Part shown: positions 1 through 64,000 of the stretch, in pieces
Position numbering within the stretch: position 1 is the first letter of the stretch
How the letters are laid out: every line of letters starts with the position of its first letter
Source of the DNA: Antedon bifida
Lineage: Eukaryota; Echinodermata; Crinoidea; Comatulida; Antedonidae
NCBI GenBank assembly: GCA_963402885.1
Contig: OY727094.1
Span: forward strand, 16,556,501 to 16,620,500
Direction: 5' to 3'
Length of the DNA: 64,000 bases
Made by a program: the position numbers and the translations under genes
The notes under the pieces: model-generated
What the model saw: the letters and a program-made list of their open reading frames with translations, nothing else
The model's database searches: none
What the model was told of the DNA's origin: nothing

Positions 1-1
1 A

Positions 2-602
2 AATGAACAATTATTTAAAATGAATATAAAAGAAACTTCAATGTGCTCATTTGGAGATGGTCAAATCGAAACCATTCAGCATTTGTTCTGTAATTGTCCA
101 ATAGTAAAAAGGATATGGAACCTCCTCCAGGAAAAAATTTCAGAAAAAACTGGAGTGAAATTAATATTTAGTAAAGAGAGCATAATTTTCGGATACTAAG
201 ATGCGCATCAGTTTTTTAATTTAAAAGCCATTAATGCAATTATTCTAATTGTAAAAGCATTTATTTATAAATGTAAACTATGTAAATGTAAGCCAACTAT
301 CAAAATGGTTATGAACGAGTTAAAAAGGTTTTATGAAACGGAAAAATTTATTTATTATCAGAATTTTGAGGACAGTATTTTTAATAGAAAATGAATAAAA
401 TTAGAAGCATTTATAAATCAAATATGAAATTGTTAGAGATTAGAATAATTTGTATGAACCTCTATTTAATTTGTTAGATGGATATCTTTGTTGTTTTTGT
501 TTGCTTTTAATTTTAATTTTTTATTTGATTATGTTTTTCCTTTGTTATGTATTATATGATGAAATAAAAAAAAAAAAAAAAAAAAAAAAAAATAATAATA
601 AT
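2..602 (+). pseudogene. 3' end of an L1/Tx1-like LINE, with poly(A) tail
   Basis: Reading 2-394 in one frame gives the C-terminal end of a non-LTR reverse transcriptase. It contains a zinc-knuckle-like segment (MCSFGDGQIETIQHLFCNC, then a KRIW motif), the pattern found after the RT domain of L1/Tx1-type ORF2. A single in-frame TAA at 197-199 interrupts it; beyond that the same frame stays open to a TGA at 392-394, so decay is slight. An A-rich tract followed by AAT repeats (565-602) looks like the retrotransposed tail. The element begins before the window. Family assignment rests on the zinc-knuckle pattern only. A related minus-strand copy lies at 24.3-26.1 kb. Confidence 0.7.
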
Positions 603-986
603 CTTGCGGGTGCGAACATTTTGGGTAGATATCTTTTTAGGTCGCTTCATCTAACTCGCCTGTTTTGTACTAGTTTCGTAAGAATTGTTGTAAAGATCCC
701 TCTTTTTTGATTCTAGAGTCTAATACATGGAGTTTTGTAAATTTTGTTGGGTCGTCAATAATTCTGTTAATACAAGCGTTGTACATTGTTCGATAATCAT
801 AATGTTAACTTTGGCGCCTTTATTCGTTCTAATTATAATAATATCTTTGTTTTTCTTTAAACCAATTGAGGTCTTAATCGTGTCCATGTCCTTTCTTGAT
901 GGTTTGTAGGTATTATTAAACATGTGTGTGCAATCTTCTGCCTTGTTGTTATCAATAATTTCTTGTAGCATTTTATAACCGATCAA
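603..986 (-). pseudogene. Penelope-like element reverse transcriptase fragment
   Basis: The minus-strand frame from 986 contains GLKKNKDIIIIRTNKGAKVN, resembling the 'LK..KDIVI..ADKG..VVIM' region at the start of the Penelope-like element RT, and ends LQNSMY, resembling the tY that follows it. After a TAG at 720-722, a shifted frame reads on with YKTGELDEA and later YPKCSHPQ, comparable to the stretch just before the family's 'P.LYGLPKIHK' motif. That motif is missing, and the plus-strand LINE tail abuts exactly there, so the LINE seems to have landed inside this older element. At least one frameshift and several stops are present. The call comes from motif resemblance alone. Confidence 0.55.
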
Positions 987-1946
987 TTTAAAGCAAGCAA
1001 ATTACTGTTTTGTTTTAAGATAGTAGGCCTATTGTACATTGTATTGTATATTTTATGGACAAAAAAATGCATTTTGAAAAACAATTGTTTTTTTCCTGCA
1101 AAATTGCAGGCCATATTGGATTCTGTCAGGACGATGTCATTGTATTGACTTGATTCATCAACTACTATGAGATGTAAAAAGTAAACCTCTGCTAATTTTA
1201 ATCATCATAACACAACTCCAAGTAACAAACCGTGAATTGGTTTTCCATATCTCCTATATATAGGAGTGAGTGAGTGGACATTTGTATATTGTAAACAATG
1301 TACTACTACAGTAATGGATTTAATATTTCATATGAAAGAAACAAAAAATATGCAGTGCAACCTACTACTACAAGAAATACTTTGCCTTATCAACGACCAA
1401 ATAACCTACAATTCAAATACTAAATAGAAATGTTATAGTTGATATCATGTAAAAAGTCAAGAAAAATATGCATTATGCCTGCAGAAATGCAGTGCAACCT
1501 ACTACATAAGACCAAAAAATGTGTACAATTCAAATACTAAAATGGTGCTATCCTGTACATAAATGCAAAAGTCAGATTTAATAATTTAACAAATTTATAA
1601 AAAAAGAGACAGCAGGTACCAATCCTCTGGTCATGTTGATATCTTTACCCCAACCCCATCATTCATAGACACAGTATCATGAATGCTGATAATACTATCG
1701 ATTGACAGTAGGTAAATTTATGTGAACCAAAAGATTATTTCTTAATAGGTGTTACTGCCGAAAATAAGAAAAAATATGAAGGTATTATTCAAGTAGCCTC
1801 TATACCGTAATAAAATATATACATTCTTTAGGAATGCATTTTGTGCAATTCTGTTTCAGGAACAAGCATTTTAATCTAAAATTAATAAGTACAAAATTTA
1901 GGATTCTGATCATGAATGCGATTACAAAAATTAATTTATGACTTAC
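987..1946. other. Non-coding stretch with a local duplication
   Basis: No coding signal was seen. A short segment containing GCAGTGCAACCTACTAC occurs near 1353 and again near 1489, each followed by CAATTCAAATACTAAA, so about 130 bp was locally duplicated. The stretch lies downstream of the last visible ankyrin exon on the minus strand and is presumably intron. Confidence 0.4.
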
Positions 1947-2045
1947 ATTATTTTGTTGGTCCACTGCTGCTGCCATGTCTACCAATGTTTGGCAGACATC
2001 GACATGACCACCTGCTGCACCATGATGCAATGCTCTATTGCCATT
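1947..2045 (-). CDS. Ankyrin-repeat gene, internal exon 4 (one full repeat)
   Basis: This minus-strand exon is bounded by AG at 2047-2046 and a strong GTAAGT donor at 1946-1941. It is 99 bp, phase 0 at both ends, and encodes 33 residues beginning NGNRALHHGAAGGHVDVC, a complete ankyrin repeat with the usual helix-turn-helix pattern and the terminal D-Q-N-N turn. One 33-residue repeat per 99-bp exon is a common layout in ankyrin genes. It joins in frame to the exon at 30032-30130 across a 28-kb intron. No stop codon is seen, so the gene continues beyond the window's left edge. Confidence 0.85.
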
Positions 2046-2879
2046 CTATTTAACATTTTAAAAATAAATATGTTAGAAATATGCACATTTTTGTTAATAA
2101 AAAAAAACAAAACAACAAGAATCTTTTTACAATAATATATCACAGTTGAATAAAAGTATATCTCAAACTAGTAAGTGTACTTGCCCAAGGGCAAGTTTCA
2201 ATTATAGTTTAAAACGCAGTACAATTGCAATCAAGTAAAGTTTGATACCTCATTAATACCCCATGCTCTCCCTAATTGTGGCCATTTTTATTCACCATAT
2301 GTATGGATGCATGCAATAACAAAAAACAGACAAACATACAAAAAGTGGTGAATTTCCATCCCCATTGACCACAATATTGGATCAAAGATGTTGGATAATG
2401 TTGAAGCTACATATAACATTCCTAGTACAATTGGGTTATATTTGATACCCTGTATGTATGGATGCATGCAATGGGAAAAATGTATAATTATAAACAAACT
2501 CTCTATTAGGCCTATAATAAAGATGTTATGGTTTTTTGGTATTAAAGTCCCTTTGAACATGATGCATTTGAGGAATGTGAACAATTCAGATAAAATTAAA
2601 AAGGAGTACTAGAAGAGCAAATGTTAAAATTAGTTGTATCAAGTTAGAAAATGAAATTGAAAAAGTTGCCAAACAATTATATAGAGGGTACAAACCATCA
2701 GATAGAAGGCCTGACATTTAGAAAAAAATCTGGGTATCAGTATCTTTTTCATTTGCAATGCAATTATTGTTTTAAGAAATCTTTAGTATTAATTCAAATA
2801 TTTAAATGTTAACATAATGAAGAATCAAGTTCAATAACTTTGTCACCTTGACTAAAAGCAGGTCACATATACTACCATA
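2046..2879. other. Intron of the ankyrin gene, no further gene seen
   Basis: AT-rich non-coding sequence. The phrase TATGTATGGATGCATGCAAT is repeated near 2297 and 2453, a small local duplication. No splice-bounded open frame was recognised. Confidence 0.4.
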
Positions 2880-3230
2880 CTTTTAATTTCCAGCCCTATG
2901 TGAGTATGATCATACTGATGCAGCCATACTACTGTACCCACTGCACCACAAAATATAAACAGTGTGTATATTTCAATGATTTCCAGCCCTATAAGTGATT
3001 ATGACCATACTGCTGTAGTATAGGAACCCCTACCACTGTACCTACTACACCACATAAAATATAAACAGTGATTATGATCATACTGCTGTAGTATAGGACT
3101 ACCACTGTACCTACTACACCACATAAAATATAAATAGTGATTATGACCTACTGCTGTAGCTATAGGCCTACCCCTGTACGTACTACACCACACAAAATAT
3201 AAACAGTGTGTATGATCATACTGCTGTTAC
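2880..3230. repeat. Short tandem array, 69-73 bp unit, about 4-5 copies
   Basis: Copies start with GTGATTATGACCATACTGCT or a variant at 2995, 3068, 3137 and 3206, giving spacings of 73, 69 and 69 bp, with a more diverged copy upstream from about 2890. Each unit ends in CACCACATAAAATATAAACA. It lies in the large ankyrin-gene intron. The apparent short open frames through it are products of the repeat, not genes. Confidence 0.8.
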
Positions 3231-3740
3231 GCATACTCTAATAATCTTAAGATAATGAAGCCTAGTGTATAGCTACAAATGAATATCAATATATTATCTA
3301 CAATTGTAACTCAAAGTATTGATATGGATTGGCATAGTAAGGTCCTGGTCAAATTAATTTACACAATTATTATTTAAAGATTATTTTAAGGCACTGTAAT
3401 CAATAACTATTTAAAAGAGTACCCATGGGACTACAGAGGTGATTACTGAGTAATAATTGCATGTAATAAGTTTGTTTGTCCCAATATTTAGTCTGTCCAT
3501 TTGTCTGTAGTCTATCCAATTTTTTTGTAAATTAAATCAAGCAAATTGACCAATCACAATGTGATGGATTATCTGAACTGTTGCTTGTTATTGGTCAACT
3601 CACTTGCGTAGCGCCTACATTGTGTTGACAACCAAAGCTTTAGTAAACCAAGTTTTATTTCTGGTTGACTTACTACTGTATGTTTGATAGGCTTTATAAC
3701 AGTTTCATGTATCATCATCTACTTCAAAGCAAAGAAGTTA
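3231..3740. other. Intronic sequence, nothing recognised
   Basis: AT-rich sequence without a coding, RNA or repeat signal that I can support. Confidence 0.3.
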
Positions 3741-3895
3741 GAACTGATAACACAAGAATCTCCTGTTCTTCAATTTGCATTTAAAACACAGTATGGGTGG
3801 CTCAAAATGGCGCCACCCATTAGCTTCTATCCCACAATGCCTTTCGAAATTGTTACGCGCTTCGGACGAACAGGAGATTCTTGTGTTATAAGTTC
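3741..3895. mobile_element. Palindromic MITE with 28-bp terminal inverted repeats
   Basis: Bases 3741-3768 (GAACTGATAACACAAGAATC and following) are the reverse complement of 3868-3895 except for one base. The 99-bp centre is GC-richer than its surroundings and includes GGCGCC. Such a compact inverted-repeat element without coding capacity is a miniature inverted-repeat transposable element. No clear target duplication could be fixed, so the superfamily is not assigned. Confidence 0.75.
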
Positions 3896-5108
3896 TTTGA
3901 TCAAATGTACAATAGTATAGAAATATACCAATTTATTTGTATTTTAGTTATTATGGTTTTTTTTAGGCTTCATCATTCAAATGTATTTATTCTGAATTAA
4001 TTTGAATGTTAATGTAAGAGGCTGAATGTAATGACAAAGAGAGTATTATTGTTTTACAGTAGAATACTATAAGTATAAAATTGTTAGTCATAAATGAATA
4101 TATATGATGGAAAGAAAGACATTTTAAAAATCCTAAATTTTTGGTAAAGGGTGGATGAGTAGAATGTATGACTGACCGATTCTAAGAGGTCTCTGTTGAC
4201 TATTAATTTACAATAGAAATGAAAATACTGACAATGATTAGTACTACTATTTAGTATTAGCTGTTGCTGTTAATTTACAATAAAACCTACTAGTGACTTT
4301 ATGACAGGACGGTAGACAAAGGGGGACGGTAGATGAAAGGATACGGTAGTCTACACAAAATATTAATCTGCGCATGCTTATGCACAGTATACTGAGCATA
4401 CTCTGTTCTGTTCATTATCGGGAATTATATTTGGTTGATTTAACATTCAATCCAATGGACGGAGTAAAGTTCATTGCGTCATTTTGAAACCTTGCAACAA
4501 TAAAAAATGGCTGATCAGTACGCAAAGGGAATACACATTGTAGTTTTTCATTTTTAGTTAAACTTAATTAAAACATCATATTTTGTCATTAATGTATATT
4601 ATAATATGTGGTGGCTGTGAATTCAATTCAATTTAAATTCAATTCAATAACATTTATTCAATAATGGTAAGACAAGAAAAACAAGCATCCTCGTAAGCTA
4701 AATAAATAAAGTTTGAATTTAAAAGAATGTATAAACAAATATTAAGCTTTACAAAATCATTAAAGTTGATCTTTTTATATTGTGATTTTCAAATAGTATA
4801 CTGCTGACATTATTGCTTATACTTGAATGAATGCTATAAAGTAAGCATTGATAATCTGTCATTGTTCTAAAGTATGAAAAACATTAAATAACTATACTAA
4901 CACCAACATTACAGTGGGTAGATTTATATTTAAACGAGTTTGCTTTGTTATTGTCTTATAATGATGAAGAAGATGAATAAATATAACAATGATAGAAGAT
5001 GGAATCATTTTAATTATACTACAGACTGTGCAGACTGGTGCTCACTGCTGTTACCTATTTAATAAAGCATTCCATAATAATAACAATGCTTACATTTTGT
5101 AATCATTC
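3896..5108. other. Intronic sequence with short AATTC-rich patch
   Basis: Nothing coding was recognised. A run of AATTCAATTCAATTT near 4619-4650 and a triple GACGGTAG/TACGGTAG motif near 4307-4355 are local simple repeats. Confidence 0.3.
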
Positions 5109-5135
5109 CTGATGATGATCAAATAAAGATCGAAA
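5109..5135 (+). ncRNA. Hammerhead-ribozyme-like motif (Penelope-type)
   Basis: The plus strand has CTGATGA at 5109-5115, then a perfect 4-bp stem (GATC at 5117-5120 and 5128-5131) around a 7-base loop, then GAAA at 5132-5135. This is the conserved hammerhead core order CUGAUGA, stem II, GAAA. Penelope-like elements are known to carry such ribozymes in their terminal repeats. Stem I and stem III could not be built convincingly, so it may be an inactive remnant. Confidence 0.45.
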
Positions 5136-6054
5136 CGTTGAATCATGGCTTGCCTCTCGTTATTTGGAGTCAGTTTTATACTATGTTGTATGTATTATTA
5201 TTTAAATAGATGATTAACAAGGCTATATACATGGCTGCAGTCAAATGCGCAAATTTGAGTTAGTGTTTACCGACCAATCTACTGACCGACATAGTGAGCT
5301 ATAGAGTCTCATTTGCACGCGACCAAAAATGCCAAATTAGACTAAGACAACAAATATTACCGTATAGCTCAGTGATTAAGTTCACTTAGGTTGACCCTGG
5401 TCTCCCCAATTTCAGGTTTTTTTTATGCATATACTGAAATAGACCGAATAATGAAATGAAATCATCATCTAGTTTAATGCTGGTAATTGTTTTTCTTTTA
5501 TTTTAAATGCTATTTCAATTAAAAGGTGTTTCGTAAAAAAGGTCTAAAAAATTAAATTAAATTAAATTTTTTACAGATTTTTTGGTTTTTATTAAACAGT
5601 ACACTGGTACTGAAAGTGCCAACAATATAAACAGAATTTAAGTAAAATAAATGATGAGTGAGGGAACTGTGTAATACAAAATGTATAGGCCCTTGTAATG
5701 TATTATGGAAAAAATAATTACAAACTAAAAATGGGTCTAATATGGGTCTATGTTACATCCTTTAATGTCATTGCTCTTCACTTAATGAGGAGGTGGTGGT
5801 GGACGGAGTTGGTAGTGTTTTTTGAAAATAAAAGAGAGTATGGCAAAATGCATTACTAAAAATGATGAATAAGACATATCATACTAAAATATTCAGTACA
5901 ACTAGCATCTTTGATCATTATAATACACAGGGATCATAGGGCATTTAAGTGACTTGTCTGAAAAACAATTTGTGAAAATTGCACTTTTAAAATACAAAAT
6001 CATATGTAAGAACAATTGAAGGTTTGTGAAATTTTAAGTGTTTTTGTTAAAAAT
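5136..6054. other. Intronic sequence, no gene recognised
   Basis: A faint tRNA-like A box (TAGCTCAGTGATTAAG, about 5355) without a convincing B box could be a decayed SINE head. The rest is AT-rich and uninformative. Confidence 0.25.
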
Positions 6055-6415
6055 GCAATGTCCCCCTGAAAAAAAATTATTCTTAACAACATTTTTGTTG
6101 AATGTGCCATTTTAATGTAACATAATAGTTATCCATTTTGACAAAAAATTTGATCTAAAAAATGTATTTACCTGAAAAAAATTTAAAATTAAATGTTTTA
6201 ATGAAAATATGTTCAAATTGGCTGCCAGCCAATGCAGCCAATGGGTTTTTGGTTGAATTAACCATTTATTTGTCATTTTATAAGTGAAAACACTATTTTT
6301 TTTTTCTACGGAAGTGATTATAGTAACTTTATTAAAACCCTACAAAATAACATATTCAAAATCTGATTTAATTAATCTTCATTTTTCATGATTTTGGGAC
6401 AATACACCTTTTGAT
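6055..6415 (+). repeat. Dispersed repeat family, copy 1
   Basis: This segment is clearly related to 47862-48165 on the same strand. Shared landmarks in order are CCCCCTGAAAAA, ATAGTTATCCA, GATCTAAAAAA.TGTATTTA, CAAATTGGC, TTTTTTTCTACGGAAGTGAT, TACAAAATAAC and GACAATACA. Copies differ by small indels. A shorter relative of the end may occur near 38380 (GGGACAATACATCTTTAG). No coding capacity, element type unknown. Confidence 0.7.
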
Positions 6416-6639
6416 TAAATACTGTTTAAAAAAATAATATTAATTTAATAAAATGATCAAGGCACTATTGTTATTGTAAATGTTTTATAAAGTATTTCAA
6501 ATGGAAATTTATGACCATAGCATGAAAAAACATAATGTATAGCATTATGTATTGATAATAATACACATTAAAGATTATAAAGATAGGTCATTAGGTCTGT
6601 TGTATTTTTTATTGCTGATCATTTGTTGTTGTTGTTGTT

Positions 6640-6775
6640 AGTTCCAAGTTGATCACGAATGTAAATATTATGTATGTATTGTTTTGCTTGTGTTTTTCTG
6701 CCAAGAAAACAATTATCATTGTACTATGTATGAATGACTTAATAAATCGAATCTGAATCTGAATCTGAATATTTT
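6640..6775 (+). mobile_element. 3' tail of a CR1/L2-like non-LTR element
   Basis: The sequence TTCTGCCAAGAAAACAATT followed by a short tail of GAATCT repeats (6747-6771) resembles the 3' UTR and hexamer tail of CR1/L2-group LINEs or SINEs that borrow their tails. Only the 3' end is present. Assignment is by tail architecture. Confidence 0.5.
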
Positions 6776-8566
6776 AAATTAGAGCATATAACTGTACACT
6801 GTTGCCACAAAAAAACTGATATTGTTTTGCACACAGTAACAACTAATATTTAAGCCTAATTGTCAAAAAGCATAAAGTGGAACACCAACAATATTAAAAC
6901 ATAGCAATGCTATAAAACGATAAAGTATACAACGATTAGTGAACAATAGAAAAAAATGTGTTTTAAAGTATTCCATTTGTTTGTTATACAAAATGAATAG
7001 CAAACATGTTTTTATTGTGCACACAATTTAGATAAACTTGAATGTCGCCCTCTATAAATTTTATATTTATGGCATTTAATTATTACTACAAATATTTTTT
7101 ATCAATTATTTTGGAACATTGGGTACAATTAAATTGGTACACAGAAAGAGTTGGAAAATCATTTTGTGGTTTATATATTATTGTAACCACTAAACACTAA
7201 TGCAAAAGGAAACTTGATTACTTGTAAAACAGCTTTAAAGGTATATCATTGTCACTACCAGATTTTATATTGAGAGTCTAAATCACTGATAATCAGTTGC
7301 ACTTGTGTTGAAAATTGTTTACCCTGTATCATATATATCATCCAAGGAAATTATCAAAAATGTTAACTGGTTAAAGCTGTCTGAATCAACAATCTGGTAG
7401 ATAGGAAAGTACTTATGTACTGTATATTACATTAGTAAAATTTTTAAATTGTTTAAAAGGAGGTGAAAAGAGAAGCTTTTGCCTCACTTGAACAGCCATG
7501 TTAGGTTTTATCACTGTGTGAGTAGTACAACATGATGCCAAAAATATTATATTTTATTAAAATAATCAACTTTAAACTTATATTCTAGAGTATCAGATTA
7601 ATTATTATTATAATATTGCTTATGTATAAAAAAAAATAAAGCAGTCTCCATTTTATATTACTTTTGTAATTTTGTATTTAATACTTTGAAAACTATAATT
7701 AGGATAGAACAATTTGAATTGAATATTATTACAGTAGGCCTATTTAGTTATAAACCTAAACAAATTACCGGCCTATTATTCATTTATTCATGGTCAAATA
7801 CAGAAAAATATGTACATTATTTTTGTTTGTTCAAAGTTAAAAATTCACATAAAGATATAAAAATGAGTTAAAAAAGGTTAAAATTTGGTAAAATACAGAT
7901 AAAATAAATTGTTTAAAATACAAAATACAAGCAAGATTGGTGTGTGTAAGGGTATAACATAAAATGATCAATGTATCCAAGTTTCATTGAATTGACTCAT
8001 TGCAGTTGTGAGAAACAAGTTTCTCATCCTATTGGTTTTCCATCTTGGGTAAACACTAAACGCCCTGACTTACTAAAGACAAGGTAATGATAAGGAAGGG
8101 TGATACTCATCAGACATAATTACTTTTTACTGATGGCACTGTTAACAATATCTTTAGCGTTCTCTTTAGTTCCTATTATTCTTTAAGCTATTTTTCTGAT
8201 TTCATTAAAATACTTGATTGTATAGTATTAAAAGAGGATGAAAAATCTAGAAATAAAACTCTAGCATAAGTATTTATCACAATCAAGATGAGCAAGCAAG
8301 TTATGTATTAATGTAGTAATAGATGTTCATAAACACCAAGCTAATTAAATTCAGCTATCAAAACTAATTTTTTATTATGTAATTGAATAATAAATACTTA
8401 TTTCAATAATAAATATTCAACTCATTTTATCTTAATTTTTTTAAACTTTAAAGCTAGAATACCAGATAGCAGCACAAGACAGAAAAACTAACAAAGTGAT
8501 ATATCACTCTGTGTGTGTCATCCATGTGAACCAACATATTTTATGTTTTTAAATTATCCGCTTTCT
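6776..8566. other. Intronic sequence, nothing recognised
   Basis: AT-rich sequence with scattered short homopolymers. No exon, RNA gene or mobile-element end could be supported. Confidence 0.3.
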
Positions 8567-9540
8567 ACGAAAGCCCATTAATGCCATTTTAAGTATATGT
8601 TTTTCGAACATAATCCGTTCTAACGAATTAGTAATTCATTTGAACGGATTAATAATCTGTTCAAACGAATTAGTAATCCGTTCAAACGAATTGCAACATA
8701 CAACAAGTGCTATTTAAAGTATATGTTGTAATTCGTTTGAACGGATTACTAATCCGTTCAAAGGAATTACTAATTCGTTTAAACGGATTACTAATTCGTT
8801 TAAACGGATTATTAATCCGTTCAAACGAACTATTAATTCGTTTAAACGGATTCCTAATTCGTTTGAACAGATTATTAATCTGTTTAAACAAATTAGTAAT
8901 TCGTTTGAACGGATTAGTAATCTGTTCAAACGAATTAGTAATCCATTCAAACCATTTGCAACATATACAACAAGTGCCATTTAAAGTATATGTTGTAATT
9001 CGTTTGAACGGATTACTAATCCGTTCAAACGAATTACTAATTTGTTTAAACAGATTAATAATCTGTTAAAACGAATTTATGGATCCGTTCAAACGGATTA
9101 GTAATTTGTTTAAACAGATTAGTAATTCGTTCAAACAGATTAATAATCCGTTTTAATTATTATTAATTTAATTATTATTAATTTTAATTATTAATTTGTT
9201 TAAACAAAACGAATTACAACATATACTTTAAATGGCACTTGTTGTATATGTTGCAATTCATTTGAACGGATTACTAATTCGTTTGAACAGATTATTAATC
9301 CGTTCAAACGAATTGCTTGTGAAACTGGGTGAGTGGGGGCTTTAAGTCATAGTGGTTAGGTTCGCTGTTGTGTCCCATGCCAGCTCACTCAGTTGGTTCT
9401 ATTGTTTTTTTTTTTGTATGTCGTGTTTTTCATGTATTTTATATTTGGCAATAAAAAGAATAAGAATAAGAATTACTAATTCGTTAGAACGGATTACGTT
9501 CGAAAAACATATACTTAAAATGGCATTTATGGGCTTTCGT
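8567..9540. mobile_element. Fold-back element packed with palindromic minisatellite
   Basis: The ends form a long terminal inverted repeat of about 70 bp (8567-8637 against 9470-9540, only a few mismatches), starting ACGAAAGCCCAT and containing TATATGTTTTTCGAAC. The interior is made of alternating TTCGTTTGAACGGATTA and its reverse complement, separated by TTAC/TTAG, so both strands look alike. A second palindromic module (CAACATATAC ... GTATATGTTG) occurs at about 8693, 8957 and, inverted, at 9211. No protein is encoded; repeated RLNGLLI-type translations are by-products of the array. A SINE-like insertion interrupts it at 9315-9467. Confidence 0.8.
9315..9467 (+). mobile_element. SINE-like insertion within the fold-back element
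   Basis: This block has no similarity to the palindromic array on either side. It has tRNA-like promoter words (CATAGTGGTTAGG, GGTTCGCTG), a poly(T) stretch and a 3' tail of AATAAG/AAGAAT repeats, the usual layout of a short interspersed element. The array resumes directly after it with AATTACTAATTCG. A clean target duplication is obscured by the repetitive target. Confidence 0.5.
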
Positions 9541-9697
9541 AACTTTCATTCAAATAATCAATATTCAGTATTTTGTTTCACATGCTTAGAATTATTTACA
9601 GGGGCGATAGCAGGACTATCTTAAGGGGATTGCCCAAATGTCCAGGACCTTAGCCAGGATCTGAAAAGGGAGCGGGATTTAAAGCAAATTTTGTTAA

Positions 9698-9735
9698 ACT
9701 AGAGGGTTCGCTCGCTTGGCTCGCGACCCTCTAGT
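9698..9735. repeat. Perfect 10-bp inverted repeat hairpin
   Basis: ACTAGAGGGT at 9698-9707 and ACCCTCTAGT at 9726-9735 can form a stem with an 18-base loop that itself contains CGCTCGC and GCTCGCG. Probably a remnant of a transposon end. Confidence 0.5.
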
Positions 9736-10271
9736 GGGTGTGCCCGTGGTTCTCGAAAACATGAACAACGCTTATTATTATAATTATTCGGTCTTCCGGC
9801 GAATGAGTGTGTGAGATTTGAACCTGTACTGAAAATAGGTTTGGTAAGATGCGAAATGTATCCCAATTATTATTGATTATGTCCCCTGTCAGTGTTGATG
9901 TATGGACACTTGACAGCAATCGGTGGTTATAGGAAAGTAAAGGGGAAAAAAAGTCACTCAATAGATGTAATTAAAAATAATGTACATTAATTATCCTGTA
10001 ATGATGTAAAAACTTTACAACAATTGGTATTAATGCAAATAATATTGTAAAGACCAGTATACGTATAATATACATATTATATTATTATATATATTATCTG
10101 AACGTTAGACACAGGAGGAAACCGTTAATAGGAGTCATCAATCACTGAAACAGTCTCTAACGTGACCGTACCAAGAGACCAAAAGCATAGTTTATCAAAG
10201 TGGATGACAGTCAGCGGTGCTTTAACATTTATATCACAAATTATCAAATAACAACTGTCGTAGCCTACTTA
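9736..10271. other. Intronic sequence, nothing recognised
   Basis: No coding or repeat signal apart from AT-rich dinucleotide stretches near 10070-10095. Confidence 0.3.
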
Positions 10272-10726
10272 TATATCGGTCGTAGTACACACCATTTACA
10301 ATTATTATAAATAGAGCAATCAACAGAAATAATCGATAATATAAACAGTAAAGGTGTTTCCCTGGTAGGCCTACCAGGCCTCCTATAGTAACATTGAATC
10401 GCACCTAAATTTGATTAAATGATTAATAAATAGAATCTAATTTCAGTAGTTCACGATACGTTGAACCACTAAATATTTTTGTATTTAATATCGAATGGCC
10501 TATATCGGTCGTAGTACACACCATTTATAATTATTATAAATAGAGCAAGCAACAGAAATAATCGATAATATAAACAGTAAAGGTGTTTCCCTGATACGCC
10601 TACCAGGCCTCCTATAGTAAAATTGAATCGCAGCTAAATTTGATTAGGCCTAAATGATTAATTTAATTTCAGTAGTTCACGATACGTTGAACCACTAAAA
10701 TATTTTTGTATTTAATATCGAATGGC
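10272..10726 (+). repeat. Tandem duplication of a 229-bp unit
   Basis: TATATCGGTCGTAGTACACA starts at 10272 and again at 10501. The two units stay alignable to ATATCGAATGGC at about 10498 and 10726. They differ by a handful of substitutions and two small indels. The second unit abuts the GC-richer, promoter-like patch at 10725. Confidence 0.85.
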
Positions 10727-10939
10727 GCCACTAATGGCCATTTTGCCGGAAGTGACGGACCCGGAAGCCAGCTGAAAAACAGCGCGAGTGTGTGAAAATA
10801 ACCCAGTGATCCACAAATTTCGATAGGTAACGCTAAATTTTGTCGTTGTAAAAGACAAAAATGGAATAATAGCGTCGATGTGAAAACTAATGTTATCAAA
10901 TCTACGTTTCGCGGTACATCTGAGATAGATAAGGTAGGT
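10725..10939 (+). promoter_or_regulatory. Candidate TATA-less promoter with ETS and YY1-like sites
   Basis: A patch richer in GC and CpG than its surroundings contains GCCATTTTG (YY1-type, 10737-10745), CCGGAAGTG (ETS-type, 10746-10754) and a second CCGGAAG (10761-10767). This cluster is characteristic of TATA-less housekeeping promoters in animals. A possible 5' splice site AAG/GTAGGT lies at 10931-10939, as expected at the end of a non-coding first exon. No downstream plus-strand exon was recognised, so the promoter call is tentative. Confidence 0.35.
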
Positions 10940-11689
10940 ATCCAAGGCGGAGATTTGTACCGACGTTTTTGCATTGTGCTCGCCTATGTCAGAATTAACC
11001 ATAATTTATATATAGATGACACCTCTAGATGGCCGGAAATGCTCTCGCACATGAAATTCATAATAAATGGCACCTCTAGTTTTTTTAACTTCTAATTTTA
11101 TAGGCCGATTGTGTTTCGTTTAAATTATTATTCAGTAGAAACAATTTAACTACAACTAGAATAGAAGTAGGTAACTTCGAAACTGGCTTATACGTTTGTT
11201 GATATCAAAAGTTTCTTAATTAAATGATTGATTGCTGCTATGTCAATTCAGATGGAAAATCCACAGACATACAATACTGGCAATAAAACTATTCCATTGG
11301 ATGACACACTTTTTCAACAGCCATGTTGGAAAAGGGTGGATTTAGGGGGTAATTTGCTAATAATGTAGTGAATATCCTCAAAAAACGAATTGCATGTTGG
11401 AAAAGTGTTAAGACTGAGGGCTGGATTTAGGTGTAAATTGCTAATAATGTAGCATATCTTTAAAAAACTTTTTAGTGAAGAAGAATTTTCATTGATATTT
11501 CTGTTTACATAATAAGGTTTACAATATAAATTATTAATAGAGAGATCATATATATCTGCTCAGTCAGTCAGGGAAGAGGACAAAGGGCTTCCTACTTTCT
11601 AGGAGTTTTATGTGGAGGAGTTATCAGCTGGAGTCTTTGATTAATAATCACCTCTATTTTTAAACATAGTACTGTTCAGTGTCCTAGGG
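10940..11689. other. Intronic sequence with a short direct repeat
   Basis: CATGTTGGAAAAG ... TTTGCTAATAATGTAG and its relative occur at about 11322 and 11393, a local duplication. No gene was recognised. Confidence 0.35.
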
Positions 11690-11846
11690 TATGTTCAGAC
11701 TCACGGTGGCGTTATGTAAGCAGTGAACTAAGCTGCAGATTAGCGTTAGGAAGCTGTTACGCCTCGCCAGTGGCGTTAATAACCCTAGCAAGAGAGGATT
11801 ACCTTGTGTTGGATAACAAACCTGACGCTGTGAGTCTACCCTTAGG
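11690..11846. mobile_element. Candidate MITE with imperfect terminal inverted repeats
   Basis: The left end (GGGTATGTTCAGACTCACGG) and the right end (GTGAGTCTACCC) are imperfect inverted copies, enclosing a GC-richer core with GGCGTTA motifs in both orientations. Size and structure suit a hAT-like MITE, but no convincing 8-bp target duplication was found. Confidence 0.4.
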
Positions 11847-14800
11847 TATTACTATTAATACCAACCTTTACTCATCCCAATGAGCCATTAATGTAAGTTA
11901 AGTAGTTAAACTGTTTCTGCTACAATATGTACGGCATAAACATACCGTAATAATATATTAGAATTATAATTCGGTGACCCGTTTCTTTTGAGAACTACTT
12001 TGTGGGATTGTATGGATTGAGGAATAGATAGCTATGGTTCGATCCCTCAAAATCCCCTATGGAACCGGAAAACCCTGTGTCTACCCAACTTGCAGTCATT
12101 GTCCATGGTCAGTTTGCTGTTTTGTACTGCTTACTGTTCACTTGTTTTGACGATAACCAAACTCCACATCTCCTGTTATTACCCTGAAACCTCGGTTCTA
12201 TCACATTTAAATAGAGCAAATATCTTAACATTTTCAGTCCACTGTGACATTTTTGTAATTGTTCTAAGTAGGGTATGTTTAACAAACCTTGTGTTATGGG
12301 TGAACAATATAGATGGTATATTCATAAGGCAGCAGAAAGGTGCAAGAAATATATGATAAAATATCAGAGATAACGATATCGATAATGATCAAGATAAACA
12401 TACGGTATATTTATACAGTATATTTTTTATGAGACCCATTTCTGCTGCCACAAAAAATACCATATAAAATAATATACAGTGTGTATATTCTTGGCAGCAG
12501 AAACAGGGCCATAGTATATATTATTTGAAAACTTCCATGTGATAGTTTAATGCAATGCTGATTTTGCCATAAGTCTGTAACAAATAAATTCTCTAGCATT
12601 AGTGGTTTTACATTTTGCCATGAGCAAGAAATATGAAAATTGGTGAGTACCGCCCATGTTTTGCTATGATTTTAAAGTTATTTGTCATTTATTTATCCAT
12701 TATTATTATTATTTTTCCATTCTTTATGAGGGACATATTGGGACCACAATTAATTGGATTGACCATTGTTTCTAGCAGTGTGATTGTATTAAAATTTCTT
12801 GATTTGATGTAATGCAGCTGACATTATTATCCCTGTCTAACTACATAATTTGCTTAAATTCAAATTATATAGTAGTATAATGATTGCAATAATATTAATG
12901 CAGGATATAACTGCAATGAATTAACTGAAAATACTGGTAAGTTAAAGAAAGCTATTGCACGTAGTGTGCTTCTTCTCTTATAGAATTGTTTAATGGAAAT
13001 TATTTTAAACTGAAGTATGATCATAACTGTAATAATGACCATATACACTTAAAAATACAATTTAAAATCAATTATGAATGATTTAGCCTAAGAATATATT
13101 GGTTTTTTGTTTTTAAGAGAATAGCAAATCTCAATTTAACTTAACAATTTGGCACATTATCAATATTATTAAATTACAGTATTTGATTAATAAAATTTAA
13201 ATAAGTGTGAGGAGTATTATCGATTAATCAATAACTTTATTGTTCCGCATGTAATTTTGAAATTACATAGTACTATGTACAAATATTATAATTTACATGC
13301 AGAAAGTAAGTATATCAAAGTGTAAACAAACTTAGTGATGATTTTACCGGCGTTTGTAAATAAGAAAGTTTGTAATTAAGAATTACAGTACGTAGTTGGA
13401 AAGGTTAACTGTATTATAATTATTATTTTTTACAATTATGTTTAGCTTTGATCATTTGACATTGCTCCAAACTGGCGTTTTTTAATTTAAAATAAAGAAG
13501 AAAGAACACTGGCAGATACACAAGCTGTAGTATATATAAATCATAGAATAATAACATATGAAAGATAAAATAAATAAAAACAAAATGTTAATTAGTTTCA
13601 CATTTCCTTTATAATCAAATTTTGGAGATGGATGACTTTTTAATCTATTAGCTAACATTGTATATTTTAATGGTAATAAAAAAAATAAAAATGAAGCATT
13701 TATTACACACTCTAAGGTATGTAAACACAACTGAACTGTAACACCATCTTTCACATATTTTGTACATTTCTCAAATAAAAAATAAAAAATTCAAATCCTG
13801 AAACATAACAAAAACAAATTTGGCCTATTGAGTCTTCTTTAAAACTGTCTTTAACCATGGTGATATAAACAAGGGTTTGCAATGACATTACCTTTGTTTT
13901 ACTGTCAAATTCATCAGAAAGGCATCCAAACAATGTTTTATCTCAGAAAGATGAAGAAAACTAAGTTTTAGATTTATCAGACAAGTTTTATTTAGCACTC
14001 AAATTTAAAATTGATTAGGACAAATTGTTATAGTAGGACATAGGAAAATTTTAGGAACATTATTTCTTTTAAAAACTTCATGATAGTAATACACGACAAA
14101 CAAATCATTATGTCAATCTTGTGTTTAGTTTTAATAAAGTTACTAAGTATGAGACTGATTAGAGGCCTCAAATTTAATGATTTTCACATAATAGCTAAAA
14201 TTAGAATATTTCTTACTTATTTAAAAAATATTGGATCATTTATTGACAAAGTTGGGTACATTTTGAAAAACCTGACTTTAAAATAAATTAAGAGGCCAGC
14301 CAGTTACCAATTGCAGCCATTGAAGAAATGCATAATTGTTTTCATTAATTCATTTTAAATACTGTATTAAATATTTCTTTTTTGAAACCAGTGATCATCG
14401 ACTGAATTTTCTGAAAAAATTACATATAATTATATTCAATCAACTTTCTTTTTTTTTTTTAAATAGCTATAGCTGTTGTTGAAAAACACCAAGATCCTAA
14501 TTTTAAATTGAAGAATATAATAACATTGCATAAAATAAGATAATAAATGTTTTCAAATAATGGCATGCTTAGAATGTTTCACAATTACATATAAATGAAA
14601 GATAATAAATAAATGAAGTCAAAGAATAAAACAAACTAGATTTAATTCGTCACTATGACGAATTATAGGTTATATGCATTTATTTAAATAAAGATAATTG
14701 ATTTTTAAAAGATATTTTGATTGATTGATTTTCTCAGAATCTTTAATTATTTATAATATATGATAGGACACTAAGAAATAAATTTGAACAAACAATACGG

Positions 14801-15238
14801 ATAATAAAAAAAATCTTATTTCGTTTCCCAAGGTTAGACTCGATCTCGGTACCTTGAATGCCATAGACACGAGCACAGACCACCGAGCCATATACAAATG
14901 ACTAAAGTTGTAGAAAAATTCCTCCGTGTATTTACTATGCAGTAACCACTTTGGTGCAGATAGATTATTACATACTGCAATGAATTATAATTTTTTACTA
15001 TGATGACATATCTAAAAATGTTTAAAAATGATGCACTGTCAAACTATATACTTTTAACTTTAATATATGAACTTTTGAAGGAAGAAAGTTAATGTTAAGT
15101 TTGTTATTTTGGCCTAAGAAAATGTCATAATTTGTTTGATTGTCGAAATTAATTTTTTTAAATTTAATATATGCAATTAATTATGACTTAATCAACTTTT
15201 GTTCCCTCAATTTAATAATAAATCATACATAAGATACA
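11847..15238. other. Intronic sequence with minor palindromes and a tRNA-like patch
   Basis: No exon was recognised. Points seen: a B-box-like GGTTCGATCCC near 12038; an inverted pair TTTCTGCTGCCA / TGGCAGCAGAAA near 12440 and 12495; a perfect 9-bp-arm hairpin at 14644-14664; and, on the minus strand at about 14818-14895, a tRNA-like head with TGGCTCGGTGG and AGATCGAGTCTA that may be a decayed SINE. Confidence 0.3.
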
Positions 15239-18200
15239 TACCATATTTTCCGGAGTATAGGTCGAGACTTTGTGGGAAAATTTTAATTGAAAAATCGGGG
15301 GGTCGACTTATACTCCGACCATGCGATTTTTGAAAAAAATCAGGCCGAAAAAATATGTTCAAAAGCCGTCAGCTGTCAAGCAAGGCCTAGCAAGGTCAGT
15401 GGCCTATCATCAATCACTCACAGAAGTTTTCAATTTAATACCTACATTGTACAACTCCAACAAGTACTCTGGTCAATAAAATATTAATATATCACAAAGA
15501 CTCATTTTGATGTTAATATTACGCTTTTAAGATAATTAAGAAACCGTTATTCCCACAGCTTTCTTCCGTCAGCACACCGCTGTCATTTTGTGTTGTGATA
15601 AACAAGTTGGGCGCGGAGTGGGATAGGGCGAGCGTACAGCTGCGATGCGGTCATATGACAGCACATGTTTTGCATGATGTTGCACCTCTGCTGCATCTGA
15701 ACTCTTAAAAAAAAGAGTGCAAATACAAATAAAGGAAGCACCTCTACTGTACATTAATTAAACAGTATTATTGTTTGTTATATTTATTACAGTTGTTTCG
15801 TTCAATGTAAAATTAGTAATTGGGTAGAAATATAGCCCTTGTTGATAATCATCGCTTGGTTAATGCTGGCTGACACAGGTCGCTTGACACAGCATTGGAG
15901 GCCACGAGGTAGAAGAATGCGCAATATCACCGCATCACACAGCAGCAGAGTAAAACTAAAGGGGATTTCCTGTGCGTAGACTCGACCCTCCGATGTGATT
16001 TTTTCCTTCTGTTGTTTTTTTAATGATACTGCACGCGTCGTTACAGTATTTTTTATGTTGTTTTGTTAAATTGTTGATAAATGCTGATAAAATAAAGTCG
16101 AAAATAAATGAAATGTACAATAATTTGAAAGTCGAACATTTTATTATATTGGCTGACAATGTTGCACATTGAAGAATAAAAAAAATCATTGTGTAGGCCT
16201 ATAAATCATAATTTAGGTACTGGAGACTCATTAAAAACTGATAATTAATTATAATACAAAACCCGCCCGACATACAAAATCTGCCTGACATAATCATAAA
16301 TATAATTATAAATGATAATCCATCAAAAAACCCTTCAAAGTCCTCGTCATCGTCTGAATCGCCAAATAACGCATACCAGTCCGCTTCAGTTACCCCATCG
16401 TCGTATGGATCAACAATATCGTCATCGTCAGAAATGTTGGCTTCAATTTCGTTATCATCATCGTCCCAAAGTATGTCATCTTTCGTCCCGTCCAATGCAT
16501 TACTTATACTACATTTTTTTAAAGAGTTGATTATAATGTCTGGCTTTAAATCATTCCAGGCATCCACTACCCAAGAACACACAGTCGGCAATGATGCTGC
16601 ACGCATGTTACCGGCGGCTGTGTATGACTTTTCCCCATTCACCATCCAGTCGTTCCACATCCTCCTCATGGCATCTTTAAATGGTTTGTTAAGTGAAACG
16701 TCTAGTGGCTGTAAAATTGACGCGAGTCCACCAGGTATTACGGCAATATCTGTGTCTTCGTCTTCTTTGAGTTTCATTTTAATACTGTCCATCAAGTGGG
16801 TCTTAAACATATCCCACACCAATAAAGATCGGTCTCCAATAGCGCGATTTGGCCTCCGTCCCCACACCAAACTTATCCACTTTTTGCAGCCTTCCTCGTC
16901 CATCCATCCCTTTTCCTGAACATGAACAATTATTCCTTGGGGAAAAACTAGTTTGGGCATTGTTTTACGCTTGAAAATCACCATTGGCTTTAGTTTTGTG
17001 CCATCAGCCATATACAGCACAATACCACGGTAAAATGTTGTTTTTCGTGGCCAGTTGTCTTCACCAACACAGTCTTTTCCCCTTTCTCATTGACTGTGGT
17101 ATTTCCGACCAAATAAAAAAACATCGGTGTCTCGTCCATGTTTCCGATCTGGGATAATGCATAATCATGGCGTTTTCGTTGCTTGATTATAAATGACTGA
17201 AAGGAGGTTATTTTCTCATCTAGTTCTCCGGGCAATTTTTGCACGATTTTCGTTTTTTGTCGGATGACCAAATTTTGTCTTTTCATGAACCGGGTACACC
17301 AACTATTTGTTGCCTTAAAGTTTTCACTGACGTTCCGATTTCTGCCTGCCCAGCTCAGTGCCTGCAAACGGACCATTGTCCTGGTCACGATGTGTCCACT
17401 CACTCGCTTGTCCGTCACCCATTGATATAATTCATCCTCCAATTGAGGCCACTTGCAGCTCAATCCCCTCAAAGCACATTTCTTTTTCGGCATCTTTCTT
17501 AGCGTGTCTTCTGCTTTTCTCCAGTCTCTCACCAACTTTTCCGATACATCAAACTGACGTGCCGCTGCACAGTTGTTAGAAGTCTTGGCTGCCTCCACTA
17601 CTTTCAACTTGAAAGCGGCTTCATATCGGTTCCTCTTAACCATAATGATCAAGTAAATTATTATTATGGTATTTCAAAAGTGTATACAATAATGATAATA
17701 GATTTTAACGAAGTAAGAGCATGAATGCAAGTGATGACTAAACCCCAAACTATTCAGTACAATTGATATATTACACTGAAGATAGGCCTAGGCATAAATC
17801 AATTTTATCGTATTATTTTTAGTGCAATTTAATTCGGTGCAAACTGCAGAGCGTGCAGCAGTCACGCTCTAATGATTACGTACAAACAGACTTGTGTACG
17901 TGTATGGTTGCATTTTCGTCTATACACATGCGCAGTTTGTTTGTTCGTAATTATTCTCCTTAGTCGGGCGCGTGTACATTTACAGATAACGCGATTTACA
18001 ACTACTCGCCTGTACAATATTAATAAGCCTCCTAACGGAAAACTCGTTTTAATTTATTCGAGTGACGCGAAAAACATCGCTGATGACAAGTACCGCTACA
18101 TCACTGTCGTTTATTATAGGCTGGCGAAGACGGCGGCGAAGTCGTTGTGGTTTACATAAATAATAATAATAATAGATTGTCTAAATATTATTGATTACAC

Positions 18201-18388
18201 TTTAATAATATAAACAAACAACCACATTTCATACATTTCTAGCCCTCTATGAACTTTAAAGTAAGTTGTGTTATTAGCCGATTTTGGGGGTCAACTTATA
18301 TTCAGGTCATACCAAAATCAACGATATTCTAGGCCAAAGTTGGGGGTCGACTTATACTTGGGGTCGACCTATACTCTACAATACGGTA
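15239..18388 (-). mobile_element. pogo-type DNA transposon with TA target duplication
   Basis: A 3146-bp element (15241-18386) is flanked by TA dinucleotides (15239-15240 and 18387-18388). Its ends are inverted repeats built around GAGTATAGGTCGA, with subterminal repeats of GGGGGTCGACTTATAC just inside both ends. This is the arrangement of pogo/Tigger elements of the Tc1/mariner superfamily. The transposase reads on the minus strand in the middle. The spacers (15.5-16.2 and 17.7-18.3 kb) hold no other gene. Conservation of ends, target site and most of the ORF suggests a fairly young copy. Confidence 0.85.
16199..17643 (-). pseudogene. pogo-like transposase, one frameshift
   Basis: From ATG at 17643 the protein has a Brinker-type helix-turn-helix (about residues 4-45, RYEAAFKLKVVEAAKTSNNC to VRDWRK), a CENPB-type HTH region (about 60-130) and a DDE catalytic domain. 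The triad is visible: D170 in GNMDETP, D in LLVWDMFKTH, and D in LQPLDVSL 37 residues later. The tail is acidic (SDDDD, DSDDDEDFEGF), as in POGK/JRK-like relatives. The frame breaks near 17010-17015: the protein runs to VVLCC, and the continuation MADGTKLKPMVIF is two bases out of phase, fitting a TA duplication in TGTATATGG. A stop may also be lost after DFEGF, since the frame runs about 40 residues further. It would excise and insert its own element at TA; this copy is probably inactive. Confidence 0.85.
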
Positions 18389-21300
18389 CACTTCAAGAAA
18401 ATGAAATAAAAAGTAGGTGTTCCCCAGCATTCTGACGATATATATTAATTTTAAAATTTAGCATATCTTCACTATTTTGTTAACTTATACGTGCGTAGCC
18501 TGTCACTTTTGACGTGCTTGTATAACGCAATTTCAAGTTGAAAAGTGAATCAAATATGATATTATTAAAGAAAGGTTGTAAAACAGAAATCGGCCAAAAA
18601 TAGTGCGCAATAACGTTTAATGCGCAGTGCGCGTGCAAAATTCTGCTTAAAACGCATGCGTTATATGCGCTACGCACGTAATTATATTGCCATATGATGA
18701 AATTTATGAGTACCAAATTTTGTTTAAAAGTGATTCATGCTTGTGAAGATATGATTACAAACGTGATTTCATTAAATCTCGCGTAGACCGCGTAATTTAT
18801 GATTGCGCACCGTGAAAACATAACCACATCGATTCCTGGCCATAAGGAATATACTCTGAAAAATTGACTTAGCTAGATGAAACTGATATCAAGATAATTG
18901 ACGGACAAAATAGTGCTAAGGAAAGAATAAATAAATAAATAAATAAATAAATAAAGATTGTGACAGAATCAAGAGGTTATATGCATGACAATGCATGCCG
19001 CTCTGACAAATAAAAGCTTGAGCACCATTTTACCATTACCATACAAATGCATGTAATAACACTAGTAAGTAATTTTACCTATGATTTGCTTGTCATTGGT
19101 TAATTTAGGACATTTTCAAAACTTTGCTGTACAAAGCACAACAACCACCAAAAATATAAAATTGTTCATAATATTATCATATTAATAATATGGACTCATG
19201 TTTTGATACATTTGCTCTAATTTTAGGTTATAAAACCCATTTTGTCAAAAAATTGTCATTAAATCTTAATATATTATTTATTCATTTTATAGAGTACTGT
19301 ATGCATATGTTTTGCGTGTGTACACTTTAGTATAAATTAACTTAAAATAAGAGTTTTTTTATAATTTAATAATTTTGAAATTGGCCTTTTTTATGCTATT
19401 TTGTTTTGTTTTATATTTTTAAAAATAACAAAAAATAATTTAAAGCTGGCTTGAGATACTGTACTGTCAGCATAATATTCTTTAGCTAAACATACTAGGC
19501 CTACTGTAATTTGTAAAATAAGATTTTGGATCTGATGAAATGTAAAAATAAATCTAGTGATTATCCTTCTGTAATGTATCATAAAATGGCTTCAATTCTA
19601 CTGTTTATGACAAGGCTTCATCATTTAATGAACTTTTTCATTCTTTAACGTTCGTGATTCACAAGCAAGGGTCGCTTGAATGTCCGCATCTGCCGGAATA
19701 CAACTTAGGTAGTCTTCAATTATAATATCTATCCATTAATTGTTTTAAATTTACTTGAAAGCATCAATGTTTAAAAAAGTTATAGGATACGATGAAATAA
19801 GTTTGTACTCTTAAAAACGCGCAACACAGGACCCTTAGATTGGTATCCGAGCTTCTTAATAACCAAGGTACAACTTCATTCTTAATTGTCTCAATGTTGA
19901 GAAATGCCAATTCATGTCTATTGCTCTTTAACCCTTTAGCACCTAAAGCGATGAAACCGCCCTGCGTATTACTACCTAAACCTCCCGCAACTCCCTGGAT
20001 TTTAAACACGATGTAGCTCTCGTGACGTAGAGCTTGGAAAATCCCCTTTTAGATATGACATTATCTTTTGTCAAAGATAGTGTAGTAGGAAAATGTCACA
20101 CTTCGCTCAAAAATTAGAGAACCGCTCGAGATAGGGCGCCTCTCGTGATGTCTTGATGAGTAGGGATAGACGAATCTGAAACATGAGGAGCGCAATGGCA
20201 AAGCCCAACGAAAATGGTGTTTTCGGCAATAAATTGTTCAAATAAGCCACAAAAAACATCAAACTTCTTTTTTGTCTTTATTATACAAAGTTAAAAATTA
20301 ATATGATGTTTTCATACTGTTTTTGGATCTTTTTAATTGTTAATACATTTATTTTGAGTGAGTTTTGGCATGACATGACTGTAAACACTGAGCTAGGATC
20401 AGGAGGAGGCTTACGCGTGCGCGCCTGTAGACGCATTCATGAATGGATGCTGGTCATCTCGTACCCAAACCCATAAAAACTCTTACCCATCTTGGTAAAC
20501 CCAGTGAGCTGTAAGCCAAAAGCTAGAGGGCGTACTCCAGACTGAAAAGTGATTCCAACAGGAGAGGGAACCAACAAGATGGCGGCCGTAAATGTGTTCA
20601 AAAACATTATTTAATATAAAAAATAATAATCTCATATAATACATAAGACCACATAAATTACAACACATATTCTTGCCAAAGCACAGTGAAGTTTTTATAA
20701 AATTAAATATATTGTTAATAGCAATGGAATGAATAATTTCTTGGTAATCTAGCATTTTTTGTATAACGAGGATCATATAGAATGCGTTCGCGTTTATATG
20801 CTTAACACGCTGCATTGCCTATCGTTCTCACGCAGATAGGCTCAACACAGGCGTGGCAGTGCGTACAGTGTAGCCGCCCTCTTTTGAACTGCGATAACAT
20901 TAAAAGATTGCCATCCAGCCTTCGGCTATTACAAATCAAGTCATTCATGGCATATAAAATTACAATGAATGCACGAAAGTTCGGAGTGTTACAAGTTATT
21001 ATTAAATTATTAAAATTAACAATAATTGGGGGTTTTTTTTCAGTAAAAAAACATACTCATAGTCCTAAATTCCTATAATGTTAGTCCTACTGGTACCGTA
21101 TTCATTGTATATGTTTCCCCTTATAGACAGATCGACTATTTGTATAATATTATTGATTACAATAAATATTGATTGATTGATTGATTGATTACACATGCCA
21201 TACTACCTATTCTCTTTTATTACCCATTTAGAAATAAACCATTCGTAATTAATTATTATATAGGCATACACATTGTAGGCCTATTATTACCACTAATAGG

Positions 21301-22224
21301 CCCCTAATATATTTATTCACTCTGATGAAGAAGTGTTTCTAAAGCTAGGTATTAAATTCTCTATCTCTGTCCAATGATAAACAATTAAATGTAAATAATT
21401 GTTAAAAAGTTCAGTTGATTTGCAAATAAAAACATTAAAATAAAAGAAATAAAATATGGTAGATATTCCAGGTACCTAAACAATTCCAGGTAATTGAAAC
21501 ACAAATTTGTATTCCAAAACATAAAAATTTGATTCATTTGCACTTTCTATAAAGATAACAGTACATTTTATATGTTAAATCGTATTAAATCTTAATTTTA
21601 CAGTCATATTATTCTTCTGTTATATATAGCCTATTTCCTATACAATAACCTTCCGTACCCTTAAAATAGGCGCCTATAATGTGTCGCGTTTATTTGCATT
21701 GATCGAATAGGAAGTGTAACATCTTCCTACTAGTACTACACTATCTTTGCTTTTGTGCCTTCTATTTGACTAAGTGACGTAATTTCCGTTCAAAGTTCAG
21801 AGGTTGGATCTATTGTTTTCATTTGGAAAAAAACACTCGCTGGAACTGCATGCACGTGCAGCAACCTCTCGATTTCTTAGAGAAAGAAGACGGGTTTTTA
21901 GTCAAAATAACGATTTAGATTTATCTGCCAATAGTGATATCGATATTTCACAAATAAGTAGTATATTATGCTATTGAAATTAGTAAATTTTAGGTTTTGT
22001 GAAATAATTAGAATTTAAATGATATGTCCCATCCGTAACAAAAATGTCCCGTCTGTAACAATATATTTTTGAAATATGATATTTTCATGCAAATATAAAA
22101 TTTTCAAAAAATGTGTCATAATATAATAAGATATAGTCCCCAGGAGGAAAAAATAAAATATAAAGATAATTACTTTTAAAATAAGTGTAAAAAACATCGC
22201 GGACGGGACATTTATGAATTTGAA
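18389..22224. other. Intronic sequence with short simple repeats
   Basis: Contains an (AAAT)n microsatellite at about 18925-18956, a segment at about 19100-19255 related to 28905-29080 (shared ACCACCAAAAATAT.AAATT, TTGCT.TAATTTAGGT), an AAGATGGCGGC YY1-like word near 20577, and a (GATT)n tail at about 21165-21190 after AATAAATA that looks like a retroelement 3' end. No gene was recognised. Confidence 0.35.
21322..21344 (+). ncRNA. Degenerate hammerhead-like motif
   Basis: CTGATGA at 21322-21328 is followed by a 4-bp stem (AGAA / TTCT, 21329-21332 and 21337-21340) and then AAAG where GAAA is expected. The following GCTAGGTATTAAATT resembles sequence after hammerhead cores in Penelope-like terminal repeats. 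The lost G of GAAA suggests an inactive remnant. Confidence 0.35.
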
Positions 22225-22289
22225 ATGCATGTATGAAATTTTTTTTTTATCTTTTGTGGTTAACCACTACCTTTATTCATTCAATGTTA

Positions 22290-23665
22290 CATAAACAACT
22301 AGAAAGCCACTCCGAGAGTGCATACCTCCGCCTACAGTAAAATTCTCCTACATAAGATTTCTCCGGTAATAAAAAAAATATGTATATATATTTGTGTGTG
22401 TCTTAATGCTGTTTCTGATTTAGGCTAATTTCACTACAAGCATGTGTATGCGAGTTTGGTGTAATGGTTATGTAGCACGCCTTTCAAGAATTAACAATAG
22501 CTTCAGTTGACTAACAATAGAGCAGCAACGCGAAAATCAAACGAGTGAATTTGAAAAGAAATAGGTTTTTTTAAACTACTCGCATCAAAAAACGTGCACA
22601 TTAAATCAAATTATGTTTTACAATTACGAATCAGAAATTATAACTCTTGCCTCTTGTACAAAAATGAAGTTTTTTAGACAAGTAGTTTTCGAGAAAATGC
22701 AATTACAGTTTACTTGTTACTTTAAGACTGCTCGCCGGCTTTTGAAAAATGTTGTCCTATCTTTTAACACTAGTAGGTCTGAAAAGTATACTAAAAAGTG
22801 GTCCAGAATTGGGACCTTGGTCCGAAATGGTCCCAACATTTAATGGAATGGTCCTTGACCATATATCTATCTGTACATTCATTTTGGTAAAGATCTTGTA
22901 ATTACTTTTTGAATAATCCTGCTAACAAACAAACAGACAGACAAACTAGCCTTCGCTATGCGCGATACTTGGCCAAATCAAAATTGGCCTCCTGACATTG
23001 ACCCAATTTTCACCAAAAGTGTGTCTTATGCTGTGTGATTTATGCTAATTTCACTACAATCATGTGTATACGAGTTTGGTGTACAGGTTATGTAACCAGC
23101 CTTTCAACGAACAATAGCTTCAGTCGGCTAACAATAGAACAGCAACGCGAAAAACACACGGGTGAATTTGAAAAGAAATAGGTTTTGTAAACAACTCGCA
23201 TCAAAAAACCTCTATATTAAATCTAATTAAGTTTTAAAATTACAAATCACAAATTATAACTCTTGCCTCTTGTACAAAAATGAAGTTTTTTGGACAAGTA
23301 GTTCTCGAGAAAATGCAATTTAAGTTTACTTGTTAATTTAAGACTGCTCACCGGCTTTTGATAATTCTGTCCTATCTTTTAACACTAGCAGGTCTGAAAA
23401 TAATTTTTAAAAGTGGTCCAGAATTGGAACCGTGGTCTGGATTTTAACCAAAATTGGGCAGTGTCGTCCTTGCACCAGGTGACATGTCTGGTAGTAATTT
23501 GGAGTCATTCGAATCAAAACTGTGAGCGCTAGAGTGATGACAAACAAACAAACACACACACACACACAAACCGCACCAATCAACATACTTGGCCAATTTT
23601 CAATTTGGCCAAGTAACAAACACACGCTACCGATTACATATACCTCCTTGGCGGAGGTAAACAAT
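22290..23665 (+). repeat. Dispersed repeat bounded by CCTCCGCC/GGCGGAGG, internal unit duplicated
   Basis: The block starts near TACCTCCGCC (22324) and ends with the hairpin TACCTCCTTGGCGGAGGTA (23640-23658). Inside, about 420 bp (22410-22830) is repeated at 23035-23435, with shared phrases such as CAATAGCTTCAGT, GAAAAGAAATAGGTTTT, CTCTTGCCTCTTGTAC and AGTGGTCCAGAATTGG. A CA microsatellite (about 23555-23570) precedes the right end. Similar hairpin-ended repeats are common in marine animal genomes. No coding capacity was seen. Confidence 0.65.
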
Positions 23666-24018
23666 TACAGAATCTCATATATTTACATTATTTTCTGCAT
23701 ATTTTTTGCTATGTTATCTATTACAAAATATATTGCATATTTAATAAAAAGTTGTTTACTTATGAAATGTTTGTTAAATTATTTATCATAATTTGTGTGT
23801 CTTTCAGTTTATATATATTTGTATATATATATAATATCAATACATTCACACGTATAGAAATATATACTGTATATCAAATATATAAATCCAAAGGCAAATT
23901 ATTGAAAAAAATGACAATGCTGTGGGTATCAGTGGCTGGATCTCAATGGAGATACAAAAAAAAAAGCGAAAAGCTAAATCAAAACGATAAAGTAAACAGC
24001 CAGAAAAGTTAGCAGAGC

Positions 24019-24045
24019 TTTCGGGCAACACTAGCCATTCATCAG
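24019..24045 (-). ncRNA. Hammerhead-ribozyme-like motif (minus strand)
   Basis: On the minus strand CTGATGA (24045-24039) is followed by a GGC/GCC stem closing a TAGTGTT loop, then CGAAA ending at 24019. This is a hammerhead core, and the wording that follows (GCTCTGCTAACTTTTCTGGC) resembles Penelope-like element terminal repeats. Stem I was not resolved. It lies in the 3' part of the nested LINE insertion, perhaps as a separate older fragment. Confidence 0.45.
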
Positions 24046-24289
24046 TACAAGTATATCAAATATATATATACATACACACATATATACCCATACAATACAT
24101 ACACATATGCATAAAATTAACATTAAAACCAGGAACGATAAAAAAAATATACACAAATATAATACATTAGACCTATATACACTGGCATAAAAAAACCTAT
24201 AAAAACTGTCAAGTAATAAAATGGAAATGTATACACAAATTAAAAGTATAATATACGTATACATACAGACAATATACTTTATTTCCATT

Positions 24290-26113
24290 AAAGCTTACTG
24301 AAAAAATTCTGACAGTTTTTCTTTGACGTTAGCCCATTTTTGCCTAGCATTGATAATGTTACATGTGTATTCATTCTAATTAAATTAAAAAGTTCTATTC
24401 CGTATAGGTTCCATATTGTTTTTTGTACATTTTCATTTTTCAACGTTATTTTATATGTTATACATGATTTATATATTGAAAAACAAAAAACAGAAATTAA
24501 TTCATTGATGAGTTTGCTATTTGTATTTCCAGTAACTATATTACTAGTCCAACTTGAAAAGTTGTGTTGTGTTTCGTTAACAGGAAAACACTTAACAATT
24601 AAGTCGGGTCAAAATATGAAAATATAGGGCCTATAACCCCAAAAAATTCCAAGAAAATGTTTTTTGATGTATTACAATAAAATATGGTCTCAAAAAACAT
24701 ATATCAAAAGTTTACTCAAATCAGACTACCGCAAAGGTTCAAAATTTGACGTTAAAAAAGATGGCCGCCAATTAAAAAAAATCTGTAATTGCTTGTAGTA
24801 GATTATTCAAACTATATATGTTTATATTTACACTTTTTGAACATTTTGTTCAAACATGACCGGAAATTCCAGTTTGTGACCTTTGACATATATGGCATGA
24901 CGTTTATATATCTACGTAACTGCAAATCACAGAGTCTTGATATTGGTGTCAAAATGTTCAGAACATACATATTTATATTTACCCTTTTTAAACATTTTGT
25001 TGAAACATGACCGGAAATTCCATTTTGTGACCTTTGACCCATATATGGCATAAAAAATGTTCATATCTATGTAACTAAAAATCATAGAGCCTAAATAATC
25101 GAAAACACAAGGTTTTCCCTTTGACACGATGTGTGTCTAAGTGCGTAAAAGCTGATTACAGGCTCTTTTGAACCTTTGCGGTAGTCCAATTTGGGTAAAC
25201 TTTTGATATATATTTTTTGAGACCATATTTTATTGTAATTCATCAAAAAACATTTCAATTTTTTTGGGGTAATGAAACAGTTTGACTCGACTAAATCATT
25301 GAATCAAACTTTCTCCAGGCTGGCTGAATTGTATTACATGTATAAAGCATAGGTTTTTCGTATTCTACTTCTATTTTACATTTTTGGCATTTATCACTAT
25401 CAGCTAATTTCCATAGTCTCAATTTTTTTCTACATTCTATAATTCTGTGTAACAATTTAAAGTTGAATTGGGCAACTTTTACAATATGTTTTGGTGTTTA
25501 AAACTTTATTACACCATATTGTGTTCCAATTTAAATCGACACCAAATTCTTGTTCCCATTTCACTTGTGATCTTGGGATAGAGACTTTACTATTAATAAG
25601 ATATCTATAAAACGTAGATGATTTATTTTGTTTATAGAATGTAATGTAAGCATGTCTAAGGCTTTATCTATTTCATTTTCAACATTTGGTATTTTAACAA
25701 TTGTTTTCCATTGATGCGGTATGGCATCGATAACAGCAAAGTATTCTATTAACCCGTTTTTTTAATTACATAACATTGGAATCAACCTTTGATATGTTAT
25801 TAGTTCAGTATCAACAATTATATCATTGATTGTTTTGATACCAGAATTTAACCAGGAGCAGAAGTACATTGATTTGCCATCCAATGTTATTATACTTGTT
25901 TTCCCATAATTGTTGAGATTTAATTTCGTTTACAGTACTTAACATGTTATTTAGAATCACAACAGCTTTTAATAATTGTTGATAGAACACTGGCATATTT
26001 TTTAAAATTGTATGATTTTCAGTATTAATTTTACTAATCTTAAGTGTACATTCTATTGGGTACATATAATGTCTCGGGATAAATTTCCATTTCCCAGGAT
26101 CTGGGCTTAGCAA
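24290..26113 (-). pseudogene. L1/Tx1-like LINE ORF2 C-terminal remnant
   Basis: From 26113 downwards the minus strand encodes a stretch with MPVFYQQLLKA and QQLWENKYNNIG, matching the post-RT region of L1/Tx1 proteins (MP.FY...LKAW, LW.N..I). After a frameshift, YFAVIDAIPHQWK and then WEQEFGVDLNW follow, then a zinc-knuckle-like KCQKCKIEVEYEKPMLYTCN with PAWRKF. The C-terminal tail resumes beyond the inserted MITE (24634-25270) with VQKTIWNLYG-type sequence. Several frameshifts and stops are present. It is similar in layout to the plus-strand LINE tail at 2-602. Confidence 0.65.
24634..25270. mobile_element. Inverted-repeat MITE with about 110-bp arms, inside the LINE
   Basis: The left arm (24634-24745: ACCCCAAAAAATTCC, TGTTTTTTGATG, ATTACAATAAAATATGGTCT, AAAAGTTTAC, ACTACCGCAAAGGTTCAAAA) is repeated in reverse complement at about 25165-25270 with few differences. 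The centre carries a direct duplication of about 180 bp period (CATGACCGGAAATTCCA at 24857 and 25006). TATA/TA at the borders suggests a TA target. It splits the LINE coding remnant, so it is younger than that LINE. Confidence 0.75.
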
Positions 26114-26133
26114 ACGTATGCATGTATGAAATT

Positions 26134-29100
26134 AATAAACAACAAAATTTTAATTAATCACTTGATTATGTAATATTGAGACATAAAGTAAATATATCTG
26201 TTGATAAAACAGTAATAAAATGCATAGTTTATGAATTAAATAAGATTTTCAAATTTCCCGTCCGTAACGTCAAATTTTAATATTTAATATTCAATAACTT
26301 AAAAAATAAATATCAGAACAATAAAAAAAATGTTATTTAATAAACTTCAACATTTCTACATTGAGAAATGGCCAAGAGTTACATCAAAATCAGTAAATGA
26401 AATTTTTCAACCTACGGACCAAATACTGTGGAATGCCCGTAATAGTAGTGAACATTTGTGGTTGTTAAAACTATAGATGGAATATGCTGTTACTAGATCC
26501 ATGTTATTGGTTGTAACCCTTCACAGTTGTAGAGAATGTCATTGGTAATTGATAAGAAACAGAAAACTTTTTAATACGTACAAATATAGTGTAGTGAGTG
26601 TGTCATGTTGTTTAAAAGTGTACAAATAAAAAAACGAGTCTGGGAAAATCTGTACTTGTGATTTGTTAGGAGCGTGGAGGAGATAACTTCTTGTAAATTC
26701 CGGAGTGCATGTTATTAGTCATTTTATATGCATAGATAAAATGTTGGTCAAAATCAATATAAGGCCAAAGAAAATAAATAAAGCAAAAATATTTTGGGGA
26801 AAAAAATAGCAGACAAAAGATTTGAAAAATCTAAAATAGCGAAGATAGAATATTCATGAGTGCAGTAGACATTCTTTTTTTCACTATTTAGTTTTAGTTA
26901 TCTGCGATATGCCTTGAAATGTTTTGATAAGGTGCAATATAAATGGTTTATGTATGTATATAATATGCACCAAAAAAAAAAAATTAATAATTGACAATAA
27001 AGAAGCAAATGAAACAAAACGTTAGAAAGAAAGACGTTAGATCTATTTGACATTTGAAAATAATTTACATGAGACAACAATTTATCACATTTACTTTAAT
27101 GTGTGTGTGAGTGTTTATCTAATGAATTAATTGTCATCATGACATTGTTATTAAGAACAGTATGTAGAGGAATCATTATGAAACAAATAAATTCATTTTA
27201 ATCAGAGATATTATGTACTGTGATCTGATCAATAGAACAGTTGTAGTAAGTGACATAAAGCTACTCCACAGTAGTTAAATACAATGATTGCCTCTATGAT
27301 CTTATGCATAGCTGTGATTCTATGATCATATAGCATTAGCTGTGATTGAATATGCAAACAAAATGAAATTAAGACTCATCAATTTGTAACTATTGATGGT
27401 TCGGTCCTCCCAATCCTATTATTAAAAAAAGGCATACATATCATACATCACATACCTTCTACTATATATAAGTAAAAACATGACTTTATTGGAGATAATA
27501 TCGATGAAAATGTACAGAATAATGGAATGCTATATGTCTCAAAATAAAACTTTATAAATCGTACTGAACATTGATTTAAATTAAAAATGTCCTCATTGTT
27601 TGTATATAATCCTGTATTACTGTTTCACTATTGTTGTAATATCCTGTAATTATCACACTTTTAAATATTTGTCACACAAATTATTAGTTACAAAGTGACA
27701 GGTTATTTCAAAGTGATACAAACTTTTTATAAAGTGCATTGTTTATTACAAAGTGTGACAGTATACATCTTCTTTATATGATACTTGATAATTGTTTTCA
27801 TCATCATTGTGCTCATTATACTATACATGCTATACCTTTTCATCTATTTTGTCAGTGAATATGACTAAAAAATCACCATCTTTGGTAAGGCTTTAAAGAG
27901 ATGATACTTTAGACATTAAATCTGTTTCTTGTGTTGGATATTTTATGTGGGCATTTTAATTCATAGAAACAATTCTGCTTTGCTATGTATCAAATTTGTT
28001 ATCTATTGCTTGATAACAAATTGAATGCTTGAATTATATGTAATTAGCATTGGTTATTGACAGAGTTGTACAATTGGAATCTTGTAGACAATCAATTGAT
28101 TGTGCTAAGTGCTGCTTATTATATAGCCTACTATGCACATAAACAAAAATACATAATAGATATGTAATTATTTGTTTAATAATTCATGGGATTAAAAATA
28201 AATGAATTAATGAAAACTATATAAGAAATTGTTTTCCTTTCATTTATGGACCAAACAATTTAGTATAATTCAAACTAATATTGAAGAGCGAGGTTCACAG
28301 TCGTAAATTTAGATCTAGAGAGCAATGCATTATGTAGAAATTTAAATGTGGCTGACGCAAGAATTGTTGGCTACACTTGTGTGTACCTTTATCAGTGTAT
28401 TGTTGAACTTATTTAATTGCCTTGTCATTTGCAATTTCTTGATTATAACCACAATAATGTTAGTGTTAAGCTTCAATCGATTAAAGCAATTTTTTCTCAT
28501 AAACTGTTTAACACAAAAAAAAATTACATCAGAAGAAAGCCAAAAATCTGGGAGGGCAGGGGACGCTAAACAAGCAAGCATTAGCAATTTACAATCAGTT
28601 TTAAATAATACAAAATTAGCTAGAATACTGTAGATTTTGAAAATCCAAATAATAGCTAGATACTGTACTATATTATTTTAATTAGCACATAAAAAAGTAT
28701 GTTGTAGATTGTTGAAAGCCCTAAAATAGCTAAATTTAACCCAAATAGCAAAGATATATGAGTAGCAAATCAATAGAATTTAATAGGCTTGAATTGGTTC
28801 CTAAACCAAAAGATTTCAAGTTATAACAATGGTTCCAACTAAAATTTAACACAAGGCTGTAGGAGCAACTCAAATAATTTTAACTATGTTATGCTGCCAT
28901 TGGTTAAATTTTAACAACTTAGGATCTTCAAAATTATACAGAAATACCACCAAAAATATGAAATTTTGTATAATATATGTGTGTGTATATGTAATATATA
29001 TTTTGTCATAATATTATTATGGTGTTATGGGCTTATGTATTTGCTTTAATTTAGGTAAGAAGAGCCCTTCTATCAAAAGTAATCCTCACAACCTTTCATT

Positions 29101-30031
29101 TCAGCATAGATTATTATCATAAATGATAGAAATATCCTCAAATTATAAAGAGCAAAGTAATCAAGGTGAAGGTTGATGATAGACATGATTCATATTCACA
29201 ACTTATTTTTTTTTTAATGTACATTTTTTTTTTTAAACTTATATCAACAAATGTTATTCGTGTTTTCTAACCTGCCTAATACTAAAATACAGTTAAATAT
29301 TCAAAAGAAGTTTATGCTATGAAAAGTGTTATGAGTATTCTATTGAATGTTATCAATTTATAAAAACATACTGACTATAATACCATTTAACTTTACTTTG
29401 ATGATTGAGGTGTATGCTATCAGCATTTTTTATTTTACAGTACAGTAGTTAAATTATAATAATCAATAGCAAAAATATTTAAAAACTGTGCTGTAAAATT
29501 CATTTCACACTTTATTTCTAAAAGCAGCATTCGGCAATGAATTATGGAAAATAAATGTGTATATTATTTAATACACATATTAATGTTATGGTATAACAGT
29601 GTGTAAACAAAGTATACAAAAAATTTGATTGCAAATTTAAACAGAATAGTATGAGAATTTGTAAAAAAGAAGAAAAAAAGTTATTATGCATGTGTTTATA
29701 ACTTATTCATCATTTCTATATTGAACTATATATGCACACCAGTATTGTGTTATTCTATTCATTTTAAGAATGTACAAGATATATTTAAAATATGTTTGTT
29801 ACGAGAATTGGTATTATTATAATGTAACTACAATAGTATAATAACATGGATACTACAGTAGTGTATTTTCAACTAAATTAATCTTCCCATAGAGATATTA
29901 TATAATATCTATGATTTTCCTAAAGTCTTATAGTACTGGTAGTCGTCTAAATTCTAAAAACAATAGTTTCAATTTATTGATTGGTTTCACTGAAGGTTAA
30001 ATTAATGTTATAAATTGTGTGTATGACTTAC
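26134..30031. other. Intronic sequence, no gene recognised
   Basis: AT-rich. Features seen: TTCCCGTCCGTAAC at 26255 (see findings); a cluster of AAAGTGNNA words and an inverted TCACACTTT/AAAGTGTGA pair at about 27655-27765; and a segment at 28905-29080 related to 19100-19255. Short open frames here lack coding character. Confidence 0.3.
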
Positions 30032-30130
30032 CTTATTCTGCATATTGACATCAGCTCCACCCTCTAAGACCAGTTGGCAGATGGTTGTATTACCTGCTGA
30101 AGCAGCATACATTAATGCTGAAGCGCCAGA
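30032..30130 (-). CDS. Ankyrin-repeat gene, exon 3 (one full repeat)
   Basis: A 99-bp, phase-0 minus-strand exon between an AG acceptor (30132-30131, after a TTTTTAATAG-type tract) and a GTAAGT donor (30031-30026). It encodes 33 residues starting SGASALMYAASAGNTTIC and ending GGADVNMQNK, a canonical ankyrin repeat, including the G-A-D-V-N hallmark. It joins in frame to 36306-36380 upstream and 1947-2045 downstream. Confidence 0.9.
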
Positions 30131-32027
30131 CTATTAAAAATATTAAATAATAAACAAAGTTACAAAACATGTACATCATATTCCTTAATATCGAACACAC
30201 AAAAAATGACTAATATTAATAATCTTATAAATATCCTTAATTTAATAAAAGTTAATATTTTTTCAATGTTGAAAATAATTTTTCTAATAACAACAATCAA
30301 TTTTAAATGATTATTTCTATAAATCATTGTAAAATATATTGTTTTGTGTAAACTATTCTTATGATCAAGGTATACTTGAATTCTAAACTATAAAACAGAT
30401 TATACTATGCTATATCATCTACAGTATAATCAATTTTATTTTGAAATAGTTGGATTGAATGCAAACTATTGTGTAAAGAAAGGCTATCTACATGTTTTAA
30501 ACAATTTTATTTATAAGGTTTTTTTTACAGTGCAATTATAATATAAAACTGGACAATTTATTTTAAATTTCAAATTGTGTTGTAGCTGTTAATAACAGGT
30601 TTTCACTATTCAATTGTCACCACTCCAACTTGTAATAGCCGTACTTGTTGATAATCATTTAGGCCTACTGTTTATTAGTGTGTGTTTTGTGTGTAGGCAT
30701 TTCTATTTTATACAAAATTGTTGACAGTGTAAATCATAACCTCACATTTTATTCACAATTATTTAGTATACATTTTCTATCATATTATTTTGTCGTGTAT
30801 AAAATATATCTAATAAAAATTTTAAATCAATAAAATTAATCAATTAAAACTTAATGTCTTTTATAAAAAACATTGTATAATACTAATTTTTAGCATTGCT
30901 TTGATATACATTTAGGATCTATGAAATAATAACAGACAGTATGTTATCATAATCATTGAAAGAATAACAAGTATTATTGCTATTATACTATGTTATACCG
31001 ACTGTAGTCAGTACTAAAGAATAATAGATAAATTAGGCCTGAACATAACATACTAATTATGTGCGAGTTAAATGAACAAAAATTGTTTAAGCCTTTATTG
31101 TGATTATTTGCCATCATTTATAATAAGTTTAATTTGTTGATTCAGTTAACTATTTATTAGTGTATATAGTGATAGTATGTCTTAATTATATTATCACAAT
31201 TATTATGAATTGTAATGTATACCATCTACCAGTCATAACCCTAATCTATTTCATTCAAAAAAATTAAATAAGATTATTATAGTTATACACAATTTTTTTT
31301 CTTGTGAACTAGGTTTGTTTATTATCACTCTCACAGTGCTAAAATATTTATAAAATTATCTCATAAGGTTGATTATTTAGTACATCCATCGTGAAATAAA
31401 TTAATCCACAAAATCCCTCTTGATTCTCTAAAAGAATAAAGATAAACATAGTTCTTGGTATCGATTTCTATAGTTTATTTACAATGTGCCTACTGTGTAG
31501 AGTTCACCAATAACTAATATTTCAGAATCTGAAGGAGTTTCTCATACATTTCAAAACTAAATTTCAAAAACACAACATAGACACAAACATGCAGTACAAT
31601 AATAAATATAGAACAAAGTGATAGTAGACTAAAACAACATTATATTAAATATCATTTTTATACAATTTTTAAAATGTTTAGAGGATTAATGTTTAATATA
31701 TTAAGATTTGAGTGTCATAAGGACTAAATATCAAACAATTTATTTGTAATTTAAATATTCTTATGTTTCCTCATCATTATTGTTTCAAATTAATTAATCA
31801 AATTTCAGCATATCACCGGGCGGTTTAAAAATCATGTTCTATGCCTGTTGTGGTTTATCTTTCTCTCATGTTGCTCAATCTTAAGCTATGTCTACACTAT
31901 CACTACATAAGTTTGACAAAAAAAGTGTGCTCTATGCCCAAATATCATCATCACACACCATATATGTGTGCACATCACATTTATTTCTCACATAAAGTTT
32001 GATAGTGGTAGACAGAGCTTTATAATG
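30131..32027. other. Intron of the ankyrin gene, nothing further recognised
   Basis: AT-rich non-coding sequence without recognisable repeats, up to the hAT insertion. Confidence 0.35.
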
Positions 32028-33621
32028 ATCTACAGCAGTGGTGGCGCCAGCGGGGGGGCTACGGGGGCTCTAGCCCCCTCGTCGGGGAGCCTAGCCCCCC
32101 CATCGGGGAACACGGGTACTTTTTGTCGGGGAATATAATATACAGTAAAAAACGTTCGCGTTCACTTCATATAGCTTCAGCGCCTAGAAAACCACGACGT
32201 TCCATTGACCGTGAGAGTACGTCAGAGGGCTAATATGCACTTTTATGCATTCATTATTGCCAGCGATCTAACTTACTACTAAACATTAGCTAGGTACGCA
32301 CTTGTCTGGCGGTATCCCTTTGTACGAATCGTTCAACGTTGGGTCGAGACGCGTGATATCATGTTTCATCCAGGGACCAAAATGTGTACTGTAGTTATTT
32401 TCCAGGCGAAGTTTACCGACGGTTACCGAAGGGAACACGGGTACTTTTTGTCGGGGAATATAATATACAGTAAAAAGCGTTCGCGTTCACTTCGTAGCTA
32501 GCTTCAGCGCCTAGAAAACCGCAACGTTTCATTGACCGTGAGAGTACGTCAGAGTGATATTATGCACTTTATATGCATTCATTATTGCCAGCGATCTAAC
32601 TTACTACTAAACAATAGCTAGGTACGCACTTGTCTGGCGGTATCCCTTTGTACGAATCGTTAACGTTGGGTCGAGACGCGTGATATCATGTTCCATCCAG
32701 GGACCAAAATGTGTACTGTAGTTATTTTCCAGGCGAAGTTTACCGACGGTTACGTCGTGTACTGCGTCGACGTACGCTACACTACAGCAAAAACGAATTA
32801 TGTTAATTGTTCGTATGTTCACCAATTTTTTAATTTACAAGTAACCTTCTGTACCGTGGGGCACCTAAAATAAATTTTTCATCCATTACTAAACAAAAAA
32901 ACATGCCCTTTTCGCTTAGCCAACATCTTATTATAGCTAAGTTATTACATTTTCAATATCCTGTATGTCATGAATTTCTCACCACTCGGAAGTCCAGATG
33001 GTACGCACGCATACACCTGGGAGGAATAAACTTATTTCCCCGACTGAAAAAGGTCTACGCTTGCGTTTTTTAAGCCTCTAGGCCTGATGTTTCCAAAGTA
33101 TAAAATGCAATTTTTTTGAAGACCTGCAGCTCTAGTTTTAAACATTTTCTTAGCTCAGCCCCAACAATAAAGCTGGTCATATTTCGAAGAACAAGAAGTA
33201 CATTTTCCGGGACCTAACATCTCTATTTTTCAAACATTTCTTAGCTCAGTCACAACCATGATAGGGACTTATATATTTTGTTTCATGTTTTGAAGTATAA
33301 TAAGTCCAATTTCCGGGACCTCCAACTCTATTTTTCTAAATTTTCTTTGAACTTTTATTTTTTAAATTGAAAAATATGGATTGAAACAGTCATCGTGCAT
33401 CGTTTTTTTGCACGCAGTATTTTATTTATGCATTATAAAAAATGGAAAAAATGGCTACCCTAAATCTGATTAAAAAGACCTCAAATGACGCTAGAACGTG
33501 GGGGCCCTTGGCGGCCCCCTGGCCCCCCAGCCTAGTGATGCTCGCTTCGCTCGCATAGCCCCCTCGTCGGGGAATGTAGCCCCCGCGTCGGGAAGATCCT
33601 GGCGCCACCCCTGATCTACAG
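32028..33621. mobile_element. Non-autonomous hAT element with 8-bp target duplication
   Basis: ATCTACAG flanks both sides (32028-32035 and 33614-33621). The element (32036-33613) starts CAGTGGTGGCGCCAG and ends CTGGCGCCACCCCTG, inverted repeats of hAT type with the CAG..CTG ends. Both subterminal regions carry many TAGCCCCC/GGGGGCTA and CGTCGGGG words in opposite orientations, giving fold-back potential. An internal 325-bp unit is tandemly duplicated (GGGAACACGGGTAC at 32106 and 32431). No transposase was found, so mobility would depend on an enzyme supplied elsewhere. Confidence 0.85.
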
Positions 33622-33639
33622 TAGTTCAAAATTTTGAAT

Positions 33640-34090
33640 GTTATGTAATATTATATAATGGGTGTGGCGTAATGGCATTATTATATTGTTCAAATTATAT
33701 TTTATATAGTTCCGTGGTTTTGTACATGTCAGCTTTAATTTAATACCAAACATGCCATATTATTTGATTTCTTAAACTTTCCCACGAAGTTATGTAATAT
33801 ATAATAACGTCATTATATTGTGAAATTATATTTTTCTCATGCTAGAGGTATTTTACATGTCATAAGCTATGATTTGATAACAAACTTGACATATTTATGT
33901 AATTTATATTTTTTAGATATTTTTACATAATACATTATGACGTCATTAAATTGTTCAAATTTGTGGGCACCCTTCTAGAATTGAGGTCTAAAATAGGTCC
34001 TAAAGAAGGTTTCTGCCAAGTTTGGTGCTTTTGTCACGAAGTGCACAAAAAAAGTGCTAAGCGCCTAAATTGTCATCGCCTTTTTAGAAA
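33640..34090 (+). repeat. Dispersed repeat with three internal AT-rich subunits
   Basis: Three related subunits (near 33640, 33790 and 33925) each contain TTATGTAATAT-like and GACGTCATTA..TTGTTCAAATT-like words, about 130-150 bp apart. The 3' part AAGTTTGGTGCTTTTGTCAC with AAGTGCACAA is a phrase found in dispersed repeats of marine invertebrates. Non-coding, class unknown. Confidence 0.5.
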
Positions 34091-35398
34091 ACGCATGGAC
34101 AATGGAAATTAACAATGTACTGTTCACTAATTTAATTAAAATCGCCGCCTAAAAATCCTACCTAGGCTAGGCCTAGTAGGAGACGACACATGTTAGTGGT
34201 TAGCCTAATTTAGCCGGACGAGACGACATCGTGCACCGAATAGACATCGGAGTGGAGTCTAGTTTCGGCGGCCTAGGCTTACGCTAAATTATTTACTCCT
34301 ACCTTGGCTCAGCAAATTATAAATAAGCCGACGTAAACATAAACAAATATATGCAAAATCAATATATTCCATGTTAAGATTTAACATAGGCTAGTCCTAG
34401 GCCCAATTATTACGACATGTCACTGTGTAAAGAAAATGGCCCTAGTATTCTGTAGCTACGTATAGGTACTGTTAATTTGGAGAGAGAGTATCGCGTTTGA
34501 TGTCATGAGACACAAAATCTTCGTCGCGTTTTCCAGGCCTGCCATAATATGAAAAAAAAAATTCTAGGTCTGTGCGCGATCGACGTTCCGATAACTATAT
34601 TTAGAATGTTAACGATCTTTTGTTGTCGGCATCGTTTCTGGTTCGACTGGACGTTTTATTTTTAGAAGTTTGCCTAAGCCTATTTACTACTACTAGTTCA
34701 TTGTGGTTCACCGTGTGGTGCCATAATGCCTCTACCGTGGGAAATTTCAATTTATTTATATATTCATTTATATATTCGCCATCAGTCGAGTAGATAAAAA
34801 AACATTTAAACGATTAATAATATTTATTAATAAATGCTTCCGAGTAATTTACAACTTGGTCCTCTGTCAGTCAAAATTGACTCATTAATTTTGCACACCT
34901 TGTTACCTCACAAAAAACATCGTAGGGTTGTCTACGAAATGCATTTTTCCGACCTTATTATGAAATGCGTGGGTTTGGCGCTGACCACCACTCATGACAT
35001 GCTTGAGCTGATAGGGTTTGATTTCAGCCTCAAGAAGCAGTGGGTAGTGCACCAACATGTTGATAACTACTACAAGTAGTTTGTGTCAATATCTATATTA
35101 ATTTGCATGATTGGTTCATGACGTATATTTTAAATAGGGAAAATGTTACATGTCAATCATTAACATTGATGACTGTCATTTGCCTCAGATGGACATTGAT
35201 GTTCTTATTCAATGGAGTAACATGGAAAATTAATTTTCAAATTATTTCTATATCACATTCTAAACATCTCATCACATATTTTTATCAGTTGAATGGTTGT
35301 ATCTTTGAGAGAACACTAACTGATCTTGGTGTCAAAATAGCATCATCAGCTTTTAATATGTTGGGATGATCATATCAACAAAATTGTTAATAAATCCC
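34091..35398. other. Non-coding stretch; short unassigned open frames
   Basis: A CpG-containing patch (34160-34330) has several GACGAGACGACA/AGACATCGGAG words and AGGCCTA motifs. An 81-codon open frame at 34834-35079 resembles no family I know and has no splice or expression support; it is not called as a gene. Confidence 0.3.
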
Positions 35399-35510
35399 AG
35401 AGGCGGATCCAGCCTTGAAAAATAGGGAGGGGAAAAGGGGTTTGTGACAAAGTTTGAACAATCGGCCTCAGGAACTGGTGGGGGAGGGGGTAGCAAAAGG
35501 CCTCCAGTGT
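35399..35510 (+). mobile_element. hAT-like end fragment
   Basis: CAGAGGCGGATCCAG followed by a G-rich stretch (GGGGGAGGGGG near 35480) is a typical start of non-autonomous hAT elements. The matching right end was not found, so this is probably a truncated copy. Confidence 0.3.
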
Positions 35511-36305
35511 TCTACCATGTTTTAGGCTGTTTTATTTAAAAGTGGTTAGGTTTTGTCAATTTGTTAATGTTATGGTACATTTTATAAGTGGACAATTGAA
35601 TTGTTTGTTATGGGCCCACCGTTTCAAACTGCTGTGTGAAATTCGTTCTTTCATATAACAAAAATACAAAAGCCGATGAGCTAAATTACTTGCCTTAAAA
35701 AAGTAATCTATTTTCAAAAGAGAGAGAGAAAAATAGGTAATATTTGTTAATATAAGCATGAATGATAATGTAGGACTTCAATTTAGTATAGAGCTGAATA
35801 ATAGTGTGTGTCGTACTATTTCACATAAACCATCATACCTATTTTCATGTTACAATCAGTATGATGTTAATAAAAGTTTGTTTAGTTATTTGTCCAACAG
35901 ATGAATAATTATATCATTGTTCAGATTCTGAAAATAATTACAATTACAGTGGATTGAGTTACCAAGCCGGTATTAGCCAATCAAGTTGTCTAAGCAAATT
36001 GTACTGAAAGACGAATGTACTAAATTATATTGACAAACCATCTAACATACAGCTAAGATAAGATATAAACACACAATATACTTTTTAATACTAAAAACTG
36101 AAGAAGAAGGAAGTGAAACAATTATGTTGAAAAAAAAATATGATGCTTTTAACAATCAGTGTGAATGTTAACTGCAAATATGCAACCAGAAAACACTTAT
36201 AAAAGATCTTAAAAACAAATTAGTATTGATGCACTTTAATTAGTGTCAAGTAATTTAACGTTGTATTATCAAATTCATTGCAAGGGAAAACAAATTGATG
36301 TATAC
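35511..36305. other. Intron of the ankyrin gene, nothing recognised
   Basis: AT-rich non-coding sequence. Confidence 0.35.
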
Positions 36306-36380
36306 CTGGCTCTGGATGTTGACAGCTTTCTTGTCACAAAGGAATTGGCAAATTCCTTCAGGTGTTTCTTCTCCCGCAAT
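36306..36380 (-). CDS. Ankyrin-repeat gene, exon 2
   Basis: A 75-bp, phase-0 exon with AG acceptor at 36382-36381 (after GTTTTATTTCAT) and a GTATAC donor (36305-36300). It encodes 25 residues, IAGEETPEGICQFLCDKKAV and NIQSQ, the second helix and turn of an ankyrin repeat whose first half lies in exon 1. The insert-like EETPEG between the helices is slightly longer than the ankyrin consensus. Confidence 0.8.
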
Positions 36381-36579
36381 CTATGAAATAAAACACATAG
36401 ATCAATAGTTACATTTTTCATTAAAATACATACTATAGTAAACATAGACAATAACATACATTCCATGTTGCATTAAATTACAGCCATTATATTATAATAT
36501 TATCATTATAATATTAATATTAGATTACTCAAATAAATAAGTTTTTTTTCTTCTTGTCTTAAATTTTGTATTTACATTA

Positions 36580-36785
36580 TTTTTATATAAAAATTTTTAA
36601 TGAAATTTTTATTTATTTATTTTTTTATATTTACTTTTGTATGAGGGGTAGCTGGCTCATTTGATTTACAGCAATGTATTTTGCTTAAGCTGCCCCTGCC
36701 CAGCTTTTTTCATCTTTCATATATTTTATTGCATGTATTGTATTGATGTCATGCTGGTCAAATAAATAAAACAAAACAATCACAT
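36580..36785 (+). mobile_element. 3' tail of a retroelement (LINE or SINE)
   Basis: The stretch TAGCTGGCTCATTTGATTTACAGC ... GCTGCCCCTGCCCAGC ... GTATTGTATTGATGTCATGC ending in AAATAAATAAAACAAAAC has the look of a retroelement 3' UTR and A-rich tail. No coding part remains. Confidence 0.35.
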
Positions 36786-37051
36786 CAAATGAGTCAAGAG
36801 TATTTATAAGCACTACAATGATCATTTTGATCCATTATGGCGGCACTGTAAGTTGAAGTTGTTGTGACCCTATTTTATACTGCCATATTGTGACTTTTAA
36901 TTCATTTAGTTACTTGCTTTATATCTCTTCCGTTTCCAGCGCATTAGCTCATAGAACAATTTATTAAGTTGCTAAGAGGCTACTGTAAGTATTGCTAGTT
37001 AATTGTTGCTGGTTAAATTGTATTATACTAAAATAGTGTAAACTTGCCTAC

Positions 37052-37108
37052 CTGAATGCCATTGAATGCACAAAGATGAAGAAGGTTTTGTTTGAGGCGA
37101 TGATCCAT
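37052..37108 (-). CDS. Ankyrin-repeat gene, exon 1 of coding sequence (probable start)
   Basis: This is the 5'-most coding exon of the ankyrin gene that I can see. ATG at 37108-37106 lies in a good context (ACAATGG). It begins 19 codons, MDHRLKQNLLHLCAFNGIQ, giving the first helix of an ankyrin repeat, and ends at a GTAGGC donor (37051-37046), phase 0. A pyrimidine-rich acceptor (TTTTTTCTGTTTAG) ends only 9-12 bases upstream, so a non-coding or further coding exon must lie upstream; the frame is open back to that acceptor, and a start further upstream cannot be excluded. Spliced to 36306, 30032 and 1947 it gives three consecutive repeats. Ankyrin repeats bind other proteins; the partner and gene identity are unknown. 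Confidence 0.75.
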
Positions 37109-38611
37109 TGTAATTCTGCTAAACAGAAAAAAGGCAGAAACAATGTATAATGTTTAAAACGGTTTAAAATAAAAACAATTTGTCAATTCAAAATTGTTAG
37201 GGTTTATATTAAAGTAACACACACATTAAAAAATAGATGATTACGAGTTACTTAAATATTAATGGTAGATACTTAGTGATAACAGCTCATCACAACAGCA
37301 AAGGTGATGAAGCAACATATCATTAGAATCATCTATAGACTGTTGTGGCTTTAAATCACCTCTTTCCTAAATAAAAGCATCCCTCACTCTAATTTTGAAA
37401 GTAACAAATATAAATACAGTACAAGTACTGAACATGATGTTGAAATAGAGTAAATATATAATACAATGTCTCCTCTATCAACAATTTCCTTAACCAATGC
37501 TTTCTCTATCAAATAATGTTATAATATTACTAGACCTACAAGAACTACACTTACAGTGGTAATGCTAAAATAAAAGAAATCCAAAATATGCAACGTTTCC
37601 TCTTCAAAAGTTGAATGCAAATGGTTGTTGTACAGAAGACCAAACACTTTTATATCATTATTTATATAGTGATAACCAGTGCAATTCAATGGATTCTATA
37701 CAAATTACAACATAGCGTGACTTAGTGTTTGCTTTGTTCTTATCATTTAGTTGATTAGAACTACAAACCAACGTGAATTACCATTTTAGGTAAAGCAAAC
37801 ACTAGGTGTATCAAGGTACCCCAGGTAAACCCTAATAATGACTGATTAAGGTCTTGTGAAAATTATGCAATATATTTTTACTTGAAATTAGACAAAATAC
37901 TATAATACATTAAATGAGACGAGGTTCATACAAGGTTTTAGTAAATAAACATTATTAATGATATTAGTAATAACAGGAACTGAGTATTTCCATATTTAGT
38001 TTTACAGATTATTGTTTCTTAAATTAAGATAATGGTTACAACATGGAGGCAGCGGCACAAACAATTTTGCAACACACTTTTTTGGCTATTCTGTATGCAT
38101 AATCATAACTTCCTCACGATCTGTGTGAAAACACCCTCTCAACCGTGACGAGTTGTAAACAATCCTAATTAGCATCATGCATAATGCATACTCATGGTTT
38201 GAAATCTTTGTTTACTTACTAACGACGATTTTCCAGACAAAATGTAATCAAATTAATTTACCTGTTAATTACGTAAACTTTTTGTTTTTGACTCGAATTT
38301 TCGACTTAAAGTGAATAACTTTAATATCACTTTGATATGGCCAATTTAAATTTAGAATATTTTGACCTTCATTTTTTTTGTTTCAAGGGACAATACATCT
38401 TTAGACAAAATTGTATATAAAGACAGAAGACAAACTGAAAAAAGAGTTTTTATAAAAGTATAAATAAACTACTATATTTAAAGCTACAATAGTGCAACAA
38501 AGCCTGGTTTAATATTTGCTTTAAGTTTATCAGATATGATATTACTAAGGGAAATAACAGGGTGACAAACAAACAGTAAACTAAGGCAAAGGTTAGTAGA
38601 TTAATGTAGTT
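37109..38611. other. Upstream or 5' intron region of the ankyrin gene
   Basis: No further exon was recognised. If the exon at 37052 is the first coding exon, a 5' UTR exon and promoter should lie in or beyond this stretch, but no clear CpG patch or TATA arrangement is visible. Confidence 0.25.
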
Positions 38612-39518
38612 TAACGCCCGTATTCTTAAACCGGACTTTAGCCGTATTTCGAAGTTCGACTTGAAAAAGTCGTAGTTCGAGCTATTACTTCAAATTCGAT
38701 TCAAAAAATGAAATAGTCGAAGTATACAGTTCGACTTAATGAAGTCGAGCTTTTAGTCGAGTTATACACGCCTGGGTAACAAAGGCTATACATTGACCAA
38801 TGACAAGAGAGTATTTGAGGAGCAGACAAAATTTTGCGCATTGATATCACAATTTCCATTTTCTTACAAAACTGTTTACGCATCAGGACTATACATGAAA
38901 AATAATTTTAATCGTTAATTATTAGAACAAGATCAGTATTAATTTAACAGTGAAGTACTTTTGATTAATAACAAACAAAATCTTCAAAATATATTTAGGA
39001 ACCATGGCGGTACGGTAACTTTCATATTTTCTAGGCCCCCAACAAAGTATGATCGCGACAAACCACGCACTTCATAGCATGAAAAGAAAGCGCTAGGCCC
39101 CCTAAACAATCCATCGCTTGGTGAATTTCCGCATCTGCCATTGTCGCTATGGCGTGACGTAGTTCAAGTCGAACTTGCGCGAAGAAAATAATGTAGTTTG
39201 TATACGGTTGTAAATAAAGATGATTTTCATTATTATAACTTATACCAATGTATATTTAATTAAGCTAATATAAAAATAGATATTTCATTCTTCAATATCT
39301 GGCCAATATAACAACTCAATGACTGTTACGTTTTTCATAAACATCGTTTAAAAACCATTTAGACGACCATTTAGCCCCCTCCAGGCCTAAAAAAATCGAT
39401 CAAAATCTGTCTCGATTTAGTCGAGGTTGGCCTGAATCAGTCGGCGATTTAGTTGAAGTTTGGTTTATGAATTAAAATGACGTCATTTTTAAAGTCCGGT
39501 TTAAGAATACGGGCGTAA
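38612..39518. mobile_element. Harbinger-like MITE with TAA target duplication
   Basis: A 901-bp element (38615-39515) is flanked by TAA on both sides (38612-38614 and 39516-39518). The terminal inverted repeats are identical over about 26 bp and begin CGCCCGTATTCTTAAACCGG. Target length and the CCCGTATTC-type end fit PIF/Harbinger. Subterminal regions carry several GTTCGACTT/AAGTCGA words in both orientations, likely transposase-binding repeats or their relics. No transposase ORF is present. Confidence 0.8.
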
Positions 39519-39569
39519 GTTCAAACAACAGCCAGGGCCAACAGATGAACACAAAATATATATACTTTA

Positions 39570-40268
39570 CATCATGTTTGACACAGTTCATTAAAATAGA
39601 TAGTCCAACCAACATAATATAAGAGTTAAAAACAATACTGTGTTTGATACACTTTATTAAATAGAAAGCCACAGATAAACCAACATAATATAAGAGTTAA
39701 AAACAATACTGTATTTGATACACTTTATTAAATAGAAAGCCACAGATAAACCAACATAATATAAGAGTTCAAAACAATACTGTATTTGATACACTTTATT
39801 AAATAGAAAGCCACAGATAAACCAACATAATATAAGAGTTAAAAACAATACTGTATTTGATACACTTTATTAAATAGAAAGCCACAGATAAACCAACATG
39901 ATATAACAGGTATAAATTAATACTGTATTTGATACACTTTATTAAATAGAAAGCCATAGATAAACCAACATGATATAACAGGTATAAAACAATACTGTAG
40001 AATGTATTTGATACTTTATTAATTAGAAAGCCACACATAAACCAACATGATATAACAGGTATAAAACAATACTGTAGAATGTATTTGATACTTTATTAAT
40101 TAGAAAGGAACAAATAAACCAACATGATATAACAGGAATAAAACAATACTGTATTTGATACACTTTATTAAATAGAAAGCCATAGATAAACCAACATGAT
40201 ATAACAGGTATAAAACAATACTGTAGAATGTATTTGATACTTTATTAATTAGAAAGGAACAAATAAAT
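39570..40268. repeat. Minisatellite, 71-bp unit, about 9-10 copies
   Basis: AACAATACTG recurs at 39631, 39702 and 39773, giving a period of 71. Units contain TTTGATACACTTTATTAAAT, GAAAGCCACAGATAAACCAA and CATAATATAAGAG. Later copies (from about 39900) shift to CATGATATAACAGGTATAAA and carry small insertions. Translations of the array (repeated YLIKCIKYSI-type peptide) are not genes. Confidence 0.85.
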
Positions 40269-40439
40269 TCACTTTAAAATGTATAAGAACGTTTATAAGT
40301 TTAAAAGTTTAATGTACATTTAATGTTCAATTTGTTCATTTAATTACTTTTGTTGTTGTTTTTGTTTGTTCTTTTTGGATGCACTGTGTGACACCAGTAC
40401 CACTGATATTAAGGTATCATTTTCAATAAAGACAAGAAA

Positions 40440-40720
40440 CAACTGGGTAAAATGTACAACTTAACTCTTTACTGTACAAAATGTTTAACATACTAATAGA
40501 TTGTAAAGACAAGCAGGTAAACCAACATGACAAACAGCTACATCACAAATACTCTATGATGAACATTTTACTTTTAAAGATATGAAATAATGAAGACCAA
40601 TACTGGACAAGAATTGTTAAACAGCTACATACAAATACTCTATAGTGAACATTTTACTTTTAAAGATTAGAAATAATAAAGACCAATACTAGACATGAAT
40701 TATCATAAATTATTTGTGTC
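40440..40720. repeat. Two-copy tandem repeat, 87-bp spacing
   Basis: AACAGCTACAT at 40533 and 40620 starts two similar segments, each with AATACTCTAT, GAACATTTTACTTTTAAAGA and AAGACCAATACT. The segment lies between the 71-bp and 73-bp arrays. Confidence 0.6.
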
Positions 40721-40976
40721 AATCAAGTATTCAAAGTCGCATGATTTAATGTTTGCTTTGATTTTATCATTGCCCTACAATTTCAAATGTAATATTGGTT
40801 TAAGACAAAGTAAAATAAATAGAAAATCCAAAGGTCATAATATCAGATAATGTCAATGTCAAATAAATTCAAATATTTGATACAAGTAGACCAAAGGTAA
40901 AAATGTTATTTGAAGCAAACAAAAAAAAAATTAATTTTTTCTCAGGACCTAGACACAAACCAAGGAAATCAGAAAC

Positions 40977-43900
40977 CTGTGTCTTAACATTTATCACTGG
41001 TGAACACAGAATAATGAGACAAATATAGACAGCACTATGAAATAGCAAGATGTGTCTTAACATTTATCACTGGTGAACACAGAATAATGAGACAAATATA
41101 GACAGCACTATGAAATAGCAAGATGTGTCTTAACATTTATCACTGGTGAACACAGAATAATGAGACAAATATAGACAGCACTATGAAATAGCAAGATGTG
41201 TCTTAACATTTATCACTGGTGGACACAGAATAATGAGACAAATATAGACAGCACTATGAAATAGCAAGATGTGTCTTAACATTTATCACTGGTGAACACA
41301 GAATAATGAGACAAATATAGACAGCACTATGAAATAGCAAGATGTGTCTTAACATTTATCACTGGTGAACACAGAATAATGAGACAAATATAGACAGCAC
41401 TGTGAAATATCAAGATGTGTCTTAACATTTATCACTGGTGAACACAGAATAATGAGACAAATATAAACAGCACTATGAAATAGCAAGATGTGTCTTAACA
41501 TTTATCACTGGTGGACACAGAATAATGAAACAAAAATGAACAGCACTATGAAATATCAAGATGTGTCTTAACATTTATCACTGGTGAACACAGAATAATG
41601 AGACAAATATAAACAGCACTATGAAATAGCAAGATGTGTCTTAACATTTATCACTGGTGAATACAGAATAATGAGACAAATATAGACAGCACTATGAAAT
41701 AGCAAGATGTGTCTTAACATTTATCACTGGTGAACACAGAATAATGAGACAAATATAGACAGCACTATGAAATATCAAGATGTGTCTTAACATTTATCAA
41801 TGGTGAACACAGAATAATGAGACAAATATAGACAGCACTATGAAATAGCAAGATGTGTCTTAACATTTATCACTGGTGAACATAGAATAATGAGACAAAT
41901 ATAGACAGCACTATGAAATAGCAAGATGTGTCTTAACATTTATCACTGGTGAACACAGAATAATGAGACAAATATAGACAGCACTATGAAATAGCAAGAT
42001 GTGTCTTAACATTTATCACTGGTGAACATAGAATAATGAGACAAATATAGACAGCACTATGAAATAGCAAGATGTGTCTTAACATTTATCACTGGTGGAC
42101 ACAGAATAATGAGACAAATATAGACAGCACTATGAAATAGCAAGATGTGCCTTAACATTTATCACTGGTGGACACAGAATAATGAGACAAATATAGACAG
42201 CACTATGAAATAGCAAGATGTGTCTTAACATTTATCACTGGTGAACACAGAATAATGAGACAAATATAGACAGCACTATGAAATAGCAAGATGTGTCTTA
42301 ACATTTATCACTGGTGGACAGAGAATAATGAGACAAATATAGACAGCACTATGAAATAGCAAGATGTGTCTTAACATTTATCACTGGTGGACACAGAATA
42401 ATGAGACAAATATAGACAGCACTATGAAATAGCAAGATGTGTCTTAACATTTATCACTGGTGGAAACAGAATAATGAGACAAATATAGACAGCACTATGA
42501 AATATCAAGATGTGTCTTAACATTTATCACTGGTGGAAACAGAATAATGAGACAAATATAGACAGCACTATGAAATAGCAAGATGTGTCTGAACATTTAT
42601 CACTGGTGGAAACAGAATAATGAGACAAATATAGACAGCACTATGAAATAGCAAGATGTGTCTTAACATTTATCAATGGTGGACACAGAATAATGAGACA
42701 AATATAGACAGCACTATGAAATAGCAAGATGTGTCTTAACATTTATCACTGGTGAACACAGAATAATGAGACAAATATAGACAGCACTATGAAATAGCAA
42801 GATGTGTCTTAACATTTATCACTGGTGGACATAGCATAATGAGACAAACATAGACAGCACTATGAAATATCAAGATGTGTCTTTTAACATTTATCACTGG
42901 TGAACACAGAATAATGAGACAAATATAGACAGCACTATGAAATAGCAAGATGTGTCTTAACATTTATCACTGGTGGACACAGAATAATGAGACAAATATA
43001 GACAGCACTATGAAATAGCAAGATGTGTCTTAACATTTATCACTGGTGGACACAGAATAATGAGACAAATATAGACAGCACTATGAAATAGCAAGATGTG
43101 TCTTAACATTTATCACTGGTGGACACAGAATAATGAGACAAATATAGACAGCACTATGAAATAGCAAGATGTGTCTTAACATTTATCACTGGTTAACACA
43201 GAATAATGAGACAAATATAGACAGCACTATGAAATAGCAAGATGTGTCTGAACATTTATCACTGGTGGACACAGAATAATGAGACAAATATAGACAGCAC
43301 TATGAAATATCAAGATGTGTCTTAACATTTATCACTGGTTAACACAGAATAATGAGACAAATATAGACAGCACTATGAAATAGCAAGATGTGTCTGAACA
43401 TTTATCACTGGTGGACACAGAATAATGAGACAAATATAGACAGCACTATGAAATATCAAGATGTGTCTTAACATTTATCAATGGTGGACACAGAATAATG
43501 AGACAAATATAGACATCACTATGAAATATCAAGATGTGTCTTAACATTTATCAATGGTGGACACAGAATAATGAGACAAATATAGACAGCACTATGAAAT
43601 ATCAAGATGTGTCTTAACATTTATCAATGGTGGACACAGAATAATGAGACAAATATAGACAGCACTATGAAATAGCAAGATGTGTCTTAACATTTATCAC
43701 TGGTGGACACAGAATAATGAGACAAATATAGACAGCACTATGAAATATCAAGATGTGTCTTAACATTTATCACTGGTGGAAACAGAATAATGAGACAAAT
43801 ATAGACAGCACTATGAAATAGCAAGATGTGTCTGAACATTTATCACTGGTGGAAACAGAATAATGAGACAAATATAGACAGCATTATGAAATAGCAAGAT

Positions 43901-44399
43901 GTGTCTTAACATTTATCACTGGTGAACACAGAATAATGAGACAAATATAGATAGCACTATGAAATATCAAGATGTGTCTTAACATTTATCCCTGGTGGAC
44001 ACAGAATAATGAGACAAATATAGACAGCACTATGAAATATCAAGATGTGTCTTAACATTTATCCCTGGTGAACACAGAATAATGAGACAAATATAGACAG
44101 CACAATGAAATAGCAAGATGTGTCTGAACATTTATCACTGGTGAACACAGAATAATGAGACAAATATAGACAGCACTATGAAATAGCAAGATGTGTCTGA
44201 ACATTTATCAATGGTGAACACAGAATAATGAGACAAATATAGACAGCACTATGAAATAGCAAGATGTGTCTGAACATTTATCACTGGTGGACACAGAATA
44301 ATGAGACAAATATAGACAGCACTATGAAATAGCAAGATGTGTCTTAACATTTATCACTGGTAGACACAGAGAATAATGAGACAAATATAGACAGCACAT
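40977..44399. repeat. Large minisatellite, 73-bp unit, about 47 copies
   Basis: The unit reads GATGTGTCTTAACATTTATC, ACTGGTGAACACAGAATAAT, GAGACAAATATAGACAGCAC, TATGAAATAGCAA. Spacing is 73 bp throughout, with very few length changes, so copies are nearly identical. Variants recur at a few sites: GAACAC / GGACAC / GGAAAC, CTTAAC / CTGAAC, and AATAGC / AATATC. The same variant combinations reappear in neighbouring units, suggesting block-wise amplification. The unit is not a multiple of 3 and no frame stays open. Confidence 0.95.
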
Positions 44400-46082
44400 G
44401 ATAGACTGAAGAATAAACTTTGACACAACAAAGCAGCAATTTTATCTTATTTGTATCATGTTTGTTTCTTGTTATCCTGAATTGTTAATTTTGTATAGAT
44501 TTTCATTTTGTATGATTTACCATTTCAACTATTTTTTACTATTGTGAAACTTTACTTCCAATTCTGCCATGTGCTATGACATTTTAATAAAAGCATCTTA
44601 TACTACAGATGCATATTGATTTTTCTTTTTGATCATGTCACATGGTGAATAAATTAATCAATTAAAATGTTTATTTATTTATGTACTAACTACTATATTT
44701 TACTCATCAATTAACTTAACTGCAAAATGAATTTAATGATTTTATGTGATTGTATAGTCACAGACAGCAAAGCTCAAAATGTGCAAATTACATAATAGTC
44801 AATTGTTTGTCTGTCTGTATTGAAGGAAGTTCAATAACATTGTACTTTGTGTCATACAGTAGCTACACTCACTCACACCCTGCAAAATAAATATGAACAG
44901 TACAAAGTAATCTTTTAAAATGTTTGACCAATTAACAACACAATTCTTAAAAACGCCCTCTAGGCTAAAACACAAAATAATGAAACATTTTTGTCTGTAC
45001 TTTATCAATCAAAGAAGAGATTTCCCCACTTTCTGTATCCCTTTGTCCATTGCAACTCTCTTAAATATTCTTTTTTTAATGTCATTCCAGCCATTTGGAA
45101 CAATCTCTCAATTCACATTCGTAACTTTGTTAAATTAATTTAAATTTGCAACCTATCAATTTCTTTCAGCAAAACTGTAAATAACAATTGAATTGAAAAA
45201 CTTCCGTCTAATTTAGATATGTGAATAAGCTTTAAGAACCCTTTGTACAATTTAAGTAAAACAGTATTAGATTAGGCTCAACACTGTAGGGAGAGAATCC
45301 ATAAAAAGGTAATATTTACACTTTAACCTTTGTATTGATTACAAATATAGAACAGCAAAGATGACAAATAAGCTTACATTGGTGGCAGTATTTATAAGAA
45401 AGAAGTGATCTCAAATGTTGGGGCACTGGTGGCAGTATTTGTAATCTGAGTTTAAATTTATTGATTTAATTTATTTCATTAAGTGAATTTTGTTTCACTT
45501 CACAAAGTGTATTTTATCATTTCATTTACAGTGAAGGAGGCAAAATCTAGATGATAAAGTTACAAATTTAAACTTTTATGATCATTAATGATGTATAAGA
45601 AAAAAAGGTAATGTATACAAATACTGTAATTATCATTTTGAAAACACACTCTGTATTGACTTATTTACTACGTTAATAAATATTTATATAAAATTTGACA
45701 AATTCTATACATGAGTGACATGATTTTCTAGATAGAGAATAAAAGAGTTAAACTAATATTATTAAAATCAGTCCAGATTACATGATCAAACCTCAATAAG
45801 CTGACAAAGGCTATGAAAATATGTGAGGAGTTAAATCACTCTTTATATGGTATATTAAAATGAGATAAAAGACTGAATTCACTAAGATTGTGCAATGGTC
45901 AGGTGACAAGATATTTAAATTCATTTTGTATCATCAATTCATATTCCATCAGACTGTTGAATGATGTACACATTGTGACTTGCTTTTTTATGTTATTTTT
46001 CTTGATTTACAGTTTTTATTATGTTCATATACTAAGGTACAGTTTTAAATATAGTGTTTTTAAATATGTTACAATAAAATGT
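44400..46082. other. Non-coding stretch with a LINE scrap
   Basis: An AATAAA word followed by AGCATC near 44587 could be a polyadenylation signal of an unseen transcript or of a repeat. Apart from the LINE fragment near 44.9-45.15 kb, nothing is recognised. Confidence 0.25.
44900..45145 (+). pseudogene. C-terminal scrap of a CR1/L2/Jockey-type LINE
   Basis: One plus-strand frame ending near 45139 reads SFFNVIPAIWNNLSIHIRNF and VKLI before a stop. This matches the '..F....P.IWNNLP..IR...' segment near the end of Jockey-superfamily reverse transcriptases. Upstream sequence is frameshifted, and only the last part is recognisable. Confidence 0.4.
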
Positions 46083-46300
46083 TGCCATTCTTCCTGTGAT
46101 ATTGATTTGATTTAATAGCTACAGAAGGTAACAACCACAAGATGCAAGATGCTTTGCTATTCTGCCTGTGATATTGATTTGATTTAATAGCTACTGAAGG
46201 TAACAACCACAAGATGCAAGATGCTTTGCTATTCTGCCTGTGATAATGATTTGATTTAATAGCTACTGAAGGTAACAACCATAAGATGCAAGATGCTTAC
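46083..46300. repeat. Tandem array, 72-bp unit, 3 copies
   Basis: Three units containing TTGATTTGATTTAATAGCTA and AAGGTAACAACCACAAGATG recur with a spacing of 72 bp (for example GAAGG at 46124 and 46196). Confidence 0.85.
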
Positions 46301-46809
46301 CTACAACTTCTGCTGATATTCCAGAACCCTGCTAAATAAACTAGGCGATAGTATAGCTCGCAGCATGTTATCATGCCTTGGCATTAGTATACAAATATTA
46401 AATGAATGTTTATGAGTTGAATTTAATGGGGAGAAATTTTCAAGGCAGAGCTGAGTTTAATAGAATCAGTAATTCACTAAAAAATGAAAACATTCATCTT
46501 TCTTTGTTATAAACACACACCTATTGTTCTAAGTAAACTTTATTCAGTCTTTTGCTTCCATCTTAAATCATGGTCAAAGGCTAGGCCAGGAAGTAAGCCA
46601 TCAAAAGGCAGCCCACCAATTTGGGCAGGGAGTACAATTAGCTTTCTTCTTAACAACGAGCTACAACTATTCTGTGCCACCATTCATTAACGCTGTGAAT
46701 TTAATCAATTTTGATAAAAAGATGTTTGTTTGGCCCCTAAAATCATCTTGAAACCATTTTTTTGGTTAAAGTCTTTCTGTAATTCCAGTCGGAAAACTGC
46801 TATGATTAT
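46301..46809. other. Stretch without a supported gene
   Basis: On the minus strand a short frame (about 46 codons, ending near 46544 with an AATAAA just after the stop) reads LPAQIGGLPFDGLLPGLAFD. It has some protein-like character but no recognised relative or splice sites, so it is not called. Confidence 0.25.
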
Positions 46810-47110
46810 CTATATAAGCCTAGCTAGTAAGCAAGACAGGCCTAGGCTATGCCTAAACAGTACCTAGGCCTTAGCTAGCTATAGGCCTAAGTTTAGGCCT
46901 GGGCCAGCCTACCTGTTCCTTCTACGATACTATTACTCTAGCACCCTTTTTGTCTAGTATAGCCATAGGCCTACATCACCCTACATAAGTAGGCCTACAT
47001 ACAGTAGGCCTAGGCCTAGTAGGCCCTAGCTTGGCCTAGGCCTAACTAATAGAGCAGTATTTATTTAGGCCTAGCCTAGGCTAGGCCTAGGCTAGCCTAG
47101 TAGTTTAGTA
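46810..47110. repeat. Cluster of AGGCCT/CCTAGG palindromic words
   Basis: Roughly eleven AGGCCT hexamers, many as TAGGCCTA, plus several CCTAGG and CTAGGC words fall within about 250 bp. The word is scattered throughout the window (for example 1026, 7736, 10366, 17786), but this is the densest cluster. Confidence 0.6.
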
Positions 47111-47254
47111 GAGTGTACCTTTACATTTATTTTGCCATTTTTGTCTATCAACATTCACTATACTATACATAATTATTACCACAAAATATTACCAGTAACA
47201 AACGTAACAACTTGTTCACCAATATTTTGAGAACTTTTTTGATGAGCCATCATC

Positions 47255-47323
47255 ATGCCACACGTGTGGTGGCTGTTGAAGAAGGATGACTCTACATTTT
47301 ATGACCTGGATCTTGAGAAGTAC
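47255..47323 (+). CDS. Speculative initial coding exon
   Basis: From ATG at 47255 the frame reads MPHVWWLLKKDDSTFYDLDL and three more codons to a possible GTACCT donor at 47324; read through, it continues about 12 codons to a stop. The peptide has a protein-like composition in an otherwise AT-rich, non-coding area, and the ATG overlaps the palindrome CCACACGTGTGG. I recognise no family and see no second exon, so this is a weak call. Confidence 0.2.
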
Positions 47324-47861
47324 GTACCTGGGAAATTACTGCAATCATTACTTATTAATTAATCCGAATTTTAAAAATGTTTGCTTTTTTATTGTGGGCC
47401 TACATTTTAATCTTTTTATTATTGCCTCTTGCCATTTTTATCGCTTTCTTGATAAACTTGTTCATTGTTTATGTTTTGTTGTCGTTCAATTTTATACCTC
47501 CATGGTTCAATCAACAATTAAACAACAAAAACCTTAACTAATATATTTTTATATTATTTTTTACACAGACTACCTATTTTTATTGAAAAATTAATTGTGT
47601 GTATTTTTACCTAAATTGCATTCTTAGAAAAATATTGTATGCCTATTTTACTTCTTCATATGTTATCGATTTATAGAAAATAGTACACCTTGTGGGGGTG
47701 AGCACATTTCTGTCGTTGTTGACGTTTTATTATTTACCATGCTAATTTTGACCAATGACAAGCGACAGTTCAAGTAATCCAATCAAATTACACTTTATTG
47801 CGGCCATATAGTTAGTAGGTCTACTAAATTAATTAAATCTAGGAAATTTCGTTGAAAGATG
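47324..47861. other. Non-coding, nothing recognised
   Basis: AT-rich sequence. No supported feature. Confidence 0.3.
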
Positions 47862-48165
47862 TATTTTCCCCCTGAAAAATAATGTTAAACTTTTTTTTGT
47901 TGACTAGGCCTATTTAATGTCTTATAATAGTTATCCAACTTTGGATAAATTGGATCTAAAAAAATGTATTTAAGCAAAAATGGTCAAATTGGCCAATGGA
48001 TTTTTAGTTGAATTTAACCATTTATTATGTTATTTTTTAAGTGAAAACTTATTTTTTTTTCTACGGAAGTGATTAATTTTATTAAAACTACAAAATAACC
48101 TATTCAAAGTCTGATTTGATTAATCTTTATTTTTCATGTTATTGGGGGACAATACATCTTTTAGC
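47862..48165 (+). repeat. Dispersed repeat family, copy 2
   Basis: Same-strand relative of 6055-6415, sharing CCCCCTGAAAAA, ATAGTTATCCA, TCTACGGAAGTGATTA, CTACAAAATAAC and GGACAATACA in order, with numerous small indels. Confidence 0.7.
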
Positions 48166-48699
48166 AAGACAAAAATTACCAATGATTTTAGTTAAAGTAG
48201 GCCTACTAGTATAACAGAACAGACATAAAGTTTGCATTTGTTTCCTAAAATAGCATTTACACAATCATAGGCCATCTTTACAGGCCTACTGTAATTTTCA
48301 ACTCACTATCACTTCTAAATACACTTTGCTAACAAATAGTATATCAACACTTAAATAAACGGAGAGTGTTTGAATGTCTGATAACTGTTATCACTTACGT
48401 TACAAAATATTGGTGGCGTGCTTGCCGCTTTGTTGTGTGACATGACAAGTTCAGTTGTGAAATTAAGGGCTAATGAGGCAGACCTGTTAAATGAAGTTGT
48501 TTATTAATATATTTGTAAATTGTTTTCCTTGTTTACAGGAATGTTTTTCAATTGTAGTTGGTTATTATATTTTGGACTAAATTTGATTTATGGACTGGTA
48601 TGTGATATCTATATCTATATGTACTAAAATATAAAACGATCAGTGACTGTTGTTGAGGTTAATGCTTACTGTGAATGACTGCGTAGTGTAGGCCACAAT
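48166..48699. other. Non-coding, nothing recognised
   Basis: AT-rich sequence with scattered AGGCCTA words. Confidence 0.3.
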
Positions 48700-48816
48700 C
48701 TCATTGGCCCGTATTTCATGACTATCTTTTGCCGATTTTGATACTGGTTTAGTCCAGGACTAAAGATTGTCCAGACTAAATCCAGAGATAGTGTCCAGTC
48801 ATTAATACGGACCTTA
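48700..48816. mobile_element. Small MITE with CCCGTATT-type ends
   Basis: GGCCCGTATTTCATGACTATC at the left and GATAGTGTCCAGTCATTAAT, ACGGACC at the right are imperfect inverted repeats. The centre has a GGTTTAGTCC / GGACTAAA palindrome. The end resembles the Harbinger-like element at 38.6 kb (CCCGTATTC). Target duplication is unclear. Confidence 0.5.
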
Positions 48817-48842
48817 CGGGTCTCAGAGTAGACGTAGCAAAT

Positions 48843-49765
48843 ATTAGAATTATTATATCAAATCAAATAAACATTTATTTCTTCTAATCAAAGTAAGTTT
48901 ACCCGTTAGTTGTCTGCGTCTTTGTATGTGCGTCTTTGTATGTGCGTACGTTAAGTTATGTCAAATATATATCTTTTTTTATTTTGTCCAATATACATAT
49001 TAAATATTATCATTAATTGGTCATTACAAAATATAATTTAAAATCTGGTTATTAAAAATTGTATTATATAAATATATTATTGAAAAATTGAATGAAGGGT
49101 TCCGGTGTGCTCTGAATGAATAAATTATCAAGCAACAATGGACTGTGGAACAAACGACACAGCGTTAGGCTCGTTATCTAACGCCACGGCCGTGGCGTAG
49201 TAAGTGCCTAGTTCATACGCAAGGCGTATGCTACGCAATGCGTACGCCATGGCTTACGCCCATACGTGTAAACAGGCTCTAACCTACGGTAACTCCGTAG
49301 CGAGTCAAGGACCGACATTTCAATGTTGTATGGCCTACATTTATGACAAATGTGCTTGTAGATTAATGGATGCTTACGGATTAATATAGCCTAAAATCTC
49401 ATTTTGTCTGTGATTATAATTAACAAAAATTAGAATTATTATATCAAATCCAATATTTAAAGTTTACCCATCAGTTGTCTGCGTCTTTATATGTGCGTGT
49501 GTCAAATTATATACAAATAAATAAAATCATATTAGTAAATATATTATAATATAATATATTTGTTTTATATATTTTTTCCAATATACATAACAAATACATT
49601 ATTTTCATTAATACCAAATATATAGAAACAAATATAAAACCTGGTTAAACATTGTATTATTTAAAATTGTTTCAAAATATACTATAAGAAATAATGAAGT
49701 GATCCGGGAGTGCTCTCTATGAATAATAATATAGCAACAATGAACTGTGTATAACAAACGACTTA
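48843..49765. repeat. Duplicated segment (about 320 bp) interrupted by a GC-richer insert
   Basis: Copy A (48843-49164) and copy B (49425-49765) share TTAGAATTATTATATCAAAT, GTTGTCTGCGTCTTT, CCAATATACATA and GTGCTCT.TGAATAA in order. Between them, 49160-49390 is a GC-richer insert with ACGCCACGGCCGTGGCGT (49181-49198), a perfect 18-bp palindrome, and several ACGCAAGGCGTATG-type words. It is probably a MITE. Confidence 0.55.
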
Positions 49766-50645
49766 TTAAAGATGTAGGTAACCTGTACGGATTATGGATG
49801 CAATAACAGTATCTTCTTTGTGACGCACATGATACATTTTGTAGATTGCGTTTTACCAAGAGAACACAAACATCCTGCTTAAATTCAAGTACAGACATCA
49901 ATTCAAATCCTCCTATGCACTGCCCTTCTTGTGATTTTCCAAATATAGGCCTAGTTGTTTCTCGACAAAAGAAATAACACTAACATTTAGGCCTACAGGC
50001 CGATACATACAACATTGTTAGAATTTAAAAATTAAATTTTCCGAAGAAAAATAGAGAAGCTTCTCAAATTTAAATTATGTCTACACCAACCAAGCTTTTA
50101 ATCAACTTTGCAAGTGATTAATTTGCATATTTTAACATTGTTCCTTTTTTTTTTCTTAATAATTATATACATTTATTTTGTACAATTGCTTTGCATGAAT
50201 GATCAGTACATAATTGAAATAGTATAACACTAATCATAATTATACAATTTTGTAGAGAAATCGTCTACTTGAAAAAGTTAGCATTACGTAATCAAGGTAA
50301 TCAACCAAAGAATTATTTTAAATCCGGTGGTTTCAGTAGAGTAGGCAGGCTGTACAGACTATACGTAAACGTATTAATCTAATTCCCACATTGCGCCCCG
50401 TACATTTAAAACTTTTTACAATGGTCTGTTAGAAAGAATTTAAACTGGACGACTTTAATTTTTATATACAAGATCATTATATATGACGTATGTACAAGTA
50501 TAAATGTCATTATTCATTATAATATTTATATCCATATAAGGCCTTTCCTTCAAGTTCAAGGTGCTACTAGTTACGTATTGCTGCGCATGCCTAAATGTAC
50601 ATCACAAGTCAAGAGACCAAGTCTTCGAGTCAAATACTATCACCT
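49766..50645. other. Probable 3' UTR and downstream region of the VWDE-like gene
   Basis: On the minus strand the stop of the EGF gene is at 50646. A minus-strand AATAAA (plus TTTATT) lies near 50172-50178, about 470 bp downstream, and could be the polyadenylation signal. No coding sequence was seen. Confidence 0.3.
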
Positions 50646-51645
50646 CTAAATATCTCTCGTTCTTTTATTACCGGTATTGCCGTCTGTAGCTCTGGCTTTG
50701 GCGAGTTGATCGGCTCTCACACAGTAAGCGCCATTGCGTCCATGTCGACATGGTTCAACACACCGTCTGCCATACAAACATGAACGTTCGCAAATGGTTT
50801 TTGGCAAGAAGTCCCACTGTAGCCTTAAAGGGCATGCGCACACATCTGGTTTGATACATACACCATTGTTACGACATCCATTACTGCAAACGGCTTTCTG
50901 ACAATGTCTGCCTCGCCAGCCAGAAGCACATGAGCACACATCAGGGGATACACAGCGTCCACCAATAAGACACCGCGGTTCACAGAGGGGAATTTCGCAT
51001 CGTCTACCAATGAACCCATGTGGGCATGAACACGTATTCTTGCGTACACATCTTCCACCGTTCAAGCACGTCTCATCACATACACCTGTCTCACAATATC
51101 TTCCATGATATCCACGTGAGCAAAGACATTGCGAAGGATTGGCACAAACACCACCATTCATACAATTTGTTTGACAGAGTGCTTGTGAGCAAGTAGGTCC
51201 TGAATACCCAGCAGGACATACACACGTATCAGGGTCCGAGCAATAACCTCCGTTTTGGCAGAAACGACAAGTCACTTTATCACAGAATTTTCCCGTGTAT
51301 CCTTCGTAGCAACTGCACTCGCCCGGTGCAACACACACTCCATTTTGACAGTCAGGTCTACAAACAGCTATTCTACAACCACATTCTGTCCAACCTTCTT
51401 CGCATATACATTTATTTCCCCCAGTGTACCGCATGTTCTTTGGACATCTCACAGAGCAGCGATGTACTTCAACGCATGATACGCCATCACCAGAATATCC
51501 AGCAGAACAAGGTCCACACCTGAAGCTAAGAGATCCGTCGGTTATTGTTTCGGAGCAGACGACACGATCAAAGCACGGGTTAGGATCACACGGAGTGACA
51601 GACTGCTCACACAGTATGCCTGTATAACCAGCGTCGCATCTACAG
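50646..51645 (-). CDS. VWDE-like EGF-repeat protein, 3' part of the coding exon
   Basis: This continuous minus-strand frame encodes cysteine-rich EGF repeats and ends at a stop at 50646. In order: the second half of an EGF split by the LINE (RCDAGYTGILCE); a thrombospondin-type EGF (CDPNPCFDRVVC ... CSAGYSGDGVSC); an atypical module; then about seven short EGFs of the C-x3-C-x5-C type (QNGVCVAPGECSCYEGYTG onward). This layout fits the C-terminus of von Willebrand factor D and EGF domain proteins, secreted extracellular proteins. Near 50798-50830 two opposite 1-base shifts replace the expected GYSGTSC by RLQWDFL, and the last EGF lacks about four residues. The frame is open beyond the cysteine-rich part for about 22 residues (ending KRTRDI). 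Tenascin or other multi-EGF families are possible alternatives. Confidence 0.65.
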
Positions 51646-54486
51646 TTTCAGTTTCAGTTTCAGTTTTTATTTTTCCAATATAATAATATAAGTGTAATGA
51701 ATATATGCAAAAATGGAAGGATGACCAAAAAAGAGCAAATCTCGTACAGTATTTGGCCACCTTAACAAAATAATTAATACATGATACAAACATAATTGAA
51801 GCACAGGACGAGACAATACTAGCTAAACATGTTGGCATATGAACTCAAAGATAGTGCGATAAAACCAAAAGAAGCAAAAGAACAATGTAAATGTAAACAT
51901 ATTTGTAACACTCATTGATAAGTTAAGAGCAAATTATTTTTATAAAACTTTTTAAATACTTTGACAGATGATGAATTACGAATAGAAGCATCAATACTGT
52001 TTCATAAAATTGGACCATGTCCTCTGATAGTGTTTCTACCCATATCGGTAACAAAATTATAAAGACGATAAGTATCAAAGGACCTGATGCCATAATTATG
52101 AACTGAGTTTACTCTAACAAAATAATTAGAAAAGTTAGCTGGTAATAAATTATTCTTAAATTTGTACATGAAAACACCTTTTGATAACTTATGAATATCA
52201 TACACAGTTAAGTTGTTAAGACTAGCAAATAATGGTGGTGAATGCTCAAGGAATTGAGAATTTGTGCATAAACGCATTATGCGCTTTTGTTTGCGATAAA
52301 CAGTTTCAAGGCGACAGTTATTGTGGTCAGCCCAAATCAAGCTGCAGTATTGAATATGAGGAAGGACTAGAGTTTTGTATAAGGATGATAGAACATTGAC
52401 ATGTAAAATTGGTTTTAGCCTAAAAAGAATACCAGAATATTTTGAAACTAAGTTTGCAATATGGATTGTATGTTGATTCCAGGTTAAGCATTCGTCCATT
52501 ATTACACCAAGAAATTTACAACTAGTTACACGAGAGATGTTATTATTATCAATGAAAATGTTAAGGTCATTGTAAACACGGTTACTATATCTGTTCTTAA
52601 AAATCATATAATTAGTTTTATTAGCATTAAGCGATAACTTATTTGCTTTAAACCAACTCGAGATAGTCGAGAGATCGGAATTAACATTATCAACTAGACG
52701 GTTTAAAACATTATCTGAAATTAAAAGGTTAGTGTCATCTGCATATAAAATAAGATTGGAGTGTTTACAGATGTTTGCTAAATCATTAATGTAAATAATA
52801 AAGAGTAGCGGGCCTAAAATTGAGCCCTGTGGAACACCACAACAAATGTTTAAAGAAGAAGAACTATGATAATTAAAAGAGATATATTGCTTTCTATCCG
52901 CCCGGTAACTTCTGAACCAATCAAAAGCAACACCACGTATACCATAATGCTGTAGTTTAGACAGGAGAATGTCGTGATTAACGGTGTCAAAGGCCTTTGA
53001 AAGGTCCAGAAATATCCCAAGAACATGCTTTTTCTTATCTAATTCAGAGATTATTTTATCATATGCTTGTAAAACAGCCATTTCAGTAGACATGTTTGGG
53101 CGGAAACCAAATTGGTTCTCATGCAATAAATTAAATCGAGAAAAATAATTATAGAGTCTTTTATGAATTATGCGTTCTAAAACTTTGGAGAAAACGGGCA
53201 GTACCGAGATGGGCCTATAATTGCTAAATTTATCAGTCTCACCATGTTTAAAGACGGGAATTATCTTGGCAATTTTCAGCTTCTCCGGGACAATACCGGT
53301 AGCTAGTGATAAATTAAAAATATGAACAAGTGGAGATGCTATTAATTCCCCAACAGATTTAATAATATCTGGTTTAATGTCATCAAAACCGCTGCTAGCA
53401 CCAGATTTCAGATTTCTGAATATTGTGAGTACTTCATCTTTATCAGTTGGTAAAACAAACAGAGAGTTAACGGGTGATTTTATGTTATTTATAAAATAAT
53501 TAAAAGTAATATCAGATTGAGGAATTTTACGCAGGTATTCAGGACCAATGTTGACAAAGTATTTATTAAAGTTATCAGCAATAATTTGAGAATCAGATAT
53601 ATGTATATCATTTATTTTAAAAAATGATGATATGTGTTTATTGTTTTGTCTACCCATAATGTTATTGAGAACATTCCAAGTCTGTTTTGAATTAAATTTT
53701 GTTTCCTCAAGCTTTTCAGCATAATATTGCTGTTTAGAAATCCTGATTAAAGAAGTAAGTTTATTACGATAATTAACATAAGATGTTTTGTTGGATTCAG
53801 TAGGGTTACTTGCATACTTTTTGTATAATTTATCTTTTCGAGTTATTGATTTTAGGATCGCCGAAGTAATCCAAGGCTTTTGAGGAATACAACGACGCCG
53901 GGAATTGTTGTTGGAATGTTTAGAGATGGGAAAATGTACATTGTAGACCTCTGTGAATTTATTGATGAAAACATTATATGCATGGTCAGAAGAATCAAGA
54001 TCAGTAATACAACTCCAATCAACCAAGCTTAAATTTTCCTCCTTAATTTCAAGAATATCTTTGTCCATATGCTTCACCCCTGTCTCCAAGTCCGCCATAT
54101 CAGTTCGAATGCCTTTAATGTCTGCATTCACCTTGCTCATTTGAGACGCTGGCGCGTCAAACCGGGAGTTCATATCAGCGTCCAATTTGGTTAACAATGC
54201 ATGCAATGTATGCATGTTTACCTCATTGTCTACAGGTGGCTGGTCCGGTTGGCTACTGCGGGTTCGTCTACTACTGGCCTCGTTGGTAGTCATGGTTTTA
54301 AAATTAGGAAAACCAGTAAAATAGAGCAAAATAAATCATAAAATATATAATTTGTTGAGACTGTGCGTCTATAATTCTCAATATAGTCGATAAATAGTAA
54401 TTAAAGTCCTGTTTGGTCGGATTTAGGACACTTTCCGCAGCACTATTTTATCCGTGTCCGCTCTCCATGAAGGTTGCAATACCACA
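51646..54486 (-). mobile_element. CR1/L2-type LINE inserted in the EGF coding exon
   Basis: A 2.84-kb minus-strand element lies between two copies of TACAG (51641-51645 and 54487-54491), the likely target duplication. Its 3' end carries a short tail of CTGAAA repeats (plus-strand TTTCAG, 51646-51665), typical of Jockey-superfamily LINEs. Host EGF coding sequence is continuous on both sides. The element has a 5' leader (54294-54486), one long ORF (start 54293) and a 3' UTR of about 240 bp. It encodes RT but lacks an endonuclease, so it is not a full-length autonomous copy. Confidence 0.9.
51912..54293 (-). pseudogene. LINE protein: ORF1-like N-terminus fused to reverse transcriptase
   Basis: From ATG at 54293 the first 88 or so residues look like the start of a LINE ORF1 protein (polar head RRTRSSQPDQPP, then a heptad-like coiled coil with MNSRFDAPASQMSKVNADIK). 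The sequence then passes without a break into the region that follows the endonuclease domain in ORF2 (YNVHFPISKH, PWITSAILKSITRKDKLYKK), and the RT domain. RT motifs are intact: NYRPISVLPVFSKVLERI (358-374), FLDLSKAFDTVNHD (428-441), GVPQGSILGPLLF (487-499), and YADD (517-520). The endonuclease is absent. A TGA at 52004-52002 replaces the conserved W of 'GP.LWN'; reading past it, the frame continues 28 codons (NSIDASIRNSSSVKVFKKFY) to a TGA at 51914-51912. So this copy is an internal-deletion chimera with one nonsense change. Confidence 0.85.
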
Positions 54487-54896
54487 TACAGAAGAAGATG
54501 GAATCAATTGACAGAGAACACGAGCCATGATGACAAGGATTCGGTGTGCAGACGTCACCAGATAGATCGTACGGTGGTATACTTTCACAATGATCACCTT
54601 TGAAATCATCTGGACAGATACAGACGACATCAGTTTCTTTATATTCTTTGTCTTCTTTGCATTTCCCGCCGTTTTGACAAGGGCACTCTATAACTGTCAC
54701 ATCAATAGTGGCGGCCTCTGTAGCACCGCACCTGTCAGTCGCCCTCACGGGTATAACTACATGATTCGCTTTTAACGGTTGCCACAGTAACTTGCCATCT
54801 TCTGACAAACTGATACCATAGTCATCTTCTTTCCAAATAAGGTCGTAAACTAAGACGTCACCGTCTGGGTCATTGTACATTGTTCCTGGTGTGCAT
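54487..54896 (-). CDS. VWDE-like EGF-repeat protein, 5' part of the split exon
   Basis: Minus-strand frame from a probable AG acceptor at 54898-54897 (ACTACAAG). It encodes CTPGTMYNDPDGDVLVYDLI and on through LLWQPLKANHVVIPVRATDR, a beta-sandwich (cadherin-like or putative Ig-like) module as found before the EGFs of VWDE-type proteins. Then come one complete EGF (CPCQNGGKCKEDKE ... CICPDDFKGDHC) and the start of another (DVCTPNPCHHGSCSLSIDSI). The frame runs into the LINE after SIFFC. The next exon upstream must lie beyond the 87-bp satellite, outside the window. The acceptor is plausible but not proved. Confidence 0.65.
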
Positions 54897-55080
54897 CTTG
54901 TAGTAAAATATGACAACTTGAATCAGGTTCACGTGCAGGTTCTTTGAGTTCATTTTAAGACAATATCATACACTAGTTTGTAAAGTGAACCACCTCACAA
55001 TTATTGTCAAGAGATCGATTTTGTTTACGATAATTTGTAATTATAAGCTCACAAGAACTGTAAAGTTAATTGTCATCTGC
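54897..55080. other. Short intronic spacer between the EGF exon and the satellite
   Basis: 184 bp of AT-rich sequence; contains the proposed 3' splice site region of the minus-strand EGF exon and then the first satellite unit begins. Confidence 0.4.
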
Positions 55081-58000
55081 GTACTTGATTGCCACACAGT
55101 CCCACATGTACACAGGGGAATGGCGGTCGTTTACATGATATACAGGAATGGTAAGGCCAGTGTGTACTTGATTGCCACACAGTCCCACATGTACACAGGG
55201 GAATGGCGGTCGTTTACGTACATGATATACAGGAATGGTAAGGCCAGTGCGTACTTGATTGCCACATAGTCCTACACGTACACAGGGGCATGGCGGTCGT
55301 TTATGTACATGATACAGGAATGGTAAGGCCAGTCCGTACTTGATTGCCACACAGTCCCACACGTACACAGGGGAATGGCGGTCGTTTATGTACATAATGT
55401 ACAGGAATGGTAAGGCCAGTGTGTACTTGATTGCCACACAGTCCCACACGTACACAGGGGAATGGCGGTCGTTTATGTACATGATGTACAGGAATGGTAA
55501 GGCCAGTGCGTACTTGATTGCCACACAGTACCACACGTCCACAGGGGAATGGCGGTCGTTTATGTACATGATGTACAGGAATGGTAAGGCCAGTGCGTAC
55601 TTGATTGCCACACAGTCCCACACGTACACAGGGCATGGCGGTCGTTTACGTACATGATGTGCAGGAATGGTAAGGCCAGTGCGTACTAGATTGCCACACA
55701 GTCCCACACGTACACAGGGGCATGGCAGTCGTTACGTTTATGTACATGATGTACAGGAATGGTAAGGCCAGTGCGTACTTGATTGCCACACAGTCCCACA
55801 CGTACACAGGGGCATGGCGGTCGTTTACGTACATGATGTACAGGAATGGTAAGGCCAGTGCGTACTTGATTGCCACACAGTCCCACACGTACATAGGGGA
55901 ATGGCAGTCGTTTACGTACATGATGTACAGGAATGGTAAGGCCAGTGTGTACTTGATTGCCACACAGTCCCACAGGTACACAGGGGAATGGCAGTCGTTT
56001 ATGTACATGATGTACAGGAATGGTAAGGCCTTGCGTACTTGATTGCCACAGTGCCACACGTACACAGGGGAATGGCGGTCGTTTACGTACATGATGTACA
56101 GGAATGGTAAGGCAAGTGCGTACTTGATTACCACACAGTCCCACACGTACACAGGGGAATGGCGGTCGTTTACGTACATGATGTACAGGAATGGTAAGGC
56201 CAGTGCGTACTAGATTGCCACACAGTCCCACACGTACACAGGGGAATGGCAGTCGTTTACGTACATGATGTACAGGAATGGTAAGGCCAGTGCGTATCAG
56301 ATTGCCACACAGTCCCACACGTACATAGGGGAATGGCGGTCGTTTACGTACATGATGTACAGGAATGCCATGGTAAGGCCAGTGCGTCCTAGATTGCCAC
56401 ACAGTCCCACACGTACATAGGGGAATGGCGGTCGTTTACGTACATGATGTACAGGAATGCCATGGTAAGGCCAGTGCGTACTAGATTACCACACAGTCCC
56501 ACACGTACACAGGGGAATGGCAGTCGTTTATGTACATGATGTACAGGAATGGTAAGGCCAGTGCGTACTTGATTGCCACACAGTCCCACACGTACACAGG
56601 GGCATGGCGGTCGTTTACGTACATGATGTACAGGAATGGTAAGGCCAGTGCGTACTTGATTGCCACACAGTCCCACACGTACACAGGGGCATGGCGGTCG
56701 TTTACGTACATGATGTACAGGAATGGTAAGGCCAGTGCGTATTAGATTGCCACACAGTCCCACACGTACACAGGGGCATGGCGGTCGTTTATGTACATGA
56801 TGTACAGGAATGGTAAGGCCAGTGTGTACTTGATTGCCACACAGTCTCACACGTATACAGGGGCATGGCGGTCGATTACGTACATGATATACAGGAATGG
56901 TAAGACCAGTGCGTACTAGATTGCCACACAGTCCCTCACGTACACAGGGGCATGGCGGTCGTTTACGTACATGATGTACAGGAATGGTAAGGCCAGTGTG
57001 TACTTGATTGCCACACAGTCCCACACGTACACAGGGGCATGGCGGTCGTTTACGTACATGATGTACAGGAATGGTAAGGCCAGTGCGTACTCGATTGCCA
57101 CACAGTCCCACACGTACACAGGGGAATGGCGGTTGTTTACGTACATGATGTACAGGAATGGTAAGGCCAGTGCGTACTTGATTGCCACAGTGCCACATGT
57201 ACACAGGGGAATGGCGGTCGTTTACGTACATGATGTACAGGAATGGTAAGGCAAGTGCGTACTTGATTACCACACAGTCCCACACGTACACAGGGGAATG
57301 GCGGTCGTTTACGTACATGATGTACAGGAATGGTAAGGCCAGTGCGTACTAGATTGCCACACAGTCCCACACGTACACAGGGGAATAGCAGTCGTTTACG
57401 TACATGATGTACAGGAATGGTAAGGCCAGTGCGTATCAGATTGTCACACAGTCCCACACGTACACAGGGGAATGGCAGTCGTTTATGTACATGATGTATA
57501 GGAATGGTAAGCCCAGTGCGTACTCGATTGCCACACAGCTCCACACGTACACAGGGGAATGGCGGTCGTTTACGTACATGATGTACAGGAATGGTAAGGC
57601 CAGTGCGTACTTGATTGCCACACAGCCCCACACGTACACAGGGGAATGGCAGTCGTTTACGTACATGATGTACAGGAATGGTAAGTCCAGTGCGTACTTG
57701 ATTGCCACACAGCCCCACACGTACACAGGGGAATGGCGGTCGTTTACGTACATGATGTACAGGAATGGTAAGGCCAGTGCGTACTTGATTGCCACACAGT
57801 CCCACACGTACACAGGGGAATGGCGGTCGTTTATGTACATGATGTACAGGAATGGTAAGGCCAGTGCGTACTTGATTGCCACACAGTCCCACACGTACAC
57901 AGGGGAATGGCGGTCGTTTATGTACATGATGTACAGGAATGGTAAGGCCAGTGCGTACTTGATTGTCACACAGTCCCACACGTACACAGGGGAATGGCGG

Positions 58001-61000
58001 TCGTTTATGTACATGATGTACAGGAATGGTAAGGCCAGTGCGTACTTGATTGTCACACAGTCCCACACGTACACAGGGGAATGGCGGTCGTTTATGTACA
58101 TGATGTACAGGAATGGTAAGGCCAGTGTGTACTTGATTGCCACACAGTCCCACACGTACACAGGGGAATGGCAGTCGTTTATGTACATGATGTACAGGAA
58201 TGGTAAGGCCAGTGCGTACTTGATTGCCACACAGTCCCACACGTACACAGGGGAATGGTGGTCTTTTACGTACATGATGTACATGAATGGTAAGGCCAGT
58301 GTGTACTTGATTGCCACACGGTCCCACACGTACACAGGGGAATGGCGGTCGTTTATGTACATGATGTACAGGAATGGTAAGGCCAGTGTGTACTTGATTG
58401 CCACACAGTCCCACACGTACACAGGGGAATGGCGGTCGTTTACGTTCATGATGTACAGGAATGGTAAGGCCAGTGCGTACTTGATTGCCACACAGTCCCA
58501 CACGTACACAGGGGAATGGCGGTCGTTTATGTACATGATGTACAGGAATGGTAAGGCCAGTGCGTACTTGATTGCCACACAGTCCCACACGTACACAGGG
58601 GAATGGCGGTCGTTTATGTACATGATGTACAGGAATGGTAAGGCCAGTGCGTACTTGATTGCCACACAGTCCCACACGTACACAAGGGCATGGCGGTCGT
58701 TTACGTACATGATGTACAAGAATGGTAAGGCCAGTGCGTATTAGATTGCCACACAGTCCCACACGTACACAGGGGCATGGCGGTCGTTTATGTACATGAT
58801 GTACAGGAATGGTAAGGCCAGTGTATACTTGATTGCCACACAGTCTCACACGTATACAGGGGCATGGCGGTCGATTACGTACATGATATACAGGAATGGT
58901 AAGGCCAGTGCGTACTAGATTGCCACACAGTCCCTCACGTACACAGGGGCATGGCGGTCGTTTACGTACACGATGTACAGGAATGGTAAGGCCAGTGTGT
59001 ACTTGATTGCCACACAGTCCCACACGTACACAGGGGCATGGCGGTCGTTTACGTACATGATGTACAGGAATGGTAATGCCAGTGCGTACTCGATTGCCAC
59101 ACAGTCCCACACGTACACAGGGGAATGGCGGTTGTTTACGTACATGATGTACAGGAATGGTAAGGCCAGTGCGTACTTGATTGCCACACAGTCCCACACG
59201 TACACAGGGGAATGGCGGTCGTTTACGTACATGATGTACAGGAATGGTAAGGCCAGTGCGTACTTGATTGCCACACAGTCCCACACGTACACAGGGGAAT
59301 GGCAGTCGTTTACGTACATGATGTACAGGAATGGTAAGTCCAGTGCGTACTTGATTGCCACACAGCCCCACACGTACACAGGGGAATGGCGGTCGTTTAC
59401 GTACATGATGTACAGGAATGGTAAGGCCAGTGCGTACTTGATTGCCACACAGTCCCACACGTACACAGGGGAATGGCGGTCGTTTATGTACATGATGTAC
59501 AGGAATGGTAAGGCCAGTGCGTACTTGATTGCCACACAGTCCCACACGTACACAGGGGAATGGCGGTCGTTTATGTACATGATGTACAGGAATGGTAAGG
59601 CCAGTGCGTACTTGATTGTCACACAGTCCCACACGTACACAGGGGAATGGCGGTCGTTTATGTACATGATGTACAGGAATGGTAAGGCCAGTGCGTACTT
59701 GATTGTCACACAGTCCCACACGTACACAGGGGAATGGCGGTCGTTTATGTACATGATGTACAGGAATGGTAAGGCCAGTGTGTACTTGATTGCCACACAG
59801 TCCCACACGTACACAGGGGAATGGCAGTCGTTTATGTACATGATGTACAGGAATGGTAAGGCCAGTGCGTACTTGATTGCCACACAGTCCCACACGTACA
59901 CAGGGGAATGGTGGTCTTTTACGTACATGATGTACATGAATGGTAAGGCCAGTGTGTACTTGATTGCCACACGGTCCCACACGTACACAGGGGAATGGCG
60001 GTCGTTTATGTACATGATGTACAGGAATGGTAAGGCCAGTGTGTACTTGATTGCCACACAGTCCCACACGTACACAGGGGAATGGCGGTCGTTTACGTTC
60101 ATGATGTACAGGAATGGTAAGGCCAGTGCGTACTTGATTGCCACACAGTCCCACACCTACACAGGGGAATGGCGGTCGTTTATGTACATGATGTACAGGA
60201 ATGGTAAGGCCAGTGCGTACTTGATTGCCACACAGTCCCACACGTACACAGGGGAATGGCGGTCGTTTATGTACATGATGTACAGGAATGGTAAGGCCAG
60301 TGCGTACTTGATTGCCACACAGTCCCACACGTACACAGGGCATGGCGGTCGTTTACGTACATGATGTACAGGAATGGTAAGGCCAGTGCGTATTAGATTG
60401 CCACACAGTCCCACATGTACACAGGGGAAAGGCGGTCATTTATGTACATGATGTACAGGAATGGTAAGGCCAGTGCGTACTTGATTGCCACACAGTCCCA
60501 CACGTACACAAGGGCATGGCGGTCGTTTACGTACATGATGTACAGGAATGGTAAGGCCAGTGCGTATTAGATTGCCACACAGTCCCACACGTACACAGGG
60601 GCATGGCGGTCGTTTATGTACATGATGTACAGGAATGGTAAGGCCAGTGTGTACTTGATTGCCACACAGTCTCACACGTATACAGGGGCATGGCGGTCGA
60701 TTACGTACATGATACACAGGAATGGTAAGGCCAGTGCGTACTAGATTGCCACACAGTCCCTCACGTACACAGGGGCATGGCGGTCGTTTACGTACATGAT
60801 GTACAGAAATGGTAAGGCCAGTGTGTACTTGATTGCCACACAGTCCCACACGTACACAGGGGCATGGCGGTCGTTTACGTACATGATGTACAGGAATGGT
60901 AATGCCAGTGCGTACTCGATTGCCACACAGTCCCACACGTACACAGGGGAATGGCGGTTGTTTACATACATGATGTACAGGAATGGTAAGGCCAGTGCGT

Positions 61001-64000
61001 ACATGAATGCCACACAGTCCCACACGTACACTGGGGAATGGCGGTCGTTCATGTACATGATGTACATGAATGGTAAGGCCAGTGTGTACTTGATTGCCAC
61101 ACAGTCCCACACGTACACAGGGAAATGGAGGTCGTTTATGTACATGATGTACAGGAATGGTAAGGCCAGTGCGTACTTGATTGCCACACAGTCCCACACG
61201 TACACAGGGGAATGGCGGTCGTTTACGTACATGATGTACAGGAATGGTAAAGCCAGTGCGTACTTGATTGCCACACAGTCTCACACGTACACAGGGGAAT
61301 GGCGGTCGTTTACGTTCATGATGTACAGGAATGGTAAGGCCAGTGTGTACTTGATTGCCACACAGTCCCACACGTACACAGGGGAATGGCGGTCGTTTAT
61401 GTACATGATGTACAGGAATGGTAAGGCCAGTGCGTACTTGATTGCCACACAGTCCCACACGTACACTGGGGAATGGCGGTCGTTTATGTACATGATGTAC
61501 AGGAATGGTAAGGCCAGTGCGTACTTGATTGTCACACAGTCCCACACGTACACAGGGGAATGGCGGTCGTTTATGTACATGATGTACAGGAATGGTAAGG
61601 CCAGTGCGTACTTGATTGTCACACAGTCCCACACGTACACAGGGGAATGGCGGTCGTTTATGTACATGATGTACAGGAATGGTAAGGCCAGTGTGTACTT
61701 GATTGCCACACAGTCCCACACGTACACAGGGGAATGGCAGTCGTTTATGTACATGATGTACAGGAATGGTAAGGCCAGTGCGTACTTGATTGCCACACAG
61801 TCCCACACGTACACAGGGGAATGGTGGTCTTTTACGTACATGATGTACATGAATGGTAAGGCCAGTGTGTACTTGATTGCCACACGGTCCCACACGTACA
61901 CAGGGGAATGGCGGTCGTTTATGTACATGATGTACAGGAATGGTAAGGCCAGTGTGTACTTGATTGCCACACAGTCCCACACGTACACAGGGGAATGGCG
62001 GTCGTTTACGTTCATGATGTACAGGAATGGTAAGGCCAGTGCGTACTTGATTGCCACACAGTCCCACACGTACACAGGGGAATGGCGGTCGTTTATGTAC
62101 ATGATGTACAGGAATGGTAAGGCCAGTGCGTACTTGATTGCCACACAGTCCCACACGTACACAGGGGAATGGCGGTCGTTTATGTACATGATGTACAGGA
62201 ATGGTAAGGCCAGTGCGTACTTGATTGCCACACAGTCCCACACGTACACAGGGCATGGCGGTCGTTTACGTACATGATGTACAGGAATGGTAAGGCCAGT
62301 GCGTATTAGATTGCCACACAGTCCCACATGTACACAGGGGAATGGCGGTCATTTATGTACATGATGTACAGGAATGGTAAGGCCAGTGCGTACTTGATTG
62401 CCACACAGTCCCACACGTACACAAGGGCATGGCGGTCGTTTACGTACATGATGTACAGGAATGGTAAGGCCAGTGCGTATTAGATTGCCACACAGTCCCA
62501 CACGTACACAGGGGCATGGCGGTCGTTTATGTACATGATGTACAGGAATGGTAAGGCCAGTGTGTACTTGATTGCCACACAGTCTCACACGTACACAGGG
62601 GAATGGCGGTCGTTTATGTACATGATGTACAGGAATGGTAAGGCCAGTGTGTACTTGATTGCCACACAGTTCCACACGTACACAGGGGAATGGCGGTCGT
62701 TTACGTACATGATGTACAGGAATGGTAAGGCCAGTGCGTACTAGATTGCCACACAGTCCCACACGTACACAGGGGAATAGCAGTCGTTTACGTACACGAT
62801 GTACAGGAATGGTAAGGCCAGTGCGTATCAGATTGTCACACAGTCCCACACGTACACAGGGGAATGGCAGTCGTTTATGTACATGATGTATAGGAATGGT
62901 AAGCCCAGTGCGTACTCGATTGCCACACAGCTCCACACGTACACAGGGGAATGGCGGTCGTTTACGTACATGATGTACAGGAATGGTAAGGCCAGTGCGT
63001 ACTTGATTGCCACACAGCCCCACACGTACACAGGGGAATGGCAGTCGTTTACGTACATGATGTACAGGAATGGTAAGTCCAGTGCGTACTTGATTGCCAC
63101 ACAGCCCCACACGTACACAGGGGAATGGCGGTCGTTTACGTACATGATGTACAGGAATGGTAAGGCCAGTGCGTACTTGATTGCCACACAGTCCCACACG
63201 TACACAGGGGAATGGCGGTCGTTTATGTACATGATGTACAGGAATGGTAAGGCCAGTGCGTACTTGATTGCCACACAGTCCCACACGTACACAGGGGAAT
63301 GGCGGTCGTTTATGTACATGATGTACAGGAATGGTAAGGCCAGTGCGTACTTGATTGTCACACAGTCCCACACGTACACAGGGGAATGGCGGTCGTTTAT
63401 GTACATGATGTACAGGAATGGTAAGGCCAGTGCGTACTTGATTGTCACACAGTCCCACACGTACACAGGGGAATGGCGGTCGTTTATGTACATGATGTAC
63501 AGGAATGGTAAGGCCAGTGTGTACTTGATTGCCACACAGTCCCACACGTACACAGGGGAATGGCAGTCGTTTATGTACATGATGTACAGGAATGGTAAGG
63601 CCAGTGCGTACTTGATTGCCACACAGTCCCACACGTACACAGGGGAATGGTGGTCTTTTACGTACATGATGTACATGAATGGTAAGGCCAGTGTGTACTT
63701 GATTGCCACACGGTCCCACACGTACACAGGGGAATGGCGGTCGTTTATGTACATGATGTACAGGAATGGTAAGGCCAGTGTGTACTTGATTGCCACACAG
63801 TCCCACACGTACACAGGGGAATGGCGGTCGTTTACGTTCATGATGTACAGGAATGGTAAGGCCAGTGCGTACTTGATTGCCACACAGTCCCACACGTACA
63901 CAGGGGAATGGCGGTCGTTTATGTACATGATGTACAGGAATGGTAAGGCCAGTGCGTACTTGATTGCCACACAGTCCCACACGTACACAGGGGAATGGCG
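55081..64000. repeat. Satellite array, 87-bp unit, about 102 copies, with higher-order structure
   Basis: The unit reads GTACTTGATTGCCACACAGT, CCCACACGTACACAGGGGAA, TGGCGGTCGTTTATGTACAT, GATGTACAGGAATGGTAAGG, CCAGTGC. The period is 87 bp with rare 1-4 bp length changes. Diagnostic variants repeat in order: the rare GGTGGTCTTTTACG unit begins at 58261, 59914, 61827 and 63653, spacings of 1653, 1913 and 1826, or 19, 22 and 21 units (the last two minus 1 bp). The array therefore contains multi-unit blocks that were copied as a whole. It continues past the window end. Because 87 is 29 codons and the unit has few stops, frames of 400-1068 codons stay open on both strands (for example 57137-60343 minus); these are by-products. 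Confidence 0.97.

Follow-up and report, generated by a model that had tools for sequence, protein, structure and literature searches.

A LINE nested in an amplified, decayed retrocopy of a probable VWDE-like gene in the crinoid Antedon bifida

Retrocopies spread by segmental duplication are described for SEPTIN14P-CICP in apes, whose copies lie near pericentromeric or subtelomeric regions (PMC13015009), and LCORL retrocopies in equids are described as amplified and expressed (PMC10249811). The locus analysed here resembles both systems in that one RNA-derived insertion was followed by many DNA-duplicated copies, but it differs from them in that the unit on contig C7 later gained a LINE, which produced filled and empty paralogues, and in that all nine C7 units seen are disabled. 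Amplified retrocopies already have precedents in these accounts, and the processes in the C7 history are all known ones. For the LINE, the nearest comparisons are zebrafish ZfL2-1, which produces 5-bp duplications (PMC4245944), and the SpIRE, a spliced human L1 (PMC5860796). The element resembles CR1/L2-type LINEs in its reverse transcriptase (RT) domain, its short tandem 3' tail and its 5-bp duplication, but lacks an endonuclease and most of ORF1. Like the SpIRE it is internally deleted and genomic, whereas its joint is a microhomology with no splice junction, and the deletion runs from ORF1 to ORF2 (PMC5860796).

The window is the whole stretch of 64,000 nucleotides that was analysed (C7:16556501-16620500), and it was compared with a genome of 315.6 Mb in 27 contigs. 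A first-pass annotation had taken the sequence interrupted by the LINE for a coding EGF exon. We found twelve fused C1 exons followed by poly(A) in its place:

50145..54871, minus strand: processed retrocopy of the probable VWDE-like gene on C1, 5'-truncated and interrupted by the LINE, with 12 C1 exon blocks fused, 11 introns absent and EGF hits in Pfam
54877..54887, minus strand: 5' target-site duplication of the retrocopy, AGGAACAATGT, an exact 11-bp repeat
50135..50145, minus strand: 3' target-site duplication of the retrocopy, AGGAACAATGT, whose first A is also counted in the A tract

The retrocopy starts at 54871, which falls inside the gene, and the gene's 5' part is absent. Its 3' end carries AATAAA (50177-50172) and then A10 (50154-50145), compared with A5 at C1, and its downstream half matched Pfam EGF_TEN with an E of 1.4e-62. 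The locus thus shows the features by which a processed pseudogene is recognized, namely missing introns, poly(A) after a cleavage signal, a target-site duplication and lesions. A tblastn query taken from the C-terminal EGF sequence had no match in about 39 kb outside the window, differing upstream exons being out of reach of that query. An intron acceptor near 54896 was considered and rejected, that stretch being flank outside the retrocopy.

At the C1 locus the same sequence is divided into 12 blocks. For all 11 introns GT and AG were found no more than 8 bases from where the blocks end, some with two candidates, and the blocks joined with ends so chosen read as one 456-codon open frame containing complete EGFs. 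A VWD piece (E 1.2e-7) lies on the same strand about 5 kb upstream of the EGF blocks, with an EGF-like stretch below Pfam cut-offs between them, and it would belong to one transcript with the EGF exons. We call the C1 gene VWDE-like because the VWD piece and the EGFs match the description of VWDE, in a paper on planarian Equinox, as VWD plus EGF repeats (PMC9117669); this assignment is probable. The C1 locus shares with VWDE/Equinox (PMC9117669) the combination of VWD and arrayed EGFs, here on one strand, but differs in that a weak Big_9-like match, below the cut-off, precedes the EGFs, and orthology is putative. The 3' end block of the retrocopy is 98.5% identical to C1 (1.5% difference), which fits poorly with a source allele other than the C1 reference.

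A genome search with the downstream EGF half gave at least 20 matches, a lower bound, made up of nine C7 units (one split in two) and ten short C1 blocks. At least nine retrocopy units therefore lie at C7:11.8-17.1 Mb. Seven of them carry the LINE at an identical base and with an identical duplication (the window copy, L030, L031, L034, L035, L036 and L042), and two, L057 and L058, are LINE-free. The surroundings of the units are also in common:

55078..64000, no strand: 87-bp satellite array beside the retrocopy, running on to C7:16645092, about 33.5 kb overall
47797..50134, no strand: 3' flank in common with L034, the only unit retrieved that far, and part of the amplified unit

Arrays of the 87-bp satellite adjoin all eight other units, six LINE-bearing and two LINE-free. 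Window positions 47797-51641 were 94.6% identical to C7:17110093-17113946, with the LINE at about 99%. A segmental duplication is defined as a block 1 kb or longer with an identity of 90% or more, and this block is one by that definition. The word AGGAACAATGT at the 5' end was kept in seven of the eight other units and deleted in L042, and five of the six further units with the LINE had the same sequence 3' of the A tract. Since the duplication word and the 3' sequence are common to the units, a single retroposition preceded the amplification. The six other short LINE copies had been candidates for independent insertions and were rejected as such, their flanks being duplicates.

Lesions in the parental frame were present in 9 of 9 units, the LINE-free ones included. 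For the window copy they are as follows:

50797..50850, minus strand: lesions of the window copy in EGF10, comprising a +1 shift, a stop in the parental frame and a -1 shift

Elsewhere we found a 16-bp deletion and a -1 shift in L030; a stop, a -1 shift and the loss of about 33 bases immediately after the LINE in L031; the same stop and a -1 shift in L034; a -1 shift in L035 and in L036; and a 91-base loss with a -1 shift in L042. Of the LINE-free units, L057 carries a stop and L058 a -1 shift. For this count, as for the alignment and the tree, L031 was masked over its first 70 downstream columns; the 2-base insertion in L035/L036 and a 68-base gap in L031, which came from slicing and masking, were not scored as lesions, and gaps reaching column 1291 were cut by trimming. 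Among coding changes variable between units, 6 of 52 were synonymous, somewhat under the neutral expectation of 0.26 obtained with the tree's kappa (p 0.017). Stops, frameshifts and mostly nonsynonymous changes show that the units are without evident purifying constraint, and plain neutral decay leaves the synonymous shortfall of 6/52 unexplained.

That the amplified retrocopies are functional, through an expressed product or as a source of small RNA acting on the C1 gene, and have been retained for that reason, is very unlikely. The expressed LCORL retrocopies of equids (PMC10249811), the nine copies and the unexplained synonymous shortage (6/52, p 0.017) speak for it, but every one of the nine units carries stops or frameshifts, and the satellite linkage offers a passive explanation.

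Changes fixed between C1 and the units behaved differently, 25 of 31 being synonymous, which is far above expectation for a decaying copy, so that the divergence of C1 from the units looks like that of a working gene. With so many of the fixed differences synonymous, the C1 reference allele seems not to have been the direct source of the retrocopy; what was copied, be it another allele or a functional paralogue that was not seen, would already have differed from it.

Within the retrocopy, the LINE has the following parts:

51646..54486, minus strand: internally deleted LINE, CR1/L2-like as judged by its tail, duplication length and RT similarity
52002..54335, minus strand: open frame of 777 aa, in which an N-terminal piece of ORF1 is fused in frame to post-endonuclease ORF2 with RVT_1
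54035..54038, minus strand: site of the 2154-bp internal deletion, with GAAA microhomology, placed by comparison with L032
51646..51667 (bounds approximate), minus strand: 3' tail of the LINE, with (TGAAAC) repeats

Its reverse transcriptase matched RVT_1 with an E of 3e-40, and no endonuclease match was obtained in it up to E 10. Endonuclease matches were obtained in L032 and in the positive control L003, which we take to be a CR1-like element and in which both RT and endonuclease matched. The window LINE was 26% identical to L003 over 620 aligned columns, and its clade was called as CR1/L2-like on sequence resemblance; the 5-bp duplication would fit an L2-type element. In contrast, the retrocopy has an 11-bp duplication and poly(A), which suggests that machinery other than that of the LINE may have inserted it.

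A genome search with the LINE 3' end gave 42 matches, for which 16 regions besides the window were retrieved and compared: six units with the LINE, two copies (on C13 and C10) and eight fragments that fall short of the internal junction. Outside the units, only L032 among these 16 regions spans the joint, and it is undeleted. L032, on C13, is 4998 bp long and contains ORF1, with a coiled coil judged by eye and a PHD-like finger below the cut-off, followed by endonuclease and RT; its ORF2 is broken by a stop. By comparison with L032, the 2154 bp missing from the window LINE lie between the ORF1 start and the endonuclease end, and the window LINE, without most of ORF1 and without endonuclease, is non-autonomous. 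The joint of the internal deletion is common to all seven unit LINEs, and the 777-aa frame is open in one of the seven, the window copy.

Searches with further parts of the locus gave little. In viral contigs scanned with the LINE protein, the LINE 3' end and the satellite unit no relative was found, and with a piece of the RT core a single weak locus turned up there (L001, 32% identity). Against genome contigs the same piece gave 20 loci, four of which were examined (L002-L005). Rfam returned nothing at gathering scores, and the sole NCBIfam match was a group II RT below the cut-off. A plasmid protein search gave 243 records, and the 15 of them that were listed were mostly annotated as group II intron RTs, and a phage protein search gave one unannotated record.

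The in-frame internal deletion that connects ORF1 and ORF2 might be taken for the mark of a spliced element, as in human SpIREs. The missing segment has no placement with both a GT start and an AG end, and the joint carries the 4-bp GAAA microhomology; a spliced origin is very unlikely.

At the point of insertion, the minus-strand EGF frame enters the LINE at 54486 and picks up again at 51640, and the LINE is flanked by a short repeat:

54487..54491, minus strand: 5' copy of the LINE target duplication, CTGTA (TACAG on the plus strand)
51641..51645, minus strand: 3' copy of the LINE target duplication, CTGTA (TACAG on the plus strand)

When the LINE and one CTGTA copy were removed, the sequence read ...SIDSIFFCRCDAGYTGILC..., with the EGF halves in frame and a normal cysteine spacing, exactly as the first-pass annotation had stated; with both copies kept the frame was shifted. 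The rejoined domain scored 29.5 bits to Pfam EGF (E 8.9e-7), while the separate halves reached at most 15.1 bits to any family. The repeat by itself is weak evidence of insertion, as 5 bp were reached in 270 of 2000 shuffles of 25-nt joints, and because such a repeat is not rare by chance the empty site was looked for elsewhere in the genome. This check on the LINE insertion, an empty site in related sequence, is the decisive one. The empty site was uninterrupted in L058 (TTCTTCTGTA|GATGCGACGC), in L057 (TTCTTCTGCA|GATGAGACGC) and in the C1 gene (CTTCTGTA|GATGCGACGC), in each case with a single copy of the duplication, and no LINE match was found in L057-L061. The proposed LINE insertion with target duplication into EGF sequence is thereby confirmed, and so is the existence of copies that read through without the LINE, namely L057, L058 and the C1 gene.

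What was built on that insertion fared less well. The first-pass annotation saw a functional EGF gene with a coding exon recently broken by a LINE, possibly a loss-of-function allele that is polymorphic. An in-frame empty site and the intact 777-aa frame of the window copy favour this, but it fails because the target is a processed retrocopy that is independently dead: introns are missing, poly(A) is present, the gene's 5' part is lacking and other lesions disable all nine units, LINE-free ones included. The multi-exon C1 gene and the empty C7 units contradict it as well, and a haplotype-specific loss-of-function allele does not agree with a single assembly in which seven of the nine paralogous units have the same insertion. 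We regard this account as scarcely credible. A dying gene copy was the nearest of the options offered, in view of the lesions in 9/9 units, although what is dying is a processed retrocopy. The question of rescue by splicing is largely moot since the locus is a retrocopy; the earlier statement that no rescue occurs was limited to the LINE's own donor and acceptor words, and a scan of the whole exon with a weight matrix predicted 668 donor/acceptor pairs that keep the frame open, the best 15 of which all skip EGF sequence.

Repeated independent insertions at one preferred site, which seven LINEs at the same base might suggest, are just as hard to credit, as the 2154-bp internal deletion is common to 7/7 (unless an unseen deleted source element supplied it) and the unit LINEs are 0.1-1.4% apart, closer than the 1.5-1.9% that separates them from L032 and L033 on other chromosomes, figures obtained after masking 48 bases at the start of the downstream part in L031 and 27 at the start of the upstream part in L042.

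We are therefore highly confident of a nested history made up of retroposition, satellite-linked amplification, one LINE insertion, decay and probable exchange, in which a working gene was probably not broken. As the structure shows, an mRNA of the VWDE-like, EGF-rich C1 gene was reverse-transcribed, and the copy, truncated at its 5' end and carrying poly(A), went in next to an 87-bp array; the enzyme responsible is presumed. The retrocopy unit then multiplied to nine or more copies on C7. The LINE, internally deleted beforehand or soon after its arrival, inserted into one unit with a 5-bp duplication, by target-primed reverse transcription; a single event is inferred because the site, the duplication and the internal deletion are identical. 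Further duplication and probable exchange between units would have left seven LINE-bearing and two empty, and all of them decay without evident constraint.

A tree of the nine units over 1291 columns, trimmed since the 3' ends of L035 and L036 diverge, was poorly resolved, with LINE-free L058 placed among LINE-bearing units at low support. A single LINE-bearing clade was absent from this tree but was not rejected (AU p 0.195). LINE-bearing L030 and LINE-free L057 agree at columns 646 and 649, with C1 states, and at column 678, with a derived state; column 1267 unites the window copy, L031 and LINE-free L058, and column 1252 adds L030. We read these groupings as exchange between units, which they do not prove. 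It is possible, and here we are tentative, that the nine units on C7 behave as an exchanging family in which conversion or unequal exchange shuffles LINE presence, point changes and deletions among satellite-linked dead retrocopies.

A single window can yield a convincing story of a broken gene, and a genome search turns the same bases into an amplified retrocopy. Filled and empty paralogues beside satellite arrays form a natural set in which the order of retroposition, amplification, LINE insertion and exchange can be studied neatly. If the units do form an exchanging family, one LINE insertion would have been spread or erased among them as a presence/absence marker.

In L032, the long relative of the unit LINE on C13 (C13:19174601-19184100), a PHD-like finger was found at the start of ORF2, 5' of the endonuclease, with an E-value of 0.0053, a match that falls short of the Pfam cut-off. 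CR1-like LINE frames were also present in L002 and L003, two contigs whose titles name Thermoprotei and Thermocrinis MAGs, and the element of L003, which served as the endonuclease and RT control, is one that we take to be CR1-like. The occurrence of LINE frames in these prokaryote-labelled contigs is probably due to animal contamination of the bins.

A further LINE lies immediately past the end of the 87-bp array (L048 5718-8962; C7 about 16.6455-16.6488 Mb), with putative ORF1-, endonuclease- and RT-like pieces recognised by reading its translations. Within the window, two overlapping transposase-like reading frames were observed at 16199-17673, presumably akin to a pogo/Tigger element, and two long tandem arrays are located near the retrocopy unit:

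39607-40267, long tandem array of 71/77-bp units
40978-44401, long tandem array of 73-bp units

Among the C7 units, only 6 of the 52 variable changes in coding columns were synonymous, a smaller share than the 0.26 expected under neutrality (p 0.017). The LINEs of L035 and L036 (C7:12.20 and 11.82 Mb) differed at only 3 of 2829 bases, pointing to a duplication much more recent than that of the other unit pairs.

When the intron-bearing C1 gene (C1:3995749-4005783), the probable VWDE-like source, was compared with the C7 retrocopies, 25 of the 31 fixed differences were synonymous, and its blocks were from 84.6% (gapped) to 100% identical to the window copy. Judged from sequence, the pattern of differences between C1 and C7 resembles what the copying of a divergent allele would leave.
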